From the NCBI RefSeq assembly GCF_026210795.1, contig NC_089446.1, forward strand, positions 372,001-436,000: a stretch of DNA of 64,000 bases, read 5' to 3'. The stretch comes from Rhizophagus irregularis (lineage: Eukaryota > Glomeromycota > Glomeromycetes > Glomerales > Glomeraceae). A program made the position numbers and the translations under genes. The notes beneath the pieces were generated by a model. It had not been told where the DNA came from, searched no databases, and saw only the letters and a list, made by a program, of their open reading frames with translations. This document shows, one piece after another, positions 1-64,000 of the stretch. Position 1 is the stretch's first letter. The number at the start of each line of letters is the position of its first letter.

Positions 1-8
1 ACTTCCTA

Positions 9-1622
9 TTATAAACGCTTCGATCTTGTAATAATTTGGGCTTTTATAAAAATTCTATCACTCGATTTATCACCAGTAAATATGCCGATGCAAGGAAATC
101 CGCAAACTTCCACTTCCAATTTTTTAGATTCATTATTTCCAAAAGCTCCTTGCATGAGATGCGGTTCCAAAGCTTGACCAGCATCGAAAAATTTATAGGT
201 TGGTACAGAAGCTTGTGTTTTAAAACCAAAATAAAAAATATTAATAACTTTATGAGTTATTTGAACGGCTAAATCATCCATTTCACTTTTAGTTTCTTCA
301 TCTACAACTTGTCTATATCTATTCATTTTATACAACAATTTACTTGCTGTGGTTGTGATTAAAGAGTGATCACTCGGAAAACCACGACAACGAAGGGCTG
401 AATAAACATCTTGACGAATTTTGACTGGCGTAATCTTAGTGATATCGTCTTCTCCCTTCCGACTTTTTTCAAATAATATTGTCTGATTAATTAAGGTTTC
501 GGTGGTATTTGCAATATCTCCCTCAAGAGCCATCCCTTGACTTCCTGTCCCTCTACTCATGGCAGTTAAATATTTTTCAACTTCTTCTAAAATTTTGATA
601 ATTGCAATCCTTTGAAGTAAAAACCCTAAAACAAGGCTTGCTCGCGAACTAGGGCACTTTACTTCGCATTTAAGAACTCTTAAAAGAGCATTTGCCTCAT
701 CGTTAATTATCTTATAATCACTTCCTTGAACCATTGTGAAATCTGAGAGCATATCTTGTAAATCTCTAATATCTTGAATTAATTTTCTTGAATTATATAG
801 ACCATCATCATTCAAAGATAAATTTGTTAAATTATCAAGAGCTACCTGTTTCGAACTTTCATTTATTAAATCTTCTACTTGAGCTTTTAAATTCTCGTTT
901 TCGCTTTTCAAAAGTTCTTGAATATTTTGAGCACCTTGTAACTCATCTTCAAGAATTGTTGAATTACCAATTTGTGAATTATTATCGGCCAAACCAACTA
1001 TTTGATTTTCCAAACTTTTATTTTCACTTAAAATTATTTCTTGATTTTCATCTTTCATTTTATTATTAAGGGGTGCTTGTTGTAATTCTTTTTCTTTTAT
1101 TTTTCTTGAAAATGATTGAAAAGATTTTATTCTAGACAAAATCATCGCTCTTAACTCTTTTTTTTGAAGTAATGAACAACAGTCTAATTGTTCCGAAACA
1201 TTAAAAAAATTATTCTTTAATCCATAGTTTTCCAATTCTTTCCAAACATCATGAACTAAATTTTATCTAAAAGTTTTGTTACTTAAAAAACGATAACCTT
1301 TGTAATCATCCAACATTTTAGAATAATTCTTATCGTTTTCCTCTGAAATATTTAATTCCTTGATAATTTGAATTAAATTATCAGTTTCTTCCCTTAATTC
1401 TTTTGAAAATTGTGCACTATTTCGTACTGGAATAGTATCCCAAACAAGAATAAATAAACAAATATAATTCTCAACTGTTTCCAAGGAAGCGAGCCACATA
1501 AATAATTGCCAGTTATTCTCACTAACTGTATCTAAAGAATATTCAATTTTACTGTGGTTTATAACAAATTCTCGATCTTGTGTTACACTTCTTCGTTTTA
1601 AAGGTTTTTTACTTGACGCCAT
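9..1622 (-). pseudogene. Coiled-coil family protein, one in-frame stop
   Basis: Reading from ATG at 1622 the frame runs 119 codons, meets TAA at 1265-1263, and continues in the same frame for 417 more codons to the stop at 11-9. The C-terminal half matches the gene at 59778-61800 over its whole length; shared anchors are ADFTKV/SDFTMV, ITPVKIRQ and HLMxGxxxNxxxxK. Similarity also spans the stop (EQLDCCSLLQKKELRA here, EQRSVLRFMTHQKIQA there), so the TAA sits inside one ancestral reading frame and is not a junction of two genes. The middle (about residues 160-260) is a Gln/Asn/Glu-rich coiled coil. No known domain is recognised and the function is unknown. It is head-to-head with a decayed Hsp70-like gene at 2086. 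It is either a young pseudogene or a gene using read-through; the first is more likely. Confidence 0.7.
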
Positions 1623-2085
1623 AATTTTTAAATTAGTTGTGGATAATGGATTAACAATAAACGTAATTTTTTTTTAATTTTTTATAGGCTTGCTATGTGT
1701 TATGTTACGCTAAAGTAAATTGTGTCACGCTAAATTATGTTACGCCAAATTACGTTACGTAACTCATTGCATATAAGGCGCAGTAAAAGAGAAAGTCATA
1801 ATTTTCTTTTAAGCTAAAATCCAAACAAATATGATTTTAATAATATTGAATATATATTGTAAAAAAAAAAAATAATAACTTTGAATAATTATTGACTCTT
1901 GAATACTTTTTATAAATATTTACGATCATTAAACTTGAATAAATTTTTATTTTAATTTTATTAAGACATACATACTCACTTTCTAATAAAATGGCCTTAT
2001 ATATATATAGACCTTCGTTACACTTTGGACCAAAAATAAGTAATTATTTTTAAAATTCTATAGTTCTTCATAAAAAGTTATAATA
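1623..2085. promoter_or_regulatory. Divergent intergenic region
   Basis: 463 bp separate two genes that point away from each other, so both promoters must lie here. The stretch is AT-rich and contains a short degenerate tandem motif (separate entry) and TATA-like runs near 2000-2010 (TATATATATA). The assignment comes from gene orientation only. Confidence 0.4.
1701..1762. repeat. Short degenerate tandem repeat, TGTTACGCTAAA-type
   Basis: Four imperfect copies of a 15-18 bp motif (core GTTACGCTAAATTA, variants GTCACGCTAAATTA, GTTACGCCAAATTA and GTTACGTAA) lie in the divergent promoter region between the coiled-coil gene and the Hsp70-like remnant. Clustered motifs in such a place could bind a regulator; nothing in the sequence proves that. 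Confidence 0.6.
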
Positions 2086-2965
2086 ATGGATGATATTAGA
2101 ATTCTCGTTGCAATGGATTTTGGGGCTACATATTCTGGAATTGTTGTAGTAAATAGTTTCATGGTAATTATGTTTTAATTGACGTAGTCTAATAAAATCC
2201 TCATAAAATTAAACTCTTTGATGGTACAATCGTTAGGCCAGGACGAGGTGTACCAAAAGACACAGCACTTCAATATGATGAAGGGCATAAAAAAGTAACC
2301 AGTTGGGAATTTAGCTTTATAGATGAAAAAAATGATGAAGTATCAGATGATACAGAAGGACAACATTCACATTCTGTTGAATATAATGAGAAAGAAAGAA
2401 TTAGCCTCAATTATATTATACATAAGCTATTGAAGATTATTATATAGCTTAAATGAGAAAATTAATTCAAGAAACTCTAGAAAGACGACGGCCTACTGTG
2501 AAGTTTTCTCGACAAGTCGTCCTGTCGAATGGGTACATGATGATCAAACCATTTATTTTATTTTATTTAATTTTGTTTTTTTAATTTTGTTTATATCGTA
2601 TTATTATAGCAACTAAAGTCATGGGAGAATGTGCATGTAAAGCAGGAATATTAACTTTTGAATTTACAACAATTATGATTTACAACCGAGCGTATATCCA
2701 TTATATTAATTATCCTGATTGTTATATTTATATTTATATACTTTACTCAAGATCATGAGCATTATATTCGTTTCATCAGTTGAAGCTGCAGAACCATACG
2801 GTATATTTTCTTTTGCTAATATTTCAATAAATTTAAAGTTAAATCCACAAAGATTCATTCTTAGTAGCTGATTGCGGAGGTGGTACAGTTGATTTAACTT
2901 TCTAGAAAATGAATTGAGGTTACTGGACGTGTTGGTGATTTATGGTAGCACATTCGTAGATTAAG
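2086..2965 (+). pseudogene. Decayed Hsp70-like ATPase gene
   Basis: ATG at 2086 opens a frame reading MDDIRILVAMDFGATYSG, the Hsp70/actin-fold phosphate-1 loop. Further on, TALQYDEG (near 2265) matches TVLQYD of the gene at 29502, and ADCGGGTVDLT at about 2867-2903 is the phosphate-2 loop. Between these the reading frames break repeatedly and the substrate-binding part is not found. The order of motifs matches the two other Hsp70-like genes in the window (29502-32026 and 62498 onward). Unlike the gene at 62498, the phosphate-1 loop here is not split by introns. It is a remnant of the same family, divergent to the coiled-coil gene at 9-1622. Confidence 0.75.
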
Positions 2966-4740
2966 ATAAATTATACGCCCACTTAAGTTAATGTCGTTGC
3001 TTTATATATAAAACATATCAAATGTTTCGGATTTAGTGATTTAAATGTTATTTATTAGCGAATTTATACTTTAATATATTTGATTCTTTATAATTTGAAA
3101 TTTTCAACTAAAAAAATTTGGTCATGTTTAGATTACCATATATAAATAATTTGAATTGTGTAATATGAAACACATGATCTGCCACGCCTAATCTATTCCA
3201 TATTAGGTTAGTAAATACTAAAAAATTCACTGTGTAACCTAACGTTTATATTTGTCTGCGCCTGAACTATTCTACTAATAAAAATATTAAACTTATTAAG
3301 TTAATAAATTGAAAAACAATATCGTTCTTCTTTTTACGATTAGTTAATAGATTGTTTAGTAACTTTTTTTATTTTCTTAATAGATCGTTTAGTTATTTTA
3401 TTATTTTTTTATTATTATTATTTTTTTTTAATTTAGAAATTTTTTTTAACAACGGATCGGATTTTTTTTTCATTAAAATTTTTTTTCCAACAATAGATCG
3501 GACTTTGCCCTTTCTTTATGTTCGGTAACTGACATTTACTAATATTAATTAGTAATAGTTAGTTCCCGGTTATAAAAAAAATTTACTTTTTTTTTATTTT
3601 TGCTTCCTGGTAACTGGCGTCATTCTAATACTATTAAGTAATAGTTTTATACCTTTTTTTAGTAATAACAATAGGCTTTGGTGATAAGAATATTTTTTTT
3701 TTGTAACAATAGATTTGATAATGGAAATTTTTTTTAGATTACTATGATATAATCTTCTGTAATAATACATTCGCATGATGGTATTCTTGGTGATGAGAAA
3801 TTTATTTTAATTAATTATTCAGAATTGATTTTGTGATGAGTCTGTAAACATATATAAATAAACCATAAATTCTATAATACTGCAACATTTGTTTAATATT
3901 ATAATATTTGTATTAAGTTATTGTAATACTAAATCATTTTAATTTAATCATATCGTAAATATACCTCACATTATTATTGTATTGTAAATATTGTAAATAT
4001 AATTTATATCATTCAAATATAGATAGTTGTATTATACTAATAAATATATAATGTATTATTCTAATATAATAATCATATTATAAATATAAATTTATACTGT
4101 ATGTTCAGTATTATAATATTAAATACAAATCTACATAACTACTTCAGTTTTTTATTAACATGCAAGAAAATTTTCTATTATATAAAAGAATTTTTCTATT
4201 ATAAACAAATTTTTTCTAAGGGTTACTGACTACCTTTCAGACCCCTTTCTTAGGTTTTTTTTTTTTTTTTTTACCTTTTTAAATTTTTATTTTATTTAAT
4301 TTTATTATTTATTTTATTTTGAATTGTTTTATTTATTTTCAATTCTACAAATTTCTAATTACAAACAAAATTAATATTATATAAGTAACAAAATTTCTAA
4401 ACATAAATCAGAATTTTCTTTTCAATACATAATACTATAATATGCAATTAATATATCCCGGCGCAGCATAACGGGTTACGGCTAGTAATAATTATCTGAA
4501 AAAAATTTGTAGCCAAATGAAATCATGAAGCTCAAAAAAAAGCTTTCTCAAGCTTTTTATTTCTGTTGATTGTGATACTTGAGCACAATGACATCATCAT
4601 TCAATCACATCTAGGGAGATGCTTGAGAAGTGAGAACGCTCTTAAATTATTATAATAAATATAAAGGCTTTTAAAATAATATCCAAGTGAAATTCCAACA
4701 AATTAACTAAATTGCTTGTCATATTAAAGAAAAAAAAAAT
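2966..4740. other. Non-coding, T-rich and AT-rich DNA
   Basis: No coding frame with believable codon use is seen. The region has long T runs (3360-3760, 4250-4275), AT-rich filler and one possible Helitron terminus near 4455-4485. Confidence 0.6.
4455..4485 (+). mobile_element. Possible Helitron 3' terminus
   Basis: A GC-rich island in AT-rich DNA reads CCCGGCGCAGCATAACGGG, then TTACGG, then CTAG followed by T at 4486. Helitrons end in a short hairpin a few bases before CTRR and insert between A and T; CTAG|T fits. The stem here is only CCCG/CGGG, so the hairpin would be decayed. No 5' end or helicase gene was found, so the element boundary upstream is unknown. Confidence 0.3.
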
Positions 4741-4854
4741 ATGGATAATCAAAGTACAAGTGCGATTAAAATGCGTAAAATTAGGAAATGGAAACCGTTA
4801 ACTAAAGAAAATTTGACCTTTCATGTTTATATTGATTTTTTAAGTATGATTTAA
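4741..4854 (+). CDS. Small hypothetical ORF, 37 aa
   Basis: ATG at 4741, just after an A-rich leader, opens a 37-codon frame starting MDNQSTSAIKMRKIRKW and ending at TAA 4852-4854. The composition looks protein-like for its first 30 residues (basic, then KPLTKENLTFHVYIDF). A possible splice donor (AAGTATGA) lies just before the stop, so it could be the first exon of something lost. No family is recognised. It sits upstream of kinase copy 1, outside the duplicated block. Confidence 0.25.
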   Translation: MDNQSTSAIKMRKIRKWKPLTKENLTFHVYIDFLSMI

Positions 4855-5050
4855 AAATAACTACAAATTAACAGTCTATTGAATAACAATCATTGATTTT
4901 TGTTTATCAAATTATTTGAATATTAATCAATATAATCGAGTATTCATTAAGTATGATAATCAAATTTGTTAAACACAAATTATAAAAAAAATAAAAATAA
5001 AAAATAAAAATAAAATTAGAAAGTACGATAATATTTTTCTTTTTTTGGTT

Positions 5051-5076
5051 ATGAGGCGTAAAATACTACGCCTCAT
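5051..5076. promoter_or_regulatory. Perfect inverted repeat upstream of kinase copy 1
   Basis: ATGAGGCGTA (5051-5060), six bases, then TACGCCTCAT (5067-5076): a 10-bp perfect dyad about 120 bp before the kinase ATG. The second kinase has a related dyad (GGCGTAA/TTACGCC) at 22446-22463 in the same relative place. It could be a binding site for a dimeric regulator or an RNA hairpin in a long leader; this is inference from position and retention. Confidence 0.5.
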
Positions 5077-5196
5077 GATCACAAAATTTATGTGGGCACA
5101 ACATGAAGTTTGATCAACAATTTGCATTTTACTAATTTATCAAGTGGAATGAACTTAAAATAATTCATTCATTCATTCTTTCTTATCGATTACATT

Positions 5197-7462
5197 ATGT
5201 CCACCCTTCGATATGAATTAATTTATGCAACAAATAATAGAACGTTAACATTAATGGATACTAATATTTACAATGATATACATAAACAATTTGAATTTAG
5301 AAAGCAAACAGTCCTTGCTGATATAATTCTTACAAATGATGAAAAAACTTATGCAATAAGATTATTAACTAAAGATTATGATCGAAATAAAGTTAGAAAT
5401 AATTCAGGAACAAAAAGAATTTGTGAAAATTGTAAGCAAGAATGTTTAGCCACATTATATTGTGAATATTGTGTTCGAAATTATTTAAAAGAAGATTTTT
5501 CAAATTGGACATCTGGAAATGATGATATTGATAATTTAATACAGAAATGTCAAATAGAATCACTCATGCCGAATAATATAGTTGAGTGGATCCCATATAG
5601 TAATTTAGAAAATATTAAATATTTAACAAAAGGTGGATTTTCTGAAATTTATACAGCAAATTGGATTGGCGGACGATATTATGAATGGGATTCTGAAAAA
5701 AAACAATTAAAAAGATTTGGAAATTTCAAAGTAATATTAAAAAAATTAGAAAATGTTGAAAGTGCAAATCAAAGTTGGTTTGAAGAGGTTTGTATTATTG
5801 TATTCTATATTTTATAAAATTGTTGTAATTTTTGTATTAGCACTAGTATTTTTACAAATTATTGTCTTTTAGGCTAAATCGCATTTAACTATAAGTAATA
5901 AAAGGGCGGAGGTTGTTCGATGTTTTGGTTTAACGCAAAATCCATCAAATGGAAATTATATGCTTGTAATGATGGAAATGGATATAGATTTAAGAAAATA
6001 TTTACAACAAAATCATAATCAACTTACATGGAAAGATAGAATGAAAATTATTAATTTAATAACTCTTGCACTTTATCATATTCATAAAGAGAAAGCAGTG
6101 CATAGAGATTTACATTCTGGAAATATATTATATTCACAATATAATGATTGCTGGTATATTAGTGATCTTGGATTTTGTGGACCTGCTGATAAATCTTCAA
6201 CAAGTATATATGGAAATCTTCCTTACATAGCACCCGAAGTTATTGTTGGAAGAGAATATACTTTTGCATCTGATATTTATAGTATTGCAATTCTTATGTG
6301 GGAAATTTCATCTGGACAATCACCATTTATAAATTATGAACATGAAAATGATATTGTAATGAATATTATTAACGGTATAAGGCCAAAAATTGTACCAGGA
6401 ACTCCATTAGAATATAAAAATTTAATGAAAGAATGTTGGGATGCTGATCCATTAAAAAGACCTGACGCTGATACAGTTTGTGATAAAATAGAAAAAATTA
6501 ATTTATATCATCAAAATATGTCAGATGAATTACTCAAATCAGAAACGGATAATTTAGAAATGAATAAAGTAGAAGAAAATTATACGAGCAGCAGTTTATT
6601 TACAAGTAAAATTCACAACTTTGGAAATCTACCTGAACCCAGAAATGCAACAGAAGGTATAAGTGTATAATATTTTATTAATGAATATATTTATTTTAAA
6701 ATACATTATTAATGTTATTTTTTTACTATAATAGAAGAACAAGAAGGTATAACCGTATAAATAATAATTTCTATCATTTTTTGGTTACTGCAATAATTTA
6801 ATTTTTAAAATACTTTATTTACTACTAATAGTGTTTCATAGTAAATTGTATGATTTTAACATTCCTAACAATAGTAAGTAATTATTAACATTACAGCGTT
6901 GAATTATTACATAATGATGATTAATAATTGATATTTATTTTAGTTAATGATTTTAATGAATCAAATAAGCGAAATAGCAAATCATCAAAAGTAATTACTA
7001 TTTTTAGAGGTAATGTGTTTTAATTATTGTTAAATCAAGATTGATATATATATTAAATCTAATATCTTAATTTTTAGATAGTAATAAAAAATTATCTAAA
7101 TTATTTAAAAAGTTGCAAATAAAGTCAAATAGTAAGTAAATTACTACCGAATTAAATTACCATATCAATTAAATTTATTTAACGCGACTTTTATTTAAAA
7201 TTTAGATGATGAAAAGAAAATAACTCAGCAACATGTCGATGGTAGGTGAAAATTTTACGTAATAACAAACAATTTTTATACTATTTTAAGTATGTTTATA
7301 TTCTTATAGATGATGATGAAGTATATAATAATCCAAATCTTCATTCAGAAGAACAAGATGAACTGGAAATTCCTGATGGTAAGTTCTTAAATAAATTAAA
7401 TTCTTTTTAAAGCAAATAATTAATTTATAATTTGTTATTTTTTATCTTTAGATGGATTTTGA
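5197..7462 (+). CDS. TKL-like protein kinase, copy 1 (9 exons, 554 aa)
   Basis: Phase-consistent exons: 5197-5787, 5873-6656, 6735-6746, 6832-6873, 6944-7009, 7078-7131, 7206-7241, 7310-7378, 7452-7462. Residues 1-135 hold a CENCKQEC...CEYC cysteine cluster and the FSNWTSGND...IDNLIQ preamble typical of glomeromycotan kinases. The kinase domain (about 140-430) has a glycine loop GGFSEIY, lysine in VILKKLE, catalytic HRDLHSGN, DLG in place of DFG (ISDLGFCGP), APE and DIYSIAILMWE; it should be catalytically competent, phosphorylating Ser/Thr or Tyr. The acidic, Asn-rich tail is built from seven tiny exons, one of only 12 nt (adds about four residues, EEQE). It is paralogous to 22573-24858. Substrate and pathway cannot be told from sequence; this kinase expansion is often viewed as signalling-related. 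Confidence 0.88.
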
Positions 7463-9445
7463 ATCATTTAACAATGTTTTTATTTATTTATTTATTTATT
7501 TTGGGTTATTTAAACACTAAGACTAGAGTAGTAAATGTTTTACAAAATTCTTAGTTTGTAATTTAAATAATTTTAATAAATTTATTCAAATTATTAAATG
7601 TATTTACTACCGTATATTGATTTAGGCGAAAATTAAGTTTTTTTTTTAATTATCGCGTCAATCGCGCCATGATAATTATTATTTTGCGAGTTGTATAAAA
7701 ACTGTATAAAACTCGAATGTTTTACAATAATTTTTTCCTTTTGGAACCAAATTTTTTTTCATTTTTTTTTTATTGATTTTTTTTTTCCAGTTTCCTGAAA
7801 AATAATTTTTCCTTTTATTCCGGGTTCTTTTAGAACCAGAATATTTTTTCTTTATTATTTTTTTATTATTCACTTTTTCAAACTAATTTTTTTTCGGTTT
7901 ATGGAACCAAAATGATTTTTTTAAACATTTATTCCCCTTTCAGTTTTTTTTTTTTTGAACCAAAATAATTTTTTTAAAAAAAATTTATTTCTTTCGATTT
8001 TTTTTGAACTGACTTATATTTATTTAAATTTTAAATTATGTTTTTTTTTCTGTTTTTTTTTAACTGAATTATTTTATTAAAAATATTCATTTTACTCTTC
8101 AGAATGTCCAGAATTTCTTCTTTTCCTTTTTTTTTTATTAATATTTTACTCCGGTTTGTTAAGGCCAGATTTTTTTTATTTTTTTTTTCATGTTGTAAAA
8201 CTTAATATCAAGATGTATAGTAAGTAGTATTATGTTATTTTAATGATTTGATTTTTTATTTAATGATAATACTTTTGTTTACGTACGAACTCGGGACAGC
8301 CATGCACCACCTGAGTAACATACAAGGAGTGTTAGGGAATAAAAAGAACAAAAATACACTTGCTTTCAAAATTAATAATCTTTTATTATTAACCAAATGA
8401 GGAAATGGGATCTAGTTAAATACCGCGACAAGTCTAATCATTTATTTGGCGTCAGTCAAAAAAAAAAAAAAAAGAATAAACTAAAATGATAATCAAATCA
8501 CTTTTTTTTAATAACGTAATATTTGCTTGAATTCAAGTGCTGTAAGATTTTCTTTGAGTAACAGTTCTAGTACCGATTATAGGAGAGGTAACGCCAGGTT
8601 TTTATTTATTAATGTAACCTTAAATAAAAAAAGGGTTTACGTCAATTTAATTAAAAAAATTCACTATACTAATTTATAAATAATTACCAATTTCCTTTGG
8701 AATAGGGATAAATCAAAATTTTCCGATTTTTCCTTTTTCACACTATCCACAACGCGACATCCTGATGATTTTGGATCAGAAAGTGCTTTTATATATTTTC
8801 CAGAAAGATAAAAATATTACATTGCAATGTATTGGTTAGGTATAAATGATTATTTATTTATTTATTTTATGTGAAGCCGGACAGACTATTCAACAGGACA
8901 TAGTTAGGTATAAATGATCACCCTCTGCAATGATTACAATCAAAGACACCGGACATCATGTGATCCCGATCTGGTCATTCCAAAAAAACAGACACCAACT
9001 TACCAATCCACCAATCACACCATCACACAAATTACTCTAATTCACATCACCTACCTTTAAAAGAATCTCTGACATCCAAGAAATGTTATATAAGCTTCGT
9101 AATTTATTTTTCTCATATTATCGAAAAACATTCCTAGAAATATAAAGTCATAGCGATTTCTATTTTCTGATCAATCGTTGATTACGGATTTTCGAGAAAC
9201 AGTCTACCTTTACATGTAACTTATCTGTAATTTTGCTTATTCAATAAAAGATTTTTACATTATTGTTATATCACACATTTAAAAAAAAATTTTACGATTA
9301 GTATGTTATGAACAATTAAAACACATTTATTAATGCTTGCTCTTGGCCAGATATTATAGTTAACCTATAAACTGTTTCTCCTGAACACCACGTAGAGGTG
9401 GCAAGCTTCGTTCAGGCTTACCTGCTACAACCAGTTTATAATTTA
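7463..9445. other. Non-coding, T-rich
   Basis: No supported gene. 7680-8220 is a T-rich stretch with a recurring GGAACCAAA/GAACCAAAAT motif between T runs (degenerate repeat). The open frame on the minus strand there is only lysine/asparagine low complexity. 8280-9445 has mixed sequence with no coding signal. Confidence 0.55.
7680..8000. repeat. Degenerate T-tract repeat with GGAACCAAA motif
   Basis: Units of roughly 60-100 bp made of a long T run followed by GGAACCAAAT or GAACCAAAATAA recur about four to five times (near 7740, 7830 inverted-like GAACCAGAATA, 7900, 7955 and 8005 as GAACTGA). It is tandem low-complexity DNA with no coding role seen. Confidence 0.45.
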
Positions 9446-9551
9446 AGGGCAGTGACATATAATAGCCAATAAAATTTATAAAGAAAATGATTGATTGCAA
9501 TATCTTACCTGAAAGTGTAAAATAATATTAGCTAATATATGACACTGCCCT
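9446..9551. mobile_element. Tc1/mariner-type MITE, 106 bp
   Basis: Terminal inverted repeats AGGGCAGTGACATATAATAG and, from the other end, AGGGCAGTGTCATATATTAG (two mismatches in 20) bound a 106-bp AT-rich core. The dinucleotide TA flanks it on each side (9444-9445 and 9552-9553), the target duplication of Tc1/mariner elements. It has no transposase, so it is non-autonomous. Confidence 0.75.
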
Positions 9552-12500
9552 TAATGGGTGATAAGCTACAAAATATTAAAAAATAAAATAATTGGTTTAT
9601 TAAGAAAAAATTGAGTAGAGACTTTCTGATCTGTGCCTCTTCTGTTACGTATTATACCCTCTAAATCCGTTACCTATGCAACATGGCACTAAAATGAGAA
9701 AGAAATTATTCTTAAAATAAACTTTCCCATTTTACCCATATAATCATATATAAATATTTTGAACTATGGGACTAAGGACCAAGGATTAAACACAGGTTTC
9801 TCTACCCAATTTCAAATTTTATATTCGTTCAAGTATGATTTAATATGTGGAATACGTGGAGAGTTGGTTGTATCTTACCTTTGACATACTTGACGAAATA
9901 TAATAAAAGAAAAAGAGGAAAAAGAAAGGATAAAAAATTATTTTTTTTTTTGCTTCTTGAGGTATTTAAATATTAGAAATAACTATCGATACTCGTTGAC
10001 TCATTGATTATCGTTGACTCATTGATTATTAGTCAGCTCCTCAGCGAGTTGAATCACAATGTGCTGACTCAATTCTTTGTTTAATATGTCAGATTCGTAT
10101 AAATTATCAATCGCGTGAAACAATATTTGTCACGTTATTATTGTGCGAACTTTTATTGTGGCGTAATCAAACTATAGCTAACAAAGGATGCAAATAAAAA
10201 AATGATGATAAAACGAATAAAACTCAAAAAAAAATATAGAAAAAGCAAATCAAAAAAAATTATTAGGATTAAGAAAAACAGGTAATGCTTGACAAAATGA
10301 TTGGTAACATATTCACAAATATATCTTTGACAAGCACTTGGTATTTAACAACGAAAGTAAATTTAGTTAGATCATAATCACAGATTTTATGGAAATGATT
10401 ATAGATTATAGATTTTAGATGGTTAATTTAGTTATAAAGATAATTTTCTATTATTTTTAGGTATTTCTATTGATCTATAATTAATATACTTATTATGTGT
10501 TACTAATGATTTTTTTTTTAAAATAATAATAATAATAATAATAATTTTGTTTCAGATAAACTGATTTTTTGATGCATGAATAATCAAGGATTCCTATGGG
10601 ATAATTCCTTATTAAGAAATAAAAATAACGATTAATTTCTTATTAATATATACATCAAATTCAGCACAAGCAGGTTGCAAGTCAACGAATTAACAAATTA
10701 TAATTTATCTGAAGTTGGCCAAACACAATTAATAAATACGAAATGAATTTTATATTATAAATTTATTAATTTCGTATTACCGTCCGCGTAAATTAGCAAA
10801 TGTACAAAACCTATTTTTATTTATTTTTTTTTAATAAATCAATTTTATATTATTTTTTGAGTTTTCCACTCTGAATAAAATTTTCTGTATTTCCTCAATT
10901 GGAGTTCGATAATCGATATTCATGTTAATTAATATAAAAATATTTAATATGATCCATATTCAATCGTTTTTAAATTTTTCATTTCCATCTAGAAAAAAAA
11001 CAATGTTACTTTTTATAATTAGTTAATAGTATATATGGTAATAAATTGATAATTTGTATATACCTAAATTAGATTACCAACATTCGCAATTTTGGCATAA
11101 CGATTATATTTACTAGTATAAACGATATAACACGGTTCATGCATGTAGCTTTTTCACTGGGTTAATTAAATTAATTATAAAGAATTATAAAATTTGATGA
11201 ATTCTTTGTACTAAATTATTACAACCAAATTTGACTATAATTAATAATTTTGGCGGGCCTGGTGAACCAAAAAACGATTATAAATCAGTAAAATATCCAA
11301 TAAACTTGTAGGAACATAATAAAGAACAAATACTATAATATAGATTTATACTGTATTGCATAAACTAATTTCCAAGAATTCGTAGAACATTACCAGTGAT
11401 ACAGTATACATGATTAAAGTCAATTAAATCTGGTAAAATTTGTTGATCAATAGTTCATATTTCTGGTCAAATTTTGTTAATTCTGGCCAATTTCGTAATG
11501 CTGGCTTAAAACGAAAAAAATTCGTTATAATAATGTTATACAACATTTTACACAATATAATCGATCTGACTTAAATAATGAAAATCATACTTATTGATCG
11601 ATTCTAGTACCTTATTATTTATCAAAAAAAGATTTGTATATTCTTTTCAACTTTCAATCTTCGTTAGAAGTTGTATTTTTTGACGTTAAAATTAATAAAA
11701 GTAATAGAAATTTGAATTTTACTAAATAAAGTAGGAAATTAAGCTTTGAACAAAAGCAAGATGTATTTTTTTTTTGTGTAAAAACTTGAAACACAACTTT
11801 TTTTTTTAGATTTATTTAATGAATTTAGAAAAAAACTTGAAATGAGAATATGAGAATTTAGATGAAAATTTACTGGAAGAAAATGAAACTTTTATGAGAA
11901 CTATAATGAATATAATAGTTTAAGTAATATATGGTGACAAATGAATTTATAAAATCTTTATTTGAATTATTTTACAGTACTTACATAAAGTATTACAATT
12001 TTAAATGAGTCTAAATTATAATCTAGAAGTTTCTGACAAAATTGATCGACCATATAATTATGGATTTTAACCACTTTCTAATTATCATTATTTTATTGGG
12101 TGCTACGGGATTGGGATATTCGTTTAATTCGGATATATCTAGATCACTACATAAATTTTTATTTTTATTTTTATTAATGGGTGTCAGTTAGGAACCTAAC
12201 ATGATGCGAATTTAAGCAGAATATTATAAGATAACAAATACTACTAAACTATCATCGCTAAAATAATATGCTCAAGCCAGTGGATACATCCAGGAAGAAG
12301 GCTTATGTGAAGAATATGTGTAATGGTTGGTAAATACCCCACACTGGTCGATAAAAATAAATTTTCCACTCGGCAAGTGACTATATTACTAGAGTTAATA
12401 AACTACCTACTAAAGGGGAACCTTTTATTGTCATACAATCCCCGAAAGGACACTCAAACGATCTCTCCAATAATAGTCCAAACATGTGCCACTTTACTAT

Positions 12501-12895
12501 CATTACATGAATTTTTTTATTTTTTATTACATAAATTATTTAATATTAACTAATTTATACCTTGATTTGATCAAAAATGTTCAGTGCATAGCAGATCAAT
12601 TAAATGACATCATGCATTCCTATATTCGTCTTACATTTGACAATGTGTTATATACTAGCTAACCTGAATAAGGATAGGTTTGAGATATAGTCAATGAGTC
12701 CGACTATTTGGATATGGTTTAGTTGGACAAATATTACCAATATAAGGATAGACAGGTTTTTTTTGGTAGCGATAATAAATTGTGTCATGTTACAATAACT
12801 AATAAATAATAAGATCAATCAGTTCAGTTCTTATTTATTTATAAAAAAATCATTTTCATTACGTTCTTAAATGATATTCATTGTTATATTTTACA
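9552..12895. other. Intergenic, no gene seen
   Basis: 3.3 kb of AT-rich DNA without a convincing exon. It includes a short (AAT)n microsatellite at about 10522-10546 and repeated TCTGGTAAAATTTG/TCTGGTCAAATTTTG motifs near 11428-11480. The open frame at 12323-12553 lacks plausible composition and splice context. Confidence 0.55.
10522..10546. repeat. (AAT)n microsatellite
   Basis: About eight consecutive AAT units follow a T run and an A run. Confidence 0.85.
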
Positions 12896-15588
12896 ATGTC
12901 TTTGGGCACCTCTAAAAACGTGATCCTTTCAAACTCTGACAAGGGTAAAATTCAAGTAAACCAAAGAGATTTAATTGATAAGATTTTGGCTCGGTAAATT
13001 GTTAACTCTTATGACATCATTATTCCCTATTTAGCTAAAACAAAAAAATTATCTTTTTTTCACTTTTTAGATACTCTCATAAATTTGTAATATTCCGAGA
13101 ATTAATGCAAAATTCTGGTAAAATATTTACATGCCTTACATATTCAATTCATAATTTAACAAAAAAAAATTAATTATCGTTTACGTACTTTAATAAAGAT
13201 GATGCGGAATCATCAAGTGTTAAAATTATATTTGAAACCAATGGCAATAAAATTACAAGAATATTATTTAAAAATAATGGATTCGCTTTTAGACCTGAAG
13301 ATTGGGATCGTTTAGTGAGTATTGCCGAAGGAAATCCTGATGAGCTTAAGGTAAAAAAAAAATAACAATAATTTTATATTCATATCAACTTTTTTTTAAT
13401 TAAGTCATTTTATTGACCTTTATCGATAAAATTTCCTTTTTATAACACTAATAGATAGGAGCTTTTGGCGTAGGATTTTATACATTATTTTCTGTTACAG
13501 AAAATCCATTGTAAGTAATTTGTTTTTCTCTTTTACTCAGTGTGAACTATTCAATAAATAATAATGATGTTATATTTAATAGTGTTACTTCTGGCGGACA
13601 AGGTATGGCTTTTTATTGGCGTGGAAACAAAATATTCACGAAAAAAGGACCAATTGACGATGATGATGACTGGACAACATTTATTATGGACACTAGGGAA
13701 CCTTTAATGGTAAATATTGCTTAAACATAATTGTATATCTGATATACAGTATATCATGATATTTATGCATCGATTTACCCTTTTTTCTCACTAATTAGAT
13801 ACCAAATATTGAAGAACTCTCAAAGTTCTTAGTCAATTTATTGGTAAGTTAGTTATATAATATTGCTAACTGTTATTATTAATTTTATTAATATTATATT
13901 CCGTCCATAACAATAATAGGGGTTTACGGATAATATTAAAGAAATATCAATGTATATTGATAATAAATTGATAACAAAACTATCAAAGAAAATGCAAGAT
14001 TCAAAGTCGATTGATATTACATCTGGTTTTAATACATTTTCTTCAAAAAATATGTTTCATCTCACATCGGTAGATCTTAGGCATGTCCAACTAGATGTTG
14101 AGAGATTACTTATACCAAAAAAAATAAATATAAAACATCTTCACTCAGATGTGTATAAAATGGAAGAAACATCTATAATATTTAGAATTGCTAAAGGAAG
14201 TTTGAACGTTAATATTAGCAAAGAATTTTCCAAAAAAATGGGACAAATAATTAAGAAAGGCTTACCAAATAATACGTCCATCCAAATGCTTTTTACTGAA
14301 TTCGATGAACGTAATACATCCAAAGATTATTATAAGGACCTTTCTCCTATATTTAAAGATTTAATTTCATATCCTGAACAAGGAAAAATATATATTGGTT
14401 TCCCAACTAATCAAACAACTGGTTCTTGTTCTCACTTAGAAGCTCGTGTGATTCCTACTGTAAGTATATTTTAATTTATACATATCATAATTTATTAAAT
14501 GTTAGTATTATCTTAATATAATTATGCTCTTCTAGATGGAAAGGGAATTGATTGATTTTGCTGAACAAACATTAGCTGAATATAACAATGAAATGTTATG
14601 TCTAGGAGGAACATTAAGTAGAATTTTATATGAATATGAAATGGCTCAAATATCAAACTTCTATAATGAGATTATCAGTTCTGATATTGAAAAAATTGAA
14701 AAAAATGAAATAACAAAACAGCCTGAAAAACATACACCTGAGCCAAAAATGAAAAGATCGTTACATAAATGGCTTATAAAACGTTTCAAATCCAGTAATC
14801 ACATTCCAACCATGCAATTTTTATCTCCTCACCATGAATTGTTGGAAAAATGGACAGCACATGTGATAGCACATTTTACATACAATGCAAGTACTCCAAA
14901 TGTACAAGTTTCCAAAATAGTGGAAACTCAATTTTTTAATTGTTTGAAACAGAACTTACATATTTTATCAACAAACGGTATCCATCCAATAACTAATGTT
15001 CGCTTACCTAATCCAGAAATGGCAGGATTCATAAAAACAGTTCCACTCATTCCAAAATCTTTATTGGAACAATGTGAACCATTTTTTAATAAAGCCAAAA
15101 ATACAAATCTTACAGTAGAGTTAAGTTTTGAAGATGTTCTAGTTGAACTAAAAAGTCGAACACTTTCTGAAGAAGAAATAATTAAACTTTTAAAATGGTG
15201 GATTTCTTATTTATCAAAGGGAAATCAATATGACACGCGGCTTTTAAAATTTACACGAATCAATGATAGTTCTCAAACTCTAGATACAATTAAATTTTAT
15301 TTGAATCCACACAAAATTTCCTCATATATTGACATTCCATTTGAAGTAATACCATACAATATTTCTAAAAATTTCACTCAGCAGGAGCTTACAGATATTT
15401 TGAAATGGACTGAATTACCATTGATTAATTCGGAAAAGCTTATTGTCAATAATCCTGGATTAGAACCAGACCCTAAATTCGCTGAAAAAGTTCACCATCA
15501 TGTTTTGACAAAAAATTTGGAAAATATTCCACAACAAGATAAAGAAACTATTCGTCCCTATGCAAAAGGCATGGGTGATTTTTGTTGA
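12896..15588 (+). CDS. Sacsin-like GHKL ATPase (DUF3684-type), truncated, 719 aa
   Basis: Eight phase-consistent exons: 12896-12993, 13071-13117, 13199-13350, 13455-13510, 13541-13709, 13799-13843, 13920-14459, 14536-15588. The N-terminal 200 residues are a Bergerat-fold ATPase: FRELMQNSDDAE (N box with catalytic Glu and Mg-binding Asn), NNGFAFRPEDW (in place of DNGxG), IGAFGVGFYTLFSVTE (G box), then TSGGQGMAFYW. This pattern is that of fungal sacsin/NOV-like proteins of the DUF3684 type, which as I recall run to well over 1,000 residues. Here the frame ends at YAKGMGDFC and what follows (FLLKKHPID in another frame) looks like the continuation after a frameshift, so the C-terminal half is lost. 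The role is probably chaperone-like or regulatory ATPase activity; the client is unknown. Confidence 0.8.
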
Positions 15589-16810
15589 AAAAACATCCAA
15601 TTGATTTCTGTATATTTGACCATAAAATAAATGTGCTAAAAATCGCAATAAATCACACGATAATTGTATGGCAATCATACAATAATTATCCTATTTATGA
15701 CCTGAATTTATACAATTGTTTGAGCCAAATTTAGGCCAATTTTAAGAATTGTTATGTGCCGAATTTAGAAATTATTTGTGGGCCGAATTTTAGGAATTAT
15801 TGTGAGTCGAATTAATTTTAGAAATTATTGTGAGCTAACTTTGTTCACGTGTCATGATCGGCAATAAAAAATTTTTGGCCAAAATTTAAATTCCTCCCAT
15901 TTACCTGCTTTAAGCAAAGTGATGATATTTCCTTGTTTATTTCATTTATTAATATAAGAGCAATTTTTATAGTTTAATATTTTCCATAGGTAATAGAAAC
16001 TAAATAACACAGTCAATTATTTTAAAGATAGTTTACAGTATCATTGAGCGTAACTACCTTGACATTATTAAAATTTTACAATTTTTATAATTTGAATTTT
16101 GAGAAAATATTAATACCAATAATAAAATTTCATGTTATTAGGGTTATGGAAAAATGATATTATGAAAAAACAGTAAATAAAATTACAATCTATTTTAACA
16201 ATTATTTTATATTTACAAGAAGTTAAAATTTTTATAAACATAACTTTATTATACTTAAAAATGATTATATTATAATTGAATTTATTTTTTTAATATAAAT
16301 TTCCTTCACATAATAATGGTAAAATGTTTCTTTTTTATAATTATTTGTACACAGATTTAAAGCAACTAAACTAATTGGATAATACATATTTTTAAAAAAT
16401 TTTCAATCTATATAATTTTAACGTGATTGATTCTAGTAATAACCAATACGTAGAGTATTGTTCCAATATCACCCTTTTAATCATTTTGTAAGTTATAATA
16501 ACTATATTGTATCATTTCATTCTCGAAATTTCTCGTGTTTGCTGTGCCATAATATTTCATATGAATTTCTGTGCATGTAATTTAATATGGCTACTTTAAC
16601 TTTATTGTATGCAAATTAATTGTTATATTTGTTATGACAAATAAATAAACGATTTTTATTTATTATATATCATTATGATAAATATCAGATGTATAACCGC
16701 AGTTTGTATAAATAATTCTGACTAGCATTATAGATCACATGATATAATTCTAAATAAATGACATTATGACATGTGAAATTTCATTAGATAATTTGTGTCA
16801 TTTTATGTCA
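15589..16810. other. Intergenic, AT-rich
   Basis: The first 20-40 bp may be decayed coding sequence of the upstream ATPase gene. The rest has no gene and holds a short tandem repeat at 15705-15840. Confidence 0.55.
15705..15840. repeat. Tandem repeat, GCCGAATTTTAGGAATTATTGTG type
   Basis: Four to five imperfect units of about 28-32 bp share the core GCC(G/A)AATTT-A-AATTATTGTG, at about 15722, 15755, 15781, 15807 and 15834. No coding potential. Confidence 0.65.
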
Positions 16811-17335
16811 CTTTCCAACACTGGAATACCTCCCATCTGCTTATTCGGCTTTTGGCATCTGGACGACAATTATATTACTGGACAACATTTCTGGACAACA
16901 TTTCTGGACAACATTTCTGGACAACATTTCTGGACAACATTTCTGGGCAACATTTTGGACAACATTTCTGGACAACATTACTGGACAACAATAAGAATGT
17001 GTATGGGGTAGAATACCTCCCATCTGCTTATTCAGCTTTTGGCATCTGGACGACAATTATATTACTGGACAACATTTCTGGACAACATTTCTGGACAACT
17101 TTCTGGGCAACATTTTGGACAACATTTCTGGACAACATTACTGGACAACAATAAGAATGTGTATGGGGTGGAATACCTCCCATCTGCTTATTCATGGATG
17201 ACAACTATATTTCGGGACAACATTTCTGGACAACAATAAGAATGTGTATGGGGTGGAATACCTCCCATCTGCTTATTCTGCTTTTGGATCTGGACGACAA
17301 CTATATTTCTGGACAGCAATCAATAACCGGGCAAC
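16811..17335. repeat. Minisatellite with nested 13-bp and ~160-bp units
   Basis: The basic unit CTGGACAACATTT (variant CTGGGCAACATTT) is repeated many times. It is nested in a larger unit that also holds AAGAATGTGTATGGGGT, GAATACCTCCCATCTGC and TTATTC-GCTTTTGGCATC; the larger unit occurs about four times with different numbers of 13-bp repeats. Because 13 is not a multiple of 3, open frames run through it in several frames on both strands; these give low-complexity peptides (DNISGQHFW type) and are not believable genes. Confidence 0.9.
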
Positions 17336-17424
17336 AATTCTTTTATTATTTTACGAGCCTTTTTACTGACTCTTGGAAAAATTTTAGATTTTGTAGGACC
17401 ATATTTATATTTATCTAATAATGA

Positions 17425-17535
17425 ATCATTAACGAAATGAAAATTAACGAAGTACGTGAAAAGGACAACGAAATGAAAATGTAAAACGAAAATTAATGAA
17501 GTACACTAAAAGGATAACGAAATAAAAATGTAAAT
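17425..17535. repeat. Two-copy ~55-bp direct repeat
   Basis: Units containing AACGAAATGAAAATTAACGA-AGTAC and AACGAAAATTAATGAAGTACAC followed by AAAAGGA(C/T)AACGAAAT recur twice with small changes. Confidence 0.55.
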
Positions 17536-20500
17536 ATCAAATATAATTATTGTGTTCTTGGTGTTTAGAATGTAATAATTCATATTGTAAATGTAGACTT
17601 GAAAAAAGAAGTAATGATGAAATTATGGTAATTATAAGCTTGGCCTCATAAGTTTAATTATAAAGGAAAATTAATTAAATAGAATTTTAAGACGTGATAC
17701 TACAATAATAATAATAATCATTTTATTTATATTTTATTTATAATAGGACTTTGTACACGAAACACGTCTATAGCTAATAATTTTTGAACAATTAAGAAAA
17801 AAATCCTAATAATGATTATATTTAAGATGTAAAACAAGTAATCGCAAAATAAACGAAATAAAAGATTCGATGATAATTAAATGACCTAATTCGTCAAGAT
17901 TTTTCATCTCCTTTTCACATTATGATTATCGATCACTTTGTTTATTTGCAATGTCCTGATGGCTTACTAGTTGCGTCACACATAAGAAATTTCATTTGGT
18001 ACACTTTTTTCTCTTCCAAACGGGTGAAGAAAATAAAGATTTTATCTGCTACAGTTTGTAAGTTCGTAACAAAAGTCATGATTTTAACAATTCTTCGTAA
18101 GATTACTACATTCAAAATAGCCAAAATAACCGTTTAAATTTGTATGAAAACAAGAAATATTGAATTCAAACTGGTTTACTTCCGGCTGGCATTATTTAAA
18201 AATTGAATTTATTCTAAAAACCATTTAAAAATTTTGATACAATTTTGTTATAAAAATCTAGTTTACAGATTATCTTTTGTAAAATCGATTTCTTTGAAAC
18301 AAGAATGTCAATCGATCGAATTTACAGTACATCATCTTGCTCATGCGGTATTCTATTATAGACAAAATTTTTGCAAATGAGCAGAAAAGTTCTACTCTAA
18401 TCGTAATGCATAACAATAGTACCCTTAATATCACTTATGGTGAACATATAAATCAGTGGACTGATAAGTGACCTTATTCTAATAAAATAGGGTTAGTATG
18501 TATTTAAAATTATTACTGAGATTATTATTAAAAAAAAAAAAAAAAATACCATGGAACAAAATCACAAAAAAGAGTGTTTCTATTAAGGGATCCGTCCAAA
18601 ATCTCTATTAACCCTATCCAGTATCCAAGCCATCCGACTTATCTAATATCTACTATTGTTTTTTCCTGAAATTTTGAAACTGTATAAACACAACTTCTAT
18701 TTATTTTTTATTTTATTTTTTTGGTTAAATTTTACATCAAGTTTTCTATTACTGTATGAGGCATACTAAACATTTAAAGTCATTAAACAACATAAAACAC
18801 CGAAACACATATCATACAACACAATTGTATCACATATTCAAAGAGTTTCAGCGTCAGAAATTTTACATTGAAAAAGGTCAATATTGGATGATTCATTGTT
18901 ATACTATAGTGATATTTGGATATTTTTAATTTTTACTGTATATACTGAAGAATTTAGAATATTATTCATACACAAATAAAAAAAACAAGAAAATTTGCAA
19001 GGCCCAACATATTTGGATAATAAATCAAATCTGTTTATATATATAATATAATATACTAGGTAATGGCAACCGTTTAAGTATTTTTTTTTCACAGCCAATC
19101 ATCATATTGCATAAGTCCCACGCTAAATTACACAAACCTGAAAATAAAACTTCAAAGAAACAATCATCTAGTTATTACTAATCACTGTTCTATAGAATTC
19201 AGTTAATAAAGTAGTAGCTGGAAATAATGAAATACTATATTAATTATTTTTTTAATTTTTTATTAGCATTCTAAGCATAGTTTTAAACTTACAGTTGTGT
19301 CCGTATGATACATTTATAAAGTTATCACATGGATTTTATTAACATTAATACATTGTTATACAATAATTATGCTAATCTAAACATTTATTTATTCTCTAAA
19401 TTATTTACATTACAAGTTGCCAATTAAATTGCGTTGTCGATATTGCGATCCTTTTTTTTTTTAACTAACAATCATATAATTTTCATTTGATGGATGTATG
19501 ACAATCATCCACTTGTTTCATCCATATAATCTGTTTTGATTTTTAAAATTTTTTATTATTTGTAATTATTTTATATTATATAAATAAAAATGTTCCCAAA
19601 AATAGCCTTCCTGCCGAGTTTTGACAATTTTTACTGAGGTAATAACTTAAATGACGCAATATCATCTGATATATGACTATTTTAGCGAATTATAAAATTA
19701 TGAAATAATATCTTCCGCAAATGATATTTAACTAACCTCATTCTATTTAGTGGTGCTCTTATGATTTAATTGTATTATTTCATTAATTAAAACAACTCAC
19801 ATCGTAGTATACTGTATAAGCGTAACATTCGTAACAAGATGATTGTTTCTGATCATGTGATATTATGATCTCTGCAATGCAGATAATTAAAGTTAAATAT
19901 TTTGCGGGAATAAATTAAATATATTAAAATAGATTTCATGACATAATAGTATATAATGACGAGCAGTCTTTAAAGGTTATAATGTAAAAAATAGAATTTT
20001 AAGGAAATCAGAATTTTTTACAAATAAGGCAAAAGAAATTATTAAAATACATTGTAAATAACGATGTTGTAAAAGGACATTTTTATTTATACTGCGGATT
20101 TTAAAAACTTACACGATGTTAAAAAATTGAGTTTGCTATACAGTATTTTTTTAATCCTTTATTATTTCGAATCATTGATAAAATATATTCAGCTTTTTCT
20201 AAAAAAAAAATAATCAATTAATAAAAGAATTTTTAAAGGAACTAATCATTATCATCGTGATAATCGTTAGAAATCGAATAATTAAAATAAGGAATCATAA
20301 AGTACTACATATACTATATATAATATAATAAACCCAAGTATTTTTATTAAATCATTTCAGGAATATTTTGAACATTTGATTTTATTAAAGTGAATAAATC
20401 GCATTAAGTATTTTTTCCTTTACTGTGATACTTTTAAACTAAATTTAAACTCGCGTTCTTTGAAGTTATACTATGTCAATAATAATGCCGTAATCAATTT

Positions 20501-21302
20501 TTAATGATTAGCAAAGTTCTTCCATATTTGAATTGTATCAAACTTTTACTGTATTCAAAGTGTAATGATTAAAATTCAAAACTTTTATATGTATTTAAGT
20601 GAAAAGATACAATCATTTAGTTACCAGCGAATGTTCGTTCTATGACCAAATTTCTGCGTAGTTCACTTTGACGAGGTTATATTTGCAATGAAAATATGAA
20701 ATTAATGTTTAAGTTTATTAAAATTAACTATTTCTAAAATGTTTAACATTACATAGAAACTTTTTTATAATAAATCACCATTAACCAGATTCAAAAGGAA
20801 TATTCGTCTTAAGCTTCTCTTAAATTTAATACTTATATGACCATAAAATTATATTTAATAGATTTGAGAAATAATTAAATAGTCGAATTTAGAGATTCCA
20901 AATTGGTGATTTATCTGGAATTCCTTGAATCCTTAAATTAAACTTTATTAAGCTTTTTTTTACATCTAAATTATTTATTTATTTCTAGTTGTAATGTTTT
21001 TATTTTTTATTTATTTATTTCTTTTTTGTAGATTTTTTTTTATCAAAATACAATTTTACTTTGCATAGATTTTGCTAACTAAATTAAGTAATGTTAATTA
21101 TTTTTTTTATTTATTATTCAATTTAATTAAACCAAAAAAAAAAGATATAAATTCTAATCTTGTGTTATAATGATCAAAAATTTAAAAAAAATATTTTTTC
21201 AAAAAAAAATACTAATTTCTCTTCTTATATGACTTTCTTATAGTGTTTAGCGTTATCATTAGATAAATTTGCTTTAATGATATTATAAATAAAATAAATA
21301 TT
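17536..21302. other. Long intergenic region, nothing recognised
   Basis: 3.8 kb of AT-rich DNA. Short open frames exist on both strands (for example 17922-18137, 18904-19098) but have no family resemblance, no splice context and uneven composition. No RNA gene or transposon ends were recognised. Confidence 0.5.
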
Positions 21303-21548
21303 TTGTTGAATGATGAGGATGTAAAGAAAAATGTAGAAAGAATGAAATATTTAGCAAAAATTAATAGTAAAAGAAAATATAGAGCTGCGGATTTAATTGA
21401 ATACGTTTTACTTCGTAATGATCTTAATAAAGGTTCCGATCAAGAATTAAAGGAATTTATTCCTGCTGATACAAGAATGGGATTTATAAGAGGAAATAAT
21501 TATGATGTTTATGTAACTATATTATTTATCATTCTTGGAATTATTTGA
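21303..21548 (+). CDS. Hypothetical coding fragment
   Basis: An open frame of about 80 codons with a protein-like mix of charged residues (KRKYRAADLIEYVLLRNDL, then KEFIPADTRMGFIRG) ends at TGA 21546-21548. There is no ATG at its start; the first Met is 13 codons in. It may be an internal exon or a remnant of a gene whose other parts are gone. I do not recognise the family. It lies about 1 kb upstream of kinase copy 2 on the same strand. Confidence 0.35.
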   Translation: MLNDEDVKKNVERMKYLAKINSKRKYRAADLIEYVLLRNDLNKGSDQELKEFIPADTRMGFIRGNNYDVYVTILFIILGII

Positions 21549-22572
21549 TTGATTACATTTAAATTAATTACGTTCATTATAAGGATAATTTTTCCTTATT
21601 CTGATCAAAATCAAAAAGAGATTAATTTTTAAAAAAATCTTCTTATATATTATTATCATTATTTTTTAATATACTTTATGTATTATCATTATCAATTTTT
21701 TTTAAAAAAAAAATAAAATGATGACGTCTTTAATAAAATCAGCAGATCTAGCAATAATGCAAAATCACGTGATACGTTCGATAGTTATTTTTCAAAAAAT
21801 TTATAGTTAGCAAGTAAAAATATTTTGAGAAAGAAAAAACTCTTTCCCAAAAATATTGGACCAATTTTTTTTATAAAAGCACCGTGACGTTGGACGTTTA
21901 TTTTCATATAAATATAACAAAAAAAAGTTCTTTTTCTAATAAACTTTGAAAGAGTTTTTACCAGAAATGAAAATAATACAACATAAAAAAGCCAAATAAA
22001 TTATTGGAATGTAATTACTTCATTCTTTGATATATTTCGTATTTTTTTTTTATCATATCTGTTATTTTATTTTTGTAAATTTTTCTATATAACGAAAAAA
22101 AAATGTGTCTGACGTTTAGACTTTAGAATAGTCTCCATATAAATAATTTGGATTGTGTAACATGAAAACCCATGACATACCCATTACACTAAAATTTTTT
22201 TTAAGTAAGATACTACAAATTAATAGTCCATTGAATAACAATCATTGATTTTTGTTGATCAAATTATTTGAATATTAATAAGGATACTATCTATTCATTA
22301 AGTATGACAATCAAATTTGTTAAACACAAATTATATTCCGAAAAAAAATAAAAATAAAAATAAAAAAATAAAAAAACGTAAAATTATTGATCATACTAAT
22401 TACTAAATATGTAAATGGTTAGTAATATTTTTCTTTTTTTGGTGAGGCGTAAAATATTACGCCAAAATTTATGTGGGACATGAAATTTGATCAACAATTT
22501 GCATTTTACTAATTTATAAAGTGAATGAACTTAAAATAATTCATTCATTCTTTCTTTCTTATTGATTACATT
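21549..22572. other. Upstream region of kinase copy 2
   Basis: AT-rich; its last 360 bp belong to the duplicated kinase block. Near 22138-22170 the DNA resembles 3138-3170 (AAATAATTTG-ATTGTGTAA-ATG), a dispersed repeat. Confidence 0.5.
22446..22463. promoter_or_regulatory. Inverted repeat upstream of kinase copy 2
   Basis: GGCGTAA, four bases, TTACGCC, about 110 bp before the ATG. It corresponds to the longer dyad at 5051-5076. The right arm lost CTCAT but gained a TT that keeps the inner dyad paired. Confidence 0.45.
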
Positions 22573-24858
22573 ATGTCCACCCTTCGATATGAATTAATTA
22601 ATGCAACAATGAATAGAGCAATATCATTAACAGATACTAATATTTACAATGATATACACAAACGTTTTGAATTTCAAAAACAAACAGTCCTTGCTGGTAA
22701 AATTCTTACAAAGGATGAAAAAACTTATGCAATAAGAGAAATAACTAAAGATTATGATCGAAATAAAGTTAATTATAATTCAGGAACAAAAAGAATTTGT
22801 GAAAATTGTAAGCAAGAATGTTTAGCCACATTATATTGTGAATATTGTGTTCGAAATTATTTAAAAGAAGATTTTTCAAATTGGACATCTGGAAATGATG
22901 TTATTGATAATTTAATACAGAAATGTCAAATGGAATCACTTGAACCAGCGAATATAGTTGAATGGATCCCATATAGTAATTTAGAAAATATTAAATATTT
23001 AACAAAAGGTGGATTTTCTGAAATTTATACAGCAAATTGGATTGGTGGACGATATGATGAATGGGATTCTGAAAAAAAACAATTAAAAAGATTTGGAAAT
23101 CTCAAAGTAATATTAAAAAAATTAGAAAATGTTGAAAGTGCAAATCAAAGTTGGTTTGAAGAGGTTTGTATTATTGTATTCTATATTTTATAAAATTGTT
23201 GTAATTTTTGTATTAGCACTAGTATTTTTACAAATTATTGTCTTTTAGGCTAAATCACATTTAACTATAAGTAATAAAAGGGCGGAGGTTGTTCGATGTT
23301 ATGGTTTAACACAAAATCCATCAAATGGAAATTATATGCTCGTAATGTATAAAATGGATATAGATTTAAGAAAATATTTACAACAAAATCATAATCAACT
23401 TACATGGAAAGATAGAATGAAAATTATTGATGAAATAACTCGTGCACTTTATTGGATTCATAAAGAGAAAGCAGTGCATAGAGATTTACATTCTGGAAAT
23501 ATATTATATTCACAATATAATGATTACTGGTATATTAGTGATCTTGGATTTTGTGGACCTGCTGATAAATCTTCAACAAGTATATATGGAAATCTTCCTT
23601 ACATAGCACCCGAAGTTATTGTTGGAAGAGAATATACTTTTGCATCTGATATTTATAGTATTGCAATTCTTATGTGGGAAATTTCATCTGGACAACCACC
23701 ATTTATAAATTATGAACATGAAAATGATATTGTAATGAATATTATTAACGGTATAAGACCAAAAATTGTGCCAGGAACTCCATTAGAATATAAAAATTTA
23801 ATGAAAGAATGTTGGGATGCTGATCCATTAAAAAGACCCAATATTTCTGCACTTAGGAGAAGAATAATAAGAATTCATTTATATTATCAAAATATGTCAG
23901 ATGAATTATTTAAATCAGAAATGGATAATTTAGAAATGAATAAAGTAGAAGAAAATTATACGAGCAGCAGTTTATTTACAAGTAAAATTCACAACTTTGG
24001 AAATCTACCTGAACCAAGAAATGCAACAGAAGGTATAAGTGTATAATATTTTATTAATAAATATATTTATTTTAAAATACATTATTAATGTTATCTTTTT
24101 ATCATAATAGAAGAACAAGAAGGTATAACTGTATAAATAATTTCTACCATTTTTTGTTACTATAATAATTTATTTTTAAATACTTTATTTATTTTGCTTC
24201 TAATAGCGTTTCATAGTAAATCATATGATTTTAACATTCCTAACAATAGTAAGTATTTAATAACATTATAGCGTTTAATTATCATATAATGATGTTTAAT
24301 AATCAATTTTTTTATTTTAGTTAACGACTTTAATAAATCAAATGAACAGAATAGTAGCAAATCATCAAAAGTAATTACTATTTTTAGAGGTAATGTGTTT
24401 TAATTATGTTCAAATCAAGATTGATTTATATATTAAATCTATAATTTAATTTTAGATAGTAATAAAAAATTATCTAAATTATTTAAAAAGTTGCAAATAA
24501 AGTCAAATAGTAAGTAAATTACTAACGAATTAAATTACCATATCAATTAAATTTATTTAACGCGACTTTTATTTAAAATTTAGATGATGAAAAGAAAATA
24601 ACTCAGCAACATGTCGATGGTAGGTGAAAATTTTACGTAATAACAAACGATTTTTATACTACTTTAAGTATGTTCATGTTCTTATAGATGATGACGAAGC
24701 ATATAATAATCCAAATCTTCATTCAGAAGAACAAGATGAACTGGAAATTCCTGATGGTAAGCTCTTAAAATAAACTAGTAGAAATGATAAATTTCTTTAT
24801 AGTAAAGCAAACAATTAATCTATAATTAATTTATTTTTTATCTTTAGATGGATTTTAA
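22573..24858 (+). CDS. TKL-like protein kinase, copy 2 (9 exons, 555 aa)
   Basis: Exons: 22573-23163, 23249-24032, 24111-24122, 24207-24248, 24321-24389, 24456-24509, 24584-24619, 24688-24756, 24848-24858; all join in phase. It has the same architecture as the copy at 5197: cysteine cluster, FSNWTSGND preamble, kinase domain with GGFSEIY, VILKKLE, HRDLHSGN, ISDLGFCGP and APE, then an acidic tail made of tiny exons including a 12-nt one. Differences cluster in the first 70 residues, in the segment after YMLVM (YK here, ME there), in DEITRALYWIH versus NLITLALYHIH, and just after KRP (NISALRRRI versus DADTVCDKI). Such patches suggest gene conversion with other family members or diversifying selection. 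Exon 5 is one codon longer. All catalytic residues are kept, so it is probably active. Confidence 0.88.
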
Positions 24859-25454
24859 ATTGTCTTTTGATAAATCAAATTAACAATATTTTTTTTTATA
24901 TTTTAAATTATTATCACTTATTTATCTTGGATTATTTAAACACTAAGACTAGAGTAGTAAATGTTTTACAAAATTCTTAGTTTGTAGTTTAAATAATTTT
25001 AATAAATTTATTCAAATTATTTGTATAAATACCATACTATATTGATTTAATGAATTAGTATACCATTTAAATTATTCAAATTTTTTAATGTTGTTCTATT
25101 ATAATAAGAAAAAATTAACATTTCGATAGTAGTAGCTAAATTTTAGATTCGAGTATTCAATAAAATTTATTTTTTTAAAAAAAAAATAAAAAAATAAATA
25201 TTAATAAGCAATGCTTTTAATTACAGAATTATTGAACGTTCTCTAATATTATTACAATTTATTACAATTTATTCGCGATACCACAGCCATAAAAAAAATT
25301 CTGGAACGTACGTTTCAATACCTTTGGTAGCATTTCGATTCATAAATTTTTGATTAAGTTTGGACATAATATTACTGACGGCAAGAATGGCGAGAGAAAA
25401 TATACATATCATTCGTCCTATAAAAACGAAATGTGTTATATTTATTTTAAATTC
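24859..25454. other. 3' flank of kinase copy 2
   Basis: The first ~165 bp are shared with copy 1. The rest is AT-rich with no gene. Confidence 0.5.
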
Positions 25455-25572
25455 GTGCTCATGTGTAATAAGTGTCTAAAAAAGCACCATTTTGTTTAAA
25501 TTTTATTTTTTTGTAATAATACACAAATCGGATCAAATGGTGCTTTTTTAGACATTTATTACACATGAGCAC
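25455..25572. mobile_element. Foldback MITE, 118 bp, ~38-bp arms
   Basis: GTGCTCATGTGTAATAAGTG... at the left and its reverse complement ending ATTACACATGAGCAC at the right form near-perfect arms of about 38 bp (through TCTAAAAAAGCACCATTTG) around a ~40-bp loop. No target duplication is clear and no transposase is present. Confidence 0.7.
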
Positions 25573-25639
25573 AAATATAAAACAAATTCAACACATGTAT
25601 GATAGTCAAACATATTTTTTATAAACAAAAAATAAATCT

Positions 25640-26530
25640 TTGTTATTTATTGCCATTTTCAAAAATCTGATTTGCGATGATATCATGTGATTTTGTATTG
25701 AAAATTGTAATCACCTTTTTTACACGAATTTTTAGTGAATCATTTAATTCAAAATATAAATGGTACCCTACTTGGATTTTTAATGTCGTATTGTATTTAT
25801 ATTATTATTATAGTTATTTGAGCAAAAATTGGAATGAATCACCATTTTATGAATTTTTAATATTTTTATATGTTTTTTTTTTTTGATGAATCAAAAATTC
25901 TACACTTAAGTGAATTTTTTTGTATTAGTATTTATTATGATTATTTATAATAAATATAAAGATTATTAAATAAGTGAATCACCATTTTCATGAATTGTTA
26001 ATATTTTAATATATATTTTTTTGATAAATTATGTTTTATATACAGTAAATTTTTTGTACTAGTACAATTTATTATGGTTATTATAATAAATATAAAATTA
26101 AATAAGTAAATCACCATTCTCATGAATTTTTAATATTTTATATTAGATTTTTTGATGAAACATCAAATTTTATCCATAATAAACATCATAATAGCATTTT
26201 TAACATAAGCTTTATACAAAAATTTTGTATCTTTATATTAGCATTATTTATTAACTGCTATTTAAATAATCATAATAAATTATGCTAATACAAAACATTC
26301 ACATAAAAATTTTTACTTAATTAACCATAATAATGATGTAATTACGATAATAAATTTGATTCTCTTATATAATATATTGTTAAAATTCACCATTTATGTC
26401 TTAAATTTAATGATTCACAAAAACAACCTGGTATAAAAATATTAAAAATTCGTGTAAAGAGATGATTCATATTATATTCAATACGAAAAATCACAAAATC
26501 AGGTTTTGTTGAAAATGGCAATAAAAGAAA
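25640..26530. repeat. ~0.9 kb palindromic element with internal direct repeats
   Basis: The left arm (about 25648-25770, from ATTGCCATTTTCAA to ATAAATGGTA) returns in inverted form at about 26388-26525. Inside, a unit of about 130-140 bp starting AATCACCATTTTCATGAATT is repeated three times in direct order (near 25838, 25977, 26107). It has no coding capacity. It looks like a non-autonomous foldback transposon or nested insertions of the same element. Confidence 0.6.
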
Positions 26531-27219
26531 TGACTTTACATTGAAAGTTATCTGATAATTGTTAATATAAAATAGTATTAGAATTTTTATTAAATTAGAC
26601 AAATTTCTTTAATATACTTAATAATTTTTTTTTTATTTAATAAATTGATAATTTTTTTTGTAAACCTAATGCATTTTTAATAATAAATAATTATCTAAAT
26701 TCTTTTTTTTTTATTAAAGGAATAATTATCCAAGATCTTTTTTTTTTACAGTTATGAAAGGAATTTTTTTTTGAAGATTTATCAATGGCTTAGTACATTA
26801 TATGATTGAAACCTAAAATCTTTTCAATCATAGAGTATTTATATTAATTCTATTATTTGTTATTGATATAGATACTGTCAAAAAATGCAAGATAAATTTA
26901 ATAAATTAATAAAACTTCTAATCATTATAAAATTTACTATTCATTAATATTTAAAATTCCCTAATATGTTTAATGTTTACTTGTTATATTATCTATAATA
27001 ATTTAGCTCAGTAGTATATAAATAATCTTTATTTAAATATTGATCATAAGGAAGCATGATTGTTGTAATCTGGAGTGACAGATATCTGTATTAAGTCAAT
27101 TGCGTAACTGATCAACTGATGAGTCAGATCAATCTGTGCGACAATCGATTTCTCTTATAATCCCGTTTCTGCGTTCTTTGGATTGTACAATTTGTCTTAC
27201 TAATTTCCTAAAAACAGAA
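26531..27219. other. Intergenic upstream of NYN gene
   Basis: AT-rich to about 27050, then a visibly higher-GC stretch leading into the NYN gene. No separate feature was recognised. Confidence 0.5.
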
Positions 27220-28602
27220 ATGTCCGCTGTCTATCAAGAGATAAAACGTCTCACTCAAGAGCTACCTAAAGAGAATTTTACTAAAATAATTGCTCACATT
27301 AGTAAGGATGTTGACCTAACAAATCAAATGAAAGATGCCCTGGATCTCTTTGATGCGGATAAAGAGAAACGTAATTATCTGATAACTTTTTTGAACTCTA
27401 TTGGAGCTGGTATGTTTTCATATAAAGCGTAAGCTTAAATTTTCGTCCGTCATATTCGCCAATAATACTGAATACTTACTTATTCTTGTGCTTTCTTTCC
27501 TGCTTCTTATCGTCAAACCCGCCCAAAAAACACATTCGCGTTATCGTAGAGCAACCTGTTGCTGGTAAGTGAGTCGTAATAAATTTGGTCAACCCTATCT
27601 TTCACAATTATAATTTATACTAAGGGTTCTTTTCCTTTCTATGTAGCTGGCACAAGATCCTTAGACCAAGTTTATTTTTTCATAGACAATTCTAATGTTA
27701 CGATGGAAGGCGGGTACTTCATACGCAGTCAAAAACCAGGTTGCTTTTTGAGTAGTAATAATAAAATAATCTTCGATTATGGACTATTGTTTAAGAAAAT
27801 TAGGGGTAACCGTGAATTAGGTGGTAACCCAATTATTGTTGGCTCTGAGATTTCGCCTAATGATTCAATCTATAATCAAGGCTACGATGTTAAAGTCTTT
27901 AAACGCAATTGCAAGGGAAAAGAAGAGGGGGTAGATAATTTCATCACGCTTAAAATGACAACAACGTTTTGTGACGAAAAAAGGCCCAGCACGTTAATTT
28001 TGATTGCTGGAGACGGTGATTACTTTGAAACATTGTTAGAAGCTATAAAGCGCAAATGGAAGGTCGAAGTATGGTTCTGGAGTGGTATTTTGAATTGTTT
28101 TAATAATCATGAACCAACTAAGCTTTGCAAAAAGCATTTGTTTCCGATAATTGTATCTGATGATTTAAAGCTTTCTTTCCCCACCACAGGGACATCAGAT
28201 AAAATCAAGTACGAAGCTAAAATTCATTACACTCAACTCGAAACATGTTATAAATTTTTTATCTATATCAATGGAAATCCATATAATGGAATGGAAAGTC
28301 TTGAGATTACAAGTTGCACTATGATCGAAAATAGAGAAATTATGGAATGGCTCGCAAAGCTAAATTTATTTAGCTGGATTAACCGGGAAAATGATTCAAT
28401 ATTTTTATATTTTAACAATAAAGCAGAATTGAAAACCGCAAAGGAGTGGATCATGAAAGAACACAAGGAAATAGTCATTTGGGAAAAGACGGTAAGCAAT
28501 TTTAATAATAATATTCAGTTTTTCCTTATGTTTGAATGATAAATTTGGGTTATTATTTAGGTACAGAGAAGAAAGCCAAGTCGATTTTACAAACGTAATT
28601 AG
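27220..28602 (+). CDS. NYN-domain (PIN-like RNase) protein, 363 aa
   Basis: Exons 27220-27409, 27550-27564 (15 nt), 27647-28491, 28561-28602 join in phase; start at ATG 27220 (MSAVYQEIKRL). Residues 1-63 are helical and charged. The NYN domain follows: VYFFIDNSNVTMEGG (first catalytic Asp), GNRELGGNPIIVGS, and LILIAGDGDYFETL (DGD metal-binding cluster), then KVEVWFWS. NYN domains are PIN-fold, metal-dependent nucleases acting on RNA. The last 120 residues look like a small separate domain (MEWLAKLNLFSWINRENDS...FYFNNKAELKTAKEWI). They may be RNA-binding (RRM/KH-like by pattern only). It ends in a basic tail RRKPSRFYKRN. The base composition is less AT-rich than neighbouring genes. The microexon call is supported by phase, but its acceptor is weak. 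Confidence 0.8.
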
Positions 28603-29501
28603 GAGTTGGCCACTGTAACAAATCTTTGCCTTATTCTGATGTCTGCGCAAAACGTAGATAAAATTCGTGACAGTGAAGAATAATGTCTCAAAGGAGGCAA
28701 TATTACTTTGCACATCTTGGGCATTATATTTACTACTTGCAGTAATTACATAATAAACTACATTTAAAGAATAATTGCTATTTCAATAGTGTAGGAATCA
28801 CTTATAACATGTATGATAGTTGATCTTGTCGTAAAAATAATAAAAATCAAGTTTGCTTATATTTTGTGATTAATCTTTTTTAACTGTGTATACATGAACA
28901 TGTGTTATGTGAGATTATAACTGTGCAATGGAAAGATAATCTTCATGTAAGTATAATGAAAAAGGGCGTTCACCTGAAATGCGCAATACGATATCGAAAA
29001 AATTCTTGTCGAATGAATAGGGACTAAGCGACGTAAGATCTGCATATATATACAGTATATCGCATTAATTTTTTATTTCAGTCACCGGTGATCATCACGC
29101 ACCTTCGGTGATAGTTGGAAAAATTCTTGTAATATTATTATATTTTATTATTAATTAATAAAATTTTAAAAAACACCTATTCATATACTAATCTATATTA
29201 AATTAAAATACTATGTTTGTAATTATTTTATTTATTTTCATTTATTTATTATTTGATTTTAAATAAAAAAAAAAAAAAGAATTAAAGACAAATTGGTTAT
29301 TACGTAAATTCGGTAATCTTCAAGCTAAATTTATATTTTGATTACGTACTATATTGGATAGTGATTTTCATGTGATGTATGTTACATTTACAGAATTTGT
29401 GAAACCATTTTTTAGTATAAAGTTGTCGCTCACGCTAAAAAAAGCTTTAAATAAAAAAAAAAAAAACTTGTTAAATTTAAAGCAATTTAAGCAATAACAT
29501 C
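28603..29501. other. Intergenic
   Basis: 3' flank of the NYN gene and promoter of the coiled-coil/Hsp70 fusion. AT-rich, with a short GC-rich island near 29080-29120 (CACCGGTGATCATC). No gene seen. Confidence 0.5.
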
Positions 29502-32026
29502 ATGAGTCAACATGAAGTTGTCGAAAAACTTGAAACTGGTTTCAAAAAATTTAATGATAAATTTACAAATTTATTAGAAGAAAATCAAAGAATTAAACAA
29601 CACAATAAAAATCTTCAAGAAAAAAATCAAGAAATTTCACGTACCAATTTAGAATTAAATGAAAAAAATCAAGAAATTTCACGTACCAATTTAGAATTAA
29701 ATAAAAAATATCAGGAAATTTCACGTAATAACTCAAAATTAATTGAGGAAAATGAAAAAATTTTACGTATTAATAATGATTTAAAAGAAAAATTTCAAAA
29801 TATAAATGAACAATTTGAAAAACTTCAAAAAGATTTAAATTTAGAAAAACAAAAAAATAAAGAAATTCAACGACTTGAAGTAATTTCTCAAAATTTAGAA
29901 AAAAATTTAAAAATATTGGAAGTTGACGAAATTGATATTAATACTATCAATGCTTTTAAAGAAAATAATGAACAAAAAAATTGTAATATTAACAATAATT
30001 CAACAACCTTCGCTTCAAATTGTAGTAAAGGTATGTGAACTTTTTTAAAGATTTTATTAATAATGATTATTAAACGAAACTAAATCGATTTCATACACTT
30101 TTAAAGATATTAGAATTGTGGTCGGATTAGATTTTGGAGTAACATATTCTGGATTCTCTTATTGTCATGTTAATAATCAAAATATATGTACAAATTGTGA
30201 ATGGCCTGGGGAAACTAGTTCATCAAAAACAAATACAGTTCTTCAATATGATGATGAATATATTAATGTGTTGTGCTGGGGTGCTGAAGCTTTAAGAGTA
30301 AGACCAAAACGAAAAAATAGAAAACAAAATAGTAAACCCGTTGAATTGTTCAAATTATACCTGGGTGACTTGCCAGATAACTTAAAACCAAAACTTCCAA
30401 TTGATTACAAAAAGGCTATTACTGATTATCTTAGAGAAATCGGAAAGGTATGAATTATAATTCCAAATTTCCAATATTATTTTAATTTTAATTTTAAATT
30501 TCTACATATTTTAATAATAATTTTTAGTTAATTAAAGAAAATATTAGTCGCAATTGGCAAGGAATTGACTACTTTAAAAATGTATTGTTAGTACTTACAA
30601 TTCCTGCAGAATATTCAGAAACAGACAAGGTTATTATGAGACAATGTGTATATAATGCGAACCTCATTGAAGATATATACTCAGGAAAACTACAATTTGC
30701 TACAGAATGTAAGTTTGACTTTAGAAATAAGGCCTTTATTACTTAATCCGATTAATTTTTCTTTATTTACAGCCGAAGCTACTGCAATATATTGTTTGAA
30801 AGATTATTTTAAATGTGGAATAGGAGGCAAGTTTTAATTATTAATTATTTTAATTTAAAGAATATTAGAATAATATTCATTTATATTTTAGAGACATTTA
30901 TGTTTGTTGACTGTGGTAAATGCACTACAGATTTGACTACTCGTAAGTTACTAGTTGAAAATCGTTTAGATAAAGTTACAGCACGCATTAGAGACTTCTG
31001 TGGAAGTAAATTGATTAATGAAGAATTTATTAAATTTTTACGTGAAAGACTTGGAACTTGTGCCATAGATCTATTGAAAGAAAATAATTATAAACAATTA
31101 CAATACATGGTCAAAAATTTCTATCAACATATAAGTATTTTTACAGGCGATGATAAGGCGTTTCAATATGAACTAGACATTGAAGTAGCTCCAATTTTGC
31201 TACAGTATGTCAGTGAAGAAATTAAGGAAACCATGGAAGAAATTGACTGGGTAATTGAAATTAAATATAATGACATAAAAAAAATATTTGATCCAGTTGT
31301 TGATAGAATTATTCGTTTAATACATATACAACTTTTAAATAATAAAGAAAATTGTTCAACAATATTTTTAACTGGGGATTTTTGTGTAAACAAATATTTA
31401 CAAAATAGAATAAAAAATGAATTTAGTCATCAAGTGAAAGATATTTTAGTTCCTGCTTTACCGGAAGCAGCAGTTGCACGTGGAGCTGTAATTTATGGAT
31501 TATCAACTATGTACGATAGGTTAAAATGTGTTATTTCTTCGAGACTCCTTAAATATACTTATGGAGTTCAATATTACTGGAAAAGTAGTGATGATCTTAC
31601 TCATGATGGAAAAAATTGTAAATTTAAGACTTTAGTCAAACGGGACACTGAAATTACACCTGATCAAACTTTTTCCTTCAATTTTAAACCTGAATCTAAG
31701 CAGATAAGTGAAAGTTTTGCAATTTACTATACACAAAAGCACAATATAGAAGGGTACTGTGATGAACCAGGAGTAAACAGACTTGGGATATTAAATATTG
31801 ACCTTTCAGGTAAATTTACAATTAATTTTTTCAATAATATATTCAGTGAAAATTGTATAATTTATAATTAACTTTTTTGTAATCATTATTAGACGTACAA
31901 CTTGATTGTAGAAGTATTATTTTCGGACTAACCTTTGGTAAAGATGAAATTATTGCTCTTGCAAGGAATGAACTTAATAGACAAGAACATATGGCTACTT
32001 TTTGTTATCCAGATGATGATTTTTAA
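29502..32026 (+). CDS. Coiled coil fused to Hsp70-like ATPase, 718 aa
   Basis: Six in-phase exons: 29502-30030, 30107-30447, 30528-30708, 30773-30826, 30892-31809, 31893-32026. Exon 1 (176 aa) is a coiled coil with 14-residue internal repeats (EKNQEISRTNLELN). Exons 2-6 encode an Hsp70/actin-fold nucleotide-binding domain: VVGLDFGVTYSG (phosphate-1), TIPAEYSE, SEATAIYCL, VDCGKCTTDLTT (phosphate-2), ALPEAAVARGAVIYGL. Canonical Hsp70 has DLGTT and DLGGGTFD; here DFGVT and DCGKC replace key Thr and Gly residues, so ATP hydrolysis may be weak or absent. The C-terminal ~200 residues resemble the short beta-rich tail of fungal Hsp70-like (HSPA12-type) proteins and no canonical lid is seen. The fourth intron (30827-30891) is GC-AG. 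It could be a scaffold or pseudo-chaperone. Confidence 0.85.
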
Positions 32027-34033
32027 TTTTACTGTATAAATAATTCAATTATTTCATATTTGGCTATAAGATAATTTTTATTATAAATAAGTTTTCGATT
32101 AGAATAGTACTTATAATTGGTTTATCAAATATTTAAGTTACACATATATAATATATATATACACAATGTATCTGGTATTATGAATTATTTAAAAAAAAAG
32201 TATTTGAATTCTCAATATAATCTCAATAGTTATTATGGCGTGATATAATTTGTTTTCAGAAATATTTTATACTGTATATCATATGTTTATTTTTGTATTT
32301 CCAAGAAGATATATATTGATTAGAAATATCTTTAAATTTATTTCCCTGTTTATATACAAGGTCCTAAATTACATAAAACAAACTGATTAGTATGATATAT
32401 ATACAGGTTTTAATTACAGTAACAAGAGATCAGCACTCTCTTTCAGGCCGGAGTTACCGTGGCATTATCCAAAAGAAGGAAAGATTTTTATTTATACTTT
32501 ACGTAATTAACTTTTATGGTTAAAACCACCTTTAGTAATTAATAATGCACGTATATTACGTAGAGGCCGATTTTAATCAATCAATCAATCATCACAATTA
32601 TTTCCGGATTTATTTAATATATTGGATAAAACCATTAAAATAATTGATAATAAAAAAAGTTATAATTAAATGGTGGCTCTTTTTTTAAAAGTCCAATGTC
32701 AAGAAAATATTAATTCATAACGACCTTTAAAGTTTGTATAATTTTTTTATCACATTTCCGTAAATCGATTACCAAATTAATAAATAAGCGTTTCGGTGTT
32801 TTTTCATATAATATTATTAAAAAAAATGCCAGAACGTTTTCTTTACAATTACTTAGTAAAAAAAAAACGTCTCGAAGTTTTCTTTTTACTTTAGACGGGT
32901 CACCCGAATTGACCCGTTCGATCGGAACACTGGGCTGGGGCGAAAGACCATCTACTACTATAATGCGTGAATTTAGTGAGAGTGCACTTAGATAGAGAAA
33001 TGATAAAAATACTTCGCTCTAAGAGTAAAACTTCACCACGCGATCGGTGACAAATAATTGGAGTGTGAAAAAAATATTTTTCATCACTAAAAAAAAGGCA
33101 TCCTTAATGTAAAGTGGGGTAGACCTTTATCGTAAACTGAGTGTACGATAAGATTAATATGTATAAATATTTTTCTTTCAATTCTTTACGTTCTTTAATA
33201 TTTTTCACGCTTTTTGCTCACTTTGCTGTAAATTTCTTCTTGAAAGGTATATTATTTCTTCTCTGTTATGAAATTAATTATTGTAATTTATTTTATTTAT
33301 TTATTTTATGATTAACTGAAATATTTTTGTTTTTATTGAAAAACTTTAAAGGTGAAGAAGTGTCTTAATAAAAATTTAACTAACTTAGCTTATAAAATCT
33401 TGAAGCTTGCATAGATTTATTAGTTTGCGTTTTAATAGTAAAAGATACAAATATATATTTTGCATAGTATTTATTATACCGTGTAGCTTAAATTTTGAAG
33501 AAAACGTGTTTATTTATTATTTTTAAACATTAAAATTTTTATTATACACGTATTTTTGTAAGAATTTTTCAAACAATATTTTTCGCTATTTTTTTTTTTA
33601 GTAAAATAAGAATTTTCTTTTAACTTTTAAAAAATCTTACTCGGTATAATGGTGATAATGTAAAAAATTTTTTTTTGAGATTTAACAAAAACTGACCCGA
33701 TCGGGATATGAGAATAGAAAAATTAAGTTTGTATGACCTTAATAATAATTTATTTAATTTCTAATGTGTTTTTTTCAAATAGATGGCTTAAAAAGTTGTA
33801 ACGTAGGTTTTCGTTAAATAATTGTTTTAACTAGTTTAAATTCGGCTAGGATTTTGATCTTGATAAGTTTTTCTGCAGAGAATAACAGTAGCACAATAAA
33901 CAATGCGATGAACGTTAAAATTTACTGCGTCATTGCAAATTTGTGAAACCACGATCCAGTATTTAAGGAATCATTTTTTTTAAATCAGTTTTCTTTTTTT
34001 AATCAGATTTTTTTTCTAAAAAAAAAAATTATA
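32027..34033. other. Intergenic
   Basis: 2 kb without a supported gene. 32885-33060 is unusually GC-rich and has a small dyad (ACGGGTCA...TGACCCGT, 32893-32915), perhaps part of a transcript or an old insert. The rest is AT-rich. Confidence 0.5.
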
Positions 34034-36243
34034 ATGGATGATAATGTATTTTTACCGAAATTATCACAAAATTTACTCAAAAGTTTGGACGATGATGAGT
34101 ATTATGATATTACTATCGAAGTTGGTAATGACCCTTACGTAAAAATATTCCGCGCTCATATGGTAATTCTAAACTACCGTTCTACTTATTTACGAAGAAT
34201 TTTATCAACAAATAAAAAGAAAAATGATGGAAATTTGGTGCAAATTAAATTACCAAATATTTTACCGGAAATTTTTCAAATAATTTTAAGGTGTGTAGTA
34301 ATTAATACAATAAATAAGTTATTATTTTACAAAAATATGTAAATAATTTTTAATTTATATAAAATGTTTTTGTTTCAGATATATTTACGGAGGAAGGCTT
34401 TCTTTGGATAGATGTGACATTTCGGATATAATTAAGATTTTGATTGCTGCTAATGAACTTAATCTTCAAGAATTAGTTAATTATTTACAACTTTATATAA
34501 TCGAGAATCATAAAAAATGGATGGAACAAAGTTTTAATCTCGTATATCAAACAAGTTTAGAAAATGATTCTTTCTTGGAACTTCAAAAATATTGCACCGA
34601 CTTAATTTCAAAAAGGCCTGATAAGATACTTAAATCAATTAGTTTCTCTTCAATTACGGAAAAATTATTAGTCTCAATCATCCAAAGCAATAATCTTCAT
34701 CATATAAGCGAAATTCAAGTTTGGAAATATGTGATTAAATGGGGGCTTGCTCAGAATCCCGAACTTCCTTCTGATCCTGCAACCTTTTCAAAAGAAGATT
34801 TCAATGTATTAAAGAATACTTTACAACAGCTCATTCCTTTTATTAAGTTTAATAACTTAACTTCTAAAGAATTTTCTGAAAAAGTATTACCTTATAAGAA
34901 AATTTTGCCAAAGGAATTATACAAGGATTTATTGAAAATTTTTTTAAATTTAAATCCTGATGGCAGACCAAATGAAATTCAAAATATCAATTCAAAAATT
35001 ATTACGTTCCAACATACTGAATTAATTTCAAAATGGATTGATAAATTAGATATTGCAGACAAGTCAACATCTTCATATGAATTCAAATTAATTCTTCGTG
35101 GATCTCGAGATGGATTTGAATCCGATATATTTCATGAGATTTGTGATAATCAATTATGCACTGTAACAATTATTAAAGTAAAGGGTAATAACCAAATTCT
35201 TGGAGGATATAATCCAATTAAATGGAAATCTGGTCGTGGTTATGGTGCTACTAAGGATAGCTTTATATTCTCTTTTAAGGATGGAGATGATATTAATGAT
35301 CATATTTTAAGTCGTGTCATGAATGAAAATTGTGCTATATTTAACGACCGTACTTATGGACCATCATTTGGTGGCGCCGATCTTGTTTTACGGGGTAACA
35401 GTGGACATTGTATAAAGGATAGTTATGAAAAACAAATCAGATGTCCTTCTTCAGGTATGATTAGTAATTAATTACCTTTTATATGTAAATAACTAAAAAA
35501 TTTTTTTCATTATAATCTCTTTATAATTTTTGTAGAATCTGTTTTACATTATGGCGCAACGTGTGACTGCTGTAACTATACTATCCGTGGAATGGGATGG
35601 GAGTGTACAACCTGTGAAGATTATGATTTATGTCATGTTTGTAAACCCAAATCATATATTCATCATCATCCGAATGATCATGTGTTCGAACTTATATCAC
35701 ATTCAGAATCTTCTGATTGTGCTCCTCGTATGTACTATCATATTTTTTTTTTTAATATAGCATTTTGTAATACCAAAATTTTTCTAAAAATTAATTATTA
35801 TTTATTATAATACACCATAGAATTTGCTGAACATGACGGTATAATGTGTAAGTGCTGCAACAAAACAATTCATGGAATGAGATGGAAGTGTACATTTTGT
35901 AATAATTATGATTTATGTCAAGATTGTAAATCCAAATCATCAAATATTCATGATCATCCAAATAATCATGCTTTTCAACCTATCGCATATCCAGAATTTG
36001 AATTTGATATCAGTGGTATGTTATAATCTTTTTGAATTATAATAACATTTGATATTTCGATTATACAAGATAATGTTTTATTAATTCCATATTTCATTAT
36101 CATTGCAATATTAAATTTTAGAGCCAAATCCTACTATTTGTGACTATTGTGAATCAAGCTGCCTCCTTGCAATATGTCAAAAATGTGCTAATGGTGAATT
36201 TTGTGTAGAAGAATGCGAAATATTTCAAGTTATAAAAAGATAA
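34034..36243 (+). CDS. BTB-BACK-TLDc protein with two ZZ zinc fingers, 613 aa
   Basis: Five in-phase exons: 34034-34290, 34379-35454, 35536-35727, 35821-36015, 36122-36243. The BTB domain is at about residues 22-100 (DDEYYDITIEVG, FRAHMVIL, RSTYLRRIL, YIYGGRLSL); a BACK-like helical region follows to about 215 (VWKYVIKWGLAQ). TLDc is at about 270-440 (YEFKLILRGSRDGF, GGYNPIKW, SFGGADLVLRG). Exons 3 and 4 each encode a ZZ-type zinc finger: CDCC-x(n)-CTTCEDYDLCHVC-HHHPNDH and CKCC-x(n)-CTFCNNYDLCQDC-HDHPNNH. Exon 5 adds a third cysteine cluster (CDYCESSC, CQKC, CVEEC). BTB-BACK proteins typically serve as Cul3 E3 ligase adaptors, TLDc domains are linked to oxidative stress and V-ATPase regulation, and ZZ fingers bind peptides or N-degrons. 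One finger per exon suggests exon duplication. Confidence 0.88.
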
Positions 36244-38371
36244 ATTATATTTAGAACTTGCTGTGTAAACCTCTGCAATTTGGATTAATAAGATTAATAA
36301 ATAATAAAATGTACTGAAAAAATATAACGAACATTTTTTATAATAATGTCAAGGTTACGACTTAAAATATACATTAAAAGAAAAGAAAAGAAAAAGTTTA
36401 TTTATATTATTTATTTCATGGGGAGTTGAAAGTAACGGGGGGTTTTTTTTTTTAAAAAAAATCATGATGTTCCCCTACCCATAAAATATAATGAGTAATC
36501 CCCTGTCACTCATTATGTGATTAACTATTTTAAACTAAAATTAGAGAAATCTATACTATACTGGTGAAGATCTCCGGTCATTTATAAACTCGGCCAATCA
36601 CCTGCAATTTTCATAAATTAGTCAAATTATTGACACTTACAAGAAGGCATCGTAAGCGAAGAGAAAAAAGAAAGGTATTTGTGTATTACATTTCACGACC
36701 AGATAAATTATATTAATTTTGGGAATAGTGATTTCCGATATTGTCGTACAATTCGTATTATTAATTGCATAACATGTTTAATAGTTAGGCATAATAAGGT
36801 CAACGATTTACAATATATCATTCCGGTCAAAATAGTGTTTGCCATAGTCAAAAACCCGTCTTATTTGTTTTTACGTTTTACTTATTAAAACATATTTGTA
36901 TTTTTCTCAAAACTTTCTGAACAACAGCCTTTCGAACTAGGAGAAACTTATTCTATACATAAATTTACATATTTATTTAGCTTCATTTTCAATTAAAAGT
37001 TTTTAAATCTTAAAAAAATTTCGGGTTAATATTATCATAATCAATAAGCTGATTAACTTTTTTCCTATAAAAAATTTATTCCGTGTTTTTTATTCCATAT
37101 TCATTCTGCAAAATATTAACGGAATTTATAGTCCCAAAACATGGAAATTATCTGAGTTTGCTCTTAGATTTTTAGTTATTTTCCCGTAAAATGTATCATA
37201 TTCACGGAGTTTTTACGGATAAAATTTTTTAAATCCTCCTTGTTAAATATAATTAGAAATTTAATGCATTAAGTACAGTTGAATTATTTGAATAAGGTAG
37301 AAAACAATAAACCAATTATTATGTTTAAACATTATTATAATAATTGCAATTAATTATTTGTTATAATTTATATAATTTTAATATTAAAATTATAAATAAA
37401 TTCTAATAGAATGATACATACTATGATACATATGATATTTTGATCATCATCAATTAAGAAATACCGGATAATGATTAATTGAGTAATTATTCAATTAACC
37501 TAATTATCGAATATATATATTTTTTGAATGAAAATTTCTTTTCTCTATAGTCTATAGGAATGATAATTATTACACTATTATTGAAAAGTTATAATTTGTT
37601 GTACTAAGTATTTTTTTTTTTCGAAGGATGAAGGAATTCAAGTCATATAATATTAGTCCATATCTCAAAGATTGAAATTGATAATTTTATAAAGGAAATT
37701 ATTGATTATTTAATAATGATTTAGAAATAATAGAAAATAATGTTCTTTTGCAAATAAAGTTGCTTATAAATTTACTCATTATATATATAAAATTTCCATA
37801 TATTAATTTTTAGATTGTTGAAAAATTTTTATTATTCATGAAAGACAATATATATATATATATATAGTTCAAAAACTGAATCAATAATATGAACAAATAC
37901 GAAATGTGTTGGTATTGTCACAAATTTACGCAAATTAAGTTTATCAAATATGTCTAATTTTTCCATTATGTGATTTTAGATTAATTGTAATGCTGGATGT
38001 ATAGATTCTACTAGTATCTATTAGGATATCAAAAACGGATCACGCAAGTAAATGACAGAAGGAGTTCAATAGTGTAGAAAATAATTTTTAACTAGGGGCT
38101 TACAGGGTAGTCAATTTTTCAACAATTGTACGCTTATTAAATAAGTTTAATAAAGAAGATTTAAAAAAGATTAATGGACTTGTTATTGCTAAACTCGGAA
38201 TAAAGAATCAAATCATAACATAGGTTATTCTTGGTCAAAAAGGTTGTTGTTAAGATAGTTTTTGAGAAAACCCGCAAAATTTGTTTCAAAAATGTTTGAT
38301 CACCCAGTTCATTTGTGCTCCGAAGATAATTTTTTTTCATACGCAGCCATACGCACGTGATCGGCAGTAAG
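36244..38371. other. Intergenic
   Basis: No gene seen. It includes a (TA)n tract at about 37848-37866 and a short G-run/C-run area at 36420-36510. Confidence 0.5.
37848..37866. repeat. (TA)n microsatellite
   Basis: About nine consecutive TA units. Confidence 0.8.
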
Positions 38372-38515
38372 TCTGGCCATATTTATAATTCCAGCCGGAA
38401 TTAAAAATATATCCTAATATGGAAATTTATGTAGCACGCCCGTGATATATACATTACACTAATTTCCAAGTTAGGAAATATTTTAATTTCGGCCGGAATT
38501 ATAAATTTTGCCAGA
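38372..38515. mobile_element. MITE, 144 bp, long TIRs (TCTGGC...GCCAGA)
   Basis: The left end TCTGGCCATATTTATAATTC and, read inward from the right, TCTGGCAAAATTTATAATTC pair over about 55 bp with a handful of mismatches (both then read C-GCCGGAATT/CGGCCGAAATT). The centre holds ATGTAGCACGCCCG. It is non-coding, and superfamily is unclear because no target duplication is evident. Confidence 0.65.
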
Positions 38516-38830
38516 ATTATTGTCAATCAGTTATGAATGATTGAATCACTACGTATGAAAAAATTCATCGAAGCAAAAATGAATTTGGTGGCTCAATATT
38601 TTTGCAATTAGATGCAATGAACAAAAAAGTAAAAGCAAAAATTTTAACTCTGTCAACTATAATTCTTGACGGAATTGAGTGATAAACGTGCTTGTAAGAA
38701 TAAAAGTGTTACAAAATTTTCTTTTAGTTTAAGTTTTTATTTACTTTTTCAATTTTGTCTTGTTTGTTAAATCTTATGTATACTAACTATTACTGATAAA
38801 TAAAAAAAAAATAAAATTGTTACAAAAATA

Positions 38831-38947
38831 AATAATAAGTAATATCCTGGCTAATTAGGAATAAGTAAAATTTTTACTTTAGAATCGGCCTATCAGCCGA
38901 TCATTTATCCGTAAATTTTACTTATTCCTAATTTATTCAGGATATTA
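38831..38947. mobile_element. Foldback MITE, 117 bp (TAATATCCTG arms)
   Basis: The left arm TAATATCCTGGCTAATTAGG continues AATAAGTAAAATTTTTAC, and the right arm is its inverse with few differences (ends CAGGATATTA). The middle contains a second dyad, ATCGGC...GCCGAT, so the whole element can fold into one long hairpin. It ends about 175 bp before the F-box gene ATG and may lie in its promoter. Confidence 0.7.
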
Positions 38948-39122
38948 TACTCTTACACAAAAAAAATATGTAAATCGTGACTTTATCAGTATTACAACTA
39001 GTATTACAACTAGTTATTTATGTTACACACAATAATTGTGCGACAATATCGGAAATCAAATTAATGTAATTTATCCGGTCGTGAAACACAATTACCTTAC
39101 TTTTTTTTTCTCTTCGTTTAAA

Positions 39123-40652
39123 ATGTCATGTTCGAAACTAATAAACTTACCTGAATTAACTTATGAAGTTATAAAATATTTTCAAAATGATTATTCAACC
39201 TTACATTCATGTGTTTTAGTTAACAGATTATGGTGTCGTTTAGCGATTCCATTATTATGGGAAAATCCATTTTCAATTCCTACTGGAAATTATAACTTTA
39301 TTGAAATTTACCTACATAATTTAAATGGTGAATTAAAAACAAAATTTAATGAACATAAAATTAATGAAAATCTGTTACTTTCCAACACACTTTTCAATTA
39401 TCCTAGTTTTATAAAATATTTGGATTTGTTGAAATTTTCTACTTCTGTTCGAAAGTGGTTTTATAATGCTAAAATTAAAAAATCAGAATTGGTAGAAGAT
39501 ATAGAAGATACTAAAAAACTAATTATTATATCATTATTAAAAATATTTATTGATAATGAAGTAAATTTACATACCCTTGAAATTAATATAAATAATTATA
39601 TCACATATATTGAAGGTATTCTTGAGTTAACCTTACAAAATCCAAATTTCATTCGCAATATTAAAAATTTAAAAATTTCTATTTTAACGAGATTTAGGGA
39701 TAATAGTTCACCAATTGACAATCTTGTATTACAAGTAATTAATTTACATCAAAATCTTAAAAAAGTTATATTAAGTTATTATAATCTCCCTTTTTATCAA
39801 TCTTTATTATTATCAAATGATTATAATTGTTCAAATACTTTAAATATTATCACATTATACAATGTTAATTTTGAAGGTATAATTTATTTAAATAAAATTT
39901 TTGAACAATTAAACGTTTTAGAATCTGTTCATATCATTCATTGTCTTTCTTTAAATACTAGTTTTATTCAACAAATTCTTAATTTAACCAAACCATTTAA
40001 ATTAAAATCTTTATTCATAAATGTATCATCAAACATTGATGAATCATTATTATTATTATTACAAAAATCTGGTGGTTATTTAAAAAATTTCAGTGTCGAT
40101 CGTTTAACGTATTTCGAGAGCGAACTTGTACAACAAATACTTGCATTAGTTATAAAATGTTGTAAAAATATCGAATTTCTTGGTATTTATGGAATCACAT
40201 ATGAGAATGTTTATCCAGTACTCAATTTGATTGAAAATATAAAACAAAATCTTAGTTGTCTTTCTGTCAGCTGCGTATTAGATAATAGTACTAGTTCAAT
40301 TTTATTACAAAATTTAGGACAAATTCTTCCTTCAAAATTAGAATATTTAGATTTGACTCTTGGTATTGAAATAAGTGATTTTAAAGTATTCCTAAAAAAT
40401 ACCCAAGGTACTTTTATTAAGAAATTGTTAATTAGAGATTCAATAAGGAAAGCTAATTATGATCTTTTACCTTATATAAAAAAAAATATAATGAAGGAGA
40501 AAAGAGTCAAGTATTTGAATTTTAGGAATTTTAATAAGGAATTGTTTGATTATAGAGATATAGTGAAGGAATTTAAGTCACATAATATTATAGTTCAAAA
40601 ATACAATGATTTACACTTCGACATTTATCAATTTATGCGGAAACTTGATTAA
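39123..40652 (+). CDS. F-box/LRR protein, 509 aa, single exon
   Basis: Start chosen at ATG 39123 (MSCSKLINLPELTYEVIKYF); an in-frame Met 29 codons upstream is followed by non-F-box residues. The F-box is at about residues 7-50 (LPELTYEVIKYF...CVLVNRLWCRLAIPLLW). The rest is a chain of degenerate leucine-rich repeats (LHTLEININ, LKKVILSYYN, LKSLFINVS, LEYLDLTLG). This layout is very common in glomeromycotan genomes: the F-box should bind Skp1 of an SCF ubiquitin ligase and the repeats should pick the substrate, which is unknown. It has no introns. A decayed paralogue lies downstream at 41747-43160 on the same strand. Confidence 0.88.
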   Translation: MSCSKLINLPELTYEVIKYFQNDYSTLHSCVLVNRLWCRLAIPLLWENPFSIPTGNYNFIEIYLHNLNGELKTKFNEHKINENLLLSNTLFNYPSFIKYLDLLKFSTSVRKWFYNAKIKKSELVEDIEDTKKLIIISLLKIFIDNEVNLHTLEININNYITYIEGILELTLQNPNFIRNIKNLKISILTRFRDNSSPIDNLVLQVINLHQNLKKVILSYYNLPFYQSLLLSNDYNCSNTLNIITLYNVNFEGIIYLNKIFEQLNVLESVHIIHCLSLNTSFIQQILNLTKPFKLKSLFINVSSNIDESLLLLLQKSGGYLKNFSVDRLTYFESELVQQILALVIKCCKNIEFLGIYGITYENVYPVLNLIENIKQNLSCLSVSCVLDNSTSSILLQNLGQILPSKLEYLDLTLGIEISDFKVFLKNTQGTFIKKLLIRDSIRKANYDLLPYIKKNIMKEKRVKYLNFRNFNKELFDYRDIVKEFKSHNIIVQKYNDLHFDIYQFMRKLD

Positions 40653-41746
40653 TTATTTAAAAATATTACATAAATAAAGCTTCTTTATATGTTTATTTAT
40701 TCTAGTTTAATAAAAATATGATGTTCATATATTTATTATAGATTATTATAGGAAACATTAAAATAACCTTCCAAATAGGAAAAAAATATAATTTCTTTTG
40801 GTTTTTGGTTTTTTTTAAAAAAAAGATATTTAAAGTTTAGACGGTATTAATGCACAAGTTATTAAAATTTAAAGATTTCAATATTGCTTCATTTTAATAA
40901 TTTTAAAACATCGTAACTTAAAAGATATTTAGCGTCAAAATTTGGAACAGAGTTTGCATATAAATTAAATAATATAGTATAAGTAAAAGTGATATTCTTT
41001 TTTGTTTTACTAAAAATTCATTTTATTTAAATTTTAAATCTATATTCTCTTATTTTCATGTAATTGTTTCATTAATTTAAAAGTAAATTTTACCTTTTAG
41101 ATCACGTTACTTCTGATAACGGCGCTCTGCGGTCCATAAAATCAATATTTGTTAAAAAATCAAAAATCTTAAACCAAAAATGACTTTACAGTTTGAAAAT
41201 CACTAAATATAAATATTATCTACTACATCTTTATCCTCATGATTTAAAATATTGTCATCATGAAAATCACAACAAATAAGAAAATAGATGATATATCATT
41301 CAAAACTGAATTCATTTTAGTTGCAATACAGAAATAAATTTATCCATAATTGCATTTTCACTTTTCTAAATCTATAAGTTTAATTAATTAAGATTACTAT
41401 ATTAATAAAGATACATATTAATTAAAATTTTCACTTACTCTAAAATTTAAATATATATTTAATATAAGGGAGCTTATAGATATTACGTAATTATCAAAGG
41501 GGGAGGGGTAACCAAAATCTTACGTTACACTTAATAAAATATATAATTTATAAATATTATAATTTGATTGGTTATTAAATCTGACAAGGGGGGGGAGGGG
41601 AGTAAGTTTATATTAAACTGAATATTACGTAATATATGTAACTCCCCTAATGTAAACTTTAGTTTTAATATATATAATAATAGAATTAAATAAATAACTT
41701 ACTTCTTATAATTATAATAATATATAATAAAATTTATTGCAGTTTT
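40653..41746. other. Spacer between F-box paralogues
   Basis: AT-rich, with one Harbinger-like MITE (41468-41647). No gene seen. Confidence 0.55.
41468..41647. mobile_element. PIF/Harbinger-like MITE, 180 bp, TAA flanks
   Basis: The element begins GGGAGCTTATAGATATTACG and, inverted from the right, reads GGGGAGTTACATATATTACG. Each side is flanked by TAA (41465-41467 and 41648-41650), matching the TWA target duplication of PIF/Harbinger elements. Its interior has two G-runs (GGGGGAGGGG and GGGGGGGGGAGGGG). Confidence 0.6.
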
Positions 41747-43160
41747 TGAAACTGTTGTTTAGCAATTCCATTATTATGGGAAGATCCATTTTCAATTAAA
41801 TTCCCTAAAAATTATCGGTTTATTGAAATTTATTTACATAATTTAAGTGATAATGATAAAACAAGATCCTTCAAATACTTTATTTAATTATCCTAAATTT
41901 ATTCAACGTTTAGATACACGTAATGTTTATAATTCTATTGGGCAATTACAATTGAAAAGAAGCATCCCAGCTATTCACTTCCACAAATATCAAAGTTTAC
42001 AAAACTTATGGTTGACTATGAAGAATTTGAATGTTTTGATGCGGCTTTTTAATTAATTTTACAAAATCCGAATTTGTTCATAATATTAAAGATTTAACAC
42101 TTGATTTTGATGAAATAACTGATAATGTAAGAAAATTTATAGGATTTCTCAGCTCTAATTGATTGCAATTTGATTTCATCTATTTTCATTTACATGTCAT
42201 GATTATCCAATAATTGAAGAAAATTTATCACAAATGATTATTAAATTTCAAGAAAACTTTAAAAAGATTTCATTTTGTTATTATATATCCCCTTTATATC
42301 CACTATTATCATTAAAAAATCCTAATTGTTCAAACACATTAAATACAATTACAGTATATTTCATCATACTAGCTTTGAAAATATAGATGTTTTAAGTGAA
42401 GTATTTAATCAATTGGATGTTTTAGAATCAATTCATATTGTTTCAGTTATTGTTATTCTCTAGATTCTAAATTTATTCAACAAATTAATAATATTACCAA
42501 ACCATTTAAATTAAAGTCTTTATTTTTGAAACAAAATGGATGAATTATTATTAGAACCATTAATACAAAAATCTGGCAATTATTTAGAAAATTTTGGAAT
42601 TATCAACTGTGAATTCCAACAATTAATACAATCACTTAAATTATATTGTAATAATATTAAATTGTTATATTTATCTATTGGGCGAAATAATCAGAATATT
42701 AATTTAGTATTCGATTTAATTAAAAATATGAGACAAAATCTTAATTATCTTATGATCGATTGCTCTTGTTACTTTAATACTAATAGAAATATTGAAATTA
42801 GTTCAATTATATTACAAAATTTAGGACAAATTCTTTCTTTTAAATTAGAATATTTAAATTTAGGTCTTTCAACTAATGGAAGTGATTTAGAAGTTTTCTT
42901 AAAAAATTCCTAAAATATTTATATCAAAAAATTGTTAATTAGAAATAAAGTAAAGAATGCAAAGAATGATGATATTTTACCCTATATAAAAGAATATATA
43001 ATGAAAAAGAATAAAAGTTAAATATTTAGCTATTTTAGAATTATTTCATAGAAAAGATGAAGATTTGTATTCTTTGAAAGATAAAGTAAAGGAATTTCAA
43101 TTACATGATATTCAAGATCTATATTATTATGACTTGGTTATTGATATTTATGATTTATAA
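41747..43160 (+). pseudogene. Decayed F-box/LRR paralogue
   Basis: The sequence follows the order of the gene at 39123 with many frame breaks: the F-box end (AIPLLW-ED/ENPFSI), then IEIYLHNL, NTLFNYP, LNTIT, KPFKLKSLF, ILQNLGQIL, KLEYLNLGL and the C-terminal PYIKEYIMKK region. The first part of the F-box is missing. A 125-codon open piece at 42536-42913 is only one fragment of the old gene. It is a tandem duplicate that has lost function. Confidence 0.85.
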
Positions 43161-43170
43161 ATGAAACTTA

Positions 43171-43426
43171 GGCCATTCCAAACTTAATTAGTTTAACGTC
43201 CTTTCCGGCTGAAAAATTTGAGGGGGGGGAGGGAATAATTTAAACAAACATGATATTTAAACATATCAAAATTTCTGGAAGTTTTCGGTTAAATCGAAAA
43301 TATTTGGTACACACAATTTCAGAAAAGAGAGGGGTGCTTTAAACATATGTGAACATATGTGTTTAAATTATTTTGAAATTTTCAAAAATAGGGGGACGTT
43401 AAACTAAAAATTAATTTGGAATGGCC
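43171..43426. mobile_element. PIF/Harbinger-like MITE, 256 bp, TTA flanks
   Basis: Ends GGCCATTCCAAACTTAATTA and, inverted, GGCCATTCCAAATTAATTTT (continuing AGTTTAACGTCC on both). TTA flanks each side (43168-43170 and 43427-43429). The interior has a G-run (GGGGGGGGAGGG) and a GAACATATGTGTTTAAA-like internal repeat. It is non-coding, inserted right after the decayed F-box copy. Confidence 0.7.
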
Positions 43427-44222
43427 TTATTAGCAATTTAGATTAATTCAAATATTGAAATTTTACTAAAATTCTTTTCCTTTATTATATTTTAATTAAA
43501 ATATAACAACTTGAAAATTTTAAAATAAAGAAATAGCATAATAATATAAAAGTAATTTATTTATAATTATAATATACACAAAAAAATTTGTGTTTTTTTT
43601 AAATTAATGATAAATGAAATTATTAGTTGTTTTATTAAAAAAAAAAATATATTTGAATTTTAATATTTTACTTTGCATATTCCAAATACATTACACACAC
43701 ATTCATAAATATAAAAATGTTTTCCCAGCTTTTCTTTCAAGTCTATAATTACCTGCCTTCTTCTCTCAAAAAAAAAATTATTATTGAGGGTGTCCGAGCT
43801 CATCAAACCTTATGTGTTAAAATTTCGGCAATCACATAATTGGTTCCATCTATACAGTAGTTAGATTTAAGACATATGTTGGGTAGATCTAATCCGTGAA
43901 ATTTTTTCTTTACCTATGCTGTTAAAACTTTATGCATCTTTTGGGATCTCTGTCCTTTTTCGCAGTTACTTTTTTGCATAAATACTTCAAAAAACAAGCC
44001 TTTTTTATACTTAATTTCTACTGCATATGAAAACAAAAGTTTTATTAGAATGAGGTAAAATATACTGCTTTATTTTATGCAATTATAGAGGCATTTTAAC
44101 AATTAGTTAAAGAAAATTACATTGCCATTTCGGAATACCAGTAATCAAAAATGGAAATGTGAAAATTGAATAATGAGATTTTACTTTATTGTGTCTCAGT
44201 AAAAAAAAACTCATCCTAAAAT

Positions 44223-45038
44223 TTACAATCCTAATTCCTTCTCTTTTTCAAAGTTTGACAATTCCAAAGCTCGGATTTTAACTTCTCTTTCTTTAATAGA
44301 CAATTCACGTTCTTTGAGAGCAAGATGTCTTTCTTTTTCGACTAAATCTTCTTCATCCGTATCTCTGTCACGTTTTTTTGAATTTTCTTTATAGATTGAT
44401 TTTAAAACATCAGGATTATCCCATAACGCATTGGCAAGCTTTACATGTTCCTTATTAATTAAAAGAAAAAATGGTTAGTATTAAATACATGTAAGTAACC
44501 TAGTAAAAGGAAGTTATCTTGATTATTAAGAAGGTACGTAACCAACTCCTCCTTCAGAATTAGTAGACTTCTTAATAATCAAAAAGAACTTCACCTTCAC
44601 GAAAGACAGTATATATATGGCCAGAAATGAGTTTGTTCTTACTTATTTCAACTTCACTAATGCAGTTAGTAAGTGCAAAACCATGACAAACTCTTACTTA
44701 TTTCAACCTTGCTACAAGGTGCAGAGCTTTAATAGGTTCTTACTTATTTCAACCCACTAAGGTGATTAGCGAAGTGCAGAATAACTCATTTCTTTCCTTT
44801 GGTAAGCTGACTTTCTTTTAAAGCTACTTACTTTTCTACTATTTATCAAATTTCGTGCTTGACTTCTTTCTTGTTCTGTTGATGAATCTTTTAACAAAAT
44901 ATCATTCATGTGTTTGTAGAATATTCTATGAATTTTGTTAGCATGACAACCGTTCGTCTTTTGAAGACACCAACTGTCAAAGTTAATCAATGACCATTTA
45001 GCAGAGTCTTGGTTGAAGTAGGATGCGTATTCTGACAT
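44223..45038 (-). CDS. Hypothetical two-exon coiled-coil protein, 144 aa, copy 1
   Basis: Exon 1 45038-44832 (MSEYASYFNQDSAKWSL to NLINSRK, 69 aa) and exon 2 44450-44223 (EHVKLANALWDNPDVLKSIY to EKELGL, 75 aa) join in phase 0 through GTAAGT...TAATAAG. The first half is rich in aromatic and Cys/His residues with no known domain; the second half is a charged coiled coil (KERHLALKERELSIKERE). The 381-bp intron is long for this genome and contains a hairpin and a triplicated 16-bp motif. The start is the Met closest to a TATATA upstream; an in-frame Met 23 codons further up is possible. Function unknown. An identical copy lies at 56968-57783. Confidence 0.6.
44518..44752. repeat. Intron repeats: 15-bp hairpin and triplicated motif
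   Basis: TTGATTATTAAGAAG and CTTCTTAATAATCAA form a perfect 15-bp stem with a ~35-nt loop. Then TCTTACTTATTTCAAC occurs three times about 50 bp apart (near 44637, 44687, 44733). On the transcribed strand each copy reads GTTGAAATAAGTAAGA and contains a donor-like AGTAAGA. Confidence 0.65.
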
Positions 45039-45160
45039 TTTAACATAAAGTGAGTTTTTTATCGTATATAAAATGATAGAAGGTAATTTTAAGATATGAA
45101 TAAGCAACTTATATATTAATAGCTAACTTAAGGAAAATGTCCAATATTTATATTATTTTT

Positions 45161-45293
45161 CGCGACGCGCTCAAACTTAAGTATTTTTTATTTTTTGCAA
45201 CGCGCTCAAACTTAAGTATTTTTTATTTTTTGCAACGCGCTCAAACTTAAGTATTTTTTATTTTTCGTGACACACTCAAACTTAAGTATTTTA
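45161..45293. repeat. ~35-bp tandem repeat, 4 units, copy 1
   Basis: Four units of GCAACGCGCTCAAACTTAAG followed by TATTTTTTATTTTT; the outer units vary (CGCGACGCGC, CGTGACACAC). It lies upstream of the two-exon gene, so it is possibly promoter-proximal. Copy 2 at 57906-58040 differs only in T-run length. Confidence 0.85.
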
Positions 45294-45839
45294 CTATGAC
45301 TGCATGATCATGTAATATTTTGTTGGCGTATTTGATCATTTTTATTGATCACAGTTTTCTAATTAAATCAATTACAGAAGTATTTTACTATGATTGCATA
45401 ATCGTGTAACTAATAATAATTAGTCCGAAATGTTACGAAGGACTATATTTTATTCGTATCAGTTTCACAAATATCCTGTTGTCCGCCCAGCACGTGACGA
45501 TGTACATGATAACTACACTTCGGACTTGATAACAGTTTCCATTTTCTAGTAATAATTATTTTTATTTATTTTATATTTTGTTGGCGTATTTGATCATTTT
45601 TATTGATCATTGATTACTGAAAGAAATTCCCATGGTAGCAAGAGTTTCGATATGAACTAGAGTGGTGATGTTCATAAGCTTTTCCTGATAGAACTAATAG
45701 AATGAGGATAGAATAAATAGATATTGTTCTTTAAGTTATTTATTGATATTTGGCAACCGCAGAACTTTGGAATGAGACCAACAAACCTTGTACAAATTCA
45801 GTTACTATACTTGAGGAAGGGTCCAAGCCAAGCCTTGTG

Positions 45840-46465
45840 ATGATTGCTTTATGATAGATTCTGTCTTATCCTTAAGGAAACAACTGGGAGGTCCAAAGAG
45901 ACCAGTTCTTCCGCCAATTTATTTTGATCATTAACAATATTAATGGTTTTTATATCAAAATTTGCAATATCTTCAATGACCTCTGTTCTGTGAGATAATT
46001 CTGAGGTAGAACAGTTGGTAACTTTATTATTCCCTGACTCATCCAACTTCTCAATATTGTTAACAGTTTCTAGTACATACGCAGTATCAGAGGTATCACA
46101 CTGGAGTTTATTCTCCTTATTGCGTCACCTTGTTCCATCACTAACGCTTTTCTTATGCACCTCATCCAAAAATTATTCATCTCTTTCTTCTACGATGATT
46201 TTTCATGGTGGACTGCACCTGATTGAAGTTAGATGAGTTATTGTTAGGGGTATTATTACCCTTTGAGTCATTTTGCAACTGCTTCTGTTCCACTTTTGTA
46301 ATTCTATCTCTAAAGCTCAATATTCTCAGATTCTAACTCCTCGATTCTGGCCTTAAGTTTGGCATTCTCAGCATCACGCCTCATTCTCTTTTTTTACTTG
46401 TCATTATTAGAGCCTTGGCAATCCTGCGCTTAAATTCAGCTCTCATAAGAGCTAAAACATGATAT
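45840..46465 (-). pseudogene. Decayed coiled-coil gene (AEFKRRIAKAL family), copy 1
   Basis: On the minus strand LEYHVLALMRAEFKRRIAKAL, then RRDAENAKLKARIEELESEN and DRITKVEQKQLQNDSKG can be read in successive frames, and finally NYNxVNDQNKLAEELVSLD-type sequence. I recall the order RAEFKRRIAKAL-RDAENAKLKARIEELE-LQN-NNTPNNNSSNF from a large multi-copy family in Rhizophagus proteomes. Several frame breaks make this copy non-functional. It is flanked downstream by the two-exon gene in the same block. Confidence 0.65.
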
Positions 46466-47031
46466 TCGAGGTTTAAACCATCCCATTGAATTTTCACTTG
46501 CAGTGAAAATTAGAGTTATCATGAAAAATAAGTATTGTAATATAGGATTTTAGATTTTTTTTTGTGTACGTCATGTTTCAGAAACCCCGCAAATATGTAC
46601 ATTGTTTTCTTTCATCATATCTAATAAAGCTAGTTGTTTGGAAGAATCAAGTGATTTAACATTGGTTGCAGCTACTTTGAGTGATGATCAAATGTAATTA
46701 TAAATGTAATGTATGTTATTAAATTTAATTGCATCTATTACAAATAAAATATAACGTTTTATCAAACAAAAAAAAAAAAGTCTACTGGTGGAACTTATTA
46801 TAACTATTTTTGAATTAGATCTTTGATAGCTATATAAATGTATTTATTTATATTATATTTATGGTATAATAAAACCAAATTTATTACTATCAGAAGAGGT
46901 ATCATTTGAGTTTTGAATTATACTTCATAAAGTAGAAAAATGAATTTGTCACAGATTACTATTTAAAATAAATATTTATTGCGAATAAAATATACAAGTT
47001 ACATATGAGAAATTTTAATAAAAATATTCTT

Positions 47032-47094
47032 TTAGTTTTTGGAACTTTCCATTTTGTTTTGGACGAATGAAAACTTGAGCTTTATTAAAAATTT
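47032..47094 (-). pseudogene. 3' stub of the coiled-coil family gene
   Basis: The last 63 bp of the block match the 3' end of the gene at 59778-61800 (FLIK...SFVQNKMESSKN in frame) and nothing upstream of 47095 continues the match. The stub shows that the duplication broke inside that gene. Confidence 0.75.
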
Positions 47095-48235
47095 GTATAC
47101 CGAAAACTGCTAATAATTAAACGTTTACAATATGAGAATTGTTTAATATTAATCTAAAAATCTAAAAAAGAAAAAGTTGTTAACATTGTTTCATGTTAGT
47201 TTCATAACGCTATTCCACCATAATTTAGTATCTTTTTTTTTGTTTAAACTTTTAAAATAAATACTTACCGGCATATAAATAATATTTTAGTAAAAAAATC
47301 AATATTGTTATTGTTACATTTCTTGTATCCAGCATCGCTAAAGAAAAAATTTTAACTAATCATATTAAGCAATTGGTTACACTATTTTTCAGCGGAGTAA
47401 TACAAATTTGGCTAGTTAATTTCTAGGTAATATCACCAATTTGTATAACATCGTAACCTTAAATGGTAAATATATATTGTGAAATTGACTCTTACGGGTC
47501 TTACCACACTCTCGGTTACACATGTATCACTGTTAACCACAACTAATATACTTCCCATTTCATCAAAAATCATCATTAATCGTTATTGAAAACTTGCACA
47601 AAACAAACTAGATGAAATAAAGATCAACCACTCAAAAAAATCTAAGTCCCCAGATAAATTTACGTGACATGCGACGCTAAATGTCACCATGTAACCGAGG
47701 GTGGTTTGGCATTATGATATCTTTGTAGTTATACAGTTTATTATTTTTGGAAAGATTTAGCTATAAACATTTACTTTCAAATAGAAAAACACATTAAGTT
47801 TATGAAGCATTTGTGAATTGAATTTTAATTAATAACATTCAAATATTATCAACAATAACGTAAAAAAGTTAATGTCAAAAAATCAGCAGTATAGAAACAT
47901 TTGTGGTAGAATGATGGGAATTTTATTCTCAATTTCGGTATATAGTAAAAAAGCTAAAAAATAGTATAAATTACAAAGACACATGTAGTTAATTAAAAGT
48001 ATACCATATATAAATTAACTGAAAATTTCTCAAATATTATGGAAGAGTATAAATAAAAAAAAATTTTATGCAGATAAATACATATATATTATTATAAGCC
48101 TAAATATAAAAAAATTACTAAATTAAAATTTATTTTTAATTTATCAATAATAAATCCAGCTTTCAAATAAGATATAATTTGATGTAATGATCATCCAATT
48201 ATTTAATTTTAATTTTTCCGAGATTTTCTGAATTT
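47095..48235. other. Intergenic
   Basis: AT-rich; one possible MITE (47498-47714), no gene. Confidence 0.5.
47498..47714. mobile_element. Possible MITE with CTTACCACACT-like ends
   Basis: CTTACCACACTCTCGGTTAC at the left pairs with an inverted, diverged copy at the right (reads CCAAACCACCCTCGGTTAC). The end resembles that of the element at 52449 (CTTACCACACTTCCCTG). No target duplication seen. Confidence 0.35.
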
Positions 48236-48400
48236 TCCCGAAACCCATTTTTACATAAATTAATAGGATGGTTGCATGGATCAACTATTACAGTATTACC
48301 AGACAATTTCGTATGGTTGGCTCCGGCCTTCAAGTTACATGTCTTGAGGACTTGTTTGGAATTTATGGAAGGCCACCCATTTACTAGCGGGTTGGGATGA
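48236..48400 (+). CDS. Coding-like fragment upstream of the micro-exon array
   Basis: A frame reading KLIGWLHGSTITVLPDNFVW, then LAPAFKLHVLRTCLEFMEGH, ends at TGA 48398-48400. Codon use and hydrophobic patterning look real, but there is no start codon and no recognised family. It could be an exon of the array that follows or a separate gene remnant. Confidence 0.35.
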   Translation, partial: SRNPFLHKLIGWLHGSTITVLPDNFVWLAPAFKLHVLRTCLEFMEGHPFTSGLG

Positions 48401-48547
48401 GATCGAATTTTACATTATAGGACTGAATAAAAAAAAATGAATCTTTTATTAAAGTTGAGTTAGGATCCTTCTTTATGAGTTTTGAAGTATGTACTTCGAA
48501 TTTTTTATTTTAATTATTTTGAAGAAATTATTATCAGTTATTTTTTT

Positions 48548-50690
48548 CTTTTTTTTCTTATGTAGGTTAATATCTATGTATTATCATGGTTTTTGAGTAA
48601 ATCACCTTATCTGTTAAAGGTAATGAAGAATTTTTTTGAATCTTTTCTTGCAACGAAAGATATACTAATAATTTCTATTTTTTTTTTTTTGTTTTTTTTT
48701 AGGTGACCATTCTTTATGCGAGAATTTCGGTAGGGGAGTTTTTTTTTTTAGTTTTTTCTCTTTGTGAAATGATCGCTAATACTTTTATTTTATTTTATTT
48801 TTTAAACCCAATTATGATTTCAAAAATCTCAGAAAAGTTCAAAATACACTTGACTTCTATCTTTAAGATCTATCTCCAATAAATTTTTTAAATTTACTAT
48901 AGAATTTTGGTGAGGATTCTGAAGTTTTTTTTTTGTTTCTATCAACGAAACGGTTCTAATGTTTCATTTATTTTTCTCTTTTTGTAGACGGTCAGTTCCT
49001 ATAAACACTTGGATGTGTAGAATATTCAGTGAGATTGTTTTTTCCTTTAAATAATTATTCTTTTAATAAAGCATTTTTAACATTTCATTTTTTTTTTTTG
49101 CAGTCAGCCAGTTTTTTCAAGTGTTTGGACACGTGGAAATTTGGTGAGGAAGATTTTTTTACTTTTAATTAACTCTTAATGAAGCGATCACTAACATTTC
49201 GTTATTTCTTTTGTAGAGACTTGTTCTTTGGAATATTTAGATGCGTGAAAAATTTGTGTGGGTCTTACTTTGAAATAATAATTTTATAATGATTTCAGTT
49301 TTTCAGATTTTTGGACGTGTAGGAAATTTGTGAGAGAATTTTTTTTTCTTTAATTTGAATCAGTTCTTTTAATGAAATGATTAAATGATTGCTGATTTTT
49401 TTTTCTTTTTCTTGACTTTTTATAGGAATTTCCGATTTGAAACATGAATTTCAGGCAGGTCAAAGATTATTTTGAAAACTTTATTATACTTTTTTAACGT
49501 TTTATTCTATCCTATAGGAATCTATTATGGCCTCAGAACTCTGAGTAAGTTTTGAAAAACTTCATTTTAAAGAAAAAAGCATTATATATTAACGACTTTT
49601 TTTTTATTTTGTAGGACTCTGACCATGATTTAGAAATACCGTATCTTAGGTAAATTTGCGATTTAAGGTTCGAAGACTATTTTAAAACATTTTTATTCAT
49701 TTTTTTTTTGATTTTATGTAGGACTCAGATTTTATTTTGACCATTGTCTATGCGTCCTGGAGGTGAATAATGAATTTAGAGAATTTTTTTCTTTATTTTT
49801 TTTAACTCTTTCCCTTTTTTTTTTGTAGTTATCTTCAATTCAATTCATTTCGCCATAAACGATTCTTTTTGTTACATTAAAAAGATCTCTTTTAAGGCTC
49901 GGAAGGTTGAAATACAACCAGTTGCATAAAATTCAATTAAAGTGGATGATCAATATCTTTGTTTTTAAGAATATAGGTAGTATTAATTTTTATTAAATAA
50001 CCTTCTTTTTTCTAGGTTCGATTTCTGTGATTGTAGAAACAGAGATGGGTTTTTATTTTTTTTTATTGTGTGTTTTTTATCGTAATTTTTTTTTTATTGA
50101 AATGTTTCTAACTTTCAATTTTTCTAATCAGGACTACCGGATTGATGACAGAAAGTTTGGTTTGAATATTGTTTTGGAAACGGATTCATGAAGTTGAGAT
50201 CTCAGTAGATATTAGAATTTCTTTTTAAATTATATCTATAACGAAACATTTTTAACGTTTTGACTTTTCTTTTTTTTTTTTAGGTGATCAGGTAGGATGC
50301 GACTGGGCCTTTAAAATACTATTCCCTCTTAAAGGTAACTGTTAGATGGTAGTAAAATTATTTATAATAATTTTTTTAACGTATACAATTTATAATATTT
50401 TTTCTTTAACTTATAACAAAACTTGTGTTTTATTTTTTTCTATCTAGGTGATTTCTGGAAGTTTTTTTTTTTTGATTCGAGATACTAGAAATGGTAAGTT
50501 TAAAAATTGTGAAACAATTTATTTACTATTTTTTTTTTTTAATTTGGAAACGTTTTTTAATTTTATTTTTTTTAATTTCAGATTTAAATATTTGAACGCC
50601 AAAATGGTAAATTATTTTGTTTTTTTTTTTAAAGAAATGTTAATTATCTTGTCTCTACTCTTTTGTAGATTCCTTCCAGTTTTATTTTGA
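48548..50690 (+). other. Array of micro-exon/intron-like modules
   Basis: At least a dozen modules of about 90-160 bp are strung together. Each has a T-rich tract ending in TAG or CAG, a 25-45 bp piece, and a donor-like GTGAG/GTAAG/GTAAA. Acceptors include 48702, 48987, 49103, 49216, 49306, 49425, 49518, 49614, 49721, 49828, 50018, 50132, 50282 and 50447. Many spacers share AACGAAA(T)GATC-CTAACATTTC before the T tract (49184-49202, and in variant form at 48944-48965, 49067-49088, 50236-50260). Several exon-like pieces encode related peptides: QFFQVFGHVEIW (49112), GQFL-TLGCVEYS (48991), DLFFGIFRCVKNL (49218), QIFGRVGNL (49304). It is either one gene made of repeated tiny exons, now partly decayed, or a multiplied intron-like repeat. 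Confidence 0.5.
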
Positions 50691-50794
50691 TTAGAAATGT
50701 CAAACTAATGTTTCTCTTTCTTTATTGAAAAGAATTAGATGTAAGGGCTTACGATCACTGGTTAACTGATACCATCTTCTTTTGAAGCTATTTT

Positions 50795-51850
50795 TGAAAC
50801 AATAAAACAAACCAAAATGGATTAGAATAATCTCAGATAATGGAGCACATTATCATTCATCAGAACTTATGGCTATAGTCGCACATTGGAATGAATGGTA
50901 TCGAATTGATGTTTGAGATTGGCAATTTCTTAAGCCAGGAGAAGCTAAAACAACAATTGATTCCCACCATGCTGCAGTAAGTACTACTGTTATAAATAAC
51001 TTTCAATAAATTTTATATTTAAAATTACCCTTTATTTTAGATTTCCAATGCAATCAAACGTATATTCGGATTGGATATGATATCCGTGATGGAGAACATC
51101 TATCTGGTACATCGCTAGCAAATTAAACCAATCAATTTGAACCTGTAGATGAAAATTTAAACAATGTTAAAAAAAAAAGAACTAAATTCGAAACCAAACT
51201 ATAAAAGGTATTAGGTATTTCAAATTTGTTTTACTAGAGATGGCCAATTTCTGGTGAAATGATAGGTTATATATGCGCCCGATCACTTCCACATTTTGGT
51301 CCAAAGATTTCTGAACAAACTGAACCTGACCAATTCTCTACCAGGTAAATCAACTGAAATAGATTATTTTTTTCCATAAACATATATGACTAACATATTT
51401 TATAAATATAGAATCAGCTAGTATACCTGAATTTATGGATAATAATAATAGTAATAATGAATTAGATGTAAGGTAATAAATATGAAGCTTAAACAGATAT
51501 AATTCAAATTATAATCTTACTTTTTTTGCATTGAATTAATTCTATTAACGTGAATTTTCAATTTCCTATGGGATAGGCGTTGAAAAGTAATCAAAATTAG
51601 GAGAAAAGGGAAGGAAAAAGAATAAAAAAGAAGGTGAAGGAGTTGTTGAAAAGTTTTTTTTGAATGAAAACCTCAACCAAAAGGATAAAATGTCGGTAAA
51701 GTTATGTATAATGAACTTCTAATGTTCGTTGATTCTGGTGAATTAGAAGCTAAAGATATTCTAAGATAGCAACAATACAAAATTGGATCTCAGCTTATGC
51801 ATGAACATTCAAAGAACAGGCTACAGGAAATATGGTAAACACACACATAG
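50795..51850 (+). pseudogene. Decayed transposase-like multi-copy gene
   Basis: Fragments in order: WIRIISDNGAHYHSSELMAI, LKPGEAKTTIDSHHA, then after an intron (50977-51041) ISNAIKRIFGLD, and later RWPISGEMIGYICARSLPHF and ELLMFVDSGELEAKDIL. The SDNGxHYH motif recalls the second acidic residue of DDE/RNase H-fold transposases, and I recall many close relatives in glomeromycotan proteomes. Several stops and frame breaks make it non-functional. No terminal repeats were found. Assignment to a transposon class is tentative. Confidence 0.6.
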
Positions 51851-53178
51851 TATAGTATAATGAGCAGAACTTTGTTAATAATATAAAATATTAGTGAAAG
51901 AGAATTATTTAGTATATAAAAGATAAAAAAAATAGAAAAAAAAAAGCCGAACTAAACCAAATAAAGGTTTAAAACTAAATAAGAACAAAAATTAACTCAC
52001 TTTTGGTAAAATTGTTCGAAAATAAATCATTTAAAATTTGAATCAGCTAGAAATTATGGTCGGAATCTTACGTTCCTCCATAGCAAAGTCAACGTCATCG
52101 TGGAACTTTAGCGACTTGCAAATTTTGCAAGTGGCTTAGCTAGGATTGGCATTATTAATTACCATCTTTTAAAATTGGTGTATCGTATCATGTGACGATA
52201 TGACAATCCGGTAAATAGCGTTTTTAGAGATAATCTGCGTAAATCGGAATTATTAAAATTCTCCTGGATTTTTTACTTATCGGTATTCAAATCAAGATTC
52301 CAGTCAAGTGCATAGGTCACCAGCCAATTATTTTGCGGTATTCTCAAAACGGAGTAAATTAAGATCGAATTAAGTTCTAATTATCGGTATACTCTATATT
52401 GATGTTCCGATACCTAAAAAGTAAATAAAGGAGGTGGGCGAAAGTGACATCTTACCACACTTCCCTGTGATGATTTTATCACATTGTCACGTGCTAACAT
52501 GTTTACGTTTTTTATTATGTTTCTGAGGGACGTGTTTTTTTTTTACTAGCCTGATCTCTATTTGTCACTGCATTAATGTCACCTGTACTACCACGTTTAA
52601 AGTACTATTTATATTGTGACAGGGTAGTGTGGTAAGATTCCCCTGAGATCTGTTTCACAAATTCCTATTGTTTCACAAGCTTCTTTGTTCATGATACTCG
52701 TTGCAATCAATCTTTTTTTTAAACTAACGATATTGTAAAATTTGTTTCTTTTCTTTAAAAAAATTTTTTTCCTTAGAGCGCAAATTATATTAACGAAAAT
52801 ACAATCTCATAGATATGTATATTACATCGCAACGATACTTATTCAGGTGACAATATTATTTATATACATATTTGATATAGTATCGATATCACTGTATTAT
52901 ATCGCTCGATATCGATCATTTTCATCTTGTTAAATACTAATTAAAATAGCCTTTAAATAAATGTATTTTATTATAATTTATCCGAATATACTTAATTTAA
53001 AATACATAAAAGTTGAACTTATATTATTTAATTTATGGATTTTCCCATAATCGGCTGATCAGTTCTATTTTCAATATTTTTATTCCCACAGTTATTATTA
53101 AAAAGAAAAATATTTTATTTTTTTCAAAAAAAAAAATACCCACCAAATGTTTTTGCGAACTTTTCTTGTTATTTCGCT
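51851..53178. other. Intergenic with one MITE
   Basis: No gene supported. 52100-52130 has a small dyad (CACTTGCAAAATTTGCAAGTC on the minus strand, truncated in this description), and 52449-52638 is a MITE. Confidence 0.5.
52449..52638. mobile_element. MITE, 190 bp (ATCTTACCACACT ends)
   Basis: Left end ATCTTACCACACTTCCCTGT; right end inverted ATCTTACCACACTACCCTGT. The 22-bp arms have about two mismatches. It is non-coding with a CACGTG box inside; target duplication not clear. Confidence 0.65.
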
Positions 53179-53920
53179 ATGGGTAAAGTACACCGCTCGT
53201 ATAGTTCCAAAAGAAAGGCCTTGGAACGAATAAAGGCAAAAAGAAGAGAACGAAAAAAAGAAATAAGGGAACCATTAAGTCGTCATGATAAAAATGGTAA
53301 GTTATTGTTCGGTGGCGGAGCTGTACCAATGGATATGGCTTGTGCTTAAAGTTGACTGTAGACGCTCTCGCTTGGTTCATTTTTCCTTGTCTTTTAAAGG
53401 ATACTGTAGACGTCATGGATGAAGTTGGTACAGTAATGAACATAATTTACTTAACGAGTGCGCATAGTTAATCCCTTCTCCCTTCCTTTTTGGACTGCTT
53501 CGGCAGTTTATATCTCTCAACTAGAAAAACATATAGGGTTGCAAGATGATAAAATAATGGAACAACAATCACAACTCTAACAACTGCAGGGAGAGTTGCA
53601 ACAACAGCAGCAACTCATCAATAATTTGGGACAGATTGAGGTCTCCCAGGACAAACGTATACAAGACTTGGAGAAGCAGAATTCACTAATAAGAGGTAAG
53701 CTTCGTGAATATGGACTTTAGCATCAATATCCTTAACTTTTTGTTTAAAATTATAGCAAGGGAAAGTAAGATTTCTCAAGATAGTAAGAAAAATCTTCAA
53801 CGGGCGTTTGGAGCTGAAGGTCGTATTAAAGATCTAAATAGTCAAATACGATCTGTAAAATATCAGATAAATAGTCATAATTGTAATTATGTATTAAATA
53901 AAATAAATTATAAAAAATAA
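53179..53920 (+). pseudogene. Basic/coiled-coil gene, probably broken
   Basis: ATG 53179 opens MGKVHRSYSSKRKALERIKA and a 56-codon frame to 53349. Further down a frame from about 53510 reads VYISQLEKHIGLQDDKIMEQ, meets TAA at 53578-53580, then goes on QLQGELQQQQQLINNLGQIE...KQNSLIR. A 61-bp GT-AG intron (53696-53756) joins it to ARESKISQDSKKNLQRAFGA and a stop at 53918-53920. Read together this is one basic N-terminus plus Gln-rich coiled coil, seemingly a single gene with the middle exons unclear and at least one premature stop. I do not recognise the family; RNA- or DNA-binding is possible from its charge only. Confidence 0.5.
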
Positions 53921-55039
53921 ATAATATTTAATTGATTTACAATAAAAAAAAAAATTTTTTTTTATTAATATAAATTATTCTCTACTGCTGATAAAACTTG
54001 TGATCGACCTTATCAAAAATAATATTTCTTTTTTGTTTGTTTAAAATAGTAATTTTAGAATAAATACATCAGTAAAAATTCAATTTTAAAATTACCACAA
54101 TAAAAATTATTTTTATTTTGCAATGCATAATTAGCATAAGTATTCTTTGAATAATACCACTTAATAAAATCTATACGTCCTTCCAAATCTTCGAATAGCA
54201 AATATTCAAATGGCAAAGATAATTATCATGAACCCTGTTTTTTGTTAATTAATATAATCAGAAAAAAATGTCAATACAATGACATGCAGGATTTAAAAAT
54301 TATGATTACATTAAATGATCATCATATAATTTGAGTAAATTTTTTAATATGACATGCTTCGAATATAGCGTAATTAGAAAAAAATATGCAGATAATTACA
54401 TTAAGATCATAAAAATTTGTAAATTGTTGCTACGCAAGATCGTAATATAGAGTTCAAGAAATTTATTATAAATATAGAGCCTTTTCTCCATTTCTCTCAT
54501 TTCAAATAATTTTTTCTCAATCACTCTCAATTAAATCAATTGTTTTTCAAAATACTTTTTTTTCAATCACTCCAAATATTTTTTTTCATTCGTAATATTT
54601 TTTATTCATAATATTTTTTTTTTTTTATTAGTAATAATATTTTTTATATTCATAATTATATTTTTTTTTCACTCGTAATAATTCATATTTTTTATAATAT
54701 ATTTTTTATTCACAAAACATTTTTTTATTATAATATTTTTTTTATATTCATTATATTTTTTTTTTATTCGCAAATCTTTTTTTTTATTATAATATTTTTT
54801 TTTTCATTCGGTAATAATTTTTTTTTTTTATTAGTAATAATATATTTTTATTCGCAAACCTTTTTTTTTCATTCATAGTAACAATATATTTTTTTTTATT
54901 CACAAACTTTTTTTTTATTCATAATATTTTTTTTTCAGTCTTAATAATATTTTTTTTTTTTTTAGTAATAATATTTTTTTTATACTTTTTTTTATTTCAT
55001 ATTTTTTTTTATTTGTAATAATATTTTTAATACTAAAAA
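53921..55039. other. Intergenic ending in extreme T-rich low complexity
   Basis: From about 54530 to 55030 the plus strand is T runs broken by ATTCATAATATT, ATTCGCAAAC and TAGTAATAATA, a degenerate repeat that reaches the start of the trihelix-RS gene. Confidence 0.7.
54530..55030. repeat. T-tract/ATTCATAATA degenerate satellite
   Basis: About fifteen or more short units combine 7-11 T with ATTCATAATA, ATTCGCAAA or ATTAGTAATAATA. Apparent expansions of a T-rich unit; no coding. Confidence 0.7.
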
Positions 55040-55692
55040 ATGGCCCAATTAAATGCTGGTGGTGGAATTGGAGTAGTTAATTATTACGTTACGTGGCCGA
55101 ATGACGGTGTTCTCTCATTAATTCAATATCGGCGGTTTTTTCAGCAAGAATTTTGTAGAACTCCAATATATGAACAAAAACAAATCTGGAACCAAGTAGC
55201 TCAAAATATAAATTTGGACCACCCAAACTTCGCCCCGACAAAAAAACAATGCAGGACTAAGTGGAACTCATTAAAGTCGGGATACGAAAATTTAAAAAGA
55301 TTATTAAATGGAAATCCAGAAGGATTTCCAACGCACACCCCAACTCTTCATGACGAACATTTTCATGAAGAGTTGTCAGATGAATTCTGGCTCGCCGAAC
55401 GTAACTATTTATTATTTAATTGATTTTTTTTTATTTAATTTATCACATTTATAATTAACTAATTGTTTTATTTTTAGCAAGAGTTCGTGCTGCAAGGAGG
55501 AATCAGGTGGACCGTAGAAGATACGAATATCGAGAGCGCAGGCGCTCTCGATCCCGATCCTCCCATCACCGTCACGAGCGCGGGCGCTCTAGATCTAGAT
55601 CTCCTCGTAGAGAGCGTAGAGAGCGTAGAGAGCGCAGGCGCAATTATTCCCCTTACCCCCGTGATCGAGACCGACACCGTTATTATCATTAA
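55040..55692 (+). CDS. Trihelix/Myb-SANT-like protein with RS-rich tail, 191 aa
   Basis: Exon 1 55040-55400 and exon 2 55478-55692 join in phase 1 (GTAACT...TTTTTAG). Residues 15-120 form a Myb/SANT-like (trihelix or MADF-type) DNA-binding domain: VTWPNDGVLSLIQYRRFF, IWNQVAQNIN, KKQCRTKWNSLKSGYENLKR, then EELSDEFWLAE. Exon 2 encodes an almost pure Arg/Ser/Glu tail (RERRRSRSRSSHHRHERGRS, then SPRRERRERRERRR), like SR splicing factors. The exon is GC-rich against its surroundings and its DNA is made of small palindromes and a 9-bp tandem repeat, so two other frames are also open; these are shadows. The domain belongs to a large Rhizophagus family as I recall; the RS tail would suggest nuclear-speckle or phosphorylation-controlled behaviour. 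Confidence 0.78.
55535..55640. repeat. GC-rich palindromes inside exon 2
   Basis: CGAGAGCGC-AG-GCGCTCTCG is a perfect 9-bp dyad; GAGCGC-GG-GCGCTC and AGATCTAGATCT follow, then AGAGCGTAG in tandem three times. The repeats encode the RS/RE-rich tail and explain its multiple open frames. Confidence 0.8.
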
Positions 55693-56584
55693 ATAATTTT
55701 TTTTTATTTTTTATTTTATATTTTTTATTATTTTTTTTTATATTTTACATTTTATGCTATAATTCTTTTTCTATTTTATAAAATTTTTATCTATATTCTA
55801 TTTTTTATTTTATTTTTATTTTTATATTTTTTATTATATTTTTTTTATATTTTTACATTTTTATATTATAATTTTATATTATAATTCTTTTCTGTCTATA
55901 AAATTTTTATATTTTTATATTTTATTTTTATTTTTATATTTTTATATTTTATTTTTATTTTTATATTTTTTACATTTTTATATTATAATTTTTTTCTGTT
56001 TATAAAATTTTTTATTTTTTTATTTTTATTTTTATATTTTATAATATATATATTATTTTGAAAATAAAATTCAGTACAATGATCATTGCATCATCATTCA
56101 TTTAAGCGTTGTGTTTGTAATACAAGTTGAAATTATATAATTGTTTGAAAAAAATTGACTATCCGTAATGGAAAAGTGATTAATGTTTTTAAAAAAAAGT
56201 ATTTTTTTTTAAAAATATAAAGAATAAAAAATAATATAAATTTTATTTATTTTTTTTTGTTGTAACGCACATTCTTTATTTATAAAATTTTGTAATACTA
56301 TCCACTAACTCCATATTATTTCTGGAAGTACTTATAAAAATTAATACTTAAACTATTCTAAAGGCTATACTAAACTATATACTATGCTAATTCTACTAAC
56401 CATAATTTTATACCTAAATTAAAAAACCCGTTTCAATTTTGGTCTATTATAGATGGCCCAGCGTAGATTGTCTCCATTTACATTCAAGCTACAAAGACGT
56501 CAATTTTTTTGTCCTCCCTCGTAAGTAAGCGCTGAAAACTTAGATATATTTTACTATTATCTCTGTATACAACTATCTTAAATC
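55693..56584. other. AT low complexity and short spacer
   Basis: 55693-56060 is ATTTTTATTTTTATATTTTT-type low complexity. 56060-56584 is ordinary AT-rich spacer; around 56455-56520 an open stretch (MAQRRLSPFTFKLQRRQFF) is GT-terminated and could be a tiny first exon, but nothing follows before the duplicated block. Confidence 0.45.
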
Positions 56585-56967
56585 TTGGTTCCATCTATAC
56601 AGTAGTTAGATTTAAGACATATGTTGGGTAGATCTAATCCGTGAAATTTTTTCTTTACCTATGCTGTTAAAACTTTATGCATCTTTTGGGATCTCTGTCC
56701 TTTTTCGCAGTTACTTTTTTGCATAAATACTTCAAAAAACAAGCCTTTTTTATACTTAATTTCTACTGCATATGAAAACAAAAGTTTTATTAGAATGAGG
56801 TAAAATATACTGCTTTATTTTATGCAATTATAGAGGCATTTTAACAATTAGTTAAAGAAAATTACATTGCCATTTCGGAATACCAGTAATCAAAAATGGA
56901 AATGTGAAAATTGAATAATGAGATTTTACTTTATTGTGTCTCAGTAAAAAAAAACTCATCCTAAAAT

Positions 56968-57783
56968 TTACAATCCTAATTCCTTCTCTTTTTCAAAGTT
57001 TGACAATTCCAAAGCTCGGATTTTAACTTCTCTTTCTTTAATAGACAATTCACATTCTTTGAGAGCAAGATGTCTTTCTTTTTCGACTAAATCTTCTTCA
57101 TCCGTATCTCTGTCACGTTTTTTTGAATTTTCTTTATAGATTGATTTTAAAACATCAGGATTATCCCATAACGCATTGGCAAGCTTTACATGTTCCTTAT
57201 TAATTAAAAGAAAAAATGGTTAGTATTAAATACATGTAAGTAACCTAGTAAAAGGAAGTTATCTTGATTATTAAGAAGGTACGTAACCAACTCCTCCTTC
57301 AGAATTAGTAGACTTCTTAATAATCAAAAAGAACTTCACCTTCACGAAAGACAGTATATATATGGCCAGAAATGAGTTTGTTCTTACTTATTTCAACTTC
57401 ACTAATGCAGTTAGTAAGTGCAAAACCATGACAAACTCTTACTTATTTCAACCTTGCTACAAGGTGCAGAGCTTTAATAGGTTCTTACTTATTTCAACCC
57501 ACTAAGGTGATTAGCGAAGTGCAGAATAACTCATTTCTTTCCTTTGGTAAGCTGACTTTCTTTTAAAGCTACTTACTTTTCTACTATTTATCAAATTTCG
57601 TGCTTGACTTCTTTCTTGTTCTGTTGATGAATCTTTTAACAAAATATCATTCATGTGTTTGTAGAATATTCTATGAATTTTGTTAGCATGACAACCGTTC
57701 GTCTTTTGAAGACACCAACTGTCAAAGTTAATCAATGACCATTTAGCAGAGTCTTGGTTGAAGTAGGATGCGTATTCTGACAT
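56968..57783 (-). CDS. Hypothetical two-exon coiled-coil protein, 144 aa, copy 2
   Basis: Exon 1 57783-57577 and exon 2 57195-56968, the same model as the gene at 44223-45038. One substitution in exon 2 (CACATTC here, CACGTTC there, near 57056) changes Arg to Cys in ...LKERELS (reads LKECELS here). Everything needed for splicing is retained, including the hairpin and triplicated intron motif. Function unknown. Confidence 0.6.
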
Positions 57784-57905
57784 TTTAACATAAAGTGAGT
57801 TTTTTATCGTATATAAAATGATAGAAGGTAATTTTAAGATATGAATAAGCAACTTATATATTAATAGCTAACTTAAGGAAAATGTCCAATATTTATATTA
57901 TTTTT

Positions 57906-58040
57906 CGCGACGCGCTCAAACTTAAGTATTTTTTATTTTTTTGCAACGCGCTCAAACTTAAGTATTTTTTATTTTTTTGCAACGCGCTCAAACTTAAGTA
58001 TTTTTTATTTTTCGTGACACACTCAAACTTAAGTATTTTA
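57906..58040. repeat. ~35-bp tandem repeat, 4 units, copy 2
   Basis: Same array as 45161-45293; two of the T runs are one base longer. Confidence 0.85.
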
Positions 58041-58586
58041 CTATGACTGCATGATCATGTAATATTTTGTTGGCGTATTTGATCATTTTTATTGATCACA
58101 GTTTTCTAATTAAATCAATTACAGAAGTATTTTACTATGATTGCATAATCGTGTAACTAATAATAATTAGTCCGAAATGTTACGAAGGACTATATTTTAT
58201 TCGTATCAGTTTCACAAATATCCTGTTGTCCGCCCAGCACGTGACGATGTACATGATAACTACACTTCGGACTTGATAACAGTTTCCATTTTCTAGTAAT
58301 AATTATTTTTATTTATTTTATATTTTGTTGGCGTATTTGATCATTTTTATTGATCATTGATTACTGAAAGAAATTCCCATGGTAGCAAGAGTTTCGATAT
58401 GAACTAGAGTGGTGATGTTCATAAGCTTTTCCTGATAGAACTAATAGAATGAGGATAGAATAAATAGATATTGTTCTTTAAGTTATTTATTGATATTTGG
58501 CAACCGCAGAACTTTGGAATGAGACCAACAAACCTTGTACAAATTCAGTTACTATACTTGAGGAAGGGTCCAAGCCAAGCCTTGTG

Positions 58587-59212
58587 ATGATTGCTTTATG
58601 ATAGATTCTGTCTTATCCTTAAGGAAACAACTGGGAGGTCCAAAGAGACCAGTTCTTCCGCCAATTTATTTTGATCATTAACAATATTAATGGTTTTTAT
58701 ATCAAAATTTGCAATATCTTCAATGACCTCTGTTCTGTGAGATAATTCTGAGGTAGAACAGTTGGTAACTTTATTATTCCCTGACTCATCCAACTTCTCA
58801 ATATTGTTAACAGTTTCTAGTACATACGCAGTATCAGAGGTATCACACTGGAGTTTATTCTCCTTATTGCGTCACCTTGTTCCATCACTAACGCTTTTCT
58901 TATGCACCTCATCCAAAAATTATCCATCTCTTTCTTCTACGATGATTTTTCATGGTGGACTGCACCTGATTGAAGTTAGATGAGTTATTGTTAGGGGTAT
59001 TATTACCCTTTGAGTCATTTTGCAACTGCTTCTGTTCCACTTTTGTAATTCTATCTCTAAAGCTCAATATTCTCAGATTCTAACTCCTCGATTCTGGCCT
59101 TAAGTTTGGCATTCTCAGCATCACGCCTCATTCTCTTTTTTTACTTGTCATTATTAGAGCCTTGGCAATCCTGCGCTTAAATTCAGCTCTCATAAGAGCT
59201 AAAACATGATAT
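58587..59212 (-). pseudogene. Decayed coiled-coil gene (AEFKRRIAKAL family), copy 2
   Basis: Duplicate of 45840-46465 with the same frame breaks, so the decay predates the duplication. One substitution is visible near 58923. Confidence 0.65.
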
Positions 59213-59777
59213 TCGAGGTTTAAACCATCCCATTGAATTTTCACTTGCAGTGAAAATTAGAGTTATCATGAAAAATAAGTATTGTAATATAGGATTTTAG
59301 ATTTTTTTTTTGTGTACGTCATGTTTCAGAAACCCCGCAAATATGTACATTGTTTTCTTTCATCATATCTAATAAAGCTAGTTGTTTGGAAGAATCAAGT
59401 GATTTAACATTGGTTGCAGCTACTTTGAGTGATGATCAAATGTAATTATAAATGTAATGTATGTTATTAAATTTAATTGCATCTATTACAAATAAAATAT
59501 AACGTTTTATCAAACAAAAAAAAAAGTCTACTGGTGGAACTTATTATAACTATTTTTGAATTAGATCTTTGATAGCTATATAAATGTATTTATTTATATT
59601 ATATTTATGGTATAATAAAACCAAATTTATTACTATCAGAAGAGGTATCATTTGAGTTTTGAATTATACTTCATAAAGTAGAAAAATGAATTTGTCACAG
59701 ATTACTATTTAAAATAAATATTTATTGCGAATAAAATATACAAGTTACATATGAGAAATTTTAATAAAAATATTCTT

Positions 59778-61800
59778 TTAGTTTTTGGAACTTTCCATTT
59801 TGTTTTGGACGAATGAAAACTTGATCTTTATTAAAAATTTACTATCCTGTTCGGCAATAATAAGAGGGAAAAAGGCAAAATCTACTTCATTTTTTTTAAT
59901 ATTTCCACTCTCCCAGGATCCTTCCATAAGATGTGTTTCTATATGGGCACCAGATTTAAACCATTGAATTTTTGGTATCGGTTCTTGAGCTTTCAAACAA
60001 AACCAAAGTTTCATGCCAGTACGAATAACATTTTCGGCTTCGGAGTATAAAACTTTCTTCCTTTCTTCATCAATCATTTCACGATACTTATCCATTTTAT
60101 TCAATATATTAATAACAAGTTTCTTCATATGTGGATGATTAGATTTAGCGAATCCACGAGATCCTAGAGCAGCATAATTATGCTTGTTGGCGAATTTTAA
60201 CTGGAGTTATAGTAGTAATGCTGTCTTTTCCTTCGCGACGTTTAGCCAATTGGTTTGTATACCAAACGAGATTTTGAGTATGATATACTATATACGATTC
60301 AAGATGTCCATCAGCAAAAGTCTTAGAATTTTCAGAAAAACTATATAAATTATCCGCATTATTAAATATTGTTTCAAGAATCATTCGTTGAAGAGCAGCT
60401 GCTAAATAATTTTTAATCTCTTTAGAATTGAGATTTGTTTTACACTCATATTTAGTCAATAAATTTTTAGCAGCATTCTCATCAATTTTAATAGATTTTC
60501 CTTTAACTTTAGTAAAATCAGCTAATAAATATTGAAATTTTTCAATATCTTTGGTTAATTGAATAGGATTGTTAAATGTGTCATCACTCCAACGAACGTT
60601 TGTTGCACTTCCTAGAGCAGCCTGATAACCTGATGCTTCATCGTTAGCTGATTTTGCTTCTTTGCGTAACTCGTTTGCTTCTTCTTGAAGTTGACTTATA
60701 TGTTCTTCGTAGAATAATTTCATTTTATCGTTACATTCTTGAAGTCGGTTTACACGTTCTTCATACTCTGGCTTAATTTTACTTTCACGTTCTTGTAGTT
60801 GATTTATTTGTGTTACGTATTCTGATTTCTGATGTTTTATTTGCGTTTCGTATTCCGATTTCATTTTATCGTTATGTTCTTGCAGTTCTTTAATTTGTGT
60901 TTCATATTCCGATTTCATTTTATCGTTATGTTCCTGCAGTTGTTTTATTTGTGTTTCATATTCCGATTTCATTTTATCAAAATTGAAAGTTATTTTGTTA
61001 TAATCATCTATAAGCTCTCTAGTATGACTTGTTTCTGTTTGATCCGCTTGTGATAAGAGTTCTGAATTTTGTTTACGAAGTCTATCATTTTCGGCTAATA
61101 GTTCATTTGTGACCGCTTTTTTTTGCTTAAGTAATTCGGCATAATATGGATTTGTAATACAATGATATCCTTCCATATCGTGACTTGTCTTATGAGTTTT
61201 TAAGGTAGTTCTCAAAAATGCAATTTTTGCTTGAATCTTTTGATGAGTCATAAATCTTAAAACTGAACGTTGCTCAACGCTCATTTGTCCTATTGTTTTG
61301 ATAATCAAATTAGCATTCTCAAATATTATTTGTAAATAATTAAATATAAAATCTAATAATTCATTTCTTTTTTTATCATCAAAATTGGAATCACGAATAT
61401 CTTTACATCTCTTAATTAAATCCAAACAAAAATTATAAGAATATGAATTAATCATTCTCGCATTAAATATTTCATCTGTTTCGTTCTTAATTATGTCCAA
61501 TCCTATTTCAATATTTTTTTGTTCGGAACTTTTTCTTTCTTCTAAAACGAGGATTATCCATCTAACGAGATCATTTTGCCAATATTCGTCGTTTCCGAAC
61601 CATTCTGCGGTGCGCCATTGCGTTTGATCAATCTTTTCCTGCTTCAAAAGTGCGGGAGGAGAAGTGGTAACGGAAGAGGATGTAGATGACGAAGGTTGAG
61701 ATACAATATTTTGTGAAGGAGGTGAATTTTGTCGTTGAGGAGATACCACTTTAGCATACGAAGTCATCTGTTTATTTTCGGCTGAATCCTGCCCACTCAT
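59778..61800 (-). CDS. Coiled-coil family protein with a frame break near the 3' end
   Basis: ATG at 61800 opens a 540-codon frame ending ITPVKIRQQA-stop at 60178. The family continues in the next frame from NYAALGSRGFAKSN (about 60166) to the stop at 59778, matching DVYSALRCRGF...HLMQGAF of the paralogue at 9-1622. So a one-base shift near 60172 seems to cut off the last ~125 residues. Layout: Ser/Pro/Gln-rich start (residues 1-50), a helical domain shared with the paralogue (60-210), a coiled coil with 18-residue repeats (DKMKSEYETQIKQLQEHN, about 270-360), then the conserved LADFTKVKG...TPVKIRQ domain (410-538). No known domain. It is head-to-head with the Hsp70-like gene at 62498, 697 bp away. 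It may still make a 540-residue protein; a sequencing error in the frame break is possible. Confidence 0.75.
60835..60985. repeat. 54-bp coding tandem repeat
   Basis: Three near-identical 54-bp units on the minus strand encode DKMKSEYETQIK-LQEHN in the coiled coil of the gene above. Length changes by whole units would keep the heptad register close (18 residues). Confidence 0.85.
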
Positions 61801-62497
61801 TTTGTTTTATCTTGTTTTTTTTTAAAAAAAAAAGAAAAAATTCTGAATGATTTTTTATTTAAAAAATGATAAATTTTCAAAACAACTTCTTAGAAAAATG
61901 AACAAGAGTAAAATGAAAATTGTTATCGATATGAAATGCAAATAATCAATATAAGTTATGGTGTATAACCTGTATCGGCACGACAATCTACTATATCTGT
62001 GATTATCTGTGAAAATCTACATAATTCGTTACTAGATGGGTTAGATGGGTACGGCACTGGAAGCCACGCGGCTTTTGCTGTATAATCGGGGCTTTTCGTG
62101 GCTCTGTCGATGGCTTCTAACCCCGGAAGTGTGCTCAATTGGTTACCTCATAAAAATCTTGATTTCGGGAATCAGTATAACGATTTCTTAGGTTTCTTAT
62201 TGAAGAACGCATTTTGTTTTTGTTTACTCATATTTATAATTCCTTTTCAACTAAATTTTTTTTTTTGCTCTTTGATTTAAATTAAGAATAAAAGGATTAA
62301 ACAACAATCTACTCAATTTAATCAGTTAAATTAAAATTACAAAATCATACAGAGTTGTTCTCAGAGTACTCTTTTGATTCATCTTATTCGTTGTTGCACA
62401 ACTTCAAGCGTATAAAATAAAATATAATTGAAATTTTTTAATTACTAAATACCTCGTTTCTACTGCTTTAGAAAAGGAATTATTGAATTTTTTAATC
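61801..62497. promoter_or_regulatory. Divergent intergenic region 2
   Basis: 697 bp between the coiled-coil gene and the Hsp70-like gene. 61960-62160 is distinctly more GC-rich than its surroundings (near GGCACTGGAAGCCACGCGGC) and has a GATGGGTTAGATGGGTACGG near-repeat; it could be an untranslated exon or promoter core. The GTTACGCTAAA motif of the other divergent region is not seen here. Confidence 0.4.
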
Positions 62498-64000
62498 ATG
62501 AGTCTCAAAGATTTTCGTGTTGTAGTCGCTATAGGTATTCTTTGATCGACTTCTTTTCTTTAGTTTTTCAATATGGACCTAATTAATATCTTTTTCTCAA
62601 TCCAATATTTTGAAGACTTTGGAACTACATACTCAGGTAAAAAAAAAAAATTTAATAAAATATAAAATATGTAACATTAATTATTTAATTTTTTAATACA
62701 AACCCTTCACTGTATATTATATTTAGGATTCGCTTATGCAAATCAAATAAACCCGGATATCACAGTTAACGAATTATGGTAAATGGGATTATCTTTTCCG
62801 TAGTATTATTAAAAAACGAAATTATTTTTTTACCCTTTTTATGCATTTTTTATTCTCTATTAGGCCTGGACAATTTAAAACAAGATTAACTATGCATAAA
62901 ACAAATACAGTTCTTCAATATAATACAACGTCATCGGATCCAAAAAAATGGACAGTAAATTATTGGGGATTTCCAGCGTTAGCTCAAGAACCAACAAAAA
63001 GATCTCGTCATCAATCCTCGGAGACTAATAATACTTTACCTGTTGAATTATTCAAATTACTTCTAGCCGATAATCTTAGAAATTATGAAAAACCTTATCT
63101 TCCTAATGGTCTTGATTATGAAAAAGCAATTTCTGATTATTTTTCTCAGATGAAATCTGTAAATATTAGAAACAATTAAATTATACTTTCTTTCTTTTTT
63201 TCTTTTTTTTTTGAAGAAATTGATTAGAAACTGCATCATTTTTTTTTATAGTTAATTGAAGAGGTTTTGAACAAGCGATGGCCTGGTATTAAATTTACTC
63301 AAGTTCGATTCGTCTTCACCGTACCAGCTGAATGGTAACTATTCGTTTTACTCCATATAATTTTTACACCACCTTATCAGTGCCCCACTTTTAGAGAATT
63401 CCGTTTTGTTGGCCGAATAGTCACATGATTATTTCTTTATTTTTAAAAATTAAATTTTTGTAGGAGACCTCATACTATTGGTATTCTTCAAGATTGTATT
63501 CATAAAGCCGGATTTACTGAAACAAAACACTTAAATAATAATTTAGAATTTACGACTGAACGTAGGTGAAAAGAGTCAATTATTTAATCTCGAAATAGGT
63601 TCTTAAAACATTTCTTTAAATTATAGCGGAAGCCGCAGCAATTTACGCCATGGGAAAACTTGGGGAACATAGGATCCAAGAGGGATGTAAGCAAAACATA
63701 TTTATTTGTCTTATTTATTTATAAATAATAAGTGATAATATAATAAAATATATTCCATTAATACATTGTCTATATTAGCCTCATTTATGGTCGTCGATTG
63801 TGGCGGTGGTACAGTCGATTTGACAACACGAACGTTGTTACCTAATAATAAATTAAGTGAAATTACGGAACGTACGGGCGGTCTATGTGGAAGTACATAT
63901 ATTGATAGAGAATTTGCTAGATTTCTCGAAAAGAAATTAGGATTCGCAGCTGTGGATAAATTCAGAAGGGAAAATTATGGACAATACCAATCTTTAATCC
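62498..64000 (+). CDS. Hsp70-like ATPase, 5' part (runs off window)
   Basis: Eight exons, all in phase: 62498-62534, 62616-62636, 62727-62778, 62864-63158, 63252-63334, 63464-63561, 63627-63686, 63779 onward. The start is ATG 62498 (MSLKDFRVVVAI). Exon 2 is only 21 nt and encodes the phosphate-1 loop DFGTTYSG with its neighbours. Then WPGQFKTRLTMHKTNTVLQY, VELFKLLLAD, VRFVFTVPAEW, PEAAAIYAMG, and VVDCGGGTVDLTTRTLLPN (phosphate-2, intact). Unlike the fusion gene at 29502, both loops are canonical, so ATP binding and hydrolysis are expected. The family is the divergent, HSPA12-like Hsp70 group that is expanded in these fungi. The rest lies beyond 64000. Confidence 0.85.

What the first reader, a model, noticed from the sequence alone, without database searches (positions are those of the whole stretch)
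48548..50690. Tandem array of tiny exon-like pieces with similar intron-like spacers
More than twelve T-tract acceptors, each followed by a 25-45 bp piece and a donor-like motif, occur at 90-160 bp spacing on one strand. Spacers share a branch-site-like block (CTAACATTTC or TTAACGTTTT after AACGAAA/AATGAAA). Several pieces encode variants of one peptide (FGHVEIW, LGCVEYS, FRCVKNL, FGRVGNL). This looks like a gene made by repeated duplication of an exon-intron module, or an introner-like repeat. Either would be an unusual way to build coding sequence.
Basis: partly seen in the sequence, partly recalled or inferred. Interest (0 to 1): 0.72.

Follow-up and report, generated by a model that had tools for sequence, protein, structure and literature searches.

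The report
Tiny exon-intron arrays carried by transposons
The stretch is a decayed member of a large family of tandem tiny-exon and intron-like modules that keep no protein reading frame and, in several better-preserved copies, sit inside cut-and-paste transposons and carry hairpins on their splice signals, an arrangement not found described in the papers that could be searched.

Summary
On one strand, 48487-50787 carries a chain of 13 intron-like units; their splice signals, learned from other arrays, score far above shuffles and above the rest of the window. Profiles built without window sequence find its modules again. It belongs to a large family in this 146.7-Mb genome (size and contig number fit Rhizophagus irregularis): one 20-base branch-site hairpin occurs 1,379 times at up to 2 mismatches, against 6 for the reversed control. 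In well-preserved arrays a unit is a ~36-nt exon plus a ~90-nt intron with two covarying hairpins, one at the 5' splice site, one holding the branch site. Several such arrays lie, in one orientation, inside DNA transposons with CACWG ends and 3-bp target duplications; a relative sharing those ends has a Tnp2 (CACTA) transposase piece instead of an array. The exons keep no reading frame, so unusual coding sequence is not supported, nor is an introner. The window copy is old, lacks the hairpins, and no transposon ends framing it were found. Splicing is inferred; no RNA data were available.

The parts
48487..50787 (+). Whole array: chain of 13 predicted introns with tiny exons between them
   Evidence: splice-signal chain, score 101.9 against at most 27.9 in 100 shuffles; intron list
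48566..48596 (+). predicted exon, 31 nt
48910..48987 (+). predicted intron
   Evidence: covariance model E 0.04, same ends; profile hit 48902-48973 E 4.2e-5
48988..49028 (+). predicted exon, 41 nt (LGCVEYS piece, stop upstream in that frame)
   Evidence: module 48992-49094 E 4.7e-9
49029..49103 (+). predicted intron
   Evidence: covariance model E 0.56, same ends
49104..49143 (+). predicted exon, 40 nt (FGHVEIW piece)
   Evidence: module 49109-49212 E 2.1e-10
49144..49216 (+). predicted intron with CTAAC branch block
   Evidence: covariance model hit 49135-49216 E 0.0044
49217..49257 (+). predicted exon, 41 nt (FRCVKNL piece)
49303..49378 (+). further module (FGRVGNL piece and spacer)
   Evidence: profile E 0.0037
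49545..49614 (+). predicted intron
   Evidence: covariance model E 0.16, same ends
49615..49649 (+). predicted exon, 35 nt
49722..49762 (+). predicted exon, 41 nt
50205..50283 (+). predicted intron
   Evidence: profile hit 50208-50276 E 0.0014
50284..50334 (+). predicted exon, 51 nt
50448..50493 (+). predicted exon, 46 nt
50635..50664 (+). predicted exon, 30 nt
47096..56588 (.). segment holding the array that is also present on C10 (98.9% over 47096-54057, 96.7% over 54058-56588)

Best explanation
The window holds a decayed copy of a tandem array of exon-intron modules that does not encode a protein. Shown: the modules are duplicated head to tail on one strand; the family is large in this genome; in well-preserved arrays the intron has GT..AG ends, a branch motif, a T-tract and two covarying hairpins, one beginning at base +3 of the donor and one holding the branch site; several such arrays form the interior of TIR DNA transposons with CACWG ends and 3-bp target duplications, which share their ends with an element that has a Tnp2 transposase piece. 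Inferred: the array is transcribed and spliced into a non-coding RNA; the hairpins act on splicing by holding donor and branch site in stems; the array elements are moved in trans by transposase of such relatives; arrays grow and shrink by exchange between modules. For the window copy the array is shown, a transposon frame is not; it lacks the hairpins, either lost or belonging to a branch that never had them.
For: Array and family. Intron anatomy. Covariation: 12 of 23 pairs changed on both sides, 79 cells against 22.4 +- 4.5 shuffled and 3-12 when slid; mean folding z -5.5 in 40 of 78 introns. The donor palindrome goes with a GT: in fetched loci 74 of 77 have GT at exactly one end, 2 at both, 1 at neither, and 68 of the 76 with GT have a branch-plus-AG pattern downstream on that side. 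No frame. Transposon: TSDs TTA (L020), AAA (L019), TCA (L051), TAA (L056) at CACWG ends; 24 of 58 hairpin clusters (18 of the 26 with two or more hits) lie within 9 kb of a family-A end in the expected orientation, 1 in the other (first 100 of 171 hits); L057 shares only its outer parts with L020 and has PF02992 at E 3.4e-8, with no array.
Against: No RNA evidence. G-U against A-C cells in the stems, which should be unequal if RNA pairing on this strand is under selection now, are 31 to 18 in 40 introns (p 0.085) but 22 to 23 in a larger set. The measure 'further pair types' is not above shuffles (25 against 24.8). Close copies show no exon or intron constraint, as expected of neutral decay after insertion. 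34 of 58 clusters are not near a family-A end; families B and C may explain some, none of the 58 was near a listed family-B end. L057 itself shows no 3-bp duplication (TGG and TGA). The window introns have mean folding z -0.4 and no framing ends were found.
Confidence: 0.66

Rival explanations
1. A protein-coding micro-exon gene family, for instance secreted effectors, captured and multiplied by transposons; the copies read here are pseudogenes.
For: Tiny exons in tandem recall micro-exon and bicycle genes; some exons of different loci share a peptide-like core.
Against: Exon lengths 27, 51, 55 for 0, 1, 2 mod 3; the 11 arrays with chains of eight or more exons all have stops in all three frames; no Pfam match at E<0.1 for six longest pieces; equal divergence of exons and introns.
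Confidence: 0.1
2. The hairpins are DNA-level palindromes (for example binding sites of a transposon protein, or palindromes perfected by template switching), and the covariation does not reflect RNA.
For: No excess of G-U over A-C mismatches in the larger set; arrays lie inside transposons.
Against: The palindromes carry GT on one side only, with branch and AG patterns on that side; genome-wide 168 oriented GT matches against 165 palindromes, though at least one listed palindrome (C5:3180117) is not in the listed GT set. The splice-signal chain is also present in the window array, which has no hairpins.
Confidence: 0.14
3. Introner-like elements: introns that insert themselves as single units into genes.
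For: Many similar introns with stable structure; fungal introner-like elements and the Amoebophrya introners are also described as structured (fungal case recalled; Amoebophrya passages).
Against: The repeated unit includes the exon, comes in tandem, and several arrays lie in transposons with fixed orientation. Amoebophrya introners pair the two ends of the intron; here the two hairpins are local.
Confidence: 0.05
4. Chance pattern in a T-rich stretch.
For: The region is T-rich, and the ungapped repeats found by the repeat tool are short.
Against: Shuffles of the same composition do not reproduce the profile hits or the signal chain.
Confidence: 0.01

Closest known systems
Non-autonomous CACTA (EnSpm/CMC, Plavaka-like) DNA transposons
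   Same: CACWG terminal inverted repeats, 3-bp target duplications in 4 of 5 elements read at both ends, ends shared with an element that has a Tnp2 piece
   Different: the interior of the array-bearing copies is a tandem array of micro-exons and structured introns; the window copy has no such ends found
Introners and introner-like elements
   Same: many related introns with predicted structure
   Different: tandem modules with exons; not single insertions; hairpins local to donor and branch site
Micro-exon genes of schistosomes and bicycle genes of aphids (listings only; details recalled)
   Same: many tiny exons in a row
   Different: those encode secreted proteins; here no frame is kept
SP7 effector family of R. 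irregularis (passages)
   Same: repeat-built family in the organism that this genome fits
   Different: SP7 proteins have a signal peptide and 6-11 hydrophilic repeats; these arrays have no frame. The sequences were not compared

Membership tests
CACTA-type DNA transposon (array-bearing relatives) | terminal inverted repeats beginning CACT/CACA | tested here: met
   L020, L019, L051, L056; 82 and 74 copies of the two family-A ends at up to 3 mismatches, controls 0
CACTA-type DNA transposon (array-bearing relatives) | 3-bp target duplication | tested here: met
   TTA, AAA, TCA, TAA in L020, L019, L051, L056; not seen in L057, which has no array; the third family L052/L053 shows at most 2 bp
CACTA-type DNA transposon (array-bearing relatives) | Tnp2 transposase in a full-length relative | tested here: met
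   L057 piece, PF02992 E 3.4e-8 above the curated cut-off; ends shared with L020
CACTA-type DNA transposon (window copy) | terminal inverted repeats around the array | tested here: not met
   single weak matches at 12342 and 49746, no pair framing the array; no clear end repeats in 47001-56700
Spliceosomal intron | GT..AG with branch motif and pyrimidine tract | tested here: met
   40 aligned introns; signal chain in the window; the introns were picked by such a pattern
Spliceosomal intron | removed from RNA | not testable with these tools
   no transcript data
Micro-exon gene / bicycle gene | open frame through spliced tiny exons | tested here: not met
Introner | single insertions of one intron in many unrelated genes | tested here: inconclusive
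   the loci read are tandem arrays, but no gene annotation was available and loci with few units (L028, L040, L041) were not assigned to genes
SP7 effector family | sequence homology to SP7 proteins | not tested
   no SP7 sequence was used
Known RNA family | match to an Rfam model | tested here: not met
   0 matches in L020, L034, L051, L052 and in the window

The most novel reading that the evidence does not exclude
A new kind of transposon cargo: arrays of about a dozen micro-exons separated by introns that carry one hairpin on the donor and one on the branch site, giving a spliced non-coding RNA (or a splice-out cassette that makes insertions tolerable to host genes), shaped by selection on the RNA and spread in trans by CACTA transposases.
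Probability: 0.35. Interest if true: 0.85.

Novelty: new variant of a known kind. Interest (0 to 1): 0.68.

Why it matters
Transposons whose interior is a tandem array of structured introns would be an unusual meeting of mobile DNA and splicing. With 168 and 171 exact copies of two hairpin motifs in one symbiotic fungus, the questions can be tested on RNA reads: are the modules spliced, do hairpins on donor and branch site help or hinder, can such arrays make insertions harmless or seed new exons and introns. They may account for part of the repeats of R. irregularis, two-thirds of which are reported as unclassified (PMC11075540, passages), and could mislead gene prediction there.

Tried and rejected
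Coding effector gene: rejected on frame and lack of Pfam matches for six pieces. Known RNA families: none. SP7 family: literature lead only, no sequence comparison. The ORF fragment at 50821-50913 as part of the array: rejected; it is a separate family with 110 genome matches and among the loci held it was found only in the window and its C10 and C13 copies. RNA-level selection by G-U bias: suggestive in 40 introns, absent in 105 hairpins. Selection on exons from close copies: no difference; the L019-L051 and L034-L044 alignments contain large gaps and the flank rows are unreliable. The hand-anchored branch-helix columns were misaligned and its swap control was weak (45 of 56 full helices against 33 on average, 39 at most); one search is used instead. 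Ends for window-type arrays (C11, C1, C7, C28) were looked for without a clear result. A pattern made from window-type exons found only the window and its C10 copy at up to 3 mismatches. The donor hairpin pattern has 0 matches in the prokaryote and viral collections; no other fungal genome could be searched, so spread beyond this genome is unknown. Literature: 10 searches listed no description of such arrays; the library is open-access only. I saw passages of PMC11333574, PMC11075540 and PMC7789003 and only listings of all other papers.

Full report
What was asked.

Place. The window is part of contig C18 of a genome of 146.7 Mb in 32 contigs. R. irregularis DAOM-197198 is drawn with chromosomes 1-32 in PMC11333574 (passage); its size of about 147 Mb is recalled. 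I take the organism as fitting, not proven. The array has a 99% copy on C10 and a partial 94% copy on C13.

Check of the observation. With donor, branch and acceptor matrices from 78 introns of other loci, the region gives a chain of 13 introns on the + strand, score 101.9; the minus strand gives 0, 100 shuffles at most 27.9, and the best tile not overlapping the array 16.2. A profile built from three modules of C4 finds four window modules at E<0.01, the best at 2.1e-10, and none in the shuffles; after iteration on loci without the window or its copies it finds six. A profile of the introns alone is weaker: two hits at E<0.01, none in shuffles. A covariance model from 40 introns of other loci puts 8 of its 9 best window hits in 48475-50732 on +, the best at E 0.0044 and the others above 0.01; three of the hits have exactly the ends of predicted introns.

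A large family. An iterative profile, seeded with one window and two C4 modules, over the window and 12 fetched loci (one of them the C10 copy) found 55 modules at E<0.01; shuffled copies gave one hit at E 0.76 in the first of four rounds and none later. Well-preserved arrays (L020, L034, L044, L051, L052 and others) show the plan clearly: exon of about 36 nt (median of 133), intron with array medians of 79-96 nt, unit spacing with median 126. In hairpin-bearing arrays the intron begins GTAAGTTTC, whose AAGTTTC is the 5' arm of a hairpin; then a T-rich stretch; then a second hairpin, GAAACGTT..TAACGTTTC, whose 3' arm holds the end of the branch motif; then a T-tract and AG. Genome counts: donor hairpin 168, control 0; branch hairpin exact 171, control 0, at up to 2 mismatches 1,379, control 6.

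Structure. In 40 aligned introns 95.5% of cells pair (shuffled 88.5), 12 of 23 pairs have changes on both sides (shuffled 7.6), and 79 cells have such changes against 22.4 +- 4.5 after shuffling and 3-12 when the partner is slid; the number of pair types is not above shuffles (25 against 24.8). Folding energy has mean z -5.5 in 40 introns sampled from 78; donor bases +3 to +6 are paired in 75 of 78 predicted folds, the branch A in 49 of 78. The 78 were picked by a pattern that favours preserved introns. In arrays segmented by splice signals alone the mean z is -4.8 (L020), -4.8 (L034), -2.2 (L051), -4.3 (L052), but -0.4 for the window, 0.0 for C4 (L013) and -1.1 for C7 (L016). The window-type arrays therefore lack the hairpins or have lost them.

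RNA or DNA? A palindrome has no strand, yet of 77 palindromes in fetched loci 74 have a GT at exactly one end, 2 at both and 1 at neither, and 68 of the 76 with GT have a branch-plus-AG pattern downstream on the GT side. Genome-wide there are 165 palindromes of one type and 168 oriented GT matches; a few listed ones have GT at both ends and at least one listed palindrome, C5:3180117, is not in the GT list. This ties the hairpin to a splice donor. Against current selection on RNA pairing, G-U and A-C cells are equally frequent in the larger set (22 and 23), although 31 to 18 in the 40 aligned introns (p 0.085).

No protein. Exon lengths mod 3 are 27, 51 and 55 of 133, from 16 arrays of which some are near-copies. 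In none of the 16 does the longest frame exceed the 95% point of a null in which exons are rotated; L019, L024 and L016, with chains of three, one and three exons, equal it. The 11 arrays with eight or more chained exons have stops in all three frames. Exons and introns of close copies differ to a similar degree, with many changes at CpG sites in the L020-L029, L052-L053 and L019-L051 pairs; window against C13 gives 8 of 202 exon sites and 9 of 201 donor sites. In the window chain the frame of LGCVEYS starts just before it and the following exons are read in other frames than those quoted.

Transposons. L020 has CACAGGTCGAA ends at 679 and 5969 with TTA on both sides; L019 and L051 have CACTGGTC(A/G)AATGA ends with AAA and TCA; L056 has CACAGG ends with TAA; L052 and L053 form a third family with CATCAGCAAGTTT ends and at most a 2-bp duplication. 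Family A has 82 copies of one end and 74 of the other at up to 3 mismatches; one end of family B has 24. Of 58 clusters formed by the first 100 of 171 branch-hairpin hits (C1-C15), 24 lie within 9 kb of a family-A end in the expected orientation, 1 in the other, none near a family-B end; of 26 clusters with at least two hits, 18 do. An 8.8-kb family-A element, L057, has no array, shares only its outer parts with L020 and encodes a piece matching Transposase_21 (PF02992, E 3.4e-8); it shows no matching 3-bp duplication. L056 is an array element that also contains a hAT transposase piece (PF05699, E 2.4e-12). For the window copy, single weak matches to the end motif at 12342 and 49746 do not frame the array.

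Mechanism. I propose that these are non-autonomous CACTA-type elements whose interior is a non-coding, intron-dense transcription unit, enlarged by duplication of exon-intron modules and moved by the transposase of relatives such as L057. That the units are transcribed and spliced, and that the hairpins control access to donor and branch site, is inference. One use could be that splicing removes the element from host transcripts, so that insertions do less harm; nothing here tests that.

Known relatives and novelty. The frame is a known kind of transposon; the interior is not one that the 10 literature searches listed. Introners and micro-exon genes are similar in one respect each and differ in others. 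I rate it a new variant of a known kind and keep a bolder reading in the section on the most novel reading.

Noticed in passing
window 43840-47094 and 56585-59840: A 3.25-kb direct repeat (99.75% identical) flanks the 9.5-kb segment 47096-56588; the C10 copy of that segment ends within a few bases of these repeats and has neither beside it.
   Followed up: partly
window 51437-53643: This stretch is absent from the C13 copy, whose alignment jumps from 51436 to 53644 without a gap in C13: an insertion here or a deletion there.
   Followed up: no
window 50821-50913: A fragment encoding IRIISDNGAHYHSSELMAIVAHWNEWYRIDV belongs to a repeated family with 110 genome matches and no Pfam match for the piece.
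   Followed up: partly
window 55037-55423: An ORF with a Myb/SANT-like DNA-binding domain (PF13837, E 4.2e-11).
   Followed up: no
window 45153-45292 and 57901-58039: Four tandem units of about 35 bp containing TTTTTCGCAACGCGCTCAAACTTAAGTATTTT in both 3.25-kb repeats, weakly matched by the intron profile.
   Followed up: no
L020 2325-2556 and 4041-4228: A pyrimidine-rich stretch upstream of the array is complementary to a purine-rich exon-like stretch late in it (inverted matches); similar tracts are visible in L034 and L044.
   Followed up: no
L056 rc 3504-5850: hAT transposase pieces inside an array-bearing CACTA-type element (PF05699 E 2.4e-12).
   Followed up: partly
L054 1908-4268 (+) and 5280-7493 (-): Two sets of intron-model hits on opposite strands within one 9.5-kb region.
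   Followed up: no
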